A stretch of 64,000 nucleotides of DNA from Microbacterium sp. BLY (GTDB lineage: Bacteria > Actinomycetota > Actinomycetes > Actinomycetales > Microbacteriaceae), in contig NZ_JAGKSR010000001.1 of NCBI RefSeq assembly GCF_017939615.1, forward strand, positions 2,108,001-2,172,000, given 5' to 3'. The notes beneath the pieces are model-generated. The model worked only from the letters and a program-made list of their open reading frames with translations. It was not told the origin of the DNA and did no database searches. Each line of letters starts with the position of its first letter. Within the stretch, counting starts at the first letter, position 1. Made by a program: the position numbers and the translations under genes. Shown piece by piece: positions 1 to 64,000 of this stretch.

Positions 1-333
1 GCCAACGAGCGCCTCATCATCGACACCGTCGCGACGCAGGACCCTCCGGTGCACGCCGTCGTGCTGGGCATGCCACAGCAGGTGGTGATGTCCATCACTG
101 TCCTGGACGCGCTCGAGTCTCTGGACGACGAGCTGGCGCAGCGGGGAGCGCGACTCCATCTCGCCGCTCTTCCGGTGCAGGCGACCCTGGTCGCCGCGCG
201 GACCCCCTGGTACTCCGCGCTCGTCGCGGACGGTCGTGTACACCCGGACGTCGATGCCGGTCTCGCGGCTGCGGCTCCCGGCACCGGGCCGAACGGAGGC
301 GTTCACCCGGGTGAAGTGCGCGGCGAGCCCTGA
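1..333 (+). CDS. SulP-family anion transporter, C-terminal STAS part (5' end outside window)
   Basis: The reading frame is open from the first base and stops at 331-333, so only the last 110 codons are present. The visible part has a STAS-like pattern: beta strand HAVVLGMPQQVVMSITVLDA, then an amphipathic helix (ESLDDELAQRGARLHLA), as in the cytoplasmic C-terminal domain of SulP sulfate/anion permeases. The likely role is a membrane anion (sulfate or bicarbonate) permease whose STAS domain is regulatory. A complete SulP gene lies 8 kb further on and sulfatases lie nearby, which suits a sulfur role. The transmembrane part is not visible, so a free-standing STAS protein cannot be excluded. Confidence 0.55.
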   Translation, partial: ANERLIIDTVATQDPPVHAVVLGMPQQVVMSITVLDALESLDDELAQRGARLHLAALPVQATLVAARTPWYSALVADGRVHPDVDAGLAAAAPGTGPNGGVHPGEVRGEP

Positions 334-352
334 CCCGGACGCAGGGGATGCC

Positions 353-358
353 TAGGCT
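353..358 (+). promoter_or_regulatory. possible -10 box for the FUSC-like gene
   Basis: TAGGCT fits the actinobacterial TANNNT -10 pattern and lies in the 105-base gap between the SulP tail and the next gene, giving a leader of about 70 bases. No clear -35 element was seen. Confidence 0.25.
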
Positions 359-438
359 GGCGCCACACCGCATCCGACCGCCGATCGAGACGGGGAGAAC
401 ATGTCGAGCCGCAGCCACGGCAGGGGAACGAGGCGGTG

Positions 439-1419
439 ATGGCGGCGCGCGGGGGCTTGAGCTGGCGATGGTCGCAGTTCGGCCTCGGGGCTCTGTATGC
501 CGCGCCGGCCCTCGGCGTCGCGCCGAACGCGCCCGCGGCCGCCCTGGCGCTGAGCATCGGTGTACTGCCCGCTGCCGCGATGGGACTGCCGCCGCGACGA
601 CGCGGAAGGGTCGTGATCCCTCTCTTCGGTGCGGTGGTGGCGCTGGGACTCGTGTTCGGAGCGACGATCGCTCTCGTGCCCGTGGTGGCGGTCGTCGCCC
701 TGGGCGGGATCTCGGTGCTCGCCGCCGGACTCGCCGCACACCGGCGGGCGGGCCGACTCACGCTGACGCTCTTCCTGCCCATGATGGGGATCGGCCTCAG
801 TTTCCCCCTCTCGACGACGACGATGATGCTCGCCACGGCGATCCTGTGCGGCTCGATCTTCGCGTGGGCGGTCGGCCTCTTCTGGCCGGAGCAGCCGGAG
901 AAGCCTCGCGTGGCGGCCACGGTACCGAAGGGGCGCGCGCTGTGGGGATACGGAGTGCTGCTCGGTGCCGCTGCGTCGACGGCGGCCGCGATCGGCTTCA
1001 CCGCTGGTCTGGAGCACGTCGGCTGGGCCACGGGGACGGTCCTGCTGGTGATGCGACCGGTCCGTGGACAGCTCGTGCGGCGGAGCGTGGGTCGCGCGGG
1101 CTCAGTGCTCGTCGGAGCGCTGGCAGCGACAGGGCTCGCCGTCCTGAGCCCGAACGGCGTCGTGATCGGGGTCGCGATCGCTCTGGCAGTCGGCGCGCTC
1201 TGCGCGACGCACGAGAGCCGCTGGTACGTGGCGCCGGCGTTCACCACCTTCCTCGTGCTCACCTTTCTCGTGACGACCTCGACCGTCTCGGCGTCTGATC
1301 GCTTGCTCGAACGCACGGCGGAAACGCTCCTGGGAGTCGCGATCGCGCTCTTCTTCGGGGCGTTCATCCCGACGCTTCTCGCGATGCGGCGACCGGGGAA
1401 GGCGACCGCCGCCGAGTGA
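439..1419 (+). CDS. FUSC-like polytopic membrane protein
   Basis: A 326-residue, very hydrophobic protein with two blocks of predicted membrane helices (about residues 15-145 and 165-315) separated by a short basic cytosolic linker (WPEQPEKPRVAATVPKG). This repeat of helix bundles resembles FUSC/aromatic-acid-exporter-like membrane proteins, but no catalytic motif marks it and the substrate is unknown. The ATG at 439 is preferred because GAGG lies 5 bases upstream; a GTG at 436 is directly adjacent. The stop codon is 28 codons upstream of the regulator's preferred start, and the regulator's frame is open across it, so both may share a transcript. Confidence 0.55.
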   Translation: MAARGGLSWRWSQFGLGALYAAPALGVAPNAPAAALALSIGVLPAAAMGLPPRRRGRVVIPLFGAVVALGLVFGATIALVPVVAVVALGGISVLAAGLAAHRRAGRLTLTLFLPMMGIGLSFPLSTTTMMLATAILCGSIFAWAVGLFWPEQPEKPRVAATVPKGRALWGYGVLLGAAASTAAAIGFTAGLEHVGWATGTVLLVMRPVRGQLVRRSVGRAGSVLVGALAATGLAVLSPNGVVIGVAIALAVGALCATHESRWYVAPAFTTFLVLTFLVTTSTVSASDRLLERTAETLLGVAIALFFGAFIPTLLAMRRPGKATAAE

Positions 1420-1447
1420 GGAGCGTTTCGCCGCGTCCCCCTCTTGC

Positions 1448-1459
1448 GGGAGCGCTCCC
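1448..1459. promoter_or_regulatory. 12-bp perfect palindrome, LacI-family-type operator
   Basis: GGGAGCGCTCCC is a perfect palindrome 56 bases upstream of the MalT-like regulator's start. It matches the core of the LacI-family operator recognised by CebR in Streptomyces (TGGGAGCGCTCCCA), differing only at the two outer bases. No LacI-family gene is in the window, so the cognate repressor would be encoded elsewhere. Confidence 0.45.
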
Positions 1460-1514
1460 TGCATGGGATGATCTGCCCGCGAGGGGGAGCAATTTCGAAA
1501 TCGGAGGGTTTCGA

Positions 1515-4100
1515 ATGCTTGAAGGTGCGTACGATGCGGGCGGGGGCGACGGCTCTGAACCCGCCTCCGTCAACGGTGACATCCGGCGGGAGCGGCTGCT
1601 CTCGAAATTGGCGGCCGCGATGGACGGTGCGTGGACGCTCACCCTCGTCAGTGCCCCCGCAGGTTCCGGTAAGACGAGGCTGCTCGCCCACTGGGCGGCG
1701 GACCTCCGGTCGGCACCGGGCATCGACGTGGTGTGGGTCTCCCTGGAGCGCGGCGAGGCCGGCCTTCCCGTCCTTCGCGAGGCTCTGCGGAAGACTGCCG
1801 ATCCGGCGCTGCGCAGAGCCATCGACTCCGCGACGCCCGAGAACTCGGTCGTCGGTGCCAGAGCGCTCGCGCGGGCGGTCCGGGAGGCGAGAAAGCGGAT
1901 CGTCATCATCATCGATGACGTGCACCGTGCCGAGGACGGCGAGAGCGCGCGGATGATCTCGGCGTTCGTGGACACCGTGCCGGGGAACGCTCATGTCGTC
2001 CTCGCCGGTCGAGGCGTCCGGGCGATCCCCCTCGCACGCCGTCGCCTCGCCGGCGTCGCGTTGGAGATCGACGGCCACGCTCTCGCATTCACTCCCGCCG
2101 AGGTGCGGGAGTTCTTCCGGGTGCGCGGCATCCGGCTGTCCCAGGGGGAGATCAGCACGGTGCTCACGCGGACGGAAGGTTGGGCGGCCGGGCTGCAGCT
2201 CATGATGCTGGACGCCGCCGGCGAGCAGATCGTCCTCGCTCGCCCGCTTCGCGGAGACGCGCCGGAGGTCGCGGACTACTTCGTGGAGGAGATCTTCGGC
2301 GAGCTCGACCCTTCTCTTCGGACGTTCCTCGAGTCGACGGCCGTGGTCGACGCCTTCACGCCGGATCTGGCCACGGCGCTCTCCGGCGGAAGCTCCGCCG
2401 CGGCGGTGATCGACCGGCTGCGGCGTCTGCATGTGCTCGTGGGGCCGGACACGGCCGAGCCGCCGCAGTATCACTACCCGCCTCTGCTCCGGGAATTCCT
2501 CGCCGGGCGGTTGCGGGAGGGGGATCCCCGACGGGCGGAAGCGCTCCATCGCTGTGCGGCTGACTGGTTCGCCGCCCAGGGGCGGCCTCTCCTCGCGTTG
2601 CGGCACGCCACTCTCGGTGGGGAAGGATCCTGCTCCGCCGGAGTGTTGCGGCGATGCGGCATGCAGCTCGTACTCGACGGTCGATCGAAGGACGTGCTCC
2701 GCGTCCTCTCCGAGCTCCCTGCCGCGTTCCACGTCTTGCCGACGGTTCGCATGCTCGTCGCCGCGGCGGAGCTGGCAGGCGGGGATCCCTCGGGGGCTGT
2801 CGTCGTTCCGCTGCCGGGGATCGGCGAGTCGGTGGCCGACCGGCGTTGGCGACTCGGGATCGAACTTCATACCACGCTGCGCCGCGGTGGCATCGCGGAG
2901 ACGCTCGCCGGGGCGGTCGCCGACCTGCGCAACCTGAGCGGGGAGGACCAGCTCGACGCCTATGCGCTTCTCCAGGCCGCGACCGCGGAACTGTTCGTGG
3001 GTCGACTCGATCGAGCGGAGACGACCGCTCGCCTTGCCGGCGACCTTTCCCGCGCGATCGGGGCGCGCTCGGCAGAACTGCAGGCGGAGGCGGTGATCGC
3101 CACCTGCGGGCTGTTCCACGGGCGGCTCCGCGAGGCCGTCGATGCCGCCACGGCTCTGGAACGGCGCTGGCGGGAACTCGGCGAGCCGGCCAACCCGTTC
3201 TTCGAGGTCACCCGGGTCTGGCGCTTCTGGGTGCCGTACGAGAGCATGCGACCCGTCGAGGAAGGGGAGACGCTGCGAAGGGCGGCCGAAGTCATCACGG
3301 ACGGAGGGGAGACCGCGATCGCCCGGGGCCTGCAGGGCATGCGCGCGCTCCTCGGGCTCGATCGGCTCGGCGACCCCCGTGAAGCGGCGATCATGCTCCT
3401 CGATTCGCTGACACCACGGGACGATCTGCCACTCCCACCGCACTGGTACGCGATGATGGGCGCGTTCGCCGTGCGTGCCTTCGATCGCCTCGATGAGCCG
3501 ACGCTTCGCGATCGGTTCCTCGCCGATGTCGAGGAGGCCTTGGGGGACACCGGAGAGGTGCTGGTGCTCCGCGCGATCGCCGCCGTGCACGACCACCGTG
3601 ACGGCATCGCGCGCGGAGCACTGGCCCCGGTGCTCGACGGCAGAGTGCCCTGTCTGCTGCCGGCATCGATGGTGGACGCCTGGCTCGTCGAAGCCGAACT
3701 CGACGTCCGGGACGGGGAACCCGATCGGGCGCAGTTCGCGCTGGCGACTGCCCTCGCCCTGGCGGAACCCGAGGATCACGTCCGCCGAGTCGCCGAGGCC
3801 GGACCGGTGGTGTCGCGGCTGCTCTCGGCCCGAGCCACGGCGGGCGCGCGCACCCACTTCGCCGGGCGGGTGCGGGACCGGCTCGCTGCCGCCGGTGTGC
3901 TCGTCGAGGAGGATCTCACCGATCGTGAGCGCGTCGTCCTGAGCGCGCTGAGCCGCAACGCGACGCTCCGCCAGATCGCCCAGCAGGAGTACATCTCCCC
4001 GAACACCGTGAAGACGCACGTCCGGAACATCTATCGGAAGCTCGGAGTCTCGGATCGCGACGCGATGACGGCGGCCGCCCGAGCCCTCGGACTCCTCTGA
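1515..4100 (+). CDS. MalT-type LuxR-family transcriptional activator (STAND ATPase plus LuxR HTH)
   Basis: An 861-residue ATP-dependent regulator of the MalT/LAL type. The N-terminus carries a Walker A motif (APAGSGKT, residues 47-54) and a Walker B-like IVIIIDDVHRAEDG. A winged-helix-like section follows (YHYPPLLREFLAGRL), then a long TPR-like helical region. The last 60 residues are a LuxR helix-turn-helix (LTDRERVVLSALS...ISPNTVKTHVRNIYRKLGV). The ATG at 1515 is chosen because GGAGGG lies 6-7 bases upstream; the frame is open back to a GTG at 1416 that overlaps the previous stop. The protein ends convergently with the first sulfatase across a strong hairpin. Its position at the edge of the sulfatase/SulP region suggests it controls it, but the ligand is unknown. 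Confidence 0.85.
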   Translation: MLEGAYDAGGGDGSEPASVNGDIRRERLLSKLAAAMDGAWTLTLVSAPAGSGKTRLLAHWAADLRSAPGIDVVWVSLERGEAGLPVLREALRKTADPALRRAIDSATPENSVVGARALARAVREARKRIVIIIDDVHRAEDGESARMISAFVDTVPGNAHVVLAGRGVRAIPLARRRLAGVALEIDGHALAFTPAEVREFFRVRGIRLSQGEISTVLTRTEGWAAGLQLMMLDAAGEQIVLARPLRGDAPEVADYFVEEIFGELDPSLRTFLESTAVVDAFTPDLATALSGGSSAAAVIDRLRRLHVLVGPDTAEPPQYHYPPLLREFLAGRLREGDPRRAEALHRCAADWFAAQGRPLLALRHATLGGEGSCSAGVLRRCGMQLVLDGRSKDVLRVLSELPAAFHVLPTVRMLVAAAELAGGDPSGAVVVPLPGIGESVADRRWRLGIELHTTLRRGGIAETLAGAVADLRNLSGEDQLDAYALLQAATAELFVGRLDRAETTARLAGDLSRAIGARSAELQAEAVIATCGLFHGRLREAVDAATALERRWRELGEPANPFFEVTRVWRFWVPYESMRPVEEGETLRRAAEVITDGGETAIARGLQGMRALLGLDRLGDPREAAIMLLDSLTPRDDLPLPPHWYAMMGAFAVRAFDRLDEPTLRDRFLADVEEALGDTGEVLVLRAIAAVHDHRDGIARGALAPVLDGRVPCLLPASMVDAWLVEAELDVRDGEPDRAQFALATALALAEPEDHVRRVAEAGPVVSRLLSARATAGARTHFAGRVRDRLAAAGVLVEEDLTDRERVVLSALSRNATLRQIAQQEYISPNTVKTHVRNIYRKLGVSDRDAMTAAARALGLL

Positions 4101-4115
4101 GGCTCGGGCGGCCGC
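4071..4115. terminator. bidirectional hairpin between convergent regulator and sulfatase genes
   Basis: A perfect 15-bp inverted repeat (GCGGCCGCCCGAGCC at 4071-4085, its complement at 4101-4115) with a 15-base loop. The left arm and loop are the last codons of the regulator gene. There is no T-tract, as is common in high-GC actinobacteria. Confidence 0.6.
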
Positions 4116-4123
4116 CGGTGCCG

Positions 4124-6466
4124 TCAGTCGCGAGCCAGGGCGGCGGCCAGGTGCGCCTCCAGGTCGAGGTACGCATCGTCGGCGATGTCGAACACGACCT
4201 GGGCGATGCTCCCGCCGCGGAAGTCGAACCCATACCCGTACAGGGATGACACCGGGTCCGCGCTGTCGCGTCCGATCGTCAGCCCTTCGCCGCAGAGCGA
4301 GAAGTGGCCGAGGACGGTGCGGATGCGTTTTTCGGCGACCTGATCCTCATCGATGTAGAGCCGCGCCGGTCCGACGCCCTCCCGGTACTCGCCCATGCCT
4401 TCCTTGACGAACTCGACGCCGATGATGTGCTTCCCGGAGGTCGGCGCCGGTGCCGAGATGCGATCTTCCGGGGGGATGCCGAGGAAGTTGTAGACGTAAT
4501 GCACCTGGCCGTCCTTGACCACGAGGGCGTGCCCGCCGAACCGGGAACCGTGGGCGAAGATGACCCCCTCGGTGTCGGGCGTGAACTCGACCTCGGCCGC
4601 GATCTTGAAGGAGACACCGTGGGTGTTTGCCGCGGACCGCTCGGGGACCTCGCTGGTGCCCGGATAGTAGACGAACCGGCCTGAGGGCGGCGCGGGCTGA
4701 TGGAACTCCATGCCCATGAACGTCTCGAAGTCCTTCGGGTTCCCGAGTACCTGCAGGTCGTTGAGCGGCAGGACTCCGTTGGTCTTCGCCTCCGCCATCC
4801 AGAGCGCCTTCAACTCTTCGACCTTCTCCGGATGCTCGGCGGCGAGGTTGACGGCTTCGGCGCGGTCGGCGTCGGTGTGGTAGAGCTCCCACTCGTCTTC
4901 GTCGAAGTGCCCTCTGCCGCTGACCGGGCCGTGCACGGTGACCGCCTTCCAGCCGTCGTGCCAGATCCCGCGCTGCCCGAACATCTCGTAGTACTGCGTC
5001 TCCTTCTGCGTGGGGGCGTCCGGAGCAGCGTCGAACGAGTAGGCCATCGAGACTCCCGACAGCGGCGTCTGCTCGACACCGTTGTAGACCTCGGGGAACT
5101 CGATGCCGCACGCCTCGAGGATGGTCGGCACGATGTCCGTGGAGTGGTGGTACTGGTGGCGGACCTCGCCGCGCGCCCTGATCCCCGCCGGCCAGTGGAT
5201 CACGAGAGGGTCGCAGACGCCGCCCTGGTAGGTGTACCGCTTGAACATTTTGTAGGGCGTCGAGAACGCCGCCGCCCAGCCCGTCGGATAGTGGTTGTAC
5301 GTGTCGGGCGAGCCGAGCTTGTCGACGAGGCGGAGGTTCTCGGCCTCGTCGTCCGGATATCCGCCGAAGATCTTGCCTTCATTGACCGAGCCGTTCGGGC
5401 TGCCCTCGCCCGACGCACCGTTGTCGGCGCAGTAGATGATGAGCGTGTTGTCGAGCTGACCCGACTCCTCCAGATAGTCGACGATGCGCCCGACCTGGGC
5501 GTCGGTGTACTCGCTGAACCCGGCATACACCTCCGCCATGCGCGAGAACATGGCCTTCTCGTCGTCGTTCAGCGAGTCCCACGGACGCACCGCGTCCGTC
5601 GACGTGTACGTGCCCTCCGGCATCGGGTTGAGCGCGGTGAGCTCCGTGCCCTCGGGGACGATCTCCCTCTCGATCATCCGGGCGAGGACCCATTCGCGGT
5701 ACGCCTCATAGCCGTCGTCGAACACGCCCTTGTACCGATCGATGTACTCCTGTGGCGCGTGGTGCGGCGCGTGGTTCGCTCCCGGGCAGAACCAGAGGTA
5801 CCAGGGCTTGTCCGGCTCGGTCTGCTTGACGTCTCGGATCATCGAGAGGGCCTGGTCCGCGAGATCCTTCGAGAGGTGGTACCCGTCCTCGGGAAGGGAC
5901 GGCTGGTCGATGTAGTGGTTGTCCTCGGCGAGGGAGGGATACCAGTTGTTCGTCTCACCCCCGATGAAGCCGTAGAAGCGGTCGTAACCCTGCGCCAGCG
6001 GCCAGTGTTTCTTGGAGGCGCCGGCCGTCCACTCGTCGATCGGGACGTTGTGGTTCTTGCCCACCCAGAACGTCGACCATCCGGCGTCGCGGAGGACATG
6101 GGCCATGGTCGCGTTCGAGTCGGGGATGTGGGAGTTGTACCCCGGGAAGCCCGTTGATGACTCGGAGATCGTGGCGAAACCGTTCAGGTGGTGGTTGCGT
6201 CCGGTGAGGAAGGTCGACCGGGTCGGGGAGCACAACGCCGTCGTGTGCCATTGCGAGTAGGTGAGGCCGTTCTCCGCGAGTCGATCCATGGTCGGCATCC
6301 GGATGCGTCCGCCATAGGGCGACCATGCCGCCATCCCGGTGTCGTCGTACAGGACGACGAGGACGTTGGGTGCGCCCTCCCGCGGCTTCGCGGGGAGGAA
6401 GGCCTCCCAGTCCGCCTCCGAGTCGCGCACGTCGAGTTCGATCCTGCCGTGGAAGTCGCGGGTCAT
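4124..6466 (-). CDS. arylsulfatase, formylglycine-dependent (type I), first of two paralogs
   Basis: A 780-residue sulfatase of the large actinobacterial/AtsA type that hydrolyses sulfate esters. The formylglycine signature CSPTRSTFLTGRNHH has its Cys at residue 79; metal-binding segments LYDDTG and YCADNGASGEG are present. The last ~170 residues form a beta-rich lectin-like module (FAHGSRFGGHALVVKDGQVH) typical of this subfamily. No signal peptide is seen, so it is probably cytosolic, with esters imported first. The start at 6466 is chosen because AAGGAG sits 6 bases upstream; an ATG two codons earlier overlaps that site. It is closely similar along its whole length to the sulfatase at 13923-16256. 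The Cys needs conversion by the formylglycine-generating enzyme encoded at 16354. Confidence 0.93.
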   Translation of the reverse strand: MTRDFHGRIELDVRDSEADWEAFLPAKPREGAPNVLVVLYDDTGMAAWSPYGGRIRMPTMDRLAENGLTYSQWHTTALCSPTRSTFLTGRNHHLNGFATISESSTGFPGYNSHIPDSNATMAHVLRDAGWSTFWVGKNHNVPIDEWTAGASKKHWPLAQGYDRFYGFIGGETNNWYPSLAEDNHYIDQPSLPEDGYHLSKDLADQALSMIRDVKQTEPDKPWYLWFCPGANHAPHHAPQEYIDRYKGVFDDGYEAYREWVLARMIEREIVPEGTELTALNPMPEGTYTSTDAVRPWDSLNDDEKAMFSRMAEVYAGFSEYTDAQVGRIVDYLEESGQLDNTLIIYCADNGASGEGSPNGSVNEGKIFGGYPDDEAENLRLVDKLGSPDTYNHYPTGWAAAFSTPYKMFKRYTYQGGVCDPLVIHWPAGIRARGEVRHQYHHSTDIVPTILEACGIEFPEVYNGVEQTPLSGVSMAYSFDAAPDAPTQKETQYYEMFGQRGIWHDGWKAVTVHGPVSGRGHFDEDEWELYHTDADRAEAVNLAAEHPEKVEELKALWMAEAKTNGVLPLNDLQVLGNPKDFETFMGMEFHQPAPPSGRFVYYPGTSEVPERSAANTHGVSFKIAAEVEFTPDTEGVIFAHGSRFGGHALVVKDGQVHYVYNFLGIPPEDRISAPAPTSGKHIIGVEFVKEGMGEYREGVGPARLYIDEDQVAEKRIRTVLGHFSLCGEGLTIGRDSADPVSSLYGYGFDFRGGSIAQVVFDIADDAYLDLEAHLAAALARD

Positions 6467-6504
6467 GTCCATCTCCTTCGTTTCTGCCGAAGCACCTTGC
6501 CCGC

Positions 6505-6510
6505 ACAGTA
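6505..6510 (-). promoter_or_regulatory. possible -10 box of the first sulfatase gene
   Basis: On the minus strand TACTGT lies 38 bases upstream of the chosen start; a weak -35 (GAGACG) lies 17 bases further upstream. Confidence 0.3.
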
Positions 6511-6595
6511 CTGCCGTGCCTCAGTGGCGTCTCGGACGACCCCTACGGCTCATCCGGGTGATTTTGGGCGGGTGCCGGATGGCGAGGACGCGACG

Positions 6596-7312
6596 TCAGA
6601 CGAGGGCGGTGGCGCCCTTCTCCAGCTGCAGCACCCCGATGACGAGGAGCATCGCCGCGTTCAGAACGTGGGTGTTCCCGACCATCCAGCGACGAAGCCG
6701 GTCCAAGGCCGGCTGCGCGTTCACGCCCCGTGCGACCACATAGAGCACCGGCGCGGCGATCGGGAGAGCCCCGAGAATGACGAAGGCGGCTGAGACTGCG
6801 ACCGTGGCGGTGACGCCGATGTCGGCCAGCGAGATGTCGAGCGCGGCGATGACAGCCCACGACGCGTCGACCGGGTTGAGGGCGAAGAGGGTGAGCCCGA
6901 GGAAATAGGTCCGGACCGGTCGAAACGCCTCGACCGAGTGCAACCAGCCGGGAAGCTGCGGTGCGGCGGCGACGACCTCGCGTGGTGAGGAGGCGTCCGC
7001 CATCGCGGAGAGGCGCGCCCGACCTCGGCGGTACACCCAGATCGCAGCGACGGTGAGGAAGAAACCGAGGATCAGACGGACGAGGGGGACCCAGAGCGGC
7101 GGTTCGAACTGAGTGTGGACGGAGGCCGCCCGGAACAGCCAGAGGAAGAGGAACAGAAGCCCGCCGAGCCCGGTGAGCCATCCGAGCAGATAGGCGATGC
7201 CGTTCCGGCGTGCGCGTCGGGAGACCAGCACGGCCACGAGCGCCATGATGGCGAGCGGACTCAGCACGACCCCGAGGACCACGGGGATGAGCGAGACGAT
7301 GAGGTCTCCCAT
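6596..7312 (-). CDS. GAP/Sap-family (SfLAP-type) membrane protein
   Basis: A 238-residue protein with about six hydrophobic helices, opening MGDLIVSLIPVVLGVVLSPL and carrying LFALNPVDASW between membrane segments. This matches the GAP family, named after mycobacterial Gap (glycopeptidolipid-addressing) and Sap (sulfolipid-1-addressing) proteins implicated in lipid translocation. It is the last gene of a minus-strand run SulP - GAP - GAP, 42 bases after the second GAP gene. The actual substrate is not evident, and a general small-molecule exporter is equally possible. Its C-terminal half aligns by eye with the upstream GAP gene (RRWM/L-N-V--A-LLVIGV). Confidence 0.7.
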   Translation of the reverse strand: MGDLIVSLIPVVLGVVLSPLAIMALVAVLVSRRARRNGIAYLLGWLTGLGGLLFLFLWLFRAASVHTQFEPPLWVPLVRLILGFFLTVAAIWVYRRGRARLSAMADASSPREVVAAAPQLPGWLHSVEAFRPVRTYFLGLTLFALNPVDASWAVIAALDISLADIGVTATVAVSAAFVILGALPIAAPVLYVVARGVNAQPALDRLRRWMVGNTHVLNAAMLLVIGVLQLEKGATALV

Positions 7313-7354
7313 CCGTCCCTCCTTCGATCCGACTGTGCGGCGGTACTCGAGCAG

Positions 7355-8026
7355 TCAGAAGCTGCCGAGGCCCTTGCCGACCAGGGAGACCCCGATGACG
7401 AGCAGCAGGACGGCCATGATGACCGTGTTCTCGGCGGCGAGCCATCGGCGCAGCGAGTCCAGCGGTGCGCGGAGTCGGGACGCGGCGAACAGGTAGCCGA
7501 CGACGGGCAGAGCGACCGTCGATGCTCCGATCAGCGTGAAGACGCCGATGGCGAGGACGGTGGTGCTTCCGCTCAGTTCGGCACCGCCGATGTCGATGCC
7601 GGCGGCGGCGGTCAGCAGGAGGTTCTTCGGATTCACGGCGGAGAGGAGGAGGCCGAGGCCGAGGGCCGTGCCGAAGGACATCGTGTCGATCGCCTTCATC
7701 CATGCCGGCAGCACGGGCGGCTCTCCGCCCTTCGGGCGCTTCCGCCACTGGCCGATCGCCAGCGCGATCAGGAGTGCGCCGAGGATGAGTTGGATGACCC
7801 CGCGGACGGGGCGCGACGCGTCCGGATCCTCCGCGGGGAGCACCCCCGACAGCAGCGTGAAGACCGTCACCGCCACGACGATGCCCCCGACCCAGCCGAG
7901 GAGGAAGCCGACACTCGTGGCGCGGGCCTTGGGCGACAGCAGCATGAGGATCGCGGCGATGATCGGCACAGGGCTGATCGCGACGCCCACGGCGAGGGGG
8001 AGGGTCTCTCCGATGACAGCACCCAT
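7355..8026 (-). CDS. GAP/Sap-family (SfLAP-type) membrane protein, second copy
   Basis: A 223-residue, six-helix membrane protein with the same family pattern as its neighbour: N-terminal AVGVAISPVPIIAAILMLLSP, central LLLSAVNPKNLLLTAAAG, and C-terminal LRRWLAAENTVIMAVLLLVIGV. The start codon at 8026 abuts the stop codon of the SulP gene with no gap, so the two are almost certainly co-transcribed and translationally coupled. The pair of divergent paralogs behind a SulP permease suggests a membrane complex or related export tasks. Function is inferred only from the family. Confidence 0.72.
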   Translation of the reverse strand: MGAVIGETLPLAVGVAISPVPIIAAILMLLSPKARATSVGFLLGWVGGIVVAVTVFTLLSGVLPAEDPDASRPVRGVIQLILGALLIALAIGQWRKRPKGGEPPVLPAWMKAIDTMSFGTALGLGLLLSAVNPKNLLLTAAAGIDIGGAELSGSTTVLAIGVFTLIGASTVALPVVGYLFAASRLRAPLDSLRRWLAAENTVIMAVLLLVIGVSLVGKGLGSF

Positions 8027-9706
8027 TCAGGTGGCCTTCCTGCTCGGCGCCGGCGGTGCGGCGGCGGTCGGTGCGAGGTCGTTGAGGGCCGCGCGATTGG
8101 TCGCGTACACGGGCTCGTGATCGAGGAGGCCCAAGGACCGGAGGCGTCGTAGCGTGGGGGGACGGACACGGCTGAACGCCAGGGAGATCGTCTGGGAGCC
8201 GAGCCATTCCCGCAGCGCCCGGAAGCTCTCCGCGCCGGTGACATCGATGTCGGTGACCGCTTCCATGTCGATGACCACGTGGTGCACGGGACACGGACGC
8301 GCGGCCGAGACCGCGGACTTCACCGCAGCGGAGAACACGGCGCCGTTCGCGAAGAACAGGGGAGCGGCCAAGCGGACGACGATCACTCCCGGCGCGGTCG
8401 TCGTGCCGGCGGGGGCATCCTCCAGGAGAGACTCGCCGGGGTCCCCGGACGACTCGAGCACGTCGATCGCGGGGTGGGAGGCGCGCTGCGCGAGGTTGAT
8501 CAGCGCGAGCACGAAGGCCACGACGATGCCGGCGATGGAGCCGACGAACAGCGTGACGAGGAAGCAGACCGCGCCGATGACGAACTCGAAACGGTCCAGG
8601 CGCCACAGGCTGATGAACTCCCGGATGCCGAGGAGCGGGACGATGGCCACGCCGACGATCGCGCCGATCGCCGGCGATGGGATGTCGGCGAGGAGCGCGG
8701 TGCCGAACAGCAGGAGGAGCAGGGTCCCGACCGCGAGCACGAGCGAGGGCAGTTGCGTGCGAGAACCGGCCTGGTCCATCGCCGCTGTGCGGGAGGTGGA
8801 GGAGCCGACGGCGAAACTGCCCTGAGCGCCGGCCGCCGCGTTCGCGAGGCCGAGGGCGAGGAGGTCACGATTCGCGCGGAACGGATATCGGTGCTTCTCC
8901 GCGTATGACCGGGACACGAGGAGGCCCTCCGCTGTCGTCACCAGCGTGAGGGCGATCGCGGAGGGGACGAGAGCGATCCACAGGGACCAGTCGATGATCG
9001 GCCAGGTGAGCGCAGGAGGCCCGGCCGGCACCGCGCCGAGCACGGCGACGCCGCGATCGTCGAGCCCGGTCAGGACGACGACGACGGTCGTCGCGATCAG
9101 GACGATCAGCGCCCAGGGGACGGATCGAAGGTACCGCTGCCCGAGGGGGAGCACGGCGACGGAGACGAGGGCGAGGAGAGCGGACCAGCCGTTGAAGGTC
9201 GAGAGACCGGTGACCAACCCGATCACCTTGTCGATGAACTCCCCGCCGGAGTCGATCTTCACTCCGAGCATCTTCGCGATCTGGCTCACCATGATGTCGA
9301 GAGCCAGTCCGCCCACGAATCCGACGAGGATCGGTTGGGACAGGAAGTTCGCCAGGAATCCCAGGCGGAAGACGGCGAGCAGGACGAACATGCCGCCGCA
9401 GAGGATCGCCTGGGCGAGGGCGAGTGTCGCGTAGTCGGCGCTCCCGGCGACGGCCAGACCGCCGAGCGACGACGCCACGAGCGCCGCAGCCGCCGCATCC
9501 GGCGAGGCGACGAGCTGGCGCGACGAGACGACCAGGGCGTAGACGATCGTCGGGACGATCAGGGCGTACAGGCCGGCGGTCGCGGGAAGGCCGGCGATCT
9601 GCGCGTACCCGATGTTGAGAGGGATCGCGATCGCCAGGAGGGTGACACCCGCGGTGAGTTCGGTGGCGATGGTGCGCCGGGTGAGGCCCGCGAGCGGACG
9701 CGACAT
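8027..9706 (-). CDS. SulP-family anion (sulfate/bicarbonate) transporter with STAS domain
   Basis: A 559-residue inner-membrane permease. The N-terminal half has the SulP hallmark helices (AIAIPLNIGYAQIAGLPATAGLYALIVPTI and LGLANAAAGAQGSFAVGSSTSRTAAM), and the last ~130 residues are a STAS domain (PVHHVVIDMEAVTDIDVTGAESFRAL). Length is normal for the family. The ATG at 9706 is chosen because AAGGGAGA lies 5-6 bases upstream; the frame is open 70 codons further but that stretch is Arg/Pro-rich and non-conserved in appearance. It heads the SulP-GAP-GAP transcription unit. Near two sulfatases a sulfate role is likely, but SulP proteins also carry bicarbonate and dicarboxylates. Confidence 0.88.
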   Translation of the reverse strand: MSRPLAGLTRRTIATELTAGVTLLAIAIPLNIGYAQIAGLPATAGLYALIVPTIVYALVVSSRQLVASPDAAAAALVASSLGGLAVAGSADYATLALAQAILCGGMFVLLAVFRLGFLANFLSQPILVGFVGGLALDIMVSQIAKMLGVKIDSGGEFIDKVIGLVTGLSTFNGWSALLALVSVAVLPLGQRYLRSVPWALIVLIATTVVVVLTGLDDRGVAVLGAVPAGPPALTWPIIDWSLWIALVPSAIALTLVTTAEGLLVSRSYAEKHRYPFRANRDLLALGLANAAAGAQGSFAVGSSTSRTAAMDQAGSRTQLPSLVLAVGTLLLLLFGTALLADIPSPAIGAIVGVAIVPLLGIREFISLWRLDRFEFVIGAVCFLVTLFVGSIAGIVVAFVLALINLAQRASHPAIDVLESSGDPGESLLEDAPAGTTTAPGVIVVRLAAPLFFANGAVFSAAVKSAVSAARPCPVHHVVIDMEAVTDIDVTGAESFRALREWLGSQTISLAFSRVRPPTLRRLRSLGLLDHEPVYATNRAALNDLAPTAAAPPAPSRKAT

Positions 9707-9836
9707 GCCGTCTCCCTTCGTGAACCCGGATCGTGCTCCCGGTTCACGATGGCATCGCCGCGCGCTCGCGAACAGAGCCGGAGAGAACCTCGCCCTGGTG
9801 ATATCGGCCGGCAGAAACGCCGTGGCGATGCCCGGG

Positions 9837-11000
9837 TCAGCGTCGGAGGGGACGCCGTCGGGAGTGCGCCGTCGGGTGGTCGGCGACCGGAGGGGCGGGA
9901 CGAGCCGTCCGATCACCGCTCACCCAGCGCACCCAGGCGGATCCCGGATCGCCCTCGAGGACCACGGCGCGGACGAGCAGGGTCAGGGGGATGGAGAGGA
10001 TCGCCCCCAGCGGGCCGATCACGAACGTCCAGAAGATGACCGAGAAGAAGCTCAGGGTCAGGCTCAGATCGACCGCGTCGCTGACGAACTTGGGCTGGAC
10101 GAGCACCTGGAGCACGACGTTGACCACGCAGTACACCGCGATCACCCCCAGCAGCAGCGGCCAGCCTCCGATCACGAAGGCGAGGATCGCCGGCGGGACG
10201 AGGCCGAGGATGAAGCCGATGTTCGGGATGAAGTTCGTCACGAACGCGAGAATCGCCCACACCAGCGGCGCCGGCACGCCCATCCACCACAGCGCGAGCC
10301 CATCGATGATCGCGACGACCGCCCCGAAGACGGCGTTCACGACGTAATACCGTCGGACCCCCGTCTGCAGACGTGTGACGCGCTCGATGACCGACCCGTG
10401 GGTCGCGCCGAAGAGCGTGCGCGCCTGCCCGTATCGAGCGGCGTCCGCCGCGAGGAAGATGATGTACGCGCAGACGAAGAACAGGGCGGTGGCCACCGCC
10501 AGAACCGTGCTGCCCAGGCTGCCGACGATTCCGAGAAGAGTCTCCGGATCGAGGATCGAGCCGGCCGCGTCCGCGGCTTCCTGATCCAGTCCCAGCGACT
10601 GGAGCCAGGCGACCACCTGATCGGCGGTCCGCAGCAACTCGTCCTGGGAGGCGAGGTCTCCGACGAGCCGGGCGAACTGCGCGCCGGCCAGCCAGAGGAG
10701 TCCTGCCATCGCCAGGAGGATCACGTAGGCGAGCACGATCACCGCCGTCGTCCCGATCCACGGGTGCCAGCCCGGACGCTGGAACGGTCGGCGAAGCGGC
10801 TCGCAGATCACGACGGTCACGATCGCCAGCACGAGCGGGCCGACCACGTCGCGGGCGAGGTAGACACCGCCGAGCGTGATCGTCGCGGCGGCGAGCATCA
10901 ACAGCACGCGCAGGGAAGGCGGCAGGAGAGGAGCGCCGGGGACGGAGGGAGACGATGTCTGCGCGGTCACGCGCTCAGCGTAGTCAGTCGACTCATTCAT
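9837..11000 (-). CDS. AI-2E family transporter (TqsA/PerM-like membrane protein)
   Basis: A 387-residue protein with paired N-terminal helices, a soluble middle part (about residues 105-155), and a C-terminal helix bundle with the family signature FIPNIGFILGLVPPAILAF followed by VVLQVLVQPKFVSDAVDLS. Despite the name, family members are diverse and include Na+/H+ antiporters and exporters, so the substrate is open. It is divergent from the truncated regulator gene, with a 59-base shared upstream region, and 130 bases separate it from the downstream SulP gene. The C-terminal ~25 residues are Arg/Pro-rich and probably cytosolic. Confidence 0.82.
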   Translation of the reverse strand: MNESTDYAERVTAQTSSPSVPGAPLLPPSLRVLLMLAAATITLGGVYLARDVVGPLVLAIVTVVICEPLRRPFQRPGWHPWIGTTAVIVLAYVILLAMAGLLWLAGAQFARLVGDLASQDELLRTADQVVAWLQSLGLDQEAADAAGSILDPETLLGIVGSLGSTVLAVATALFFVCAYIIFLAADAARYGQARTLFGATHGSVIERVTRLQTGVRRYYVVNAVFGAVVAIIDGLALWWMGVPAPLVWAILAFVTNFIPNIGFILGLVPPAILAFVIGGWPLLLGVIAVYCVVNVVLQVLVQPKFVSDAVDLSLTLSFFSVIFWTFVIGPLGAILSIPLTLLVRAVVLEGDPGSAWVRWVSGDRTARPAPPVADHPTAHSRRRPLRR

Positions 11001-11047
11001 CCGGGTGATTGGTGCTCGGGCCCTCCCGAGGACGGGAACCGCCTGGC

Positions 11048-11053
11048 TACCGT
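11048..11053 (+). promoter_or_regulatory. -10 box of a probably leaderless transcript
   Basis: TACCGT ends 6 bases before the ATG at 11060, and no ribosome binding site lies between. This spacing places the transcription start at or beside the start codon. Confidence 0.45.
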
Positions 11054-11059
11054 TGTCGC

Positions 11060-12106
11060 ATGTCGAGATCTGAGCGGTCGCCGGCGCTCAGCGTCGGACC
11101 GCGCTTCCGAGCGCCGCGGCCGTCCTTCCGCCCCGTCCGGCGGGAGCGCGTCACGGCGGCGATCACGGCGGCCGTCGAGACCGATGGAGTGACGGTCGTC
11201 AGCGCACCGAGCGGGTTCGGGAAGACCACCGCGGTCGCGGCATGGGCGGCGAAGCGCGACGACGTCGTCTGGCTGACACTCAGGGACGCGGATGCCGATG
11301 CCGTCCGCCTCGCCGAGGATGTGCTGCAGGCCCTGGGCCTCGCCGATGACGAGCACGCGGACGCGTCGCCTAATCCGCTGGCACCCGCAGCGGCATATTC
11401 GAGGATCTGCGCGACGTTGCGGTCCGCAGGTGCTCCCGTGCACCTGGTCGTCGACGATGCGCATCGTGCGGGACCGGCCTGGCGCGACGGCGTGCTGGGC
11501 ATGCTCGCGGAGTGGCCTCCGGACGGCCTGCGCCTCCTCCTCGTCGGTGCGCCCCCTCTCCACGCCTCGCTGCCGAGGCTGCGGCTGACCAACCCCGGGG
11601 CCTTCGTCGGCGCTGATGTGCTCGCCTTCGACCGGACGGAGGCGACGCGTCTCAGCGCCCGGGCGGGCCTCGATGGTGACGCGCTCCTCGCCGAGACGGG
11701 CCGGTGGCCCATCGCCATCGGCGCCGTGGTGAGGGCCACGGGAACGGTCGACAGCACGGCGGCGCTGCGAGGCTACATCAGCGAGCACGTCCTGGCCTCG
11801 CTGCCCCGGCACCTGTCCGAGTTCGTGCTGGACGCCACCGTCTGCACCGAGATCACCCCGCAGACAGCGGCGGTCGTCGCCGAACGCGACGATGCCCCGG
11901 AACTGCTGGAGAGCTGCGTGCGGCTCGGGATCTTCCTGGACCGCTTCGAGGGCGCCGAGGGTCCCCTCTACCGCTGGCACCCGGTCTTCGCGCGGCAGTG
12001 CTCCGAACTCGTCCGCGCCGATGCGCCGAGGTTCACGGCGCTCAGGACCTCGCGGCGAGCGGCGGCTCCGTCCTCCGCAGCGAACGCGTCCCTGCGCCGG
12101 TCGTGA
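11060..12106 (+). CDS. truncated MalT-like LuxR regulator (ATPase part only)
   Basis: A 348-residue protein that corresponds to the first third of MalT-type regulators. It has a Walker A (APSGFGKT), a Walker B-like LVVDDAHRAG, and the winged-helix section ending YRWHPVFARQCSELVRADAPRFTAL. After that point similarity to the intact regulator at 1515-4100 (which continues ...ALHRCAADWFAAQG) breaks off into a low-complexity Ser/Ala/Arg tail. The TPR-like region and the LuxR DNA-binding domain are missing. The breakpoint lies at about 12040-12050, where another reading frame becomes the conserved-looking end of a different gene. It is therefore probably a decaying gene; it may still give a soluble ATPase fragment. 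Confidence 0.65.
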   Translation: MSRSERSPALSVGPRFRAPRPSFRPVRRERVTAAITAAVETDGVTVVSAPSGFGKTTAVAAWAAKRDDVVWLTLRDADADAVRLAEDVLQALGLADDEHADASPNPLAPAAAYSRICATLRSAGAPVHLVVDDAHRAGPAWRDGVLGMLAEWPPDGLRLLLVGAPPLHASLPRLRLTNPGAFVGADVLAFDRTEATRLSARAGLDGDALLAETGRWPIAIGAVVRATGTVDSTAALRGYISEHVLASLPRHLSEFVLDATVCTEITPQTAAVVAERDDAPELLESCVRLGIFLDRFEGAEGPLYRWHPVFARQCSELVRADAPRFTALRTSRRAAAPSSAANASLRRS

Positions 12107-12144
12107 ACGCGATGGTCGACATCCTCGAACAGGAAGGTGCATGA
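12040..12144 (+). pseudogene. remnant: last ~34 codons of a DUF6325-like gene
   Basis: In the frame +1 relative to the truncated regulator, the stretch reads DLAASGGSVLRSERVPAPVV and ends ...VDILEQEGA at a TGA at 12142. This resembles, from memory, the C-terminus of actinobacterial DUF6325 proteins, which often precede a SHOCT-domain gene, exactly as here. No start codon or N-terminal domain precedes it; the preceding bases encode the regulator. I infer that a deletion joined the two genes. Confidence 0.4.
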
Positions 12145-12145
12145 C

Positions 12146-12466
12146 ATGCCCATGGGAAGATTCGGACGACCGGGCCTGATCGGGCTCGCCGTCCGCACGG
12201 CGGTCGTCGCCGGTACCGCTTCGGCCGTGCAGGGAGCGTCGATGCGCCATCAGCAGCGGCGTGCGCAGAACGAGTACGAGCAGCAGCAGTACGAGGCAGC
12301 CCAACAGCAGGCGCAGATGGCCATGGCCGCCCCGCAGACTCCGGTCACGGCGAGCGCACCGGAGGACGACATGGTCGCCCAGCTGCAGCAACTGGCGGCG
12401 CTGCGGTCCAGCGGCGTGCTCACGGAGGAGGAGTTCGCCGCCGCCAAGCAGAAGCTGCTGGGCTGA
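12146..12466 (+). CDS. SHOCT-domain protein
   Basis: A 106-residue protein. It opens with a short hydrophobic stretch (LIGLAVRTAVVAGTASAV), followed by a Gln-rich coiled segment (QQRRAQNEYEQQQYEAAQQQAQ) region and a C-terminal SHOCT motif (QLQQLAALRSSGVLTEEEFA), a short domain often found at protein termini. ATG 12146 is used because AGGAAGG lies about 8 bases upstream; a GTG three codons earlier is also in frame. It sits one base after the DUF6325-like remnant and 4 bases before the next gene, so it forms an operon with the membrane protein that follows. Function unknown. Confidence 0.75.
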   Translation: MPMGRFGRPGLIGLAVRTAVVAGTASAVQGASMRHQQRRAQNEYEQQQYEAAQQQAQMAMAAPQTPVTASAPEDDMVAQLQQLAALRSSGVLTEEEFAAAKQKLLG

Positions 12467-12470
12467 CGCG

Positions 12471-13844
12471 ATGGCGCACGCGGAGATCCCCGGAAGCGAA
12501 CTGGAGGAGCTGCGCGCCCGTGTGCTTCTCCTCGAGCGGGAGAACGCGGCACTGCAGCAGCCGCGCCGGCGGTCGCGGACTCGCAGCATCGCCGCAGGAG
12601 CGGTGCTCGTCCTGGCCGTCCTGATGGCGCCGATCGCCGCGGTGGGTACATGGGCCCGGCTGGAACTCGTCGACACCGAGCGGTTCGTCGCCACCTTCGC
12701 CCCGTTGGCGCAGGATCCGGACGTCCAGGACCTCGTCGCGGACGAGGTGACGGCCGCCATCGACGAGAAGGTGGACGTCGACGCCGTGGTGGGGGATCTG
12801 TTCGACGGCATCCGCACCCTCGACCTCCCTCCGAGGGCGGAATCCGCTCTGACGCTGTTGCAGGGACCGGCCGCGAGCGGCCTGTCGTCGCTGATCGACC
12901 GGGTCGTGCGACAGGTCGTCGCCTCCCCGCAGTTCGCCGACATCTGGGAGCAGTCGCTCCGTGTCGCGCATGAGCGGGCGACCGCGATCCTGGAGGGGGA
13001 GCCGGGCACGGCGTTGCAACTCGGAGAGGACGGCGTCCTCTCCCTCGACGTCGGTATCGTGATCGACAGGGTCCAGGCCGTGCTCGTCGAGAACGGGGTG
13101 GGCATCGCCGATCTGATCCCCGACGTCGACCGCACCATCCCGATCGTCCAGTCCGACTCCCTGGCCTCCGTGCGGGTGCTGTATCAGGTCGCCGCCGTCG
13201 CCGGGTTCTGGCTGCCCTGGGTCGTGCTCGGTCTGGTCGCGGCCGGCGTGCTGCTCGCCCGTGATCGGCCGCGAGCGATGCGGCGGACGGCGGCGGGGCT
13301 GACAGTCGTGTTCCTCGTCGTCGCCGGGGCGATCAGCGTCGGGCGCTTCTTCTTCGTCGGTGCGGTCAGCCCTTCCGTCATGTCGGCCGCCGCCGCCCAA
13401 TCCGTGTTCGACCAGGTGACGGCCGTCCTGAGCTCGACGATGATCGCTCTCGCGTTCGCCGCGGTGCTCATCGGAATCTGGGCGTGGCTCGCCGGAAGCG
13501 GCCGCAGCGCATCCGCTGTGCGCCGAGCAGCCGATGACGCGTTCGGCTGGGTGCGGACGGCGGGGGAGCGGCACGGTCTTTCGACCGGCCGCTTCGGTCG
13601 GAGCGTCCACCGCTATCGGGGGGCGATCCTCATCGTCGGCATGACCGTCGCGTTGCTCGCGCTCGTCGCGACCAGGCCGGTGACCGCGGGAGCGGTACTC
13701 GCCGCCGCGGTGGGGCTGGCGGTGCTGGCGCTCCTGGTCGGGCTCCTCGAGCGTCCCGAGGAGGACGAGGAGGAAATCGCGCACGGCTCGACGTCGGAGA
13801 CGGCGACGACGTCGGAGCGCGCGGCGGTCACCCCGCCCGGGTGA
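12471..13844 (+). CDS. large membrane protein of unknown function
   Basis: A 457-residue protein. Residues 10-35 form a short coiled coil (ELEELRARVLLLERENAAL), followed by a helix, then an exported domain of about 170 residues rich in acidic positions (VDTERFVATFAPLAQDPDVQ onward). Three to four further membrane helices follow (about residues 245-340), then two more near 395-440 and an acidic tail. The layout (anchor, extracytoplasmic domain with paired RF/VA repeats, helix bundle) is common in actinobacterial proteins annotated as hypothetical membrane proteins. It starts 4 bases after the SHOCT gene stop and is probably co-translated. Function unknown. Confidence 0.7.
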   Translation: MAHAEIPGSELEELRARVLLLERENAALQQPRRRSRTRSIAAGAVLVLAVLMAPIAAVGTWARLELVDTERFVATFAPLAQDPDVQDLVADEVTAAIDEKVDVDAVVGDLFDGIRTLDLPPRAESALTLLQGPAASGLSSLIDRVVRQVVASPQFADIWEQSLRVAHERATAILEGEPGTALQLGEDGVLSLDVGIVIDRVQAVLVENGVGIADLIPDVDRTIPIVQSDSLASVRVLYQVAAVAGFWLPWVVLGLVAAGVLLARDRPRAMRRTAAGLTVVFLVVAGAISVGRFFFVGAVSPSVMSAAAAQSVFDQVTAVLSSTMIALAFAAVLIGIWAWLAGSGRSASAVRRAADDAFGWVRTAGERHGLSTGRFGRSVHRYRGAILIVGMTVALLALVATRPVTAGAVLAAAVGLAVLALLVGLLERPEEDEEEIAHGSTSETATTSERAAVTPPG

Positions 13845-13922
13845 CGCGGTGCGGAGTTCCCGCGCGGGATCTCGCAGACTCAGCGAGCGGGGCGGAGCTC
13901 CGCTGTGAACGAAGGAGACAAG

Positions 13923-16256
13923 ATGTCGGAACTGAACGCGAACTTCCGCGGAGAGATCTCGCTCGATGTCCGTGACTCGCGCCCCGATTGGTCGGAGTAC
14001 GAGTTGCCGAAGGCGCCGGACGGCGCCCCGAACATCCTGGTGGTGCTCTACGACGACACGGGGTTGGCATCGTGGTCACCGTACGGGGGGCGCATCAACA
14101 TGCCGACGTTGGATCGACTCGCGCGTGACGGTCTGACCTACACCCAGTGGCACACCACAGCGCTGTGCTCGCCCACTCGGTCGACCATGCTCACCGGCCG
14201 GAACCACCACGTGAATCGCGCGGGCGTGATCATGGAAGGGACGAACGGCTTCCCCGGATTCGCCGGATGTCTGCCGGCGGAGTGCGCCACGATCGGTCAG
14301 GTCCTCCAGCAGAACGGCTACTCCACGTTCTGGCTCGGCAAGAACCACAACGTCCCGGAAGAGGACGTCGCGCCGGGTGGCGATCGCTCCATGTGGCCGC
14401 TTCAGCTGGGATTCGACCGGTTCTACGGCTTCCTCGGAGGCGAGACCAACAACTGGTACCCCGATCTCGTCGAGGACAACCACTTCATCGAGCCGCCGGC
14501 GACCCCCGAGGAGGGGTACCACCTCTCCCAGGACCTCGCCGATCAGGCGCTCGGCATGATCCGCGACCAGCAGGCCTCCAACCCCTCCAAGCCCTGGTAC
14601 ATGTGGTTCTGCCCGGGGGCGAACCACGCTCCGCACCACGCTCCGCAGGAGTACATCGACAAGTACAAGGGCATGTTCGACGACGGGTACGACGCGTATC
14701 GGGAGTGGGTGCTCGCGCGCATGATCGAGAGGGGCGTCCTCCCGGCCGACACGCAGATGACGCCGCTCAACCCCCTTCCGGAGGATGTCGCGAACCCCGC
14801 CGACTACGTGCGCCCGTGGGCCGAGCTGAACGAGGACGAGAGGCGACTGTTCTCGCGGATGGCCGAGGTGTTCGCCGGATTCTCGGAGTACACCGACGCG
14901 CAGATCGGACGGGTCATCGACTACCTCGAGGAGTCCGGACAGCTCGAGAACACGATCGTGTTCTACTGCGCGGACAACGGCGCCTCCGGCGAGGGCACTC
15001 CCGACGGCTCCGTCAACGAGAACAAGTTCTTCAACGGCTACCCGGATGACCTCTCCGAGAATCTGGCGATGATCGACCGCCTCGGTTCGGTCGACACCTA
15101 CAACCACTATCCGACGGGATGGGCCGCGGCCTTCTCCACGCCGTTCCAGATGTTCAAGCGCTACTCCCAGTTCGCCGGGGGCACCTGCGACCCCCTGGTG
15201 GTCCACTGGCCGAAGGGGATCGCCGCGAAGGGCGAACTGCGCCACCAGTACCACCACTCGGTCGACATCGTCGCGACGGTGCTCGACGTGATCGGGGTCG
15301 AGATGCCCGAGACGTTCCGCGGGGTGCCGCAGCGCCCGCTCGACGGTGTGTCCATGAAGTACAGCTTCGATGCGCCCGCGGACGGACCGACCGAGAAGAG
15401 GATCCAGTACTACTCGATGCTCGGGACGCGGGGCATCTGGAAGGACGGCTGGAAGGCTGCCGCCGTCCACGCACCGCTCAGCGGCAAGGGCCACTTCGAG
15501 GATGACGTCTGGGAGCTGTACCACGTCGCGGAGGATCGGTCGGAGTCGAACAACCTGGCGGAGAGCCACCCCGAGAAGCTGCAGGAGCTGATCGCGGACT
15601 GGTTCGCCGAGGCGGAGAAGAACTTCGTCCTGCCGCTGGACGACCGCTCCGCGCGCGAGATCCTCACAGTGGAACGGCCGCAGGCCGAGCCTGTCCGCGA
15701 TCGGTACGTCTACTATCCGGGCACCGTCGCGGTGCCGGAGAGCGTCGCGGCGAACGTGCGCGGGCGGTCGTACAAGATCATCGCGGACGTCGTGCTGGAG
15801 GAGGGGACGGAGGGCGTCATCTTCGCTCACGGCTCGCGCTTCGGCGGTCACTCGCTGTTCATCAAGGACAATCGCCTCACGTACGTCTACAACTTCCTGG
15901 GCGTGCAGCCGGAGCAGACCTTCGTCTCGGACGAGCTCACGCCGGGACCGCACACCCTCGGCGTGGAGTTCGCCCGGGAGGGGGCCGGCGAGCACGGCGA
16001 GTCTCTCGGAACAGCGACCCTGTATGTCGACGACCAGCCGGTGAGCAGCGGTCCGATGCGTGCGCAGGTCGGGAAGTTCTCGCTCGGAGGGGACGGGCTG
16101 TGCGTGGGATGGGACAGCGCTGATCCGGTGAGTCGTCAGTACAGCAACCCGTTCCCGTTCCGAGGTGGCAAGCTTCTCGGTGTGGCCGTCGATGTCAGCG
16201 CGGAGCGGTACATCGATCTCGAACTCGAGGCTGCGGCGATGCTTGCTCGCGAGTGA
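13923..16256 (+). CDS. arylsulfatase, formylglycine-dependent (type I), second paralog
   Basis: A 777-residue sulfate-ester hydrolase with the activation signature CSPTRSTMLTGRNHH (Cys at residue 82), the metal-binding segments LYDDTG and YCADNGASGEG, and the C-terminal lectin-like module (FAHGSRFGGHSLFIKDNRLT). It parallels the sulfatase at 4124-6466 nearly end to end, so one is likely a duplication of the other, with different substrate specificity. The ATG at 13923 has GAAGGAG 6 bases upstream; the GTG six codons earlier would lack one. A 17-bp hairpin follows, then the formylglycine-generating enzyme gene on the same strand. No signal peptide is visible. Confidence 0.93.
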   Translation: MSELNANFRGEISLDVRDSRPDWSEYELPKAPDGAPNILVVLYDDTGLASWSPYGGRINMPTLDRLARDGLTYTQWHTTALCSPTRSTMLTGRNHHVNRAGVIMEGTNGFPGFAGCLPAECATIGQVLQQNGYSTFWLGKNHNVPEEDVAPGGDRSMWPLQLGFDRFYGFLGGETNNWYPDLVEDNHFIEPPATPEEGYHLSQDLADQALGMIRDQQASNPSKPWYMWFCPGANHAPHHAPQEYIDKYKGMFDDGYDAYREWVLARMIERGVLPADTQMTPLNPLPEDVANPADYVRPWAELNEDERRLFSRMAEVFAGFSEYTDAQIGRVIDYLEESGQLENTIVFYCADNGASGEGTPDGSVNENKFFNGYPDDLSENLAMIDRLGSVDTYNHYPTGWAAAFSTPFQMFKRYSQFAGGTCDPLVVHWPKGIAAKGELRHQYHHSVDIVATVLDVIGVEMPETFRGVPQRPLDGVSMKYSFDAPADGPTEKRIQYYSMLGTRGIWKDGWKAAAVHAPLSGKGHFEDDVWELYHVAEDRSESNNLAESHPEKLQELIADWFAEAEKNFVLPLDDRSAREILTVERPQAEPVRDRYVYYPGTVAVPESVAANVRGRSYKIIADVVLEEGTEGVIFAHGSRFGGHSLFIKDNRLTYVYNFLGVQPEQTFVSDELTPGPHTLGVEFAREGAGEHGESLGTATLYVDDQPVSSGPMRAQVGKFSLGGDGLCVGWDSADPVSRQYSNPFPFRGGKLLGVAVDVSAERYIDLELEAAAMLARE

Positions 16257-16261
16257 GGAAT

Positions 16262-16307
16262 GCGCAGCGGCGCCGGGATGAGGCTTCTCGTCCCGGCGCC
16301 GCTGCGC
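16262..16307 (+). terminator. strong hairpin between sulfatase and its maturase gene
   Basis: A perfect 17-bp inverted repeat (GCGCAGCGGCGCCGGGA at 16262-16278; complement at 16291-16307) with a 12-base loop. It begins 5 bases after the sulfatase stop. It has no T-tract. It could end or attenuate sulfatase transcription ahead of the maturase gene. Confidence 0.6.
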
Positions 16308-16353
16308 GGACGAGGTAGTGGGCGACGGAAACGCGGCAGGAAGGTGGACGACG

Positions 16354-17238
16354 ATGATCGAGATCCCCGGGGGCACCCTTCTCATGGGTTCGGACGAGTT
16401 CTATCCCGAGGAGGGTCCCGTCCACGAACGCACCGTCGACGGATTCTCCCTGGATGAGCATCCCGTGACGAACCGGGAGTTCGCCGCCTTCGTCGCGGAC
16501 ACGGGATACGTCACCGTCGCCGAGCGGCCGATGGACCCCGCCGACTACCCGGGTGTGCACCCCGACGACCTCGTCCCGGGGGCGATGGTGTTCACACCCA
16601 CCCGCGGACCCGTCGATCTGCGTGATTGGCGGCAGTGGTGGCGCTGGGAGCCGGGGGCATTCTGGCGCCGCCCCTTCGGGCCGGCGTCGTCGATCGACGA
16701 CCGCCTCGACCATCCGGTGGTCCAGATCGCCTACCCGGATGCCGCCGCCTACGCGGCGTGGGCAGGCAAGCGGCTGCCGACCGAGGCGGAATGGGAATGG
16801 GCGGCGCGCGGTGGGCTGATCGGCGCGCGGTTCGCCTGGGGAGACGAGACGAGGCCGGGCGGTGCCGTCATGGCGGACACCTGGCAGGGAGCCTTCCCCT
16901 ACCGGAACGACGGCGCCGGCGGATGGGTCGGCACCGCACCGGTGGGGTCCTTCCCCGCGAACGGTTACGGTCTGCGGGACATGATCGGCAACGTCTGGGA
17001 ATGGACGGCGGACTACTGGACGCACCGGCACGTGCTGCCGGGTGCCGTGGGCGTGGAGGCGGGACACCGCGCGAGCCTGCTGTCGTCCGAGCCTGGATCG
17101 CCCATTCCGCGCCGGGTGCTCAAGGGCGGGTCGCACCTCTGCGCGCCCGAATACTGCCTGCGGTATCGCCCGGCCGCACGCTCCGCGCAGGCGGAGGACA
17201 CGGCGATGACGCACATCGGCTTCCGCTGCGCCCTCTGA
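16354..17238 (+). CDS. formylglycine-generating enzyme (sulfatase maturase)
   Basis: A 294-residue enzyme that oxidises the Cys of the CxPxR sulfatase motif to formylglycine, using O2 and copper. It has the family's opening IPGGTLLMGSDEFYPEEGP, the central KRLPTEAEWEWAARGG, GNVWEWTADY, and the C-terminal KGGSHLCAPEYCLRYRPAAR. The last holds the catalytic/copper cysteines C263 and C268, spaced five apart as in aerobic bacterial enzymes. The ATG at 16354 has AAGG about 9 bases upstream. It lies directly behind a sulfatase gene and would serve both paralogs. It fills the role of the radical-SAM maturase (AtsB), which is not seen here. Confidence 0.92.
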   Translation: MIEIPGGTLLMGSDEFYPEEGPVHERTVDGFSLDEHPVTNREFAAFVADTGYVTVAERPMDPADYPGVHPDDLVPGAMVFTPTRGPVDLRDWRQWWRWEPGAFWRRPFGPASSIDDRLDHPVVQIAYPDAAAYAAWAGKRLPTEAEWEWAARGGLIGARFAWGDETRPGGAVMADTWQGAFPYRNDGAGGWVGTAPVGSFPANGYGLRDMIGNVWEWTADYWTHRHVLPGAVGVEAGHRASLLSSEPGSPIPRRVLKGGSHLCAPEYCLRYRPAARSAQAEDTAMTHIGFRCAL

Positions 17239-17256
17239 TCGCCCGCGGCTCCCGGC

Positions 17257-18189
17257 TCAGGCGGGGTCGGCGAACACACTGGCCCAGTCGTCCCGGACGC
17301 TCACCACGGTGTACCCGCGGTCGCCGGCCGTGTCCAGAGCCCGCTCGGCCCCGGTGTCGTAGGGCGTGTCGTCGCGGGCCGCGTCGTCGTGATGGACCAG
17401 CAGCGCCAGCCCGCGACGAGAGCCGCCACGAGCGAAGTCGAGCATCGGGATGTCGCCGTCGGAGTTGCCGGCCGCCAGTAGCGGGCGCTGACCGATCCGG
17501 CTCCAGATCCGCACCGGCTTCTCCGGTCCGTCGTCGAAGAACGCCAGGGCAGACGAGTAGCGGACACTGGCATCCTTCTCGTCGTAGGTGAGCCCCAGCG
17601 CCGAGCCGATCACCCGCTCCGGAGGAATTCCGTAGTTCGCCTGGGTCATCGGCCGCATGAAGTCGCGCTCGCCGCCCGACACGATGTAGCAGGTGAAGCC
17701 ATGGCTCTCGAGGTACCGCAGCAGCTCGACCATCGGCTGATACACGGACTGCGCGTAGGGGCGGCCGAGGAGCGGGTGCCGCGCGGAGCGATAGAACTCC
17801 GTGACCGAACGGGCGTAGTCCTCCACACTGACACCGTCGGTCAACCCCACGAGCGCCTGGATGATGACGCCGAGGTCGGAGTCGTCGCCGGCGTAGTGTC
17901 TGTCGATCGCGGTTCCGAGCCAGGCGAGGTCGCCGGTGACCGCGGCGCGGTACGGCTGCCGGGCGGCGAGCGACGGGTCGCGGGTGGCCGCCTCGCGCCA
18001 GCGCTCCACCACGTAATGCAGTTGGGTGGGCATGGGCTTCTCCGACCACAGGGTCCCGTCGTTGTCGAAGACGGCGATGCGTTCGTCCACGGGGACGGCG
18101 TCCGGCCCCTCGGTCGCGGCGACGACGAAAGCCTCGACGGTGCGGCGTGTGGCGGTGTCCCGCCAGGAAGACAGCGGTGAAGACTGCAT
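17257..18189 (-). CDS. HAD-superfamily phosphatase
   Basis: A 310-residue hydrolase with all four HAD motifs: I, VFDNDGTLWSEK (nucleophile Asp near residue 41); II, YIVSGGERDF; the motif III lysine probably in the segment after ALGLTYDEKD; and IV, AAGNSDGDIPML. Spacing suggests a C1 cap, as in phosphoserine-phosphatase-like members. The substrate is unknown. It converges with the formylglycine-generating enzyme gene (18-base gap) and is divergent from the copper operon, so its own promoter overlaps the copper operators. No signal peptide was found. Confidence 0.8.
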   Translation of the reverse strand: MQSSPLSSWRDTATRRTVEAFVVAATEGPDAVPVDERIAVFDNDGTLWSEKPMPTQLHYVVERWREAATRDPSLAARQPYRAAVTGDLAWLGTAIDRHYAGDDSDLGVIIQALVGLTDGVSVEDYARSVTEFYRSARHPLLGRPYAQSVYQPMVELLRYLESHGFTCYIVSGGERDFMRPMTQANYGIPPERVIGSALGLTYDEKDASVRYSSALAFFDDGPEKPVRIWSRIGQRPLLAAGNSDGDIPMLDFARGGSRRGLALLVHHDDAARDDTPYDTGAERALDTAGDRGYTVVSVRDDWASVFADPA

Positions 18190-18275
18190 GACTGTGATCT
18201 TCGCAGGTGCGACCGACGATCTTCAGCCCTCTTCACCCGCCGCAGAGGAGCCCGCCGGCGACGGGAGATGCGGGA

Positions 18276-18327
18276 ATACCCGCGGAGGGTATAGGGTTGA
18301 GCCGAAGGTATACCCCAGGGGGGTATC
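18276..18327. promoter_or_regulatory. two CsoR-like copper operators
   Basis: Two GC-palindromes typical of the copper sensor CsoR lie upstream of the copper operon. Site A is ATACCC at 18276-18281 and GGGTAT at 18287-18292. Site B is TATACCCC at 18309-18316 and GGGGTATC at 18320-18327. Their centres are about 34 bases (three helical turns) apart. Site B ends 17 bases before the chaperone start. No csoR gene is in the window. Confidence 0.75.
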
Positions 18328-18344
18328 CCGAGAAAGGAATCACG

Positions 18345-18553
18345 ATGAGCACCACCGAGTACCAGGTCACCGGAATGAGCTGCAGCCACTGCGAGATGGC
18401 GATCCGCGACGAGGTGTCGCGCATTCCCGGTGTCGAGGGTATCGACGTCAGTGCGCAGAGCGGGAAGCTCGTGGTGCAGAGCTCCGCACCCGTCGATGAG
18501 GGCGCCGTGCTGGCCGCCGTCGATGAGGCGGGATACCAGGCGGTCAGGGCCTG

Positions 18554-18554
<1 letters not shown>
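18345..18554 (+). CDS. copZ: CopZ-like copper chaperone (HMA domain)
   Basis: A 69-residue heavy-metal-associated domain with the copper-binding GMSCSHC motif (Cys residues 13 and 16), which would carry Cu(I) in the cytosol and pass it to the ATPase encoded next. ATG 18345 has AAAGGA about 7 bases upstream. Its stop overlaps the next start (TGATG), so chaperone and pump are translationally coupled. Repression by CsoR and release by Cu(I) is expected from the two upstream operators. Confidence 0.9.
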
Positions 18555-20809
<2,255 letters not shown>

Positions 20810-20832
20810 ACGAACGACAGAGGAGCACCGAC

Positions 20833-20919
20833 ATGTCCGATTCCCCCGCAGGATCCTGCTGCGCGGGCTGCGGGCCGGCGTTCGACGCCGATCCCGCGAA
20901 GTACACCAGGGTGGCCTGA
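20833..20919 (+). CDS. 28-residue Cys-rich peptide, possible truncated YHS-type metal-binding domain
   Basis: This short gene reads MSDSPAGSCCAGCGPAFDAD and ends PAKYTRVA. It has AGAGGAG about 7 bases before its ATG. The three cysteines (CC..C) followed by FDADPAKYT look like the start of YHS/TRASH-type metal-binding proteins (...DPAKYR...) commonly found in copper operons, cut before the second half. It may be a remnant or a real copper-binding micropeptide. It lies in the middle of the copper operon, 23 bases after copA. Confidence 0.5.
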   Translation: MSDSPAGSCCAGCGPAFDADPAKYTRVA

Positions 20920-20927
20920 GCGCCCAC

Positions 20928-20962
20928 CCGTGCGGGGACGCGGCCGGACCGGCCCCGCACGG
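20928..20962 (+). repeat. inverted repeat between the two copper ATPase units
   Basis: CCGTGCGGGG at 20928-20937 pairs with CCCCGCACGG at 20953-20962, a perfect 10-bp stem; the loop offers an alternative GGCCGG/CCGGCC pairing. It lies 24 bases before the second ATPase start and could be an attenuator or weak terminator. Confidence 0.45.
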
Positions 20963-20986
20963 CAGCATCGACGTTGGAGGGAAGAC

Positions 20987-23140
20987 ATGAGCACCTCGCA
21001 TCACGACCATTCCGACCACGGACACCCCGCCGGGGCGGGGACCGGGACGCACGCGGACCACAGCGGGCACTCCGGGCACGCTGATCAGGCGGGGCACGGC
21101 GATCACGCGGGACACGGCGATCACGTGGGACACGGCGGTCACGGCGGCCATGGCGGTCATGGCGACCACGTCGCCCAATTCCGGCGGCTGTTCTGGATCA
21201 TGCTCGTGCTCGCGGTACCGACCGTGCTGCTCTCGGGCATGTTCGCGATGATCGTCGGCTACCCGCTTCCCGACATCCCCGGGCTCTCCTGGGTGTCGCC
21301 GGTCCTCGGCACGGTCATGTACGTGTGGGGCGGCAAGCCGTTCCTCACCGGCGCCGTCAGCGAGATCCGTGCGCGGCAGCCCGGCATGATGCTGCTCATC
21401 GGGCTCGCGATCACGGTGGCGTTCGTCGCCTCCTGGGGAGCGAGCCTCGGCCTGCTGCATCACGAGCTCGACTTCTGGTGGGAGCTCGCGCTCCTCATCG
21501 TCATCATGCTGCTCGGACACTGGATCGAGATGCGCTCGCTGGCGCAGACCACCTCCGCCCTCGACTCGCTGGCCGCGCTGCTGCCGGACGAGGCCGAGCG
21601 CGTCGAGGGCGATCAGGTCGTGCGGGTCTCGCCGTCGGACCTCCGCGTGGGCGATGTCGTGCTGGTGCGTCCCGGCGGCAGCATCCCCGCGGACGGGCGG
21701 ATCGTCGACGGCCGCGCCTCGATGGACGAATCGATGGTGACGGGGGAGTCCCGCACCGTCACCCGGGCGGCTGGCGATCCGGTGACCGCGGGCACCGTCG
21801 CCACGGACTCCGGGCTGCGCGTCGAGATCACCGCGACCGGAGACGACACGACGCTCGCCGGGATCCAGCGGCTGGTCACGGAGGCACAGAACTCCTCGTC
21901 CCGTGCGCAGCGCCTGGCCGATACGGCCGCCGGCTGGCTGTTCTGGTTCGCGCTGGGCGCCGCCGTGATCACCGCGGTGGTGTGGAGCGCCGTCGGCCTG
22001 CCGGACGATGCCGTCATCCGGACGATCACCGTGCTCGTGATCGCCTGCCCGCACGCGCTGGGCCTGGCGATCCCGCTCGTCGTGTCCATCGCGACGGAGC
22101 GCGCGGCCCGCGGTGGCGTGCTCGTCAAGGACCGGCTGGCCCTGGAGAGCATGCGCACCGTCGACACGGTGCTGTTCGACAAGACCGGCACGCTGACGAA
22201 GGGCGAGCCCGTCGTCTCCGAGGTGTCGGTGGCCGGTGCCGCGACGGCGGACGAGGTGCTCGCGCTCGCCGCGGCCGCCGAGGCCGACAGCGAGCATCCG
22301 CTCGCGAAGGCCATCGTCCGGGCCGCTCGCGGCAGGGAGCTCCGGGTGTCGGCCAGTCGCGATTTCTCATCCTCGCCGGCGGTGGGCGTCACCGCGACGG
22401 TGGATGGAGCTGTGATCCGGGTCGGCGGCCCGCACCTGCTCACGGAGGAGGGGGCGCAGGAGCTCCCCGTCGCGGAGGGCTGGCGTGCGGACGGCGCGAT
22501 CATCCTGCATGTGCTGCGGGATGGACACGTCATCGGGGCGCTCAAGCTCGCGGACGAGGTGCGCCCGGAGTCGCGGGACGCGGTCGACGCGCTGCACGCG
22601 CTCGGTGTCCAGGTCGTGATGATCACCGGCGACGCGGAAGCCGTCGCCCACACCGTCGCGGAGGACCTCGGCATCGACCGCGTGTTCGCCGGCGTCCGGC
22701 CGGAGGACAAGGCCGCGAAGGTGCAGGAGCTGCAGCGCGAGGGGCGCAGGGTCGCGATGGTGGGGGACGGCGTGAACGACGCCCCCGCGCTCGCTCAGGC
22801 CGACGTCGGTCTCGCCATCGGGGCCGGCACCGAGGTGGCGATCGCCTCCGCCGGCGTCATCCTCGCTGGCGACGACCCGCGTGCGGTGCTGTCGGTGATC
22901 GAGCTGTCCCGCGCCTCGTACCGGAAGATGACGCAGAACCTCTGGTGGGCGGCCGGCTACAACCTGCTCTCCGTCCCGCTCGCGGCGGGTGTCCTCGCCC
23001 CGATCGGCTTCGTGCTGCCGATGTCGGTGGGCGCGGTGCTGATGTCGCTGTCGACGATCGTGGTGGCGCTCAACGCGCAACTGCTGCGGCGGCTCGATCT
23101 CCGTCCGGAGGTCGTCACCGCGGGCATCCTGCAGCGCTGA
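20987..23140 (+). CDS. copB: CopB-type heavy-metal P1B-ATPase with His-rich N-terminus
   Basis: A 717-residue P-type ATPase. The first ~60 residues are a His/Gly/Asp-rich tail (HHDHSDHGH, later HGGHGGHGGHGDH) in place of an HMA domain. The membrane site is CPH (C354/H356, IACPHALGLAIPLVV), marking the CopB/P1B-3 class thought to transport Cu(II) or Cu(I). DKTGT has its Asp at 398; SEHP and [18 protein letters not shown] are present. The ATG at 20987 has GGAGGGA about 5 bases upstream. It completes a two-pump copper-resistance operon. Confidence 0.92.
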   Translation: MSTSHHDHSDHGHPAGAGTGTHADHSGHSGHADQAGHGDHAGHGDHVGHGGHGGHGGHGDHVAQFRRLFWIMLVLAVPTVLLSGMFAMIVGYPLPDIPGLSWVSPVLGTVMYVWGGKPFLTGAVSEIRARQPGMMLLIGLAITVAFVASWGASLGLLHHELDFWWELALLIVIMLLGHWIEMRSLAQTTSALDSLAALLPDEAERVEGDQVVRVSPSDLRVGDVVLVRPGGSIPADGRIVDGRASMDESMVTGESRTVTRAAGDPVTAGTVATDSGLRVEITATGDDTTLAGIQRLVTEAQNSSSRAQRLADTAAGWLFWFALGAAVITAVVWSAVGLPDDAVIRTITVLVIACPHALGLAIPLVVSIATERAARGGVLVKDRLALESMRTVDTVLFDKTGTLTKGEPVVSEVSVAGAATADEVLALAAAAEADSEHPLAKAIVRAARGRELRVSASRDFSSSPAVGVTATVDGAVIRVGGPHLLTEEGAQELPVAEGWRADGAIILHVLRDGHVIGALKLADEVRPESRDAVDALHALGVQVVMITGDAEAVAHTVAEDLGIDRVFAGVRPEDKAAKVQELQREGRRVAMVGDGVNDAPALAQADVGLAIGAGTEVAIASAGVILAGDDPRAVLSVIELSRASYRKMTQNLWWAAGYNLLSVPLAAGVLAPIGFVLPMSVGAVLMSLSTIVVALNAQLLRRLDLRPEVVTAGILQR

Positions 23141-23170
23141 ACGCCACCACGCCGCCGTCTCGGTCCCGGC

Positions 23171-23737
23171 TCAGCGCCGACGGCCGAGGCGGCGGAGAGC
23201 GCGGACGCTCAGGACCGCCGTCAGCACCCAGGGCCCCACGACGATGATCGGGTCGAGCCACGTGTGCCGGAGATCGACGCGGCCCCGTCCGAACCGCGAC
23301 GAGAGCGGACGATGCTGCGGTTCCGCGAGGACGCCGGTCTGTGTGATGGGGTCGTCCGGTCGCCGGGTGAGCAGGGAGCGGGCGTGCGCCGTGACGGCGT
23401 CCACACGGTCTCCCAGCACGAGCAGCAACCAGCGCGTGTTCTTCGTCTCACTGAACCGGTCGTAGGCGACGCGCCGGATGGCACCGGACAGGCCGTGCAG
23501 CGGCTGCGCGGTGCCCCAGACGGGAGGCAGCATCGCGTGCTCGATCGAGCGCTCGCGACCGCGGTCGGGGCCCTGACGCTCGGGGAGGTCCCAGTGCGCG
23601 CCGGTGTCACCCACATCCTCCAGCTGCTGCCAGGTGCGCCGATGCTCGGGGGCGAGATCGGCACCCCAGCCCGGAATGCGGGCGCGCAGTTCCTCGGGGG
23701 TCGGTGCGGGGATGGGGCGAGATCCTTCGTACGGCAT
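23171..23737 (-). CDS. uncharacterised protein with C-terminal membrane anchor
   Basis: A 188-residue protein. The N-terminal ~70 residues are hydrophilic with a WQQLEDVGDTGAHWDLPER segment. A central region (AMLPPVWGTAQPLHGLSGAI...RWLLLVLGDRVDAVTAHARS) may be helical, and one C-terminal helix (LDPIIVVGPWVLTAVLSV) ends in a basic tail, giving a cytosol-facing anchored protein. Start: AGGA lies 6 bases before ATG 23737; another in-frame ATG at 23743 overlaps the dehydrogenase stop as ATGA. It is co-transcribed with the dehydrogenase. I do not recognise the family. Confidence 0.6.
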   Translation of the reverse strand: MPYEGSRPIPAPTPEELRARIPGWGADLAPEHRRTWQQLEDVGDTGAHWDLPERQGPDRGRERSIEHAMLPPVWGTAQPLHGLSGAIRRVAYDRFSETKNTRWLLLVLGDRVDAVTAHARSLLTRRPDDPITQTGVLAEPQHRPLSSRFGRGRVDLRHTWLDPIIVVGPWVLTAVLSVRALRRLGRRR

Positions 23738-23739
23738 GG

Positions 23740-24888
23740 TCATTCCTCTCCGACGACGATGAGCGGCTTGATGCAGTCGTCGAGCTTGGAAGAGAACACG
23801 TGGTAGGCCTCCGCGATGTGCTCCAGCGGGAACCGATGCGTCAGCAGCTCGGACGGACGGATGTGGCCCGCCTGGATGTGTTCGAGCAATCGCGGCCACT
23901 GCCTCTTCACGGGAGCCTGGTTGCCGCGTACCGTGAGCCCTTTGTTCATGATGTCGCCGAGGCGCACCGAGGTCACCAGCGGGCCGTAGGCGCCGAGGAT
24001 CGACACGGTGCCGCCCTTGCGTGCGCTGTCGATGGCCCAGTTGACCGCGACGGGGGAGCCGCCCTGCAGCTTGAGCTTCGCGGCGGTCACGTGCTGGATG
24101 ACGCTGCCGTCGGCCTCCGCGCCGACCGCGTCGATCACCACGTCCGCGCCGAGGTAGCCGGTCGCCTTCTTCAGCGCGAGCACGATGTCGCCGGCTTCGT
24201 GGAGGTGCATCGTCTCGGCGAAGGCGAAGTCCCGTGCCTTCTCGAGCCGGTAGTCGAGGTGGTCGACGACGATGACCCGTCCGGCGCCGAGGAACCAGGC
24301 CGAGCGGGCGGCGGCGAGGCCGACGGGCCCGGCGCCGAAGACCACCACCGTGTCGCCTTCGGCGATGTCGGCCTGCTGGGCGCCGAAGTATCCGGTGGAG
24401 AACGCGTCGGTGAGCAGCAGCGCGTCCTCGGAGGCCAGCCACTCCGGGATCACCGACGGGCCGACATCCGCGAACGGCACACGGACACGCTCCGCCTGCC
24501 CGCCGTCGTACCCGCCTGTCGTGTGCGAGTAGCCGTAGATCCCCCCGACCGCGGTCGCGTTGGGGTTCACGTTGTGACAGTTCGAGAAGAGGCCGCGCCG
24601 GCAGAAGTAGCAGGAGCCGCAGTAGATGTTGAACGGCACCATTACCCGGTCTCCCGGCCGCAGGCTCTCCACGGAGGGACCGACTTCTTCCACCACCCCG
24701 ACGATCTCGTGACCGAAGGTGTGCCCGATGCGGGTGTCGGGCATCATGCCGTGGAAGAGGTGGAGATCCGACCCGCAGACAGCAGCTCTCGTGACCCGTA
24801 CGATCGCGTCGTTCGGATGCTGGATCGTCGGATCGGGTTTCTCCTCGACGCGGATCTTGTACGGTCCGCGGTAGGTCATCGCCTTCAT
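23740..24888 (-). CDS. zinc-dependent alcohol dehydrogenase (formaldehyde-dehydrogenase-like MDR)
   Basis: A 382-residue medium-chain dehydrogenase. Catalytic zinc ligands are C38 and H60-E61 (AAVCGSDLH, GHTFGHEIVG). Four structural-zinc cysteines occur in NIYCGSCYFCRRGLFSNC. The Rossmann fold is VVVFGAGPVGLAAARSAWFLGA, followed by VIVVDHLDYRLEKA, indicating NAD(H). Overall it resembles proteins annotated as glutathione-dependent formaldehyde dehydrogenase-like; actinobacteria use mycothiol instead, so the true substrate is unclear. It converts an alcohol or hemithioacetal to the oxidised form in the cytosol. Its stop overlaps the in-frame ATG of the next gene. Confidence 0.85.
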   Translation of the reverse strand: MKAMTYRGPYKIRVEEKPDPTIQHPNDAIVRVTRAAVCGSDLHLFHGMMPDTRIGHTFGHEIVGVVEEVGPSVESLRPGDRVMVPFNIYCGSCYFCRRGLFSNCHNVNPNATAVGGIYGYSHTTGGYDGGQAERVRVPFADVGPSVIPEWLASEDALLLTDAFSTGYFGAQQADIAEGDTVVVFGAGPVGLAAARSAWFLGAGRVIVVDHLDYRLEKARDFAFAETMHLHEAGDIVLALKKATGYLGADVVIDAVGAEADGSVIQHVTAAKLKLQGGSPVAVNWAIDSARKGGTVSILGAYGPLVTSVRLGDIMNKGLTVRGNQAPVKRQWPRLLEHIQAGHIRPSELLTHRFPLEHIAEAYHVFSSKLDDCIKPLIVVGEE

Positions 24889-24988
24889 CGGGTGCTCCTT
24901 GTCTGCGTGGGGAGACCGACGCTAACCAGCGTCCCCAGCGGTCCCTGAGGGCGTTGACGGATGGAGCGGGAAAGCGTAGAGGGTGCGA

Positions 24989-26275
24989 TCACCCCGCGGC
25001 CACGGTTCTTTCCTCCGCGCGGGCCTTCCGGCTGCGGGCCGCGAGGACGAGTCCGCCGAGGACCGCGGCGAGGAGCGAGCCGACGAGCACCCCGATCTTC
25101 ACGTGATCGTCCGCGACGCTGCTGCTGCCGTACGCGAGCTCGCCCACCAGCAGCGAGACGGTGAACCCGATGCCCGCGAGCAGGGACATGCCCGCGAGAT
25201 CCGGCCAGCGCAGCGTCTCGTCGAGGCGCAGGGCCGGCACTCGGCTCAACAGGAAGGTCGTGAGCAGGATGCCGACGGGCTTCCCGAGCACGAGGCCCAC
25301 GATGATCCCGATGGTGATCGGATCGGTCAGCGCCGAGACGAGGCCGTCCATGCCGCCGATCTCGACGCCGGCCGCGAAGAAGGCGAACACCGGGACGGCG
25401 ACGAGGGTCGCGACGATGCCCCAGCGGTCCGCGAAGTGCGCGGCGAGGCCGTCGTAGACCGCGGCGCCGTCCGCGTCCGTCCCGGTCCGCACCCGCGCGC
25501 GCTCGGTCGGGCGCACCGGGACCATGAAGCCGAGCAGCACGCCGGCGACCGTCGCGTGCACCCCCGACGCATGCACGAGGCCCCAGACGGCGAGCGCGAG
25601 GGGCAGCAGGATCCACCAGGACCGGATGCCGTTCTGCACGGCGAGTGCGAAGCCCGCGAGGGGGAGGAGCGCGAGGATCAGCCACGGGAAGCTGATGGTC
25701 TCGGTGTAGAAGGTGGCGATGATCGTGATGGCGATGAGGTCGTCGATGATCGCGAGGGTCAACAGGAAGACCCGCAGGGCCGGCGGCAGGAAGCGGCCGA
25801 CGACGGCGAGCACGGCGATCGCGAACGCGATGTCGGTGGCCGTGGGGATCGCCCATCCGCGCAGCACGTCGGCGCCCGAGGTCGCGTTGATCGCGACGAA
25901 GAACAGGGCGGGCACGATGACGCCGCCGACCGCGGCGGCGATCGGAAGCGCCGCACGGCGCGGGTCGCGCAGGCGCCCGGCGACGAACTCCTCCTTCAGC
26001 TCCAGTCCGACGACGAAGAAGAACACCGCGAGCAGGCCGTCGGCGGCCCAGGCGCCCACGCTGAGCTCGAGGTGCCACTCCGTGACCCCGAAACGGAAGT
26101 CCCTGAGCGCCTCGTACCAGGGGGCGGCGGGGGAGTTGGCGAGGATCAGCGCGGCGAGCGTGGCGGTCAGCAGCAGACCGCCGCCGAGCACGTCGCTGCG
26201 AGCGGTGGAACGGATGCCGCGCCAGAGCTCATGCGGCGCGAGACGGAAACGGGCAGGGGACGACGAAGAAGACAC
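24989..26275 (-). CDS. nhaA: Na+/H+ antiporter NhaA
   Basis: A 428-residue inner-membrane antiporter that exchanges cytosolic Na+ (or Li+) for protons. Family motifs include FFFVVGLELKEEFVAGRLRDPRRAALPIAAAVGG, IPTATDIAFA with D148, and LAIIDDLIAI with the paired cation-binding aspartates D178-D179, and the C-terminal SLLAGIGFTVSLLV. Twelve helices are likely. The start is a GTG at 26275 with GAGG about 8 bases upstream. A structured leader of roughly 230 bases precedes it on the same strand, suggesting RNA-level control. Confidence 0.92.
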   Translation of the reverse strand: MSSSSSPARFRLAPHELWRGIRSTARSDVLGGGLLLTATLAALILANSPAAPWYEALRDFRFGVTEWHLELSVGAWAADGLLAVFFFVVGLELKEEFVAGRLRDPRRAALPIAAAVGGVIVPALFFVAINATSGADVLRGWAIPTATDIAFAIAVLAVVGRFLPPALRVFLLTLAIIDDLIAITIIATFYTETISFPWLILALLPLAGFALAVQNGIRSWWILLPLALAVWGLVHASGVHATVAGVLLGFMVPVRPTERARVRTGTDADGAAVYDGLAAHFADRWGIVATLVAVPVFAFFAAGVEIGGMDGLVSALTDPITIGIIVGLVLGKPVGILLTTFLLSRVPALRLDETLRWPDLAGMSLLAGIGFTVSLLVGELAYGSSSVADDHVKIGVLVGSLLAAVLGGLVLAARSRKARAEERTVAAG

Positions 26276-26607
26276 AGGGAGACCTCACGGCAGATGGGTG
26301 GGTGACGCGATGGCGCCGCACCCGTCCGGGTGCGGCTTATCCCTGTGGCGGCGGGCAGCCCGCGATCTCGCCGTGCGAGAGGGTGCCCCAGACGCTCGTC
26401 CACCCGTTGGTGCCGGGGTGCAGGACCACGCGCATCCACTCCGTCATCGGCGTCGCGGACGACAGACGGCGCGGAGCGCGCGTCGAACCGGCGACGTGGA
26501 GGGAGGGCACGGATCCAGGCTACCGGTCCGGGCGTCGGGCCCGCTGAGCGACCTCCGGGTGAACGAGAAGAGGGACCGTCCGTGCGGACGATCCCTCTTG
26601 CTGTACG
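26276..26607 (-). promoter_or_regulatory. nhaA upstream region with three consecutive hairpins
   Basis: A 332-base gene-free stretch. On the minus strand, reading toward nhaA, it shows a possible -10 (TAGCCT, 26517-26522), a 5-bp hairpin (CTCGC/GCGAG, 26367-26379), a hairpin over 26351-26363 (GCGGG/CCCGC), and a strong 10-bp hairpin (GCCGCACCCG/CGGGTGCGGC, 26315-26336) 40 bases before the start codon. NhaA genes in other bacteria are preceded by cation-sensing riboswitches, so a regulatory leader is plausible, but no known class could be matched by eye. The part beyond 26523 holds the tRNA terminator. Confidence 0.4.
26568..26599 (-). terminator. terminator of tRNA-Arg
   Basis: Arms AAGAGGGA (26568-26575) and TCCCTCTT (26592-26599) enclose a further perfect CGTCCG/CGGACG stem with a 2-base tip. 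It starts 9 bases past the 3' end of the tRNA on the minus strand. Confidence 0.75.
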
Positions 26608-26680
26608 TGCCCCCGACAGGAGTCGAACCTGCGACCTACGGTACCGGAAACCGGCGCTCTATCCACTGAGCTACGGAGGC
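26608..26680 (-). tRNA. tRNA-Arg (anticodon CCG)
   Basis: A 73-base cloverleaf. The acceptor arm is GCCTCCG with CGGGGGC and discriminator A, the D arm GCTC/GAGC, the anticodon loop TTCCGGT (anticodon CCG, reading CGG), and the T arm GCAGG-TTCGACT-CCTGT. CCA is not encoded. The outermost pair of the anticodon stem is mismatched (C-U). It is 17 bases past the SGNH hydrolase stop, so it may be processed from that transcript. Confidence 0.93.
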
Positions 26681-26696
26681 GTACCGATCGACAATA

Positions 26697-27506
26697 TCAC
26701 TCGTCGGGGGTGGTCTCCGACCCACCGGCCTCCGTGACCGGCGCGGCGCGCAGTTCCTCGAGCGCTGCCGCCAGCTTTTCCGCGAGATAGCGGTGACCGT
26801 CGGTGGACGGATGCTTGCGCCCGACCTCCACGTCGATCACGGAGAGATAGTTGTCGTCGGTGATCCAGTCTCGCTCGATCGGGGAGATGTACCACCAGCC
26901 GCGGGCCGAGGCGAGAGCCGCGAGGTCCCGGTCGATGCGGGCGGTCTGGTCGCCGAGCGGAAGCTCGTGCGGCGCGGGGCCGAGCACGACGATCGCGGCC
27001 TTCGGGTAGAGCGCCGTTAGTGCGTCCCACGCGGCGGTGACGGCGTCACGGTAGCCGGCCTCGCCCTGCGCACGGTCGTTGATGGAGCCCTGGATGATGA
27101 CGAGGTCCGGATCGAGGGCCGGGTCCAGTGCCGCGATGCGCTCGCCGAAGGTGGGGCCGTCGATACCGGGCTTGAGGTAGCCGCTGCCCCGGACGCCGTC
27201 CACGATGGTCGTGCCGTGGAGGAGGTCGGCCAGGACGTACGCATAGCCGAGCGTGGGCTCGGATGCGGCTGAGCCGTAAGTCCAGGAATCGCCGAAGACG
27301 AGGACGGTCGGCTCGTCGGGGAGTGCGAGGGGTGCGGGGGCGATCACCGCGACGGAGTCGTCACCGGCGGCGGCGCCGACCGGGAGGGACGACGGCGCCG
27401 GAACCCAGGGCCGCCAGACTCCCAGAACGCCCGCGGCGACGGCGACGAGGAGGGCGGCGGCGACGCCCGCGATGCGCAGTCGACGAGAGGCGGCGGGGGC
27501 GTTCAT
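26697..27506 (-). CDS. secreted or anchored SGNH/GDSL hydrolase
   Basis: A 269-residue protein with an N-terminal signal/anchor helix (RLRIAGVAAALLVAVAAGVLGV) and an SGNH esterase fold. Block I is VFGDSWTYGSAA (nucleophile Ser), block II Gly lies in VDGVRGSGYLKPG, block III Asn in IIQGSINDRAQG, and block V the DxxH-type HPSTDGHRYLAEKLA. It probably deacylates an extracellular ester such as a cell-wall or glycolipid acetyl group; substrate unknown. It is divergent from argS, with 93 bases between the starts, and is followed by the tRNA gene. Confidence 0.82.
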   Translation of the reverse strand: MNAPAASRRLRIAGVAAALLVAVAAGVLGVWRPWVPAPSSLPVGAAAGDDSVAVIAPAPLALPDEPTVLVFGDSWTYGSAASEPTLGYAYVLADLLHGTTIVDGVRGSGYLKPGIDGPTFGERIAALDPALDPDLVIIQGSINDRAQGEAGYRDAVTAAWDALTALYPKAAIVVLGPAPHELPLGDQTARIDRDLAALASARGWWYISPIERDWITDDNYLSVIDVEVGRKHPSTDGHRYLAEKLAAALEELRAAPVTEAGGSETTPDE

Positions 27507-27584
27507 GGTGTGAGAGTAGATCACGGACGACGGATCGCAAACTCCGCGGCACGCGGGGCGACGGGGTGGGCCCGCGCGCCCCCG

Positions 27585-27590
27585 TAAACT
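27585..27590 (+). promoter_or_regulatory. -10 box of argS, probably leaderless
   Basis: TAAACT lies 9 bases before the argS ATG (27600), with no Shine-Dalgarno between, so transcription should start at or next to the start codon. No clear -35 was seen. Confidence 0.5.
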
Positions 27591-27599
27591 GGGGGATCT

Positions 27600-29264
27600 A
27601 TGAATCCTGAAACGCTCGCCCACGCCCTCCTCGCCGTCCTCGCTCCCATCGCCGAGGAACGACGTCCGGGCGAGCCGTTCGACCTCTCCGCCGCCGACAT
27701 CGTGCTCGAGCGTCCGCGCAACCGCGACCACGGCGACTGGGCCTCGAACATCGCCATGCGCCTGGCCAAGCCCTTCGGCACGAACCCGCGCGAGCTCGCC
27801 CAGCAGATCGCCGACGGACTGGCTGATGTGGACGGCATCGCGAGCGTGGAGGTCGCGGGCCCCGGGTTCCTCAACATCCGTCTCGACGCGGCGGCCGCCG
27901 GTGCGCTCGCGAAGGTCATCGTCGACGCCGGTCCCGCGTACGGGACGAACTCCTCGCAGGAGGGCGTCAGCGTGAACGTCGAGTTCGTCTCGGCCAACCC
28001 CACCGGCCCGCTGCACATCGCGCACACGCGCTGGGCGGCCCTCGGTGACGCGATCGTCCGCCTGCTCCTCGCGAGCGGTGCCCACGCGGTGCGCGAGTAC
28101 TACATCAACGACGCGGGTGTGCAGATGGACCGCTTCGCCGCCTCCGTCCTGGCGGCGGCCAAGGGGGAGCCCACGCCGGAGGGCGGCTACCCGGGGCAGT
28201 ACATCGCGACGCTCGCCGGACGCGTGCTCGAGGCCCGCCCCGACCTGCTCGACCTCCCGGAGGAGGAGCAGCTCACGGTGGCCCGCGAGCTCGGCTACGA
28301 GTACCAGCTCGCCGAGATCAAGAACTCCCTCGAGCGCTTCAACGTGCCGTTCGACGTGTGGTTCTCCGAGCGCACCCTCCACGCGAAGGACGCCTCGGGT
28401 ACCAGCCTCATCGACCACGCCGTCGATCGTCTGCGCGAACAGGGCCACGTGTTCGACGAGGACGGCGCCGTCTGGGTGCGCACGACCGACTTCGGCGACG
28501 ACAAGGACCGCGTGATCCGTCGCTCCAACGGCGAGTACACGTACTTCGCCGCCGACGCCGCCTACTACCTGAACAAGGGCGACCGCGGCTTCCGCGACAA
28601 GATCTACCTGCTCGGCGCCGACCACCACGGCTACGTGCACCGTCTCAAGGCGGTCGCGGGGGCGGCAGGCGACGACCCCGCGACGAACATCCAGGTGCTG
28701 ATCGGACAGATGGTGTCGATCAACGGCGCCCGCCTCAGCAAGCGCGCCGGCAACATCATCGAGATGGACGACCTGCTGGACTGGCTCGGCACGGACGCGC
28801 TGCGCTACTCGCTGGAGCGCTCACCCGCCGATTCTCCGCTCGACCTCGATCCCGAGCTGCTGCAGAAGCGCACCAACGACAACCCCGTGTTCTATGTGCA
28901 GTACGCGCATGCCCGCACGCACAACGTCGCTCGCAACGCCGCCGACTCCGGCATCGACCGGTCGGTCTTCGCTCCGGAGACGCTCACGCATGAGACCGAG
29001 GCGGCGCTGCTGGGGGCGCTCCAGGAGTTCCCCCGCATCGTGGCCTTCGCCGCCGAGGTGCGCGAGCCGCATCGCGTCGCCCGCTACCTCGAGGAGCTCG
29101 CCGGGCTCTACCACCGCTGGTACGACAACTGCCGGGTGATCCCGCTGAGCGACGCGCCGGTCGAGGACGTGCATCGCACGCGCCTGTGGCTCAACGACGC
29201 CGCCGGTCAGGTCTTCCGCAACGGGCTCGACCTGCTCGGCGTCTCCGCGCCCGAGCGCATGTAG
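27600..29264 (+). CDS. argS: arginyl-tRNA synthetase
   Basis: A 554-residue class I aminoacyl-tRNA synthetase charging tRNA-Arg in the cytosol. It has the Add1-like N-terminal domain, the HIGH variant HIAH at residues 139-142 (ANPTGPLHIAHTRWAALGD), LGADHHGYVHRLKA, the KMSKS-equivalent ARLSKRAGN, and the C-terminal anticodon-binding region ending YDNCRVIPLSD. Length is typical. It is followed 8 bases later by the DUF2993 gene and lies about 900 bases from a tRNA-Arg gene, a loose functional pairing. Confidence 0.96.
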   Translation: MNPETLAHALLAVLAPIAEERRPGEPFDLSAADIVLERPRNRDHGDWASNIAMRLAKPFGTNPRELAQQIADGLADVDGIASVEVAGPGFLNIRLDAAAAGALAKVIVDAGPAYGTNSSQEGVSVNVEFVSANPTGPLHIAHTRWAALGDAIVRLLLASGAHAVREYYINDAGVQMDRFAASVLAAAKGEPTPEGGYPGQYIATLAGRVLEARPDLLDLPEEEQLTVARELGYEYQLAEIKNSLERFNVPFDVWFSERTLHAKDASGTSLIDHAVDRLREQGHVFDEDGAVWVRTTDFGDDKDRVIRRSNGEYTYFAADAAYYLNKGDRGFRDKIYLLGADHHGYVHRLKAVAGAAGDDPATNIQVLIGQMVSINGARLSKRAGNIIEMDDLLDWLGTDALRYSLERSPADSPLDLDPELLQKRTNDNPVFYVQYAHARTHNVARNAADSGIDRSVFAPETLTHETEAALLGALQEFPRIVAFAAEVREPHRVARYLEELAGLYHRWYDNCRVIPLSDAPVEDVHRTRLWLNDAAGQVFRNGLDLLGVSAPERM

Positions 29265-29272
29265 GGAGCGCC

Positions 29273-30118
29273 ATGAGCGACGACAACCGCACGCTGCCGT
29301 ACCCGGAGCCCTCGGACGAGCATCCGACGCTCGTCATCCCCGGCTCCAGGGACGACCGGGGTGATACCGGTGCGACGCGTCGTCGTCGGTGGCCCTGGGT
29401 GGTGCTCATCGTCGTGGTCGTGCTCGCGGCGCTCGTGGTGGCGGCGGAGTTCGTCGCCCGCGCGGTGCTCCCCGGCGCCGTCCGATCGATCGTGATCGAG
29501 CAGCTCGACCTCCCCGCCGATCAGCAGCTCGACGTCGAGACCGAGGGGCTTCTGGTCCCGCAGCTCGTCGCCGGACGCCTGGACACCCTGCGACTGTCGA
29601 CCGATGCCATCACCTTGGAGGGCATCACGGGAGCGGCGGACGTCACGGCGACGGGCGTGCCGCTGCGGGGCGGAGACCTCGACGGCGCGGACGGCACCAT
29701 CCGCATCGATCAGGAACAGTTCACCGCTCTGCTCTCCGATACCGACCTCCCGGTGGAGACGGTCGAGTTCGCGGCGCCGAACGCGACGCTCGCCGGCTCG
29801 TTCGACGTGCTCGGCACTGCGGTGCCGGTGTCGGTGACCCTCACTCCCGGGGCCGTCGACGGTGATCTCGAACTCACGCCGGTAGCGGCGAGCATCGGCG
29901 GCGTGGACATCGATCTGGACCGGGTCGGGTCGTCCCTCGGCTCCCTCGGTGCCGGGATCACGGAGCCGCGGCGCGTGTGCATCGCGGACCAGCTCCCTGC
30001 CGGTCTCACGCTGACAGGCGTGGAGATCGTCGACGGTGAGGCCGTGATCGACATCGACGTGAACGGCGCGATCGTCACCGACGAGTCGCTCCAGGAGAAG
30101 GGCACCTGCGACCGCTGA
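29273..30118 (+). CDS. DUF2993 (LmeA-like) membrane-anchored protein
   Basis: A 281-residue protein. A short cytosolic tail with RRRRWPW leads into one transmembrane helix (VVLIVVVVLAALVVAAEFVA), then a ~220-residue extracytoplasmic domain with alternating strands and helices (LPADQQLDVETEGLLVPQLV...), the pattern of DUF2993 proteins. Mycobacterial LmeA of this family affects lipomannan elongation and binds lipids, so a lipid-binding envelope role is likely but unproven here. The ATG at 29273 has AGGGAG 5 bases upstream; it sits 8 bases past argS and is probably in its operon. Confidence 0.75.
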   Translation: MSDDNRTLPYPEPSDEHPTLVIPGSRDDRGDTGATRRRRWPWVVLIVVVVLAALVVAAEFVARAVLPGAVRSIVIEQLDLPADQQLDVETEGLLVPQLVAGRLDTLRLSTDAITLEGITGAADVTATGVPLRGGDLDGADGTIRIDQEQFTALLSDTDLPVETVEFAAPNATLAGSFDVLGTAVPVSVTLTPGAVDGDLELTPVAASIGGVDIDLDRVGSSLGSLGAGITEPRRVCIADQLPAGLTLTGVEIVDGEAVIDIDVNGAIVTDESLQEKGTCDR

Positions 30119-30141
30119 CCGCTCCGCCCCGGGTCAGGCGG
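30112..30141. terminator. weak bidirectional hairpin between convergent genes
   Basis: CCGC-TGACC at 30112-30120 pairs with GGTCAGGCGG at 30132-30141 with one bulge. It spans both stop codons of the converging DUF2993 and hydrolase genes. Confidence 0.35.
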
Positions 30142-30868
30142 ACAGGCTCTCTTCCAGACGGGCGGCGAGCGCGGCGGGCTGCTGCAGCGGAATGCCGTGT
30201 CCGCACTCCGCGACCACGTCGAGGGTCGCCCGCGGATGCACGCGACTGAGCAGTTCGGCGGAACGGTGCATGAGCGGCTTCTCGTTCGCGCCGACGAGCA
30301 CCAGAGCGGAGCCGGGGTGCGCGCGCCACGCCGGCGGGGTCGTGAACCGTAGATTCTCCCCGACCGCGCGCAGCAGCGTCGTGCGGGAGAGGGCGGCGGA
30401 GGTCTCCAGATACCGAGGGAGCAGCTCGTCGGGGATGAACAGCTCGCGCGCCTGGAGACGGGCGAAGCGCGGGTTCCTCGCGAGTCCGGCGGTCAGGCGG
30501 AGCAGGGCGAGGGTGGGACCGGCGGCGCGCATCGGCTCCGCCTGGGCGCTGATGACGACGGCGTCGCCGACGAGATCCGGGCGCCGGGCGGCGAGCAGCA
30601 CGGCGAGTTGCGCGCCCAGGGAGAACCCGACGACGGTGGCTGCTTCCCCTTCCTGCTCCAGGAGGGCGACGAGCCCCGCCACCGTCTCCTCGTGGGACAC
30701 GTAGTCCGCCGTCGCGCTGCGACCGTGGCCGGGAAGGTCGGGGATGATGATGCGCCGTGCCGGGTCGAGGTGACGACGCATCGGGTCCCACATCCACCCG
30801 GCGACGCCGCCGCCGTGCAGAAGCAGCAGAGGACGGGTCCCCGGGGAGCCGAAAGTCTCGTGATGCAT
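30134..30868 (-). CDS. alpha/beta hydrolase
   Basis: A 244-residue hydrolase. The oxyanion-hole segment is LLLLHGGGVAGWMWD, the nucleophile elbow GFSLGAQ (Ser near residue 101), an Asp probably in the VLVGANEKPLM region, and the His in ECGHGIPLQQP. It acts in the cytosol on an unknown ester, lactone or similar substrate. Start ATG 30868 is 1 base after the TetR stop (TGACATG). Third gene of a hydrolase-TetR-hydrolase unit. Confidence 0.82.
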   Translation of the reverse strand: MHHETFGSPGTRPLLLLHGGGVAGWMWDPMRRHLDPARRIIIPDLPGHGRSATADYVSHEETVAGLVALLEQEGEAATVVGFSLGAQLAVLLAARRPDLVGDAVVISAQAEPMRAAGPTLALLRLTAGLARNPRFARLQARELFIPDELLPRYLETSAALSRTTLLRAVGENLRFTTPPAWRAHPGSALVLVGANEKPLMHRSAELLSRVHPRATLDVVAECGHGIPLQQPAALAARLEESLSA

Positions 30869-30869
30869 G

Positions 30870-31451
30870 TCACTCCGTCTCGAAGGTCGCGGCCATGCGG
30901 CCGATGGTGTCGATGGCGCTCTCCAAGCGAGCGGCATCCAGGGGGCCCAGGACGGAGGCGGCGGAGAGCAGCCCGATTGTCGCGCTGGACAGCGCCAGAG
31001 CCAGGCCTTCGGGGTCGACGTCGCGCCGGATGCGTCCGCGTTCCTGCAGATCGCGGATCGTGGCGACGACGCGCGCATGCCGCGCTCGGTACCGGGCGGG
31101 CGGCTGTGCGGACACCCGCGCGCCCAGCACGCCCGCGTCGTCGAGGAACGCCGCGGTCATGAGGTCGTCGTCGAGCAGCGCCACCGCCGTCGCGCGGTAG
31201 AGGGTGCTGAGCGAGGGATCCACGCCCGCGAGCCGCGCGACGTCGTCCGCGAGCCGCGCGGCGCCGCGTTCGAGCAGGGCGTCGAGGATGTCCTGCTTCG
31301 CCGCGAACTCCCGGTACACCGCGCCTTTGCCGATGCCGGCACCGTGCGCGATCGCCGCAACGCTCATCGCGTCGAACCCGGCCGTCAGGACGAGGTGCTC
31401 CGCCGCGTCCAGGATGCGGCGTCGGCGGTCCGGCACGAGCGGCCTAGGCAT
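30870..31451 (-). CDS. TetR-family transcriptional regulator
   Basis: A 193-residue repressor. The N-terminal helix-turn-helix is RRRRILDAAEHLVLTAGFDAMSVAAIAHGAGIGKGAVYREFAAKQD, and the C-terminal part is the variable ligand-binding helical domain. The ATG at 31451 overlaps the 3' end of the upstream hydrolase gene by 8 bases. Sitting between two alpha/beta hydrolase genes in one transcript, it most likely autoregulates this unit in response to a hydrolase substrate. Confidence 0.88.
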   Translation of the reverse strand: MPRPLVPDRRRRILDAAEHLVLTAGFDAMSVAAIAHGAGIGKGAVYREFAAKQDILDALLERGAARLADDVARLAGVDPSLSTLYRATAVALLDDDLMTAAFLDDAGVLGARVSAQPPARYRARHARVVATIRDLQERGRIRRDVDPEGLALALSSATIGLLSAASVLGPLDAARLESAIDTIGRMAATFETE

Positions 31452-32331
31452 CGGACCCCCCGGCGAAGGCGTCGCGCAGCGCCGGGATGACGACGTCGGG
31501 GCGGTCGCGCTGCACCCAGTGGCCGGCACCGGGGACGACCACGAGCGTTCCGCAGGGCAGGGCCGCGGCCGCGTCCTGCGCTCGTCGCAGCGGGACCCCG
31601 GAGTCCCGGTCGCCGTGCACGAGGAGCACGGGGGTGCGGATCTCGGCGAGCCGATCGCGGTAGTCCGTCCGGAGCCGCATCGGCCGTACCTGGTCGCGCT
31701 GCCACTCTCCGAACGTGCGGAGTCCCTGACCGGTCGTCGCTTCGTCGAGCACCGCGTCCACGAGAGCGGGCGTGCGTGCCGCGGGGGAGCGCACCAGATC
31801 CCGGAGCCCGCGCTCCATCGCCCTCCGGTCACGGCCGTATGCGCGCGTCATCGCCCCGAGCAGGCCGGACCGTAGGAGCAGGAAGGTGGACAGATGGGCG
31901 ACGGCGCTGAACGGACCGTCGGTCAGACGCGGCATCAGACCGTAGCTTCCGAGGAGGGCGGCGGACCGCACCCCTTCCGGACGATCCAGGAGGTGGCCGA
32001 GCGTCATCCCCGCGCCGAGCGACAACCCGGCGATCGCATACTCGCGGAGACCGAGGGCCTCGACGACGTCGCCCACCCCCGCGACGAGGCACTCCTGCGT
32101 CAGAGGGTGCGTCGCGCGGGGACTGCGACCGAATCCGGGATGATCGGGGGCGAACACGCGGTGGCCCGCCGCGGCGAGCGCAGGCCCGACTTCTCCCCAG
32201 GAGAGGGCGGCGCTGTCGGCGCCTCCGCCGTGCAGGAGGAGCACCGGGACCCGGGTCTCCGCGGCGGGTCGCCACTCCAGCACCGACGCCTCCCCTCCGG
32301 GAAGGATCACGGTGCGACGATGCGCGGACAT
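31444..32331 (-). CDS. alpha/beta hydrolase
   Basis: A 295-residue alpha/beta hydrolase. The oxyanion segment is VLLLHGGGADSAALSW, the nucleophile elbow GLSLGAGM (Ser near residue 104), the acid probably in LLVHGDRDSGVP, and the His in PGAGHWVQRDRP. A lid of about 70 residues lies in the middle. It is related to the downstream hydrolase only by the fold. ATG 32331 has AGGGG about 5 bases upstream. It is the first gene of the unit; substrate unknown. Confidence 0.85.
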   Translation of the reverse strand: MSAHRRTVILPGGEASVLEWRPAAETRVPVLLLHGGGADSAALSWGEVGPALAAAGHRVFAPDHPGFGRSPRATHPLTQECLVAGVGDVVEALGLREYAIAGLSLGAGMTLGHLLDRPEGVRSAALLGSYGLMPRLTDGPFSAVAHLSTFLLLRSGLLGAMTRAYGRDRRAMERGLRDLVRSPAARTPALVDAVLDEATTGQGLRTFGEWQRDQVRPMRLRTDYRDRLAEIRTPVLLVHGDRDSGVPLRRAQDAAAALPCGTLVVVPGAGHWVQRDRPDVVIPALRDAFAGGSDA

Positions 32332-32382
32332 GCATCCCCTCTCGTTGTGACCACCGTAGCGGATTCGGTCACTACGAGGGCG

Positions 32383-33456
32383 TCACGACTTCTCGGGGGT
32401 GCCGTTCTCCTCGGCCGCCGCGCGCTGCGCCTCGCGCAGCTCGGCGGTCGCGACCTTCACGTCGACCTCGGCGCGTTGCAGACGCCGCTGGACGAACGTC
32501 CGCGCCCCGAACCGTTCGTGCAGACGGTCGCCGCGCTCCTCCTCGGCCGTGACGATGTAGGCGCACGCGACGAGGATCACCTGGGTGGACAGCTGCAGCC
32601 AGATCAGCAGGGCGAGCAGCGAGGCGAACGAGGCCAGGAGCGGGTTGCTCGTGGCGCCCCCGACGAAGAGGCCCGAGAGCTGCTGCAGCACGATCAGGCC
32701 GAACGCGCCGAGGAGCGCTCCGGTCCACAGCGAGCGGGCGGAGGGGCGCACCCCGGAGAGCAGCAGGAAGGCGCCGACGATGAGGGCGGCGTCGAGGGCG
32801 AAGACCACCAGCAGGGAGAGCACCCGCACGCTCCATGCGAGCAGCGGGGAGTCCGACGGCACACCGAGCAGGTCGCCGATCCAGGTCACACCGAGCTGTC
32901 CGATGAACGTGACCCCGGCGGCGAGCACGAAGGCGAGCCCGATGCCCAGACCCAGGAGGAGGTTGCGGATGATGACCCAGATCCACAGGATGTCGGCCTG
33001 GATCGTCCCGGCGATCGTGCGGATGGCAGTACGGAGCGAGCCGATGGCACCGAGAGCTGACCCCAGCAGCGCGACGAGGGAGATGATGCCGGCGATCGAG
33101 AACGAGGCCGGCGACCGAAGGTCTTCGGTATTGATGACACCGCCGTCCCCGATGAGGCCGGGGACGGCCGACTGCACCGCGTCGACGATCGCCCGCCAGG
33201 CGTCGGGATTGCCCGAGAGCCAGAGGGCGGCGAGCGAGAACCCGAGGAGGACGCCGGCGAACACGCTGAACAGCGCGCGGTAGGTGACGCTGTCGGCGAG
33301 CATCGGACCGCGGCGTTCGGAATAGAGCAGCACGGCGCGGACAGGCCGCCGGGCCAGCGCCCAGGCGATCGCCGGTCCCGTGATGCGGGCGACGAGTCCG
33401 GGGCGCGACGGGGCCTCGGGACGGTTGTCGGTGTCTCGGGTGTCGGTGTCTGCCAC
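32383..33456 (-). CDS. YihY/virulence factor BrkB family membrane protein
   Basis: A 357-residue protein with six to seven helices. The N-terminal region has LADSVTYRALFSVFAGVLLGFS, resembling the YihY/BrkB motif. Later helices include IIRNLLLGLGIGLAFVLAAG and SFASLLALLIWLQLSTQVILVACAY. The C-terminal ~45 residues form a basic/acidic coil (VQRRLQRAEVDVKVATAELR). The family was once called ribonuclease BN in error. Function remains unclear, perhaps export or envelope integrity. The gene is divergent from lysA and stands alone. Confidence 0.82.
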   Translation of the reverse strand: MADTDTRDTDNRPEAPSRPGLVARITGPAIAWALARRPVRAVLLYSERRGPMLADSVTYRALFSVFAGVLLGFSLAALWLSGNPDAWRAIVDAVQSAVPGLIGDGGVINTEDLRSPASFSIAGIISLVALLGSALGAIGSLRTAIRTIAGTIQADILWIWVIIRNLLLGLGIGLAFVLAAGVTFIGQLGVTWIGDLLGVPSDSPLLAWSVRVLSLLVVFALDAALIVGAFLLLSGVRPSARSLWTGALLGAFGLIVLQQLSGLFVGGATSNPLLASFASLLALLIWLQLSTQVILVACAYIVTAEEERGDRLHERFGARTFVQRRLQRAEVDVKVATAELREAQRAAAEENGTPEKS

Positions 33457-33542
33457 GCCCCCACCCTATGAGCCCCGGGGAGGGCGTCCACAGGGGGTTG
33501 ACGCGGCGTGTCACCATGACCAGGGCGATGCAGGGGGTGCCC

Positions 33543-33548
33543 TAGAAT
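33543..33548 (+). promoter_or_regulatory. possible -10 box of the lysA operon
   Basis: TAGAAT lies 55 bases before the lysA start, giving a short leader. A TTGACG at 33498-33503 is too far (39 bases) to be its -35. Confidence 0.35.
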
Positions 33549-33603
33549 CGGGGCAACTCGATGTGCGCCTCCCGCCCGAGATCCGTCCCACGATTGGTGT
33601 TCC

Positions 33604-35022
33604 GTGCTCGACTCTGCCGCCACGCTCGCTCCGGACTGGCTCGTCGTCCCCGACGACCCGAACGATCTCGCGGCCGGCGTCTGGCCGGCGTCGGCGGCAC
33701 GGGATGAGGACGGCGCTCTGGTGCTCGCCGGCGTGCCCGCACCGGAGCTGGTGCGCACCTACGGCACGCCGCTCCTCGTGCTCGACGAAGACGAGGTGCG
33801 CGGGCGCGCGAGGGCCTTCCGCGACGCGTTCGACCGTGCCGCCTCCGCGCATGGCACGACCGCGCAGGTGTACTACGCGGGGAAGGCGTTCCTGTGCACG
33901 ACGGTCGCACGCTGGGTCGTCGACGAGGGACTGCGCGTCGACGTATGCACAGGCGGCGAGCTCGAGGTGGCCCTCGCCGCGGGCGTGGCGCCCTCCTCGC
34001 TCGGCTTCCACGGCAACAACAAGTCGGTCGCCGAACTGGAACGAGCGGTCGCCGTCGGGGTCGGCACCATCGTCGTCGACAGTGCGATCGAGATCGAGCG
34101 GTTGGCGGCCATCACGGCGCGGACCGACACCGTGCAGCGCGTGATGGTCCGCGTGATCAGCGGTGTGCACGCGGAGACCCATGACTTCCTCGCCACGGCC
34201 CACGAGGACCAGAAGTTCGGTTTCCCGCTCGCCGAGGCGGAGGTCGCGGTCGCCCGGATCCGCGAGATCCCCGGTCTGGAGTTCGCCGGCCTGCACTGCC
34301 ACATCGGTTCCCAGATCTTCGGCGTCGCCGGATTCCGGGAATCCGCATCGCGCGTGCTCGAGCTGCACGCCGCGCTCCTCGCGCACGGCCCTGTGCCGCA
34401 GCTGAACCTCGGCGGCGGGTTCGGCATCGCCTACACCCGGGTCGACGACCCCACCCCGATCGACGACCTGGCCGGCGGGATCGTCGCCGCAGTCGCCGAG
34501 GGCTGCGAGGCGCGGGGGATCCCGGTGCCCGCGCTCTCGTTCGAGCCCGGCCGCGCGATCGTCGGCACGGCCGGCGTCACACTGTACGAGGTCGGCACGA
34601 CGAAGGACGTCACCGTCGCTTCGGGGGCGACCCGGCGCTACGTCAGCGTGGACGGCGGCATGAGCGACAACGCCCGCACCGCCCTCTACGGGGCCAGTTA
34701 CTCGGCCCGCCTCGCGTCGCGGACGGGCACGGGGGTGCCGCAGCTGAGCCGGGTGGTCGGCAAGCACTGCGAATCGGGTGACATCGTCGTCGATCACGAG
34801 TACCTTCCGGGCGATGTCACACCCGGCGACCTCCTCGCCGTCCCCGCCACGGGGGCGTACTGCGCGTCGCTCGCGAGCAACTACAACCACGTCCCGCGTC
34901 CGCCGATCGTGGCGGTCCGCGAGGGCCGCTCGCGGGTGATCGTCCGCGGCGAGACCGTCCACGACCTGCTGGCCCGCGACGCGGGCATCGACGGGGCGCA
35001 CGCCCCCGAGGGAGCACGATGA
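33604..35022 (+). CDS. lysA: diaminopimelate decarboxylase
   Basis: A 472-residue PLP enzyme that decarboxylates meso-diaminopimelate to L-lysine, the last step of lysine synthesis, in the cytosol. The PLP lysine is K94 in YYAGKAFLC. Other marks are GFHGNNKSV, FAGLHCHIGSQ, LNLGGGFGI, FEPGRAIVG and ALYGASYSA. The start is a GTG at 33604 with weak SD context. It opens the lysA-hom-thrB run, all aspartate-family amino acid genes. Confidence 0.95.
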   Translation: MLDSAATLAPDWLVVPDDPNDLAAGVWPASAARDEDGALVLAGVPAPELVRTYGTPLLVLDEDEVRGRARAFRDAFDRAASAHGTTAQVYYAGKAFLCTTVARWVVDEGLRVDVCTGGELEVALAAGVAPSSLGFHGNNKSVAELERAVAVGVGTIVVDSAIEIERLAAITARTDTVQRVMVRVISGVHAETHDFLATAHEDQKFGFPLAEAEVAVARIREIPGLEFAGLHCHIGSQIFGVAGFRESASRVLELHAALLAHGPVPQLNLGGGFGIAYTRVDDPTPIDDLAGGIVAAVAEGCEARGIPVPALSFEPGRAIVGTAGVTLYEVGTTKDVTVASGATRRYVSVDGGMSDNARTALYGASYSARLASRTGTGVPQLSRVVGKHCESGDIVVDHEYLPGDVTPGDLLAVPATGAYCASLASNYNHVPRPPIVAVREGRSRVIVRGETVHDLLARDAGIDGAHAPEGAR

Positions 35023-35043
35023 CCCACCTCCGAAGGAGCACCC

Positions 35044-36348
35044 ATGACTGACTACAGACGACTTCGCGTGGCGCTGCTGGGCGCCGGAGCCGTCGGCTCC
35101 CAGGTGGCGGCCCTGCTGCTCCGCCACGGCGACGAGCTGGCCGACCGCGCCGGAGCCGCGCTGGAACTGGCGGGCATCGCCGTGCGCGACCTCGATGCGC
35201 CCCGTGACGTCGAGCTGCCGAAGGAGCTCTTCACGACGGATGCGGAGTCGCTCATCGTCGGCGCCGACATCGTGATCGAGCTGATCGGCGGCATCGAGCC
35301 CGCCCGCACCAACATCCTCCAGGCCATCGGCTCGGGGGCCGATGTCGTCACCGCCAACAAGGCGCTGCTCGCGACGCACGGACCCGAGCTCTTCGAAGCC
35401 GCGGACAGGGTCGGCGCCTCGGTCTACTACGAGGCCGCGGCCGCGGGCGCGATCCCCATCATCCGCCCCCTGCGCGACTCGCTCGCGGGCGACCGCGTGG
35501 TGCGGATCATGGGAATCGTCAACGGCACCACGAACTACATCCTCGACCGGATGGACACCGAGGGCGCCGACTTCGCCGACGTGCTCGCGGACGCGCAGCG
35601 CCTGGGCTACGCGGAGGCGGACCCCACCGCCGACGTGGAGGGCTACGACGCCGCGCAGAAGGCGGCGATCCTCGCGAGCCTCGCCTTCCACACCGCGGTC
35701 CCGCTCGAGGCGGTGCACCGCGAGGGCATCACCACCATCACGGCGTCCATGATCGAGGAGGCGCGCGCGGCGGGTTTCGTCATCAAGCTGCTTGCGGTGT
35801 GCGAGCGGATCGAGGCCGACGGCGCCGAGTCCATCTCGGTGCGGGTCTACCCGGCGCTGGTGCCGGTCACCCACCCGCTCGCCTCCGTGCACGGCGCCAA
35901 CAACGCCGTGTTCGTCGAGGCCGAGGCCGCCGGTTCCCTCATGTTCTACGGCGCCGGGGCGGGTGGCGTCCAGACCGCCTCCGCCGTCCTGGGCGACGTC
36001 GTCTCGGCGGCGCGTCGGCACATCGCCGGGGGCGTGGGCGTCGGTGAGTCCACCCGCGCCAACCTCCCGGTGGTGCCGATCGGTCACGTGACGACGCGGT
36101 ACCAGATCACGCTCGAGGTCTCCGACGCCCCCGGCGTGCTGGCCACCGTTGCCGGCATCCTCAGCGACGGCGGCGTGTCGGTCGCGACGGTCGTGCAGAC
36201 CGTCGAAGGCGAGGACGAGCCCACCGCGCGGCTCATCATCGGTACGCACCGCGCCACCGAGCAGGCGTTGAGCGACACGGTGCGCGTGCTCGCCGAGAGC
36301 GATGTCGTCGCCCGTGTGGTCTCCGTGCTCCGGGTGGAAGGCGAGTGA
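35044..36348 (+). CDS. hom: homoserine dehydrogenase
   Basis: A 434-residue NAD(P)H enzyme reducing aspartate semialdehyde to homoserine. The Rossmann start is VALLGAGAVGSQVAALLLR, then DVVTANKALLATHG, GIVNGTTNYILDRM and EADPTADVEGYDAAQKAAIL. The C-terminal ~80 residues (YQITLEVSDAPGVLATVAGIL) are an ACT domain, probably for threonine feedback inhibition. The ATG at 35044 has AAGGAG about 6 bases upstream. Its stop overlaps the thrB start (GTGA). Confidence 0.95.
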   Translation: MTDYRRLRVALLGAGAVGSQVAALLLRHGDELADRAGAALELAGIAVRDLDAPRDVELPKELFTTDAESLIVGADIVIELIGGIEPARTNILQAIGSGADVVTANKALLATHGPELFEAADRVGASVYYEAAAAGAIPIIRPLRDSLAGDRVVRIMGIVNGTTNYILDRMDTEGADFADVLADAQRLGYAEADPTADVEGYDAAQKAAILASLAFHTAVPLEAVHREGITTITASMIEEARAAGFVIKLLAVCERIEADGAESISVRVYPALVPVTHPLASVHGANNAVFVEAEAAGSLMFYGAGAGGVQTASAVLGDVVSAARRHIAGGVGVGESTRANLPVVPIGHVTTRYQITLEVSDAPGVLATVAGILSDGGVSVATVVQTVEGEDEPTARLIIGTHRATEQALSDTVRVLAESDVVARVVSVLRVEGE

Positions 36349-37313
36349 CGACGGTGACGGCTCCCGCTCCCGAGGAGCACGGTGCGCGCATCGGCCGCAC
36401 GGTCGAGGTGACGGTCCCGGCGACGAGCGCCAACCTCGGCCCCGGGTTCGACACGCTCGGCCTCGCGCTCAGCATCTACGACCGTCTCGAGGTGACCGCA
36501 CTGCCCGCGGGGCAGCTCGAGATCGAGGTGTCCGGCTCCGGGGCCGAGGACATCCCGCGGGACGCGTCGAACCTCATCGTGCGGACGATCGCCCATGTGT
36601 TCGCGGACGCGGGCAGGCCGATGCCGGGTCTGCGCATCGTGGCCGAGAACGCCGTCCCGCACGGGCGTGGCCTCGGCTCCTCCGGAGCGGCGGTCGCCGC
36701 GGGCGTGCTCGCCGCGAAGGGGCTGCTCGCGGGGGACGTCGATATCTCGGACACGGACCTCCTTCGCCTCGCGACCGAGCTGGAAGGGCACCCGGACAAC
36801 GTGGCGCCCGCCCTGTTCGGCGGGCTCACGATCGCCTGGATGGGGGAGAGGGGCCCGCAGCACAAGAAGCTCCTGGTGCACCGCGGCGTCTCCCCGCTCG
36901 TGCTCGTCCCGGCCTACACGATGTCGACCTCGCAGGCGCGTTCGCTGCAGCCTCCGCACGTCTCGACGGCGGATGCGGTGTTCAACGTGTCGCGCTCGGC
37001 GCTGCTGATCGCGGCGCTGATGCAGAGCCCGGAACTGCTCCTGGACGCCACCGCCGATCGCCTGCACCAGGACTACCGGGCCGGTGCCATGCCGGAGACG
37101 CAGCGGCTGGTCCAGGCCCTCCGTGCCGCGGGCTTCGCCGCCGTCGTCTCCGGTGCGGGGCCGAGCGTGCTCGTGCTGGCGGACGGTCCGGGCAGTCGTC
37201 TCGATGCGGTGGAGGTGGCCAATCAGGTGACCGACACCCCGTGGGAGGCGCTCCTGCTCGCCGTCGACGTCCGTGGTGGTACAGTGGGGGATCGAGCGGA
37301 GGGCTCCACGTAG
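36345..37313 (+). CDS. thrB: homoserine kinase
   Basis: A 322-residue GHMP-family kinase phosphorylating homoserine for threonine synthesis. It has VTVPATSANLGPGFDTLGLAL, the phosphate-binding loop PHGRGLGSSGAAVAAGVLAA, and VVSGAGPSVLVLA. The GTG start at 36345 overlaps the hom stop (GTGA), so the pair is translationally coupled. The usual partner thrC (threonine synthase) is not between hom and thrB and is not in the window. Confidence 0.93.
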   Translation: MTTVTAPAPEEHGARIGRTVEVTVPATSANLGPGFDTLGLALSIYDRLEVTALPAGQLEIEVSGSGAEDIPRDASNLIVRTIAHVFADAGRPMPGLRIVAENAVPHGRGLGSSGAAVAAGVLAAKGLLAGDVDISDTDLLRLATELEGHPDNVAPALFGGLTIAWMGERGPQHKKLLVHRGVSPLVLVPAYTMSTSQARSLQPPHVSTADAVFNVSRSALLIAALMQSPELLLDATADRLHQDYRAGAMPETQRLVQALRAAGFAAVVSGAGPSVLVLADGPGSRLDAVEVANQVTDTPWEALLLAVDVRGGTVGDRAEGST

Positions 37314-37318
37314 CATTC

Positions 37319-37369
37319 GTGAATCTGGCCCCATTGCATCTCTTGCAAGACCCGCACGCAAACCCCTGA
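37319..37369 (+). other. possible 16-codon upstream reading frame in the rho leader
   Basis: A GTG at 37319 opens a 16-codon frame reading MNLAPLHLLQDPHANP, stopping 108 bases before the rho start. No strong Shine-Dalgarno precedes it. A possible -10 TACAGT lies at 37280-37285 in the end of thrB. Leader peptides upstream of rho are known in some bacteria; here it may be chance. Confidence 0.25.
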
Positions 37370-37387
37370 GGCACAAGTGCCGAGGCT

Positions 37388-37408
37388 GGCTGACGCCGAG
37401 CGTCAGCC
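37388..37408 (+). promoter_or_regulatory. hairpin in the rho leader
   Basis: A perfect 8-bp stem (GGCTGACG/CGTCAGCC) with a 5-base loop, in the 164-base gap between thrB and rho. The following bases can form further GC-rich pairing (GCAC/GTGC, 37424-37436). It may end the lys-thr transcript or serve in rho autoregulation. Confidence 0.4.
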
Positions 37409-37477
37409 CGTGCGATCGTGCGCAGCACCCGTTGTGCGCGTTCACGCTCATTTCCCATGACCTATAAGGGAGTACTC

Positions 37478-39424
37478 GTGGAGAACCTCTCCGAGACCCA
37501 GAACGATCAGGCGGCTCCGGCCGCTGACGCCCCCGTCGCCGAGGCGGCGACCGAGTCCGCTCCGGCGAAGAAGCGCGCGCCGCGTCGGGCCACCACCGCG
37601 ACCGCCGCCACCAAGGCCGCCAAGGCCACGGAGGAGTCCGGAACCGCCGAGGCTCCCGCCGCGGCCGGCGACGCCGCCGACGCGGCGGAGGCTGCGCCGA
37701 AGGCGAAGGCCCCGCGCCGCACCCGGGCGAAGAAGGCCGATGCCGAGGCTCCCGCCGAGGCCGGCGCTGCCGAGTCGACGCCGGCGGCCGAGGCCGCCGA
37801 TGCGCCGGCGGAGGCCCCCAAGTCCGGGCGCGGCCGTCGCACGAAGAAGGCGGACGCCGAGGCCCCGGAGGCGAAGACCGAGAAGGCCGAGGCCGCACCG
37901 GCCGACAACGCGACGGAGTCCGCCGAGGCGGGCACCGCGCAGGGCGGTCGCACCAAGAACGACGCGGCGAAGAACGAGTCGAAGAACGACGGCGCTGCCG
38001 CGAAGAACGACGCCGAGGCGGACGCTCCCGCGAAGGACGCGTCCGGCGAGGCTGAGAACGGCGAGGAGCAGGGCGGTCGAGGCCGCAGCCGTAACCGCAA
38101 CCGCAACCGCGGCCGCGGGCAGGGCGGCGGTCAGGAGCAGGCGCAGAACGCACCGGCCGATGACGAGCAGTCCGGCAACGGCCGCAACCGTCAGCGCAAC
38201 AAGCGTCGCGGCGGCGGCCAGGTCGACGAGTTCGAGACGGAGATCACCGAGGACGACGTCCTCATCCCGATCGCCGGCATCCTCGACGTGCTCGACAACT
38301 ACGCGTTCGTGCGCACCACCGGCTACCTCGCGGGTCCCAGCGACGTCTACGTGTCGCTCGGCCAGGTGAAGAAGTACAACCTGCGCAAGGGCGACGCGGT
38401 CGTCGGCTCCATCAAGCAGCCGCGCGAAGGCGAGCAGCAGGGCCGTCAGAAGTACAACGCCCTCGTCAAGGTGGACTCGATCAACGGCCTCTCCGTCGAC
38501 GACGCGGCCACCCGCGTGGAGTTCGGCAAGCTCACCCCGCTCTACCCGCAGGAGCGCCTGCGCCTGGAGACGGCGCCGGAGAAGCTGACGCAGCGCATCA
38601 TCGACCTGGTGGCGCCGATCGGCAAGGGTCAGCGTGGTCTCATCGTCGCGCCGCCCAAGGCCGGCAAGACGATCGTGCTGCAGCAGATCGCCAATGCGAT
38701 CGCGCAGAACAACCCCGAGGTGCACCTCATGGTCGTTCTCGTCGACGAGCGCCCCGAAGAGGTCACCGACATGGAGCGCACCGTGAAGGGCGAGGTCATC
38801 GCCTCGACCTTCGACCGCCCCGCCGAGGACCACACCACGGTCGCCGAACTCGCGATCGAGCGCGCCAAGCGTCTCGTCGAGCTCGGCCGCGACGTGGTCG
38901 TGCTCCTCGACTCGATCACCCGCCTGGGCCGCGCATACAACCTGGCGGCTCCGGCCTCCGGGCGCGTCCTCACCGGCGGCGTCGACGCGTCGGCGCTCTA
39001 CCCGCCGAAGCGCTTCTTCGGTGCTGCACGCAACATCGAGAACGGCGGCTCCCTCACCATCCTCGCCACCGCGCTGGTGGAGACCGGTTCCAAGATGGAC
39101 GAGGTCATCTTCGAGGAGTTCAAGGGCACCGGCAACAGCGAGCTGCGTCTGTCCCGTCAGCTGGCCGACAAGCGGATCTTCCCGGCGGTGGACGTCAACG
39201 CGTCCAGTACCCGTCGCGAGGAGATGCTGCTCTCCGCCGACGAGGTCAAGATCACCTGGAAGCTCCGCCGCGCCCTCGCCGGCCTCGACCCGCAGCAGGC
39301 ACTCGAGGTCGTGCTCGGCAAGCTCAAGGAGACCCACTCGAACGTGGAGTTCCTCGTGCAGATGCAGAAGTCGATCCCGACGCTGCCCTCGGGCGCCCAC
39401 GGGCACGACAACAACATCCGCTGA
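37478..39424 (+). CDS. rho: transcription termination factor Rho with long N-terminal insertion
   Basis: A 648-residue hexameric RNA helicase that ends transcription. The first ~255 residues are disordered, Ala/Lys/Glu- then Asn/Arg/Gly-rich ([17 protein letters not shown]), as in actinobacterial Rho. The core starts near residue 258 ([20 protein letters not shown]). It carries an RNA-binding OB fold, Walker A APPKAGKT at residues 391-398, [16 protein letters not shown] (Walker B/R loop) and the [17 protein letters not shown]-loop region. The GTG at 37478 has AAGGGAG 6 bases upstream; an ATG at 37457 lacks one. Confidence 0.95.
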
Positions 39425-39432
39425 GGCCCGAC

Positions 39433-40512
39433 GTGTTCGAGTCCGTCCAGACTCTCATCGACGAGCATCGCCGGGTGCAGGAGGAGCTCTCCGACCCGGC
39501 GGTGCACGCCGACGCGGCACGCGCGAAGCGCGTCAACCGTCGGTACGCCGAGTTGTCGCGCATCGTCGCGGCGCACGAGGCCTGGACGGCGGCCGTCGAC
39601 GACCTGGAGGCGGCCCGCGAGCTCGCGCGCGAGGACGAGGCGTTCGCCGCCGAGATCCCTGCCCTGGAGGAGGGCGTGCAGACGACGCAGGAGCGCTTGC
39701 GGCGTCTGCTGATCCCGCGGGATCCGGACGACGCCCGCGACGTCATCATGGAGATCAAGGCGGGGGAGGGCGGCGCCGAGTCGGCCCTGTTCGCCGCCGA
39801 CCTGCTGCGCATGTACGTGCAGTACGCCGCATCGAAGGGGTGGAAGACCGAGCTCCTGGAGCGCAACGAGTCCGACCTCGGCGGCTACAAGGACGTCCAG
39901 GTCGCCATCAAGGGGTCCTCGTCCGATCCGGCGCAGGGCGTCTGGGCGCATCTGAAGTACGAGGGCGGCGTGCACCGCGTGCAGCGGGTTCCCGCGACGG
40001 AGTCGCAGGGGCGCATCCACACGTCGACCACCGGGGTGCTCGTGTTCCCCGAGGTGGACGAGCCCGAGGAGATCCAGATCGACCAGAACGATCTGAAGAT
40101 CGACGTTTTCCGCTCGTCGGGGCCCGGTGGGCAGTCCGTGAACACTACGGACTCGGCGGTGCGCATCACCCACGTGCCGACCGGCATCGTCGTGTCGATG
40201 CAGAACGAGAAGTCGCAGCTGCAGAACCGTGAGGCCGCCATGCGCGTCCTGCGTGCCCGCTTGCTCGCCAAGCAGCAGGAGGAGCTCGACGCGGCGGCCT
40301 CCGATGCCCGCAAGTCGCAGATCCGCGGGATGGATCGCTCGGAGCGGATCCGCACCTACAACTTCCCGGAGAACCGGATCGCGGATCACCGGACCGGGTT
40401 CAAGGCCTACAACCTCGATCAGGTCATGGACGGCGCGCTGGATCCGATTATCGAGAGCGCCATCGCCGCCGACGAGGAGGCGCGTCTCGCCGCCGTCGGC
40501 TCCGAGAGCTGA
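39433..40512 (+). CDS. prfA: peptide chain release factor 1
   Basis: A 359-residue factor that reads UAA/UAG stop codons and hydrolyses peptidyl-tRNA. The codon-recognition PxT motif is in [16 protein letters not shown], and the catalytic GGQ is at residues 232-234 ([20 protein letters not shown]). The N-terminus is the usual coiled domain. The GTG start at 39433 is 8 bases past rho. The genes that normally follow directly (prmC, sua5) are displaced by about 5.6 kb. Confidence 0.96.
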
Positions 40513-40527
40513 CCGGCGGCTTCCCTC

Positions 40528-41181
40528 TCAGGATCGGGCGGCGTACCGGTGCTCGGGGCGGCCGGTCGACCCGTAGCGGAGACGCACCTCGACGACCGCC
40601 CGCGCCGCGAGGGCCGCGAGGTGCCGCTGCGCTGTCGCCCGGGAGATGCCGACCTGTTCGGCGACCTCCGTGGCCGAGGCCTCGCCGTCGCCCAGCGCCT
40701 CCAGGACCCGCTGCTCGGTGGCCGAACGGGAGAGTGACACCGGCTCGCCCGCGCCGTGCAGGATGGCGAGGGCCCTGTCCACGTCCTCCTGGCGCAGGGC
40801 GCGGTCGCCCGCGAGGAGGTTGCGGTAGCGCAGATAGCGGTCGAGGAGACCATTCAGGGCGCGACGGTCGAACGGCTTGACGAGATAGCCCACGGCGCCC
40901 GATCGGAGGGCGCGTCGCACGGTCACCGCATCGTCCGCGGCGGAGATGAGGATCGTGTCGACATCGGTCTCCCTGGCGAGCGCGACGCCGTCCCCGTCAG
41001 GGAGGTACACGTCGGCGAGCAGCAGATCGGGGCGGGAGGAGCGCAGCAGATCTCGTGCCTCGGCGCAGGACCGCGCGGTCGCGGTCGCCGTGAAGCCCGG
41101 ATGGCCGTCGACGATGCTCTCGTGCAGCTGGGCGACCCGGAAGTCGTCGTCGAGGATGAGCACGCGAAGCGGTTCGGTCAT
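40528..41181 (-). CDS. CitB/DcuR-type response regulator
   Basis: A 217-residue response regulator. The receiver domain opens [20 protein letters not shown], has the phospho-accepting Asp in [13 protein letters not shown], the conserved Thr/Ser in TILISAADD, and Lys in [11 protein letters not shown]. The output domain is a winged helix ([33 protein letters not shown]), as in CitB-type regulators. It is co-transcribed with the sensor kinase (4-base overlap). It likely binds the inverted repeat upstream of the citrate transporter. Confidence 0.9.
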
Positions 41182-42815
41182 GGATTCTCCTGACGGTCCG
41201 GCGGTGTGGGGTCGAGGGCGTCGCCGAGGCGGGCGGCGAACACGGCGCCGTGGTCCGCGCCACCGGGGTCGATGACCCAGAGGTCTCCGCCGTGGCGGCG
41301 TGCGATCTCCGTGGCGAGCGGCAGACCGATCCCGTGTCCGTGTATGCGGTCCTCGTCGACGGGCTCCGGCCGCGGTGGGGGAGTCGACAGACCCGGTCCG
41401 GAGTCCGCGACCGTGACCACGAGGTCCTCGTGGTCGCTCAGGACGGAGACCTCGACCCAGCGCGGGGTGCGGGGCCCGGCCACGGCGGCGGTGACCGCGT
41501 TGTCGATGAGGTTGCCGAGGACACTCGCGACGTCCTCCGCGCGCCGGACGGTGCCCAGGAGCTGAGAGTCCTCGGCGACGCGCAGCGCGACGCCGCGCTC
41601 GGCCGCCTCCACGCCCTTGGCGCCGAGGAATGCATGCAGGAACGGATCGCCCACGAGATCGAGGCCCGCGACCGGGAAGGCGACCGGCCCGCGGGTCACG
41701 AGTTCGTCCAGGAATGCGCGCGCGTCGACGATGCGTCCGGCGTCGATCAGACCGGCGGCCACGTGCAGGCGGTTCGCGAACTCGTGCCGCTGCACGCGCA
41801 GCGCGGCGGTCATGGTGCGCACCGTCTCCAGCCGTTCGGTCAGCGCGATCAGGTCGGTGCGGTCGCGCACGATGAGCACGTCGCCGAGGGCGCGTCCGTC
41901 CCGGCGCACCGGCCGGGCCTCGAGGTACAGCATCCGATCCCCGACGACCGCCTGCGCGCGATCGCGCTGGCCCCTGGCGGCGTCGACGACGGCCGGCGGC
42001 AGTCCGAGGGCGTCGATCGCGCGCCCCGTCGGCGCGTCGATGCCCAGCATCCGATCGGCTGCGGCGTTGCTCACCCGCACGATGCCGTCTTGATCGAGCG
42101 CGATCACCCCGTCGCCCACGCCGTCGAGCACCGCCGTCTGGTTCTGGACGAGAGCGACGAGTTCCTCCGGCTGGACGCCGAGCGTCAGGCGCTCCCATCG
42201 TCGGCGCAGGAGCAGGAACGCGAGGAGGGCGAGGGCCAGGGCGCCCGCCGCGGTCAGGCCGAGCGCCAGGAGGAGCGGCGGAAGGTCGTCGAAGACACCG
42301 CTGCGCTCGAACCCGACGCTGATCTCGCCGACGGGCGTGCCGGCGGCGTCGCGCACGGGTACCTTCGCGCGGGCCGACTCGCCGAGGGTCCCGGTCTGCC
42401 AGTCGACGACCTCGTTGCCCGTGAGCACCTCGGCGAACGGGGTGCTCACCTCCTCACCGAGCCGCGAGGGCAGGGGATGGGCGAGCCGGATGCCGTGGTC
42501 GTCCGTGATGACCACGAAGAGGGCGCCCGTGCGCGCGGTGACGTCCGCGGCGATCCGCTGCAGTTCGCCGTCGCGGAGCGCGACGGGATCCGGCTCCTCG
42601 TCCGCCGCCGACGCGCTGGTGACGGCGGCGCGTACCTGGGGATCCTCGGCGAGGGTGCGGGCGATGCCGAGGGCCGTCGACTCCGCTTCGGCGCGCAGCT
42701 GCTGGACCGCGAGGGCCAGGTACACCCCGGTGCAGAGCGCCACGACGAGGGCGACCGCCGCGAGGTGCAGCAAGAGCACGCGCGTCGCGAACCGGGCCCG
42801 AGTGCGTCTCGTCAT
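41178..42815 (-). CDS. CitA/DcuS-type sensor histidine kinase
   Basis: A 545-residue membrane kinase. It has one N-terminal helix (RVLLLHLAAVALVVALCTGVYLAL), a periplasmic PAS-like sensor of about 135 residues, a second helix (LLLALGLTAAGALALALLAFLLL), and a cytosolic PAS domain (LVQNQTAVLDGVGDGVIALD). The H box is RHEFANRLHVAAGLI, typical of citrate/C4-dicarboxylate kinases; N box LGNLIDNAVTAA; G boxes DSGPGL and GHGIGLPLA. ATG 42815 has GGAGGG about 8 bases upstream. It faces the citrate transporter and should sense citrate or a di/tricarboxylate. Confidence 0.9.
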   Translation of the reverse strand: MTRRTRARFATRVLLLHLAAVALVVALCTGVYLALAVQQLRAEAESTALGIARTLAEDPQVRAAVTSASAADEEPDPVALRDGELQRIAADVTARTGALFVVITDDHGIRLAHPLPSRLGEEVSTPFAEVLTGNEVVDWQTGTLGESARAKVPVRDAAGTPVGEISVGFERSGVFDDLPPLLLALGLTAAGALALALLAFLLLRRRWERLTLGVQPEELVALVQNQTAVLDGVGDGVIALDQDGIVRVSNAAADRMLGIDAPTGRAIDALGLPPAVVDAARGQRDRAQAVVGDRMLYLEARPVRRDGRALGDVLIVRDRTDLIALTERLETVRTMTAALRVQRHEFANRLHVAAGLIDAGRIVDARAFLDELVTRGPVAFPVAGLDLVGDPFLHAFLGAKGVEAAERGVALRVAEDSQLLGTVRRAEDVASVLGNLIDNAVTAAVAGPRTPRWVEVSVLSDHEDLVVTVADSGPGLSTPPPRPEPVDEDRIHGHGIGLPLATEIARRHGGDLWVIDPGGADHGAVFAARLGDALDPTPPDRQENP

Positions 42816-42829
42816 CGACGGCGCCCTCC

Positions 42830-42868
42830 TTCTGCGCAATATGCGCAGAACCAACGGTACGCGCAGAA
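42830..42868. promoter_or_regulatory. inverted repeat plus third half-site, likely CitB-type operator
   Basis: A perfect 9-bp inverted repeat: TTCTGCGCA at 42830-42838 and TGCGCAGAA at 42842-42850, separated by ATA. A third half-site, GCGCAGAA, lies at 42861-42868 in the same direction. They sit in the 150-base region between the divergent kinase and transporter starts and so could control both. Confidence 0.65.
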
Positions 42869-42965
42869 GGCGCGAGAATGCGGCATACCGCGCTCTCCGG
42901 CCGCGGATTTCCTACGCTCGTCGGGATCCGTCAGTGATGACGGAGCGACGACGAAGGAGTCACGC

Positions 42966-44513
42966 ATGCCAGACGCATCGATCGGTCTGATCGCCGCCGC
43001 CTCGGACGAGGCGCCCACGTACGACGTGGCCTTCGTGCCGCCCGAGGGTGTGCTGGTCATCCTCGGCTTCACGATGGTCCTCGTGTTCATGACGCTCATC
43101 ATGACCAAGCGTCTCACCCCGATGGTGGCCCTGATCCTCGTGCCGACCGTCTTCGGTCTCTTCGCGGGTGCCGGTCTCGGGCTCGGCGACATGATCCTCG
43201 ACTCCATCGCGACCATGGCGCCGACGGCGGCGCTGCTCATGTTCGCGATCATGTTCTTCGGCATCATGATCGACGTCGGTCTCTTCGATCCGCTGATCCG
43301 CCTGATCACGCGGCTGCTGGGCGATGACCCGGCGAAGGTGGTGCTCGGGACGGCGATCCTCGCGGGCGCCGTGTCCCTCGACGGCGACGGGTCGACGACC
43401 TTCATCATCACGACCTCCGCGATGCTGCCGATCTACCTCCGTCTGGGGATGAGCCCCGTGGTGCTCACATGCGTCGCCGGACTCATGAACGGCACGCTCA
43501 ACATCGTGCCGTGGGGTGGGCCGACCGTGCGCGCCGCGACCGCCCTGGGCGTGCAGCCCACCGAGATCTTCGTGCCGATGCTGCCCGCCCTCGGCGCCGG
43601 CATCGTCGTGACGCTCGGCTTCGCCTGGCTGCTGGGTCTGGGGGAGCGGCGCCGACTGGGACGGATCGACGCGGACGGGCGCCTGACCGGTGCCGACGGG
43701 GGCGTGCTCGCCGCCGTGCCACGGATCTTCCGTGGCGCCGAGCTGAAGCCCGGGGCCCGCGCCTCCCTGCGCACCGGCAACCTGGTGGTCGTCGCCGGCG
43801 GCCGCGGGCCCGTCGCGGCGGCCAGCGTCGACCCGGCGGACACGGCGATGGCCGACACCATGCTCGACCCGTCCCGGCCGACCCTGCGACCCCGGCTGAT
43901 CTGGTTCAACCTCGGGCTGACCGTCGCCGTGATGGTCCTGCTCGTCATCGACATCTTGCCGCTGCCCTATGTGTTCATGGTCGGGGCCGGCATCGCGCTC
44001 CTCGTGAACTTCCGCGGGATCAAGGATCAGGCGGCGGAGATCGTGGCGCACGCCCCGAGCATCGTCGGCGTCGTGTCGATGGTGATCGCCGCGGGCGTCC
44101 TCGTCGGCGTCCTCTCCGGCACGGGCATGGTCGACGCGATGGCGACCTGGATCACGAACGTGCTGCCTCCCGCGCTCGGGCCGTTCCTCGCGCCGATCAC
44201 CGGCGTGCTGTCCATCCCGTTCACGTTCTTCATGTCGAACGACGCGTTCTACTTCGGCATCCTGCCCGTGCTCGCGCAGAGTGCGGCCAACTTCGGCATC
44301 GATCCCGTCGAGATGGCGCGGGCCTCCATCACCGGTCAGCCGGTGCACCTGCAGAGCCCGCTCGTCCCGGCGATCCTGCTGCTGGTCTCCCTCGCCGGCG
44401 TGAACCTCGGAGACCACCACCGCAAGGTGCTGTGGCGGGCGACGATCGTCTCCCTGGTGATGCTCGGCGTCGGGATCCTGGTGGGGGCGGTCCCGTTCTT
44501 CGTGGCCTCGTGA
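42966..44513 (+). CDS. CitMHS-type citrate (metal-citrate) transporter
   Basis: A 515-residue membrane protein with about 12 helices. Family-like features are VALILVPTVFGLFAG, LDGDGSTTFIITTSAMLPIYLRLGM, GLMNGTLNIVPWGGPTVRAATALG and the C-terminal GQPVHLQSPLVPAILLLVSLAGV. CitMHS proteins import citrate, often with divalent metal, together with H+. A cytosolic loop of about 80 residues (positions 230-310) splits the protein. The ATG at 42966 has AAGGAG about 7 bases upstream. It is divergent from its two-component system. Confidence 0.9.
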   Translation: MPDASIGLIAAASDEAPTYDVAFVPPEGVLVILGFTMVLVFMTLIMTKRLTPMVALILVPTVFGLFAGAGLGLGDMILDSIATMAPTAALLMFAIMFFGIMIDVGLFDPLIRLITRLLGDDPAKVVLGTAILAGAVSLDGDGSTTFIITTSAMLPIYLRLGMSPVVLTCVAGLMNGTLNIVPWGGPTVRAATALGVQPTEIFVPMLPALGAGIVVTLGFAWLLGLGERRRLGRIDADGRLTGADGGVLAAVPRIFRGAELKPGARASLRTGNLVVVAGGRGPVAAASVDPADTAMADTMLDPSRPTLRPRLIWFNLGLTVAVMVLLVIDILPLPYVFMVGAGIALLVNFRGIKDQAAEIVAHAPSIVGVVSMVIAAGVLVGVLSGTGMVDAMATWITNVLPPALGPFLAPITGVLSIPFTFFMSNDAFYFGILPVLAQSAANFGIDPVEMARASITGQPVHLQSPLVPAILLLVSLAGVNLGDHHRKVLWRATIVSLVMLGVGILVGAVPFFVAS

Positions 44514-44516
44514 CCC

Positions 44517-45086
44517 TCAGATCGAGTAGTCGGGGGCGGTCAGCAGCGCCCGGGTGTCCTCGCCGGCCGTCCGCTGGCGCGGCTTGGCGGGGACGCCGAC
44601 GAGCACACTGTCCGCCGGTGCGTCCTTCGTCACCACGGCGTTCGCTCCGATGACGGAACGCGCTCCGACGGTGATGGGACCGAGGATCTTCGCGCCGGCG
44701 CCCACGGCCACGCCGTCGCGCAGAGTCGGATGCCGCTTGCCGACGTCGCGCGTGCGGCCGCCGAGGGTCACACCGTGGTACATGAGCACGTCGTCGCCGA
44801 TCTCGGCGGTCTCGCCGATCACGACTCCCATGCCGTGATCGATGAAGAAGCGGCGGCCGATCCGGGCACCGGGATGGATCTCGACCCCGGTCAGCCAGCG
44901 GGCCACCTGCGATCCGGCGCGGGCGAGGAGACGCAGGCGGCGCCGCCACAGCGCGTGCGACACCCGGTGCGCCCAGATGGCGTGCAGTCCGGGGTACAGC
45001 AGCGCGACCTCGATCGCCGTCCGCGCCGCCGGATCGCGAAGGCGCGCGGCGGCGATGTCCTCGCGCATTCGCCCGATCATGCCCAT
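44517..45086 (-). CDS. cysE: serine O-acetyltransferase
   Basis: A 189-residue enzyme making O-acetylserine from serine and acetyl-CoA, the first step of cysteine synthesis. It shows the left-handed beta-helix hexapeptide repeats ([44 protein letters not shown]), with catalytic His in IDHGMG and [11 protein letters not shown] 45086 follows GAGG by about 8 bases and lies 8 bases after the cysK stop. It converges with the citrate transporter, 3 bases apart. Confidence 0.93.
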
Positions 45087-45094
45087 CGAGGACC

Positions 45095-46033
45095 TCAGTC
45101 TTCGCGGAGGTCCTCGAACAGGGCGGTGGAGAGGTACCGCTCGCCGGTGTCCGGGATGATGACGACGATGGTCTTGCCGGCGTTCTCCGGACGTGCTGCC
45201 ACGGTCAGCGCGGCCGAGACGGCCGCGCCGGACGACATGCCGACGAGGAGTCCCTCCTTCGCCGCCAGCGCGCGGGCCGTGCGCAGCGAGTCCTCGAACT
45301 CGGCGGTGATGACCTCGTCGAGGACGTCGCGGTCGAGCACATCGGGCACGAAGTTCGGACCGATGCCCTGGATCTTGTGCGGTCCGGGGTGTCCTTCCGT
45401 GAGGACGGGGGAGTCCTTCGGCTCGACGGCGATGACCTGCACCCCGGGCTTGGCGGCCTTCAGGGCCTGGCCGGTGCCGGTGACGGTGCCCCCGGTGCCG
45501 ACGCCGGCGATGAAGATGTCGACGGCGCCATCGGTGTCGCGGAGGATCTCCTGCGCGGTCGTCTCGCGGTGGATCTGCGGGTTGGCGGGGTTTTCGAACT
45601 GACGGATCCATACGGCTCCGGGCGTCTCGTCGACGATGCGCTTGACCTCTTCGATCGCGCCCTTCATGCCCTTGGTGGGATCGGTGAGGACGATCTCCGC
45701 GCCGAAGGCCTTGAGCAGCACCCGACGTTCCTTCGACATCGACGCCGGCATGGTGAGGATGACGCGGTATCCGCGGGCGGCGCCGACCATCGCCAGTGCG
45801 ATGCCGGTGTTGCCGCTCGTGGACTCGACGATGGTGCCGCCGGGGGCGAGCGCACCGGCGGCCTCGGCCGCGTCGATCATGGCGATGCCGATGCGATCCT
45901 TCACGCTGGAAGCGGGGTTGTAGTACTCGAGCTTGGCGAGCACGGTGGCGCCGAGCCCCTCGGTCACGCGGTTGAGGCGGACGAGCGGGGTGTTCCCGAA
46001 AGCGGTGGTGATGTCGGGGTGGATGCCGGACAT
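45095..46033 (-). CDS. cysK: cysteine synthase A (O-acetylserine sulfhydrylase)
   Basis: A 312-residue PLP enzyme joining sulfide to O-acetylserine. The PLP lysine is K45 in [14 protein letters not shown]; phosphate-site loops are [13 protein letters not shown] and [26 protein letters not shown] is near the O-acetylserine site. With cysE it forms the cysteine-synthase pair. It is divergent from prmC (97 bases). Its sulfur role matches the sulfatase genes elsewhere in the window, though 28 kb apart. Confidence 0.95.
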
Positions 46034-46118
46034 GGGGGAGCCTTCCTGTGCGGGTTCGCTGCCGTTCCAGCCTAGGCGAGGGCGGGGGGAGCGGGAGCAT
46101 TGTGACGGCGGCGCACTC

Positions 46119-46124
46119 TACGCT
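46119..46124 (+). promoter_or_regulatory. -10 box of prmC, probably leaderless
   Basis: TACGCT ends 6 bases before the prmC ATG at 46131. Transcription should begin at the start codon; a GGAG in the spacer is too close to matter if leaderless. Confidence 0.4.
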
Positions 46125-46130
46125 GGAGCA

Positions 46131-46991
46131 ATGCCCGACCTCTCTCTCGCTGCGGCCGTGCGCGCTGCCGCTCAGCGTCTCGCCGACGCAGGCGTCCCCG
46201 ATCCCCTCGTCGACGCCGAGCTGCTCGTCGGGCACGTGCGCGGGCAGCGGCGGGGAGAGGTCCAGGCGGCCCTCATCCGCGGTGAGCTCCTGTCCGCTGA
46301 CGATGCCGCCGTGCTGGACGGCCTCGTCGCGCGGCGGGCGGGCCGGGAGCCGCTGCAGCACCTGACCGGCACCGCACCGTTCCGTCATCGGGAGCTGCTG
46401 GTCGGGCCCGGGGTGTTCGTGCCCCGCCCCGAGACGGAGACGGTGGTGCAGTACGCGATCGATGCGCTGCTGGGCTCGGGGGAGCCCGCCCCCGTCGGGG
46501 TTGACCTCGGGACGGGCAGCGGAGCGATCGCGGTCGCGATGGCCACTGAGGTGCCGCACGCCCGCGTTTATGCGGCGGAGATCTCTCCGGAGGCGCACAC
46601 CTGGGCGCGCCGCAACGTCGCGGGCATCGACAACCTCACACTGGTTCTGTCGGATCTCGCGGACGCGTTCCCCGAACTCGACGGCACGGCCACCGTCGTG
46701 ATCTCGAACCCGCCCTACGTCCCCGATCAGGCCGTCCCACGCGACCCGGAGGTGCGGCTGTTCGATCCGGCACTCGCCCTCTACGGCGGCGAGGACGGCC
46801 TCGACGTCGTCCGCGTGCTCAGCACCCGTGCGCTGCGCCTGCTGCGCCCAGGAGGAACGCTCGTGATCGAGCACGGCGAGCTGCAGGGCGCTCCGATCCG
46901 GGAGCTCCTCGCGGCGGACGGGTGGAGAGCCGCAGCCACCCATCGTGATCTGACGTTGCGCGACCGTGCCACCACGGCCGTCCGCCCCTGA
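46131..46991 (+). CDS. prmC: release factor glutamine methyltransferase PrmC
   Basis: A 286-residue methyltransferase that modifies the GGQ glutamine of release factors. It has an N-terminal helical domain (about residues 1-80), AdoMet-binding [15 protein letters not shown] and the catalytic SNPPYVP (N193). This links it to prfA, from which it is separated here by an inserted block. It is followed by sua5 after 52 bases. Confidence 0.93.
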
Positions 46992-47028
46992 TCAGCGGAC
47001 GTCGAGCTCCTCCCGAACCCGCCCTGCG

Positions 47029-47034
47029 TAGAAT
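47029..47034 (+). promoter_or_regulatory. -10 box of the sua5 operon, probably leaderless
   Basis: TAGAAT lies 9 bases before the ATG at 47044. No Shine-Dalgarno follows, so the transcript likely starts at the ATG. Confidence 0.55.
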
Positions 47035-47043
47035 CGAACCGTC

Positions 47044-47739
47044 ATGTCCCCCATCTTCGACTGCAGCGACGAGGCGCAGCTGCTCGCCGGGATGCGCAAC
47101 GCGCGCCAGGCGATCGGCCGCGGCGACCTCATCGTCATCCCCACCGACACCGTCTACGGCGTCGCCGCCGACGCATTCTCCCCGGCGGCCGTGCAGCGCC
47201 TGCTCGACGCGAAGGGTCGCGGCCGCGACCAGCCGCCGCCCGTCCTCATCGGCACGAAGGAGACCCTCACGGCTCTCGCGGAGTCCGTGCCCGAGCCGGT
47301 CCAGCGACTCGTCGACGCCTTCTGGCCCGGCGGGCTCACGATCGTGCTGCCCGCGCAGCCCTCGCTCGTCTGGGACCTGGGGGAGACCCAGGGCACCCTC
47401 GCGGTCCGGATGCCGGAGGGGCGCGTGGTGCTCGAGCTGCTGGCTGAGACGGGACCGCTCGCGGTGTCCAGCGCCAACCTCACCGGCAAGGCGGCGGCGA
47501 TCTCGGCCCTGGATGCCGAGAAGATGCTCGGCGACAGCGTCGCGGTGTATCTCGACGACGGCATGAGCCGGAACGGCGTCGCGTCGACGATCATCGACGC
47601 CACGTCGCTCGTGCGCCGGGGCCCCGACGGCGACGCCGGCGTCGTCCGCATCCTCCGGCACGGCGTCGTGACCAGGGAGCAGCTGCACGACGTGCTCGGC
47701 GACCTGCTCGAACCGGAGCAGCAGGACGGGGATTCGTGA
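47044..47739 (+). CDS. L-threonylcarbamoyladenylate synthase (Sua5/YrdC)
   Basis: A 231-residue enzyme that makes threonylcarbamoyl-AMP from threonine, bicarbonate and ATP for the t6A base at tRNA position 37. The family pattern IVIPTDTVYGVAADAF opens it, with KGRGRDQPPPVLIG, FWPGGLTIVLP, TLAVRMPEG and LAVSSANLTGK. It lacks the C-terminal Sua5 domain, so it is YrdC-like in length. Its stop overlaps the next start (GTGA). Confidence 0.93.
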   Translation: MSPIFDCSDEAQLLAGMRNARQAIGRGDLIVIPTDTVYGVAADAFSPAAVQRLLDAKGRGRDQPPPVLIGTKETLTALAESVPEPVQRLVDAFWPGGLTIVLPAQPSLVWDLGETQGTLAVRMPEGRVVLELLAETGPLAVSSANLTGKAAAISALDAEKMLGDSVAVYLDDGMSRNGVASTIIDATSLVRRGPDGDAGVVRILRHGVVTREQLHDVLGDLLEPEQQDGDS

Positions 47740-48908
47740 AGCAGTATCTCTTCACGATCATCGTCACCGCCGCGATCACCTTCGTGCTGACGTGGGCGGT
47801 GTGGCGGCTGAGTCTCCGCTACAAGCTGTACCCCGGCATCCGGGAGCGCGACGTGCACACGACGCCCACGCCCCGCCTCGGTGGCGTCGCGATCTTCCTC
47901 GGTATCGTCGCCGCCTTCGCCGTGTCCGCCACGAACCCGTTCTTCCAGAGCATCTGGACGCCACCGCAGACCATGTGGTCGATCCTGGCGGCGGCGCTGC
48001 TGATCGCCGTCATCGGCGTTCTCGACGATCTCTGGGACATCGACTGGATGATCAAGCTCGGAGCGCAGTTCCTCGCCGCGGGCATCATCACCGTGGGCGG
48101 GGGCCTGCAGATCCTCTCGCTGCCGTTCGGTGACCTGATCGTCGTGTCGAGCTGGCTCAGCATCACGATCACGATGTTCGCGATCGTCATCGTCATGAAC
48201 GCCGTGAACTTCATCGACGGGCTGGACGGACTCGTCGCCGGCGTCTGCCTGATCTCCAACGGCGTCTTCTTCGCCTACTCCTACATCTTCACGCGCGACT
48301 CCGGCGCGTCCAGCTACTTCAACCTCTCGACATTCCTGGCCGCTGTCCTCATCGGCGCCTGCCTCGGCTTCCTCCCGTTGAACTGGAGCCCGGCGAAACT
48401 GTTCATGGGCGACTCCGGCGCGCTGGTGATCGGTCTGCTCATGGCGACGTCCGCGATCGCGATCACCGGCCAGATGGATCCCTCCGCCCTCGACCCCGAG
48501 CGCCTGGGGCGGTCACAGTTGGTCGGTGCGTTCCTGCCGATCCTGCTGCCGCTGCTCGTCGTGCTCCTGCCGCTGCTCGACTTCGGGCTCGCGGTGCTGC
48601 GTCGGATGAGCGCGGGACGCTCGCCCTTCTCGCCCGACCGCAAGCACCTGCACCACCGCATGCTCGACCTCGGGCACCGCGACCGGGACGCCGTCCTCAT
48701 CTTCTACGCCTGGACCGCCGTCATCTCGCTCGCGGTCCTCCTGATGTACGTCGGAGCCCGCGAGGACTGGCCCGGCCAGTACCTTCCCGGCGTCGCCTTC
48801 GGCGTCGTCGGCATCGCCGCCTGCCTCGTCATCACCCTGAGCCCCACCCGCCGACGCAAGACCGCCGCGGGCGCCCCGCCCGACCCGATCCCGATGGAGC
48901 CCCGATGA
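47736..48908 (+). CDS. undecaprenyl-phosphate glycosyl-1-phosphate transferase (WecA/TagO-like)
   Basis: A 390-residue membrane enzyme of the MraY/WecA family with about 11 helices. Motifs are DVHTTPTPRLGG, VIGVLDDLWDID (metal-binding Asp pair), NAVNFIDGLDGLVAG, NWSPAKLFMGDSGA and RKHLHHRMLDLGH. It moves a GlcNAc-1-phosphate-type sugar to a polyprenyl phosphate, starting teichoic acid or other envelope glycan synthesis. GTG start 47736 overlaps the sua5 stop; its stop overlaps the next start (ATGA). Confidence 0.9.
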   Translation: MKQYLFTIIVTAAITFVLTWAVWRLSLRYKLYPGIRERDVHTTPTPRLGGVAIFLGIVAAFAVSATNPFFQSIWTPPQTMWSILAAALLIAVIGVLDDLWDIDWMIKLGAQFLAAGIITVGGGLQILSLPFGDLIVVSSWLSITITMFAIVIVMNAVNFIDGLDGLVAGVCLISNGVFFAYSYIFTRDSGASSYFNLSTFLAAVLIGACLGFLPLNWSPAKLFMGDSGALVIGLLMATSAIAITGQMDPSALDPERLGRSQLVGAFLPILLPLLVVLLPLLDFGLAVLRRMSAGRSPFSPDRKHLHHRMLDLGHRDRDAVLIFYAWTAVISLAVLLMYVGAREDWPGQYLPGVAFGVVGIAACLVITLSPTRRRKTAAGAPPDPIPMEPR

Positions 48909-49423
48909 GCCCGAGCCCCGTTTCCAGCACCCCGATCCTGCGCCGCACTCTCGTCTGGTCGGCCGTGGCCACCGTCGTGCTGGCCCTCCTGGCGGGAGGG
49001 ATCGGCTTCGCCGTCGCGCAGGGGGAGGGTCTGATCAGCGGTCTCCTCGGCGTGCTGCTGGCCGCCCTCTTCCTCGGGATCACCGGCCTCAGCATCCTGA
49101 TCGCGAACCGCTGGTACGGCGACCCGCTCTACGTGCAGCTGTTCTTCGCGATCGTGCTCGGCGGCTGGCTGCTCAAGCTCGGCGTGTTCGTCGTCGTGAT
49201 GATCCTCCTCTCCGGTCAGCCGTGGATCGAGCCGATGGTGTTCTTCCTCTCCATCGTCGCCGGCGTCCTCATGTCGCTCGTCATCGATGTCGTCGTGCTG
49301 ACGCAGATGCGCCTGCCGGCAGTCAGCGACACCACGCTGCCCACCGAGGTGCCGGAGGACCGCGCTCCCGGGGCCGCGAACGGCACCGCGGACGGCCCGG
49401 CGGATGCCGCCCCGCGGTCTTAG
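48905..49423 (+). CDS. AtpI-like small membrane protein at the head of the ATP synthase genes
   Basis: A 172-residue protein with four helices (LVWSAVATVVLALLAGGIGFAV, GLLGVLLAALFLGITGLSIL, FFAIVLGGWLLKLGVFVVVMIL, FFLSIVAGVLMSLVIDVVVL) and a Pro/Ala-rich cytosolic tail. Its position and helix layout match AtpI-like genes, thought to aid c-ring assembly or Mg2+ uptake. Start 48905 overlaps the transferase stop (ATGA). Confidence 0.75.
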   Translation: MSPSPVSSTPILRRTLVWSAVATVVLALLAGGIGFAVAQGEGLISGLLGVLLAALFLGITGLSILIANRWYGDPLYVQLFFAIVLGGWLLKLGVFVVVMILLSGQPWIEPMVFFLSIVAGVLMSLVIDVVVLTQMRLPAVSDTTLPTEVPEDRAPGAANGTADGPADAAPRS

Positions 49424-49439
49424 GGCACCCTTGGATTCT

Positions 49440-49445
49440 GATAGT
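49440..49445 (+). promoter_or_regulatory. -10-like box at the start of atpB
   Basis: GATAGT lies 8 bases before the GTG at 49454. GAGGA abuts that GTG, too close to be a normal ribosome site, which suits a leaderless transcript opening the ATP synthase operon. Confidence 0.35.
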
Positions 49446-49453
49446 GTTGAGGA

Positions 49454-50636
<1,183 letters not shown>

Positions 50637-50663
50637 TCCCCACCGACTTCTGAAGGAGACAGG

Positions 50664-51242
50664 ATGCTGAACGCTCTTGTCACGAACCTCGCGGCTGAGG
50701 GTGAGGCGGCGAACAACCCGCTGATCCCCGCGTGGTACGACATCATCTGGTCGGGCTTCTGGTTCCTCATCATCCTCATCGTCGTGTGGAAGGTCGCCCT
50801 TCCCCGTCTGACGAAGATGCTCGACGAGCGGTCCGCCGCCATCGAGGGCAACATCGCCAAGGCCGATGAGGCGCAGAAGCAGGCGGAAGCGGCTCTCGAG
50901 GAGTACACCCGCCAGCTCGCCGAGGCGCGCACCGAGGCCGGGGAGATCCGTGAGGCCGCCCGTGAGGACGGCAAGAAGATCATCGCCGAGGCGAAGGAGA
51001 CCGCGGCCAGCGAGGCCGCGCGTCTGACCGCCACCGCGCACACGCAGATCGAGGCCGAGCGCCAGACGGCTCTCGTCTCCCTGCGCAGCGAGGTCGGCTC
51101 GCTCGCTCTCGACCTCGCCGGCGGCGTGGTCGGCGAGACGCTCTCCGACGACGCTCGCGCGGCCGCCGTGGTCGACCGCTTCCTCGCCGATCTCGAAGCA
51201 TCCGACCTTCGACAGGCTCAGGTACCGGGCGGGCAGTCGTAA
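50664..51242 (+). CDS. atpF: ATP synthase Fo subunit b
   Basis: A 192-residue stator. It has one N-terminal helix (DIIWSGFWFLIILIVVWKVA) and a long charged coiled coil (MLDERSAAIEGNIAKADEAQKQAEAA onward). ATG 50664 has GAAGGAG about 7 bases upstream. Its stop overlaps the atpH start (TAATG). Confidence 0.95.
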   Translation: MLNALVTNLAAEGEAANNPLIPAWYDIIWSGFWFLIILIVVWKVALPRLTKMLDERSAAIEGNIAKADEAQKQAEAALEEYTRQLAEARTEAGEIREAAREDGKKIIAEAKETAASEAARLTATAHTQIEAERQTALVSLRSEVGSLALDLAGGVVGETLSDDARAAAVVDRFLADLEASDLRQAQVPGGQS

Positions 51243-52033
51243 TGGGCAGCGCGACCGCTCAGGCACTCGCGGCATCCACTCAGACGCTTGCCGCAGCGAA
51301 GGACGTCACCCTCGAGACCGCGCGCGAGCTGTTCGCGGCCGCGCGGGCCGTGGGCGAATCGTCTCAGCTGAGCGGCGCGCTGGCTGACCCCTCGGCTCCG
51401 ACCTCGGCCCGGCAGAACGTCGTGTCCGCCGTGTTCGGCCAGTATGGCTCCGCAGCGCAGGACGTCCTGCGCACCGCGGTCGCAGAACGCTGGTCGAACG
51501 CGTCCGAGCTGATCGACGGTCTCGAGGAGCTCGCGATCCGGGCGGCGACCATCGCCGAGCCGGGCGCGGACATCGAGGGAGAGCTCTTCGGCTTCTCGCG
51601 GGTGATCGCGGCGAACCCGGAGCTCGAGCTCGCTCTCGGCAGCCGGCTCGGGGGAGAGGACGCGAAGGCCGCCCTGGTCGAGCGCCTCCTCGTCGATGCC
51701 TCTGCCAGCGCTCCGACCGCCCTCATCGTCACGTCCCTCGTGCGTCAGCCGCGCGAGCGCCGGGTGCGGCAGCTGCTGAGCCGGGCGATGCGTATCGTCT
51801 CGAGCCAGCGCGGCCGCCTCGTTGCCACGGTGCACACGGCGACCGAGCTCAGCGACGCGCAGCGCACGCGACTCGGCCAGACGCTCTCGCAGCGATACGG
51901 CGGCCAGGTGTCCCTCAACGTCGTCATCGACCCCAGCGTCGTCGGAGGCCTGCGTGTGCAGATCGCCGATGACGTGATCGACGGCAGCATCTCCGCACGA
52001 CTCGCCGACCTTCGCCAGAAGCTCGCGGGCTAA
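51242..52033 (+). CDS. atpH: ATP synthase F1 subunit delta
   Basis: A 263-residue stator subunit joining b to the top of F1. It is longer than E. coli delta (177) because of an N-terminal extension, as in many actinobacteria. The C-terminus has [31 protein letters not shown] and [23 protein letters not shown] 51242 overlaps the atpF stop. Next is atpA after 47 bases. Confidence 0.93.
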
Positions 52034-52080
52034 CACGACTTCGCGCGGGGAACCGCGCACCCAGATACAAAGGGAAGACA

Positions 52081-53721
52081 ATGGCAGAACTATCGATCAG
52101 CCCCGACGTCATCCGTGACGCGCTGAAGGATTTCGCCGCCGCGTACGAGCCCACCGGGGCCGCGGCGACCGAGGTCGGCACCGTCATCGACGCCGCCGAC
52201 GGCATCGCTCACGTCGAGGGACTTCCCGGCGTCATGGCGAACGAGCTCGTGACCTTCGCCGACGGCACCAAGGGTCTCGCGCTGAACCTCGACGAGCACG
52301 AGATCGGCGTCGTCGTCCTCGGCGACTTCACCGGCATCGAGGCCGGTCAGGAAGTCACCCGCACGGGTGAGGTCCTCTCCGTCCCGGTCGGTGACGGCTA
52401 CCTCGGCCGCGTCGTCGACCCGCTCGGCAACCCGATCGACGGCCTCGGCGCGATCGCGACCGAGGGCGTCCGCGAGCTCGAGCTCCAGGCCCCCGGCGTC
52501 ATGCAGCGCAAGTCGGTCCACGAGCCGATGCAGACCGGTATCAAGGCCATCGACGCGATGATCCCGGTCGGTCGCGGCCAGCGCCAGCTCATCATCGGCG
52601 ACCGCCAGACCGGTAAGACGGCCATCGCGATCGACACGATCATCAACCAGAAGGCCAACTGGGAGTCCGGCGACGTCAACAAGCAGGTCCGCTGCATCTA
52701 CGTCGCCATCGGTCAGAAGGGCTCGACCATCGCTTCGGTGAAGGGCGCGCTCGAGGAGGCCGGCGCTCTGGAGTACACCACCATCGTGGCGGCTCCGGCG
52801 TCCGACCCCGCCGGCTTCAAGTACCTCGCTCCGTACACCGGTTCGGCCATCGGTCAGCACTGGATGTACGGCGGCAAGCACGTCCTCATCATCTTCGACG
52901 ACCTGTCGAAGCAGGCTGAGGCCTATCGCGCCGTCTCCCTGCTGCTCCGCCGCCCGCCGGGCCGCGAGGCCTACCCGGGCGACGTCTTCTACCTGCACTC
53001 GCGTCTGCTCGAGCGGTGCGCGAAGCTGTCCGACGAGCTCGGCGCCGGGTCGATGACGGGTCTCCCGATCATCGAGACCAAGGCGAACGACGTCTCGGCG
53101 TACATCCCGACCAACGTGATCTCGATCACCGACGGCCAGATCTTCCTGCAGTCCGACCTCTTCAACGCCAACCAGCGTCCCGCGGTCGACGTGGGTATCT
53201 CGGTGTCGCGTGTCGGTGGTGACGCCCAGGTGAAGTCGATCAAGAAGGTCTCCGGAACGCTGAAGCTGGAGCTGGCGCAGTACCGCTCGCTCGAGGCGTT
53301 CGCGATGTTCGCGTCGGACCTCGACGCCGCGTCGCGTCGTCAGCTGTCCCGCGGTGCCCGTCTGACCGAGCTGCTCAAGCAGCCGCAGTACTCGCCGTAC
53401 CCGGTGGAGGAGCAGGTCGTCTCGATCTGGGCCGGCACCAACGGTAAGCTCGACTCGATCGAGGTCGAGGACGTGCTGCGCTTCGAGCGCGAGCTGCTCG
53501 ACTACCTGCGTCGCAACACGAAGGTCCTCGACACCCTGCGTGAGACGAACGTCCTGGACGACGCCACCGTCGCCGAGCTCGACAAGCAGACCGACAACTT
53601 CCTCCTGGAGTTCCAGGGCGGCAAGGGCCACGCCATCGGCGCCCCTGGTCACGAGGAGCACGCTGCGGCCGAGGCCGAGGACGTCAACCAGGAGAAGATC
53701 GTCAAGGGTCGTCGCGCGTAA
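52081..53721 (+). CDS. atpA: ATP synthase F1 subunit alpha
   Basis: A 546-residue non-catalytic nucleotide-binding subunit. Walker A is GDRQTGKT at residues 173-180; [41 protein letters not shown] and the C-terminal arginine-finger region ([11 protein letters not shown]) are intact. SD AAGGGAAG precedes the ATG. Part of the a-c-b-delta-alpha-gamma-beta-epsilon operon. Confidence 0.97.
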
Positions 53722-53740
53722 TCGCGTGAGGTACTGATTC

Positions 53741-56118
<2,378 letters not shown>

Positions 56119-56120
56119 CC

Positions 56121-56381
56121 ATGGCGCTGCACGTCAGCCTCGTCTCCGCCGACGCGGAGGTCTGGACGGGAGAGGCGAGCCTCGTGGTCGCCAAGACCGT
56201 CGAGGGCGAGATCGGCTTCATGTCCGGTCACGAGCCGGTGCTGGCCATCCTCGCCGAGGGCCAGGTCCGGATCACCCAGACGGATGGCGCCAAGGTGCTG
56301 GCGAACGCGCAGGACGGATTCCTCTCCATGGAGGGCGACGTCCTGACGATCGTGGCCGGCAACGCGGCACTCATCTCCTGA
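56121..56381 (+). CDS. atpC: ATP synthase F1 subunit epsilon, short form
   Basis: An 86-residue subunit consisting of the beta-sandwich domain only (MALHVSLVSADAEVWTGEAS...GEIGFMSGHEPVLAILAEG). E. coli epsilon is about 138 residues and ends in two helices that inhibit ATP hydrolysis; these are absent. The stop is well defined and the operon terminator follows, so this is the true length, not a truncation at the window edge. Confidence 0.94.
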   Translation: MALHVSLVSADAEVWTGEASLVVAKTVEGEIGFMSGHEPVLAILAEGQVRITQTDGAKVLANAQDGFLSMEGDVLTIVAGNAALIS

Positions 56382-56394
56382 CAGTCCTGTACAT

Positions 56395-56447
56395 CGCGTC
56401 CGCCTCGACACCTTTCCCGGGTGTCGAGGCGGACGCGTCTCTTTTCC
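56395..56447 (+). terminator. rho-independent terminator of the ATP synthase operon
   Basis: An 18-bp perfect stem (CGCGTCCGCCTCGACACC at 56395-56412; complement at 56420-56437), a 7-base loop, then TCTCTTTT. This is the strongest terminator in the window. The yaaA ATG follows about 11 bases after the T-tract. Confidence 0.92.
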
Positions 56448-56457
56448 CCGAGGTGTC

Positions 56458-57204
56458 ATGAAGATCCTGCTCCCGCCCTCCGAGACGAAACGTGAAGGGG
56501 GAGGCGGCGCACCGTTGGACGTGTCCGTGCTGGCGCTCCCGGAGCTGGCCCCGCAGCGGAACGCGGTCGTCGACGCGCTCGTCGCTCTCGCCGAGGACGA
56601 GCAGACCGCGCGTCGCGTGCTGAAGCTGAGCGCGCGCCAGCTCGGTGACATCGCCCACAACCGCGCGCTGCGCATCGCCCCCACGCTGCCGGCGGTCGAC
56701 CGCTACACGGGCGTGCTGTTCGACGCCCTCGACGCGGGGTCGCTGTCGGCGGCCTCCCGGCGTTGGCTGCATGCGCACGTGTGGATCCACAGTGCGCCCT
56801 TCGGTCCCGTCGCGGCGCTCGACCCTCTGCCGACCTACCGGCTCGCCGCCGGCACGGCGGTCCCGGGACTGCCCCCGCTCCGTCGGCACTGGGCCGCGCC
56901 GACGGCGGCGGCCCTCACAGCCGCGGCGCCGCCCTTCGTGCTCGACTTGCGCAGCGAGGCGTACGCGGCTCTCGGCCCCGTGCCGGCGGACCTGCCGTCG
57001 GCGTATGTGCGGGTCGTGACGACGCAGGGCCGGGCTCTCAATCACTTCAACAAGAAGTCCAAGGGACTGCTCGTGCGCGCGCTGGCGGAGGACCGTCCGC
57101 GCATCGGTTCTCTCGCCGCCCTGCGCCGGTGGGGGCAGGCCCGCGGCCTCGTGCTGCGAGACGCCGCGGTGAGCGGCGAGGTCGAGCTCGTCGTCGCCGA
57201 CTGA
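56458..57204 (+). CDS. YaaA/DUF328-family protein (UPF0246)
   Basis: A 248-residue cytosolic protein with the family marks MKILLPPSETKREGGGG, RYTGVLFDALDA, LDLRSEAYAALGPVP and the basic NHFNKKSKGLLVRAL near the C-terminus. In E. coli YaaA lowers iron and protects against peroxide; the actinobacterial copy is inferred to act likewise. It starts just after the ATP synthase terminator, so it may be read through or have a promoter within the terminator region. Confidence 0.85.
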   Translation: MKILLPPSETKREGGGGAPLDVSVLALPELAPQRNAVVDALVALAEDEQTARRVLKLSARQLGDIAHNRALRIAPTLPAVDRYTGVLFDALDAGSLSAASRRWLHAHVWIHSAPFGPVAALDPLPTYRLAAGTAVPGLPPLRRHWAAPTAAALTAAAPPFVLDLRSEAYAALGPVPADLPSAYVRVVTTQGRALNHFNKKSKGLLVRALAEDRPRIGSLAALRRWGQARGLVLRDAAVSGEVELVVAD

Positions 57205-57238
57205 CCACGTCCCGGTGGCGAATCGCCCGGGGCGGTCG

Positions 57239-57267
57239 TTGCCCGCTTCTGGGCGCACCGCTACCAT
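57239..57267 (+). promoter_or_regulatory. sigma-70-type promoter of the DUF5684-like gene
   Basis: TTGCCC at 57239-57244 and TACCAT at 57262-57267 with a 17-base spacer. The leader downstream can fold GGGGAG/CTCCCC (57282-57287 / 57313-57318) around a TCTCGT/ACGAGA stem. Confidence 0.6.
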
Positions 57268-57330
57268 GTGCAATGCGAGGCGGGGAGTCTCGTGGTGGGG
57301 GACGAGAGTCGTCTCCCCTGACCAGAGAAT

Positions 57331-58134
57331 GTGAGCCTCATGGGTTACGACGACTATTCCGGGGCAGGCTATCTCGGCCTGCTCTTCGCCTACTTCTTCG
57401 TCATCCTTCTGATCGCGGTCGCCGGGTACGTCCTGTCGTCGCTCTTCTACATGAAGATCTTCCAGAAGGCCGGAGTCCAGGGCAACTGGCGTGCCTGGGT
57501 GCCTGTGTACAACTCCATGATCTTCTTCAAGCTCGGCGACCTCAGCCCGTGGCTGGTGCTCTACGGCATCGCCGGAGCGGCGCTGCTCAGCTGGATCGGG
57601 ATCGGCTTCGTGTTCTCGATCGCTCTCGCGGTGTTCTCCGTGATCGCCGCGTGGCGCGTGGGACTCAAGCTCCAGAAGGACGCCGTGTGGGTCGTCCTCT
57701 ACGTGTTCCTGTCCATCGTGTGGCTCGGTATCAACGCGTTCGACAAGTCGCGCTGGAACCCGAACATCCAGCCGGCCTCCTGGGCGGGCAACGGGTTCCT
57801 CGGTGACCGCACGGTGTGGGACGGCATCCCCGTCCAGCCGTCGGCCGTCGCTCCGCAGCAGGGCTACGGTGCGCCGCAGGGCTATGGCGCCCCGCAGCAG
57901 GGCTACGCGCCCCCCACGCAGGCCTACACGCCGCCGACCGCTCCGGGCTACGCACCGCCCGCCGCTCCCGCGGCCCCGGCGACGGGTGCCCCGATTCCTC
58001 CGGTGCCCCCGACCACGCCGCCGGCACCGCCGGCTGCTCCGCCGACGACGCCTCCGGCACCGCCGGCAGCGCCCCCGGCCGCCCCGCCCGCACCGCCGAC
58101 CACCCCGAACGATCCCACGCAGCCGCCTGCGTGA
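57331..58134 (+). CDS. DUF5684-like membrane protein with Pro-rich tail
   Basis: A 267-residue protein. After MGYDDYSGAGYLGLLF come four helices up to about residue 135 (YFFVILLIAVAGYVLSSLFY, IAGAALLSWIGIGFVFSIALAV and VVLYVFLSIVWLGINAF), with KAGVQGNWRAWVPVYNSM, a DUF5684-like segment also seen in signal-peptidase-associated membrane proteins. The last ~105 residues repeat QGYGAP units, then Pro/Ala blocks. Start: GTG 57331, with ATG 57340 possible. A strong terminator follows. Confidence 0.7.
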   Translation: MSLMGYDDYSGAGYLGLLFAYFFVILLIAVAGYVLSSLFYMKIFQKAGVQGNWRAWVPVYNSMIFFKLGDLSPWLVLYGIAGAALLSWIGIGFVFSIALAVFSVIAAWRVGLKLQKDAVWVVLYVFLSIVWLGINAFDKSRWNPNIQPASWAGNGFLGDRTVWDGIPVQPSAVAPQQGYGAPQGYGAPQQGYAPPTQAYTPPTAPGYAPPAAPAAPATGAPIPPVPPTTPPAPPAAPPTTPPAPPAAPPAAPPAPPTTPNDPTQPPA

Positions 58135-58144
58135 CGAGGGGAGG

Positions 58145-58174
58145 AGAACCCCCGGTCCTCGGACCGGGGGTTCT
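58145..58174 (+). terminator. hairpin terminator after the DUF5684-like gene
   Basis: A perfect 14-bp inverted repeat (AGAACCCCCGGTCC at 58145-58158; complement 58161-58174) with a TC tip. It is 10 bases past the stop. The T-tract is short (TTCTT). Confidence 0.8.
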
Positions 58175-58223
58175 TCGCGTCGATGGCACCGACGGGTCCC
58201 GCTGTGCCGCTAACGTGGAGGAC

Positions 58224-58331
58224 ATGGACTTGTCGCAGCGTGGAGCCGCCGTCCCTGTTCCCCTCGTCCTGCGCTCGCCTGAGGTTGCTCCCGGCGCGAC
58301 CCGGGAGAGCGAGTTCCACTACGATGTGTGA
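58224..58331 (+). CDS. possible 35-residue reading frame upstream of the phosphatase gene
   Basis: It starts MDLSQRGAAVPVPLVLRS and ends ...SEFHYDV. A -10-like TAACGT (58211-58216) lies 7 bases before the ATG and GGAGG 3 bases before, so translation is plausible. It overlaps nothing recognised and has no known domain. It could be the surviving N-terminus of a broken gene, or chance. Confidence 0.35.
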   Translation: MDLSQRGAAVPVPLVLRSPEVAPGATRESEFHYDV

Positions 58332-58378
58332 GTATCCTGCGCCCGCCCCATCTGCTGCAGGTCCATCGGAGGCAGTTC

Positions 58379-59176
58379 GTGGCTGAGACCAAGACGCACA
58401 CCATCACGGTTGCGGATCGTCCGTTGCTGCTGTCCTGGGCCGGGGTCACCGACCAGGGCCGACGTCGCGAGACCAACCAGGACGCTCTTCTCGCCGAGTT
58501 CCCGCTGTTCATCGTCGCGGACGGCATGGGCGGGCACGCCGGAGGCGAGATCGCGAGCCAGAGCACGGTCGCCCGCCTCCGGGCCGTCGTGGCCGCCGAC
58601 GATGTGAGCCCGTCCGCCATCGAGAAGGCCCTTGCTCTCGCCGTCGACGACATCGCGGAGCATCCGGACACCACCGATGAAGGCACCGGCACGACGCTCA
58701 CCGGGGTGTACCTCGACGAGCACGGGGACGAGCCGCACTGGGTCGCGCTGAACATCGGTGATTCGCGGGTGTATCTGCTCCGTGACGATCGGCTCCTCCA
58801 GGTGACGACCGATCACTCGGTGGTGCAAGAGCTCATCGCCGCCGGCAAGCTGAGCCCGGAAGAGGCCGAAGGACACCCGTACAGCAACGTGATCACCCGG
58901 GCGGTCGGTGCGAGCGAGCTGACGGCGCCGGATTATGTGACCATCGACGTCCGACCGGGCGACCGTTTCGTGATCTGTTCCGACGGCCTCACCAAGGAGC
59001 TCACGGACTACGGCATCCAGCACTTCCTCCGCGAGCACGCGGAGCCCGGAGCGAGCGTCGATGCGATGCTCGCTGCGGCCCTCGACAACGGCGGACGTGA
59101 CAACGTCACCGTGATCGTCGTGCAGGTCGGCGAGCCGGAGGACGCTTCCTCCACACTCGGCGACACCGCCGAATAG
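58379..59176 (+). CDS. PP2C-type (PPM) Ser/Thr protein phosphatase
   Basis: A 265-residue phosphatase. PPM motifs are GVTDQGRRRETNQDALLAEF, FIVADGMGGHAGGEIAS, GTGTTLTGVYL, LNIGDSRVYLLRDDRL, TDHSVVQELIAAG, ITRAVGA, FVICSDGLTKELTD and GGRDNVTVIVV; Asp residues in these bind Mn/Mg. It removes phosphate from Ser/Thr proteins, usually opposite a PknB-type kinase. The GTG at 58379 has GGAGG 7 bases upstream; a GTG 17 codons earlier has none. Next is the EccC-like ATPase, 58 bases on. Confidence 0.92.
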   Translation: MAETKTHTITVADRPLLLSWAGVTDQGRRRETNQDALLAEFPLFIVADGMGGHAGGEIASQSTVARLRAVVAADDVSPSAIEKALALAVDDIAEHPDTTDEGTGTTLTGVYLDEHGDEPHWVALNIGDSRVYLLRDDRLLQVTTDHSVVQELIAAGKLSPEEAEGHPYSNVITRAVGASELTAPDYVTIDVRPGDRFVICSDGLTKELTDYGIQHFLREHAEPGASVDAMLAAALDNGGRDNVTVIVVQVGEPEDASSTLGDTAE

Positions 59177-59234
59177 GCGCCCGAGCCTGGGGAGAGGCCG
59201 GTTCCGACCCGGCGAGTGCGCTGCACTGGGGGGC

Positions 59235-62003
59235 ATGGATTCCTCGCCCATCCCGCTCCCGTCCGCGTCCGTCCCGCCTCGCCGCAGCTCGCTTCCGCTC
59301 GTGGCTGCCGTGGTCCCCGTGGGCGTCGGCGTGGCGATGTGGCTGACGACGGGGGCGGTGCAGGCGCTGTGGTTCGCGGCGGTCGGACCCCTGATGATCG
59401 GGGCCTCACTCCTCGACACCGTGCGTATCCGCCGTCGCGAGCGATGTGCGGACGACGCGCGACTCCGGCGTGCGTGGAGCGAAGCGGAGTCGGAGCTGCG
59501 GCGACGACACGACGAAGAGCGGCGACGGGAGGAGCGTCGCCACCCCGATACCGCGGCGTGCGTACGTGAACGTCCTCTGCGCGACGCGCGACCGCCGGGG
59601 CCGGAGACCGCGCTCGTCGTGGGGCGCGGACACCGCGCGAGTGCGGTCCGGTGCGTCGGCGCGGATGACGACACGGGGCGGGAGTTCCGTCGGCGCTGCA
59701 CGGTGCTGGATGATGCTCCCGTCGTCGTCCCGCTCGGGGCGGGGCTGTGTCTGCGTGGCCCCGGTCCGCTGGTCGAGGCGACGGCGCGAGCGCTCGTGCT
59801 GCAGCTCTGCCTGCGGCACGCACCGGCGGCCCTCGCCGTTACCATCGCGGAAGAGAGCGTGGGCGGACTGGCGGCCCTTCCTCACGCCCGGTACTCCCGA
59901 CGCGCCGCATTCCGCCTCGCTGTCGCGACCCCGGAGGGCCGGGCGCCCGATGCGACGGCCGTGGTCTGGGTGGGGCCGCCCGATGCCGAGGTCCCGGAGG
60001 GCGTCACCACGGTGATCGACATCGCGCAGCCCGACGTGGCGACGCTGCGGACACCGGAGGGCGTCACGACACTCGCCGTGGAGTGTCTGTCGGTCGCTCA
60101 AGCTGCCGGGGTGGCGGAGCTGTGTGGCGGGCTCGTCGACGACGAGACCCCGACCACCGGGCCGCTGAGTCTCCAGAGCGTCACGCAGCCGTCCGCCGGC
60201 TCCGGGCTCCCCGTCGCTCTCGGCCGGGCGGCGCAGGACGAGCCGATGACGGTCGACATCGTCGACGACGGCCCGCATGCGATCGTGACCGGGATGACCG
60301 GCACGGGAAAGAGCGAGCTCCTCGTCACGTGGGTCGCCGCCGTCTGTGCGTCGCAGGGCCCGGAGCGGGTGACCTTCCTCCTCGCGGACTTCAAAGGTGG
60401 GACGGCGTTCGACCGGCTCCGAGACCTGCCGCACGTCGTCGGCGTCCTCACCGACCTCGACGAGACGGAGGCGGGTCGGGGCGTCGCCAGCCTCACGGCG
60501 GAGATGCGGCGACGCGAATCCCTGCTCGCCGCGGCGGGCGCCCGGGACATCTCCGAGATCGACCTCGCCCGCCTGGTGATCGTGGTCGACGAATTCGCCG
60601 CGCTGCTGCACGAGCACGCGGAGCTCGCGGCCGTGTTCACGGACGTCGCCGCGCGGGGCCGGGCTCTGGGCATGCACCTGATCCTCGGGACGCAGCGTGC
60701 GGCGGGGGTGATCCGGGACGCGTTGGCGACCAACTGTCCTCTCCGGATCAGCCTGCGCGTGGCCGAGGCGGCCGACAGCAGGGCTGTGGTGGGCACGGCG
60801 GGAGCGGCCGAGCTCCCCGGAGGTGTCGACGGGCGGGGGAGGGCCCTCGTCCGGCGTCCTCAGGACGAGGGCCCGCGTCCGGTGCGGATCGCGCTCACGG
60901 ACGACGCCTTCCTCGAACGCATCGTGGCGCGCTGGACGTCGGCACCGACCGTCGCGCCACCGTGGTACCCGGCGCTGCCGACCCGTCTGCCCCTGACAGC
61001 CCTCACCGCCGAACGGGACGCCCTGCGCGGATCGATGCCGGGACCACTCCTGGTGCTCGGACGCGCTGATGACCCCGCAGTCCAGGCGCAGCCTCCGGTG
61101 ACGCTGCGGCCCGGCCTCGAGCGCGGTCTCGTCGTCCTCGGAGCCGCCGGCACGGGACGGACGACGGTGTTGCGGGGGATCGCGGCGCAGGATCCGACGA
61201 GCGCCTGGTTCCCGACGGATCTCGAGGTGGCTGTCGATCAGATGGCGGCGTGGGAGCAGGGCGAAGCCGCGATACCCGGCACCGTGCTCGTCGACGATAT
61301 CGATCGTCTCCAGGCCGACCTTCCCCTCGAGTACGGGCAGGACTTCGCGCTCCGCTGGGAGCGGCTGGTGCGGTCGGCGGCGACGGTCACTTGGGTGCTG
61401 ACGGCGACCCGTGCCACCGGCCCGCTGGCGCGGGTGCTGGATGCGCTGCCGCGCCGGGCGCTGCTCCGGATGCCGAGTCGGGTGGAGCATCTCGCGGCGG
61501 GCGGGGAGATCGCGGATTTCCGTCGTGACCGTCCCCCGGGGCGGGCCCTGCTCGACGGTCGGGAGATGCAGTTCGCGTGGGTCGACGAGGAGGGGGAGCC
61601 ACACTCGTCCACGGTCGTCGCCGGGGGTGCGGAGAGTAGGTGGGTGCCGGCGACGGCGTCGACGGCGCTCGTGACGCCGGGGGCGCGCGGTGTCGCCGCT
61701 GCGCTGGCGGCCGCGCACCCCGAGTGGGAGGTGGCACTGCTCGGGGCGGAGGTGGGCGGGACGGCCCGGCCGTGTGTCGTGGTCGGCGACGCCGAGACCT
61801 GGCAGCGCCATTGGACCGACTGGCAGCGTGCGCGCTCCGAGGGTGAGGTGCTGATCCGGGCCGAGCGGCCGGCGGAGCTCCGTCAGCTCGTCGGGGTGCG
61901 CACGCTGCCTCCCTACGCGCGACAGGACGCGGGACGAGCGTGGGCCGTCGTCGGCGATCGGGCACCGCGTCGCGTGGTGCTTCCCGCGCTTGCTCCCCGG
62001 TGA
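59235..62003 (+). CDS. FtsK/SpoIIIE-type ATPase, EccC-like (type VII secretion)
   Basis: A 922-residue protein. Two helices near residues 20-62 are followed by a charged linker, then a first ATPase with Walker A GMTGTGKS (residues ~353-360), DFKGGTAFDRL and Walker B LVIVVDEFAAL. A second, degenerate P-loop (GAAGTGRTT, ~636) follows with TVLVDDIDRL. The paired-ATPase layout fits EccC motors of type VII secretion better than DNA-pumping FtsK. No WXG100 substrate gene is in the window. ATG 59235 has GGGGGG upstream. Confidence 0.82.
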   Translation: MDSSPIPLPSASVPPRRSSLPLVAAVVPVGVGVAMWLTTGAVQALWFAAVGPLMIGASLLDTVRIRRRERCADDARLRRAWSEAESELRRRHDEERRREERRHPDTAACVRERPLRDARPPGPETALVVGRGHRASAVRCVGADDDTGREFRRRCTVLDDAPVVVPLGAGLCLRGPGPLVEATARALVLQLCLRHAPAALAVTIAEESVGGLAALPHARYSRRAAFRLAVATPEGRAPDATAVVWVGPPDAEVPEGVTTVIDIAQPDVATLRTPEGVTTLAVECLSVAQAAGVAELCGGLVDDETPTTGPLSLQSVTQPSAGSGLPVALGRAAQDEPMTVDIVDDGPHAIVTGMTGTGKSELLVTWVAAVCASQGPERVTFLLADFKGGTAFDRLRDLPHVVGVLTDLDETEAGRGVASLTAEMRRRESLLAAAGARDISEIDLARLVIVVDEFAALLHEHAELAAVFTDVAARGRALGMHLILGTQRAAGVIRDALATNCPLRISLRVAEAADSRAVVGTAGAAELPGGVDGRGRALVRRPQDEGPRPVRIALTDDAFLERIVARWTSAPTVAPPWYPALPTRLPLTALTAERDALRGSMPGPLLVLGRADDPAVQAQPPVTLRPGLERGLVVLGAAGTGRTTVLRGIAAQDPTSAWFPTDLEVAVDQMAAWEQGEAAIPGTVLVDDIDRLQADLPLEYGQDFALRWERLVRSAATVTWVLTATRATGPLARVLDALPRRALLRMPSRVEHLAAGGEIADFRRDRPPGRALLDGREMQFAWVDEEGEPHSSTVVAGGAESRWVPATASTALVTPGARGVAAALAAAHPEWEVALLGAEVGGTARPCVVVGDAETWQRHWTDWQRARSEGEVLIRAERPAELRQLVGVRTLPPYARQDAGRAWAVVGDRAPRRVVLPALAPR

Positions 62004-62040
62004 CCGAGTCGCCGGGGACGCGGCGGTCGAACGGGTCGGA

Positions 62041-63036
62041 TCAGATCCCGGCGCCGGGGCGGATCGCGCCGACCGCGGCCCCGCCCCCGAGCACCGTGAG
62101 GGGGAGGGCATCGGCCAGGGCGGCCACGTCGGCATCGGCCAGGCCGCCCGCCCGTGCCAGGAGCAGTGCGGCCACGATGGCCGACGCCCGCCCGCTTCCG
62201 TCGAGCATCTTGAGGGCGACCGTGGTGCCGTTCGGCGCGACCATCACCATGACGCCCTCGGCCCCGCCCTTGGCGAACACTCCGAGCCGCTCGATCGCGA
62301 TGGTGTCGGGGCGGCCAGGCCCGTCGATGGTCCAGGGGTTCTCACGCACAGCCTTCACCAGCGATCCGGCCACACGGTGCAGGGCGAACGGAGAGCGCTC
62401 CGATGCGGTGCCGATCCGATGGATGGCGCGGGCCAGCCCGGTGAGAGTGAGGGCGTACACGGGGGCGCCACAGCCGTCGATCGCGGTGTGCGCCATCTTC
62501 TCGCCCGTGAGCCGTTCGATGACGTCGCGGATGTGCGCCTGGAGCGGGTGCGCCGGGTCGAGGTAGCCCTCGGTCGGCCAGCCCGTCGCGATGCAGGCGC
62601 GGAGCATCGCCGCGTGCTTGCCTGAGCAGTTCATCCGCACCCGTGCCTCTTGGCCGTGCTCGCGCACCATCTCGTCGCGCGTCGCGGAATCCGAGGGCCA
62701 GGCGGGGGGACAACCCAGATCATCCTCATTGAGCCCGCCGGCCGTGAGGATCTCACGGACGACCTCCGCGTGCCGATCCGTCCCGGAATGGCTGGCGGTC
62801 GACAGAGCCAGCTGCTCGCCTTCGAGAACGGCCCCGGCGGTGAGACAGGCGACCGCCTGCAGGGGCTTCAGGCTGGATCGGGGGAGGATCAGTGCGTCCG
62901 CGTTCCCGTGCCGTGCGATCACCTCGCCCTCGGGGGAGAGCACGACGGCGACCCCGGCGTGACGCGACTCGATGAACCCGCTGCGCTCCACGACGGCGAG
63001 TTCGACGGCATCCTGAACGGTGAGAGTCTCCAGCAC
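62041..63036 (-). CDS. L-asparaginase, thermolabile (Rhizobium AnsA-like)
   Basis: A 331-residue enzyme of the PF06089-type asparaginase family, which hydrolyses asparagine to aspartate and ammonia. It has SGFIESRHAGVAVVL, LPRSSLKPLQAVACLTAGA, LALSTASHSGTDRHAEVVREIL, MNCSGKHAAMLRACI and DGCGAPVYALTLTGLARA (a Ser/Lys/Cys-based active site in that family). It is structurally unlike E. coli AnsA/B. It is divergent from the OsmC gene and converges with the EccC-like gene. Confidence 0.85.
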   Translation of the reverse strand: MLETLTVQDAVELAVVERSGFIESRHAGVAVVLSPEGEVIARHGNADALILPRSSLKPLQAVACLTAGAVLEGEQLALSTASHSGTDRHAEVVREILTAGGLNEDDLGCPPAWPSDSATRDEMVREHGQEARVRMNCSGKHAAMLRACIATGWPTEGYLDPAHPLQAHIRDVIERLTGEKMAHTAIDGCGAPVYALTLTGLARAIHRIGTASERSPFALHRVAGSLVKAVRENPWTIDGPGRPDTIAIERLGVFAKGGAEGVMVMVAPNGTTVALKMLDGSGRASAIVAALLLARAGGLADADVAALADALPLTVLGGGAAVGAIRPGAGI

Positions 63037-63119
63037 CCGACAACTCTACCGGCGGGGGCGGAGCGCCACCGTCGTCGGACGCGCGCACGAACGTCGGCGG
63101 CCGCTGGCAGACTGGGCGG

Positions 63120-63617
63120 ATGACACAGCAGACGAGCCCGCGGCCCCTGGGCGAGCATCGCTACGCCCTCACCTCCACCTGGACGGGGAACACCGGGTCC
63201 GGTACGAGCGGGTATCGGGACTACCGTCGCAATGTCACGATCGAGATCACAGGCAAGCCCGAACTTCTCGCGTCTTCCGACAAGCCGTTCCGGGGAGACC
63301 CGTCGCGGTGGAACCCCGAGGACCTCCTGCTGGCGTCGCTGTCGGAGTGCCACCTGCTGTCGTATCTGCACGCGTGCGTCACCGCTGGAGTCGTCGTGGT
63401 CTCCTACCGTGACGACGCGAGCGGCGTCATGCGCGAGAACGGCGCCGGTGGCGGCTCCTTCGTCGAGGTGCTGCTCCGCCCGGAGGTCGTCGTCGCGGAG
63501 GCGTCCATGATCGAGGCGGCCGAGCGTGCCCATGCCCAGGCGAACGAGTGGTGCTTCATCGCCAGTTCGGTCAACTTCCCCGTCCGGCACCAGGCGACGG
63601 TGACAGCCGCCGGCTGA
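63120..63617 (+). CDS. OsmC-family peroxiredoxin-like protein
   Basis: A 165-residue protein. The resolving/peroxidatic cysteines are C79 (LSECHLLSYLHACVTAG) and C142 (NEWCFIASSVNFPV), the pattern of OsmC-type hydroperoxide reductases that reduce organic peroxides with a dithiol. ATG 63120 has no clear Shine-Dalgarno; CAGACT ends 6 bases before, as in the leaderless genes here. It converges with the acyltransferase gene, 5 bases apart. Confidence 0.88.
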   Translation: MTQQTSPRPLGEHRYALTSTWTGNTGSGTSGYRDYRRNVTIEITGKPELLASSDKPFRGDPSRWNPEDLLLASLSECHLLSYLHACVTAGVVVVSYRDDASGVMRENGAGGGSFVEVLLRPEVVVAEASMIEAAERAHAQANEWCFIASSVNFPVRHQATVTAAG

Positions 63618-63622
63618 GCCGC

Positions 63623-64000
63623 TCAGCGACGCTCGTGCGGAAGCGCCTGCTTGATCTTCTCGATCGTGTTCTGGGCGGGTGCTTCGTTGTAGACCCCCGC
63701 GAGTTCCTGTTCCGACAGGCCGTGGATGGCGGCCATGATCTCGTCGGTCGCCAGACGGCGGGCGCGACCGCTCGTCGCCGGACCGTGGGGCGACAGATCC
63801 AACGGTGCACCGAATCGGACGGTGATCCGCTCGGACAGCGTCGGCATCGTCGCGCCGACCGGCATCACCTTGTCCGTCCCGATGAGTCCCACCGGGACCA
63901 CGGGTGCCCCGGTCTGCAGGGCGAGGAAGGCGACTCCGGTGCGGCCCTTGTACAGTCGTCCGTCGGTGGAGCGCGTCCCCTCCGGATACAGGGCCACGGC
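63623..64000 (-). CDS. 1-acyl-sn-glycerol-3-phosphate acyltransferase, C-terminal part (runs off window)
   Basis: The last ~125 codons of a PlsC-type acyltransferase, cut at the window's 3' edge. Visible is acyltransferase block III (ALYPEGTRST) and block IV (APVVPVGLIGTD); the HxxxxD block lies beyond the edge. It acylates lysophosphatidate to phosphatidate at the membrane. Confidence 0.8.
   Translation of the reverse strand, partial: AVALYPEGTRSTDGRLYKGRTGVAFLALQTGAPVVPVGLIGTDKVMPVGATMPTLSERITVRFGAPLDLSPHGPATSGRARRLATDEIMAAIHGLSEQELAGVYNEAPAQNTIEKIKQALPHERR

Follow-up and report, generated by a model that had tools for sequence, protein, structure and literature searches.

Two type I sulfatases, a predicted maturase, and two SulP transporters in a Microbacterium genome without detected sulfate assimilation families

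Genes of the locus

The left part of the window (the whole 64,000-nucleotide stretch of Microbacterium sp. BLY DNA that was analyzed) carries two sulfatase genes, S1 and S2, amid genes for transporters, regulators, and a formylglycine-generating enzyme (FGE) (Table 1). As originally predicted, a SulP-STAS protein, two GAP/Sap (SfLAP) proteins, and the FGE share the region with both sulfatases, all with Pfam matches above the gathering score. Three points go beyond that prediction: a second SulP gene (SulP2; contig C1, ~2106645-2108330) crosses the left window edge, its last ~330 nt lying in the window at 1-333; a HAD hydrolase gene is present at 17257-18189; and 11009-12106 encodes a truncated regulator (365 aa, versus 851-865 aa for the MalT-type regulator of relatives). 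The SHOCT gene and the adjoining membrane protein gene (12468..13844) also occur as a pair in the relatives G029, G060, G077, G040, and L008.

Table 1. Features at the sulfatase locus (window coordinates)
Feature	Position	Strand	Remark
SulP2, 3' end (protein ~562 aa)	1..333	+	remainder left of the window
FUSC_2-type membrane protein (aromatic-efflux-like)	436..1419	+	retained in Microbacterium block
MalT-like LuxR regulator	1416..4100	+	AAA, GerE; MalT-type TPR below cutoff; convergent with S1
Sulfatase S1, 782 aa	4124..6472	-	Pfam Sulfatase 208 bits (above gathering score); CSPTR (C81)
SfLAP (GAP/Sap) membrane protein 1	6596..7312	-	Pfam SfLAP above gathering score
SfLAP (GAP/Sap) membrane protein 2	7355..8026	-	Pfam SfLAP above gathering score
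SulP-STAS anion transporter	8027..9916	-	Pfam Sulfate_transp and STAS
AI-2E family transporter	9837..11000	-	family match
Truncated MalT-type regulator, 365 aa	11009..12106	+	without TPR and HTH
SHOCT protein	12137..12466	+	family match
Membrane protein without Pfam match	12468..13844	+	adjoins SHOCT
Sulfatase S2, 783 aa	13905..16256	+	Pfam Sulfatase 207 bits (above gathering score); separate old clade
Formylglycine-generating enzyme (FGE), 306 aa	16318..17238	+	Pfam FGE-sulfatase; catalytic Cys pair C275/C280
HAD hydrolase (4ovy-like)	17257..18189	-	found in 34/80 related loci (best 80 of 273)
CopZ, CopA, CopB copper genes	18207..23140	+	syntenic in G029; rarely close to sulfatases elsewhere

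The sulfatases and their predicted maturase

The S1 and S2 proteins align with 480 of 782 residues identical (61%; 75% positives; BLASTP E value of 0), confirming that they are paralogs along their whole length. Their genes are 68% identical when codon aligned and 71% identical over 2174 columns by blastn; third codon positions are 55% identical, with an NG86 dS of ~0.9. In a sulfatase tree (109 of 115 sequences, with identical or X-rich rows left out; quick search without bootstrap), S1 and S2 fall into separate clades, each spanning phyla. Because each groups with sequences from other genera, we rejected recent duplication or whole-gene conversion as their origin; the highest identity reached in any sliding 150-nt window is 0.85. 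Judged by sequence, S1 and S2 are paralogs that separated long ago.

The two genes are opposed across a gap of 7.4 kb (~7.5 kb in the original prediction), and a repeat finder detects the pair as an inverted repeat whose four longest arms measure 73 to 391 nt at 75 to 79% identity. The suggestion that recombination between them could flip the intervening segment did not hold up, because the longest exact stretch common to both genes is 21 nt and the locus has a single orientation in seven relatives (L004/G029, L006/G040, and L069/G060, each pair counted once, plus L005, L008, L009, and G077), in three of which S2 or a piece of it is in view. Neither long near-identical inverted repeats nor alternative orientations, by which an invertible DNA segment is recognized, were found in the assembled sequences compared. 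Tandem as well as divergent sulfatase layouts exist in other loci.

Both proteins contain the maturation motif CSPTR (CxPxR), whose residues (C81, S82, P83, T84, and R85 in S1) are invariant across 44 sequences, S1 and S2 included. D43, D44, R85, K139, H141, H234, D350, N351, and K411 are likewise invariant in this set, and S2 aligns with P. aeruginosa AtsA at the latter's metal and catalytic residues; we take these AtsA-type residues to function in metal binding and catalysis. The S1 model (pLDDT 84), the only one of the pair to which the fold comparison applies, has an alkaline-phosphatase-like sulfatase fold, with AtsA and 7all as best matches. It resembles AtsA (1hdh) over residues 33 to 568 (Z 42.6; rmsd 2.4 Å; 484 aligned), and S1 and S2 have the CxPxR motif and the metal and catalytic residues in common with AtsA; differences from AtsA are the overall sequence (29 to 30% identity) and an extra C-terminal jelly-roll domain of ~190 aa that follows the AtsA match. 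AtsA, the best solved Foldseek match of S1, is placed in SulfAtlas subfamily S1_4 (Table 1 of PMC5066984). By motif and residues, S1 and S2 are type I (formylglycine, or FGly; S1) sulfatases, with FGly formation and ester cleavage as predicted activities.

Taken alone, the C-terminal jelly-roll domain of S1 (~599-762) resembles NanB (2vw1; Z 13.0; rmsd 3.2; 148 aligned), neurexin LNS2 (Z 12.6), and the CBM40 of R. gnavus (Z 12.1 to 12.3). Its Foldseek matches to ConA-like lectin, laminin G, and CBM40 domains have E values of ~1e-5 and TM scores below 0.55; searches returned no PDB sequence match (E ≤ 1), and the best E value against Pfam was 0.039. Clostridial neurotoxin chains, which have the jelly-roll fold in common with it, are also among its fold matches. 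Unlike the ConA-like lectin, laminin G, and CBM40 domains, that of S1 sits on a protein without a signal peptide. S1, S2, and FGE have no hydrophobic N terminus, and the open frame upstream extends at most ~20 codons; from the lack of a signal peptide, we infer that S1 and S2 are cytosolic.

FGE scores 276.6 bits against the Pfam FGE-sulfatase domain (cutoff, 23.3). It matches 6s07 and 2q17, presumably the copper-dependent FGEs of T. curvata and S. coelicolor, over residues 13 to 305 of 306 (E values of 5e-71 and 7e-63), and both catalytic Cys positions of 6s07 are shared (GGSHLCAPEYC aligned with GGSFLCHESYC); comparison with these two structures found nothing departing from the family. In a search that covered maturases of the FGE type, it was the only credible FGE in the genome: a second FGE-fold protein lacks the catalytic Cys pair at the corresponding place. 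This result supports the earlier proposal that one maturase would serve both sulfatases. We also considered a functional copper link between CopZ/CopA/CopB and FGE and rejected it: because synteny of the Cop genes extends to G029, where the corresponding site has no FGE, and their matches lie near just 1 to 3 of 80 related loci (best 80 of 273), we regard them as chromosomal neighbors.

Conservation and transport proteins

Within ~10 kb in the best 80 of 273 related loci (a set with some short contigs and some close relatives, such as two M. oxydans loci and two that share a single M. jejuense contig), we found SulP in 59, HAD hydrolase in 34, SfLAP in 31, and FGE in 30. SulP lies ≤10 kb from the sulfatase in 15 of the 16 genus genomes with such sulfatases (0.5 expected; uncorrected for phylogeny), so the neighborhood is conserved far beyond chance, as had been supposed. 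FGE and sulfatase also co-occur across genomes, as anticipated: 33 of 34 sulfatase-positive genomes have an FGE match (E ≤ 1e-15), versus 17 of 65 others (uncorrected for phylogeny). The locus is conserved and mainly actinobacterial. The literature matches listed included no paper on this neighborhood; a title among the references of PMC8360860 (Cregut et al. 2013) concerns arylsulfatase compartments in Streptomyces, Microbacterium, and Rhodococcus.

The comparisons do not support the self-contained unit that was first proposed, at least not as a stable one. FGE is unlinked to the sulfatases in G029, G060, G077, and G040, and the FGE described here does not group with the FGEs of close relatives and is thus of other descent; one FGE lineage likely replaced another beside conserved sulfatases. 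Moreover, S1 (at ≥82%) is accompanied by an intact S2-type match in only 4 of 9 genomes. The locus may be in decay, given that the regulator is truncated here and that relatives have lost S2 or carry a broken copy.

SulP-STAS exceeds the Pfam cutoffs for Sulfate_transp (270.5 bits) and STAS (57.4 bits), the domains of SulP/SLC26 transporters such as Rv1739c, BicA, and DauA. It departs from these in scoring below the curated cutoff of NCBIfam TIGR00815 (338.4 versus 380.45 bits) and in its retention by a genome in which searches detected no sulfate assimilation families. SulP-STAS and SulP2 are the only full-length SulPs found in the genome, both beside S1, and among the best 80 of 273 related loci, the SulP2 type is the commonest SulP adjoining the sulfatase. 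SulPs are known for transporting inorganic anions and dicarboxylates. No sulfate-ester importer was recognized among the analyzed genes of the locus, and the idea that it imports sulfated compounds is not supported. The two SfLAPs match PF11139 at 99 and 156 bits (cutoff, 35), as do mycobacterial Sap and Gap; unlike in the mycobacterial setting, no sulfolipid or glycopeptidolipid gene was recognized among the analyzed neighbors. SfLAP type 2 is the more frequent, occurring in 28 of the best 80 loci (out of 273), versus 12 for type 1.

Fate of the sulfate and proposed function

Neither CysD/CysH (PF01507; controls found, 14/14) nor sulfite reductase (PF01077; controls found, 11/14) had a match in this 99.99% complete genome, and no sulfate-ABC permease scored above the cutoff. 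ATP sulfurylase PF01747 was not found either, a result that adds little alone because none was found in 10 genomes, three PF01507-positive ones included. Since these assimilatory families were not found, a role of the released sulfate as a sulfur source is unlikely for this genome, although not for the genus; the freed sulfate is probably a by-product, not food.

We consider it somewhat probable that the locus serves cytosolic desulfation of sulfate esters, with the SulPs exporting or exchanging sulfate. FGE would convert the Cys of CSPTR to formylglycine in both S1 and S2, which, as cytosolic AtsA-type enzymes, would split sulfate esters inside the cell; given their ancient split, they probably differ in substrate. 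The two SulPs beside S1 would carry the resulting sulfate, or another anion in exchange. Because an assimilatory pathway was not found, the payoff would be either the organic moiety left after desulfation or disposal of the ester itself, with sulfate as waste for export. We infer the sulfatase activity, cytosolic site, transport direction, and substrate class; what the analysis shows directly are genes, motifs, folds, linkage, co-occurrence, phylogeny, and the lack of matches to assimilatory families. Against it, characterized SulPs are mostly importers, sulfatases go together with cys genes across the genus, no ester importer was identified, and sulfate may be used by some unrecognized route. 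A more specific proposal is quite tentative: SulP beside FGly sulfatases in Microbacterium without assimilation might be a product exporter or a sulfate-ester/sulfate exchanger, hydrolysis driving uptake, in a carbon or detoxification pathway that is uncoupled from sulfur nutrition and was kept when cys genes were lost.

Classical sulfur scavenging, in which freed and SulP-imported sulfate would go to cysteine and this strain either recently lost the later steps or uses an unrecognized route, is a possible but rather doubtful alternative. PF01507 is present in 19 of 34 sulfatase-positive genus genomes and 18 of 65 others (P = 0.0085, uncorrected for phylogeny), and in 7 of 7 genomes with an S1/S2-type sulfatase and PF01507, cys genes lie 14 to 71 kb from the sulfatase (the 80-kb linkage limit was chosen after the distances were seen), distances that fit a sulfur-supply origin. 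Levels of sulfatases and of a CysD in Rhodococcus IGTS8 were higher when dibenzothiophene rather than sulfate was the sulfur source (PMC8557817), and according to a title cited in PMC3141025, the SulP Rv1739c increases sulfate uptake by E. coli. However, searches found no CysD/CysH, sulfite reductase, or ATP sulfurylase here, PF01507 is missing from 9 of 16 sulfatase genomes (7 of those 9 being ≥90% complete), and the S1 and S2 genes and both SulPs are intact in this strain.

Improbable, in our view, is detoxification or efflux of aryl sulfates or sulfated antimicrobials, in which desulfation would be coupled to export by FUSC, SfLAP, and AI-2E proteins under LuxR/MalT control. The conserved Microbacterium block does hold these export-type families (FUSC_2, two SfLAPs, and AI-2E), but FUSC occurs in just 7 and AI-2E in 20 of the best 80 loci (out of 273), and the roles of FUSC, SfLAP, and AI-2E are putative. 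Finally, the view that common genes merely came together by chance at a recent, flippable inverted duplication, which the inverted layout and the 68% DNA identity might suggest, is hardly credible, given the old separate clades of S1 and S2, their short longest identity, linkage far above chance, the varied layouts elsewhere, and the lack of a flip in seven relatives.

Bacterial sulfatases are often taken for sulfur scavengers. Two sulfatases, a maturase, and two SulPs in a genome where cys families were not found make a natural test of that view; if sulfate is indeed unusable here, the product under selection would be what remains of the ester. The conserved set of sulfatase, SulP, HAD hydrolase, FGE, and SfLAP offers a defined setting for asking in which direction bacterial SulPs transport.

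Two sulfatases and their conserved neighborhood

The genome of Microbacterium sp. BLY (3.24 Mb in three contigs, 99.99% complete) bears out the gene positions originally predicted, as well as the paralogy of sulfatases S1 and S2, which are 61% identical along their full length. Both are assigned to the FGly type by Pfam, a CSPTR motif, and the catalytic residue set of AtsA; the closest relative of S1 among the matches listed is from M. algeriense (92%). In fold comparisons, the AlphaFold2 model of S1 (pLDDT 84, pTM 0.88) matched Pseudomonas aeruginosa AtsA and 7all with Z ~43. The site of S1 and S2 is predicted to be cytosolic, because no hydrophobic segment was found in either protein (nor in the formylglycine-generating enzyme [FGE] or the HAD hydrolase) and because their open frames (798 and 803 aa) extend only ~20 codons beyond the called genes.

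Locations of features (window coordinates unless stated)
Feature	Position	Strand	Length or note
SulP2	C1 ~2106645-2108330		cut by window edge; end at window 1-333
FUSC_2 aromatic-efflux-like protein	436-1419
S1	4124-6472	-	782 aa
S1 jelly-roll domain	4124-4678
SulP-STAS	8027-9916	-
Regulator	11009-12106		365 aa
Regulator and adjoining gene tail	11009-12137
SHOCT protein	12137-12466	+
SHOCT plus membrane protein	12137-13844
S2	13905-16256	+	783 aa
S2 jelly-roll domain	15700-16256
FGE	16318-17238	+
HAD hydrolase	17257-18189	-
CopZ, CopA, CopB	18207-23140
Second FGE-fold protein	C1:2480741-2481358

Residues 599 to 762 of S1 are modeled as an additional all-beta domain. Modeled by itself (pLDDT 88), it resembles ConA-like, LamG, and CBM40 jelly rolls (Z up to 13; Foldseek E ~1e-5); searches found no PDB sequence at E ≤ 1 and nothing in Pfam better than E 0.039. 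A conserved jelly roll of this kind ends both paralogs, so that a domain without a Pfam family sits on a sulfatase without a signal peptide.

We searched for the window's proteins in the available sequence, up to 10 kb on either side of 80 related sulfatase loci (the best 80 of 273). A SulP of either type lay near the sulfatase in 59 of the 80, at a median distance of <1 kb where present; HAD was found in 34, SfLAP in 31, FGE in 30, MalT/LuxR in 23, and AI-2E in 20, versus 0 to 2 for each of seven control ORFs from elsewhere in the window. SulP, HAD, SfLAP, and FGE were all missing in 14 of these best 80. In 15 of the 16 genus genomes that carry an S1/S2-type sulfatase, a SulP lies no more than 10 kb from it (0.5 expected), so the neighborhood is conserved as predicted. 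The commonest SulP beside these sulfatases is not the one first noticed but SulP2, at the window's left edge (54 versus 31 of the best 80 loci); both full-length SulPs detected in the genome flank S1. Flanked by SulP2 and the LuxR regulator, the FUSC_2 protein is kept in the Microbacterium block; in relatives' blocks, the SHOCT protein stays paired with a membrane protein that has no Pfam match.

The maturase

A sulfatase at E ≤ 1e-60 occurs in 34 of the 99 genus genomes surveyed. FGE matches (E ≤ 1e-15) accompany it in 33 genomes, all but G023 (83% complete), and occur in 17 of the 65 others (Fisher p 1.7e-12). Both catalytic cysteines, C275 and C280, are present in the window's FGE, and the single other FGE-fold match in the genome lacks the pair in the sequence examined. 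Thus, if FGE acts at all, one maturase must serve both sulfatases, as had been proposed.

The window's tail-to-tail arrangement of FGE and HAD close to a sulfatase recurs in genomes G028, G052, G049, G065, G034, and G013; in G071 the two are head to head. The adjacency therefore predates the window's locus. Genome G029 is syntenic with the window from SulP2 to CopB (S1 92%, S2 86%), but no FGE lies in the 96 bp that separate S2 from HAD; its FGE is on a different contig. Phylogenetic analysis of 49 FGEs groups the enzymes of G029, G060, G077, G040, and locus L041 in a clade (100/98) nested in a 25-row Microbacterium/Leucobacter clade (100/98), outside which the window's FGE falls. The sulfatases are thus inherited together, whereas the adjacent maturase has a different descent and is likely a replacement.

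FGE is a copper enzyme. CopZ, CopA, and CopB adjoin FGE in the window and are syntenic in G029 despite its lack of FGE there; their matches lie near just 1 to 3 of the best 80 of 273 sulfatase loci.

Age, orientation, and state of the locus

A quick, non-bootstrapped phylogeny of 109 sulfatases from the loci and regions retrieved places S1 and S2 in separate multiphylum clades, each with SH-aLRT 99: 67 rows from Actinomycetota and Pseudomonadota, and 28 from Actinomycetota, Acidobacteriota, and Chloroflexota, respectively. Their divergence is therefore old. The suggestion that the inverted copies could flip the intervening segment found no support: their longest exact identity is 21 nt, and the S1-side block has the same orientation in seven relatives (S2 or a fragment is visible in three of the seven). 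Linked pairs elsewhere are both divergent (G029, G028, L008, and L043) and tandem (G049, L019, L021, and L030), and in Agromyces mediolanus JCM 3346 the two genes are on separate contigs (L015 and L070); the inverted layout is therefore incidental. An Acidobacteria MAG (L083, 7601-18644) carries four tandem superfamily sulfatases, of which two are S2-type and the others more distantly related.

Although conserved, the locus is not static. Only the N-terminal AAA part of the MalT-type regulator remains (365 aa); among the loci and regions retrieved, nine homologous ORFs (some being one contig counted twice) encode 851 to 865 aa. Directly after it, in a different frame, is the tail of a gene which in G029 ends beside and upstream of the SHOCT gene; this junction points to a probable deletion of ~3 kb. 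Among nine genus genomes with S1 at ≥82%, four have an intact S2-type match (G000, G028, G029, and G049); G077 has no S2 between its usual neighbors, and in G040 S2 is broken at a contig end.

Sulfur context and proposed role

The window's genome had no match to PF01507 (CysD, CysH), PF01077 (sulfite/nitrite reductase), or PF01747 (ATP-sulfurylase), which were detected at the same threshold in 14, 11, and 5 of 14 controls, respectively; no sulfate-ABC permease exceeded the TIGR00969 cutoff, which just 3 of 14 controls pass. PF01507 occurs in 37 of the 99 genus genomes (19 of 34 sulfatase-positive versus 18 of 65 sulfatase-negative; p 0.0085). Where an S1/S2-type sulfatase is present (16 genomes), 7 genomes have PF01507 and 9 lack it (two of them incomplete); in all seven with both, it lies on the same contig, 14 to 71 kb from the closest such sulfatase. 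The sulfatase/SulP locus likely arose near cys genes, which one branch then lost while keeping the locus.

What we observed comprises genes, motifs, folds, linkage, co-occurrence, phylogeny, and the assimilatory families not detected. In the mechanism we propose, a sulfate ester would enter the cell (the analyzed genes of the locus included no recognized ester importer), FGE-activated S1 and S2 would cleave it in the cytosol, SulP would export or exchange the sulfate, and the organic part would be used or exported. In relatives carrying cys genes, the locus likely serves sulfur scavenging instead. Among the papers listed in our literature search, which covers few subscription journals, none dealt with this neighborhood. 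Its parts are ordinary and their arrangement is conserved; what is unusual is its persistence where sulfate assimilation families were not detected.
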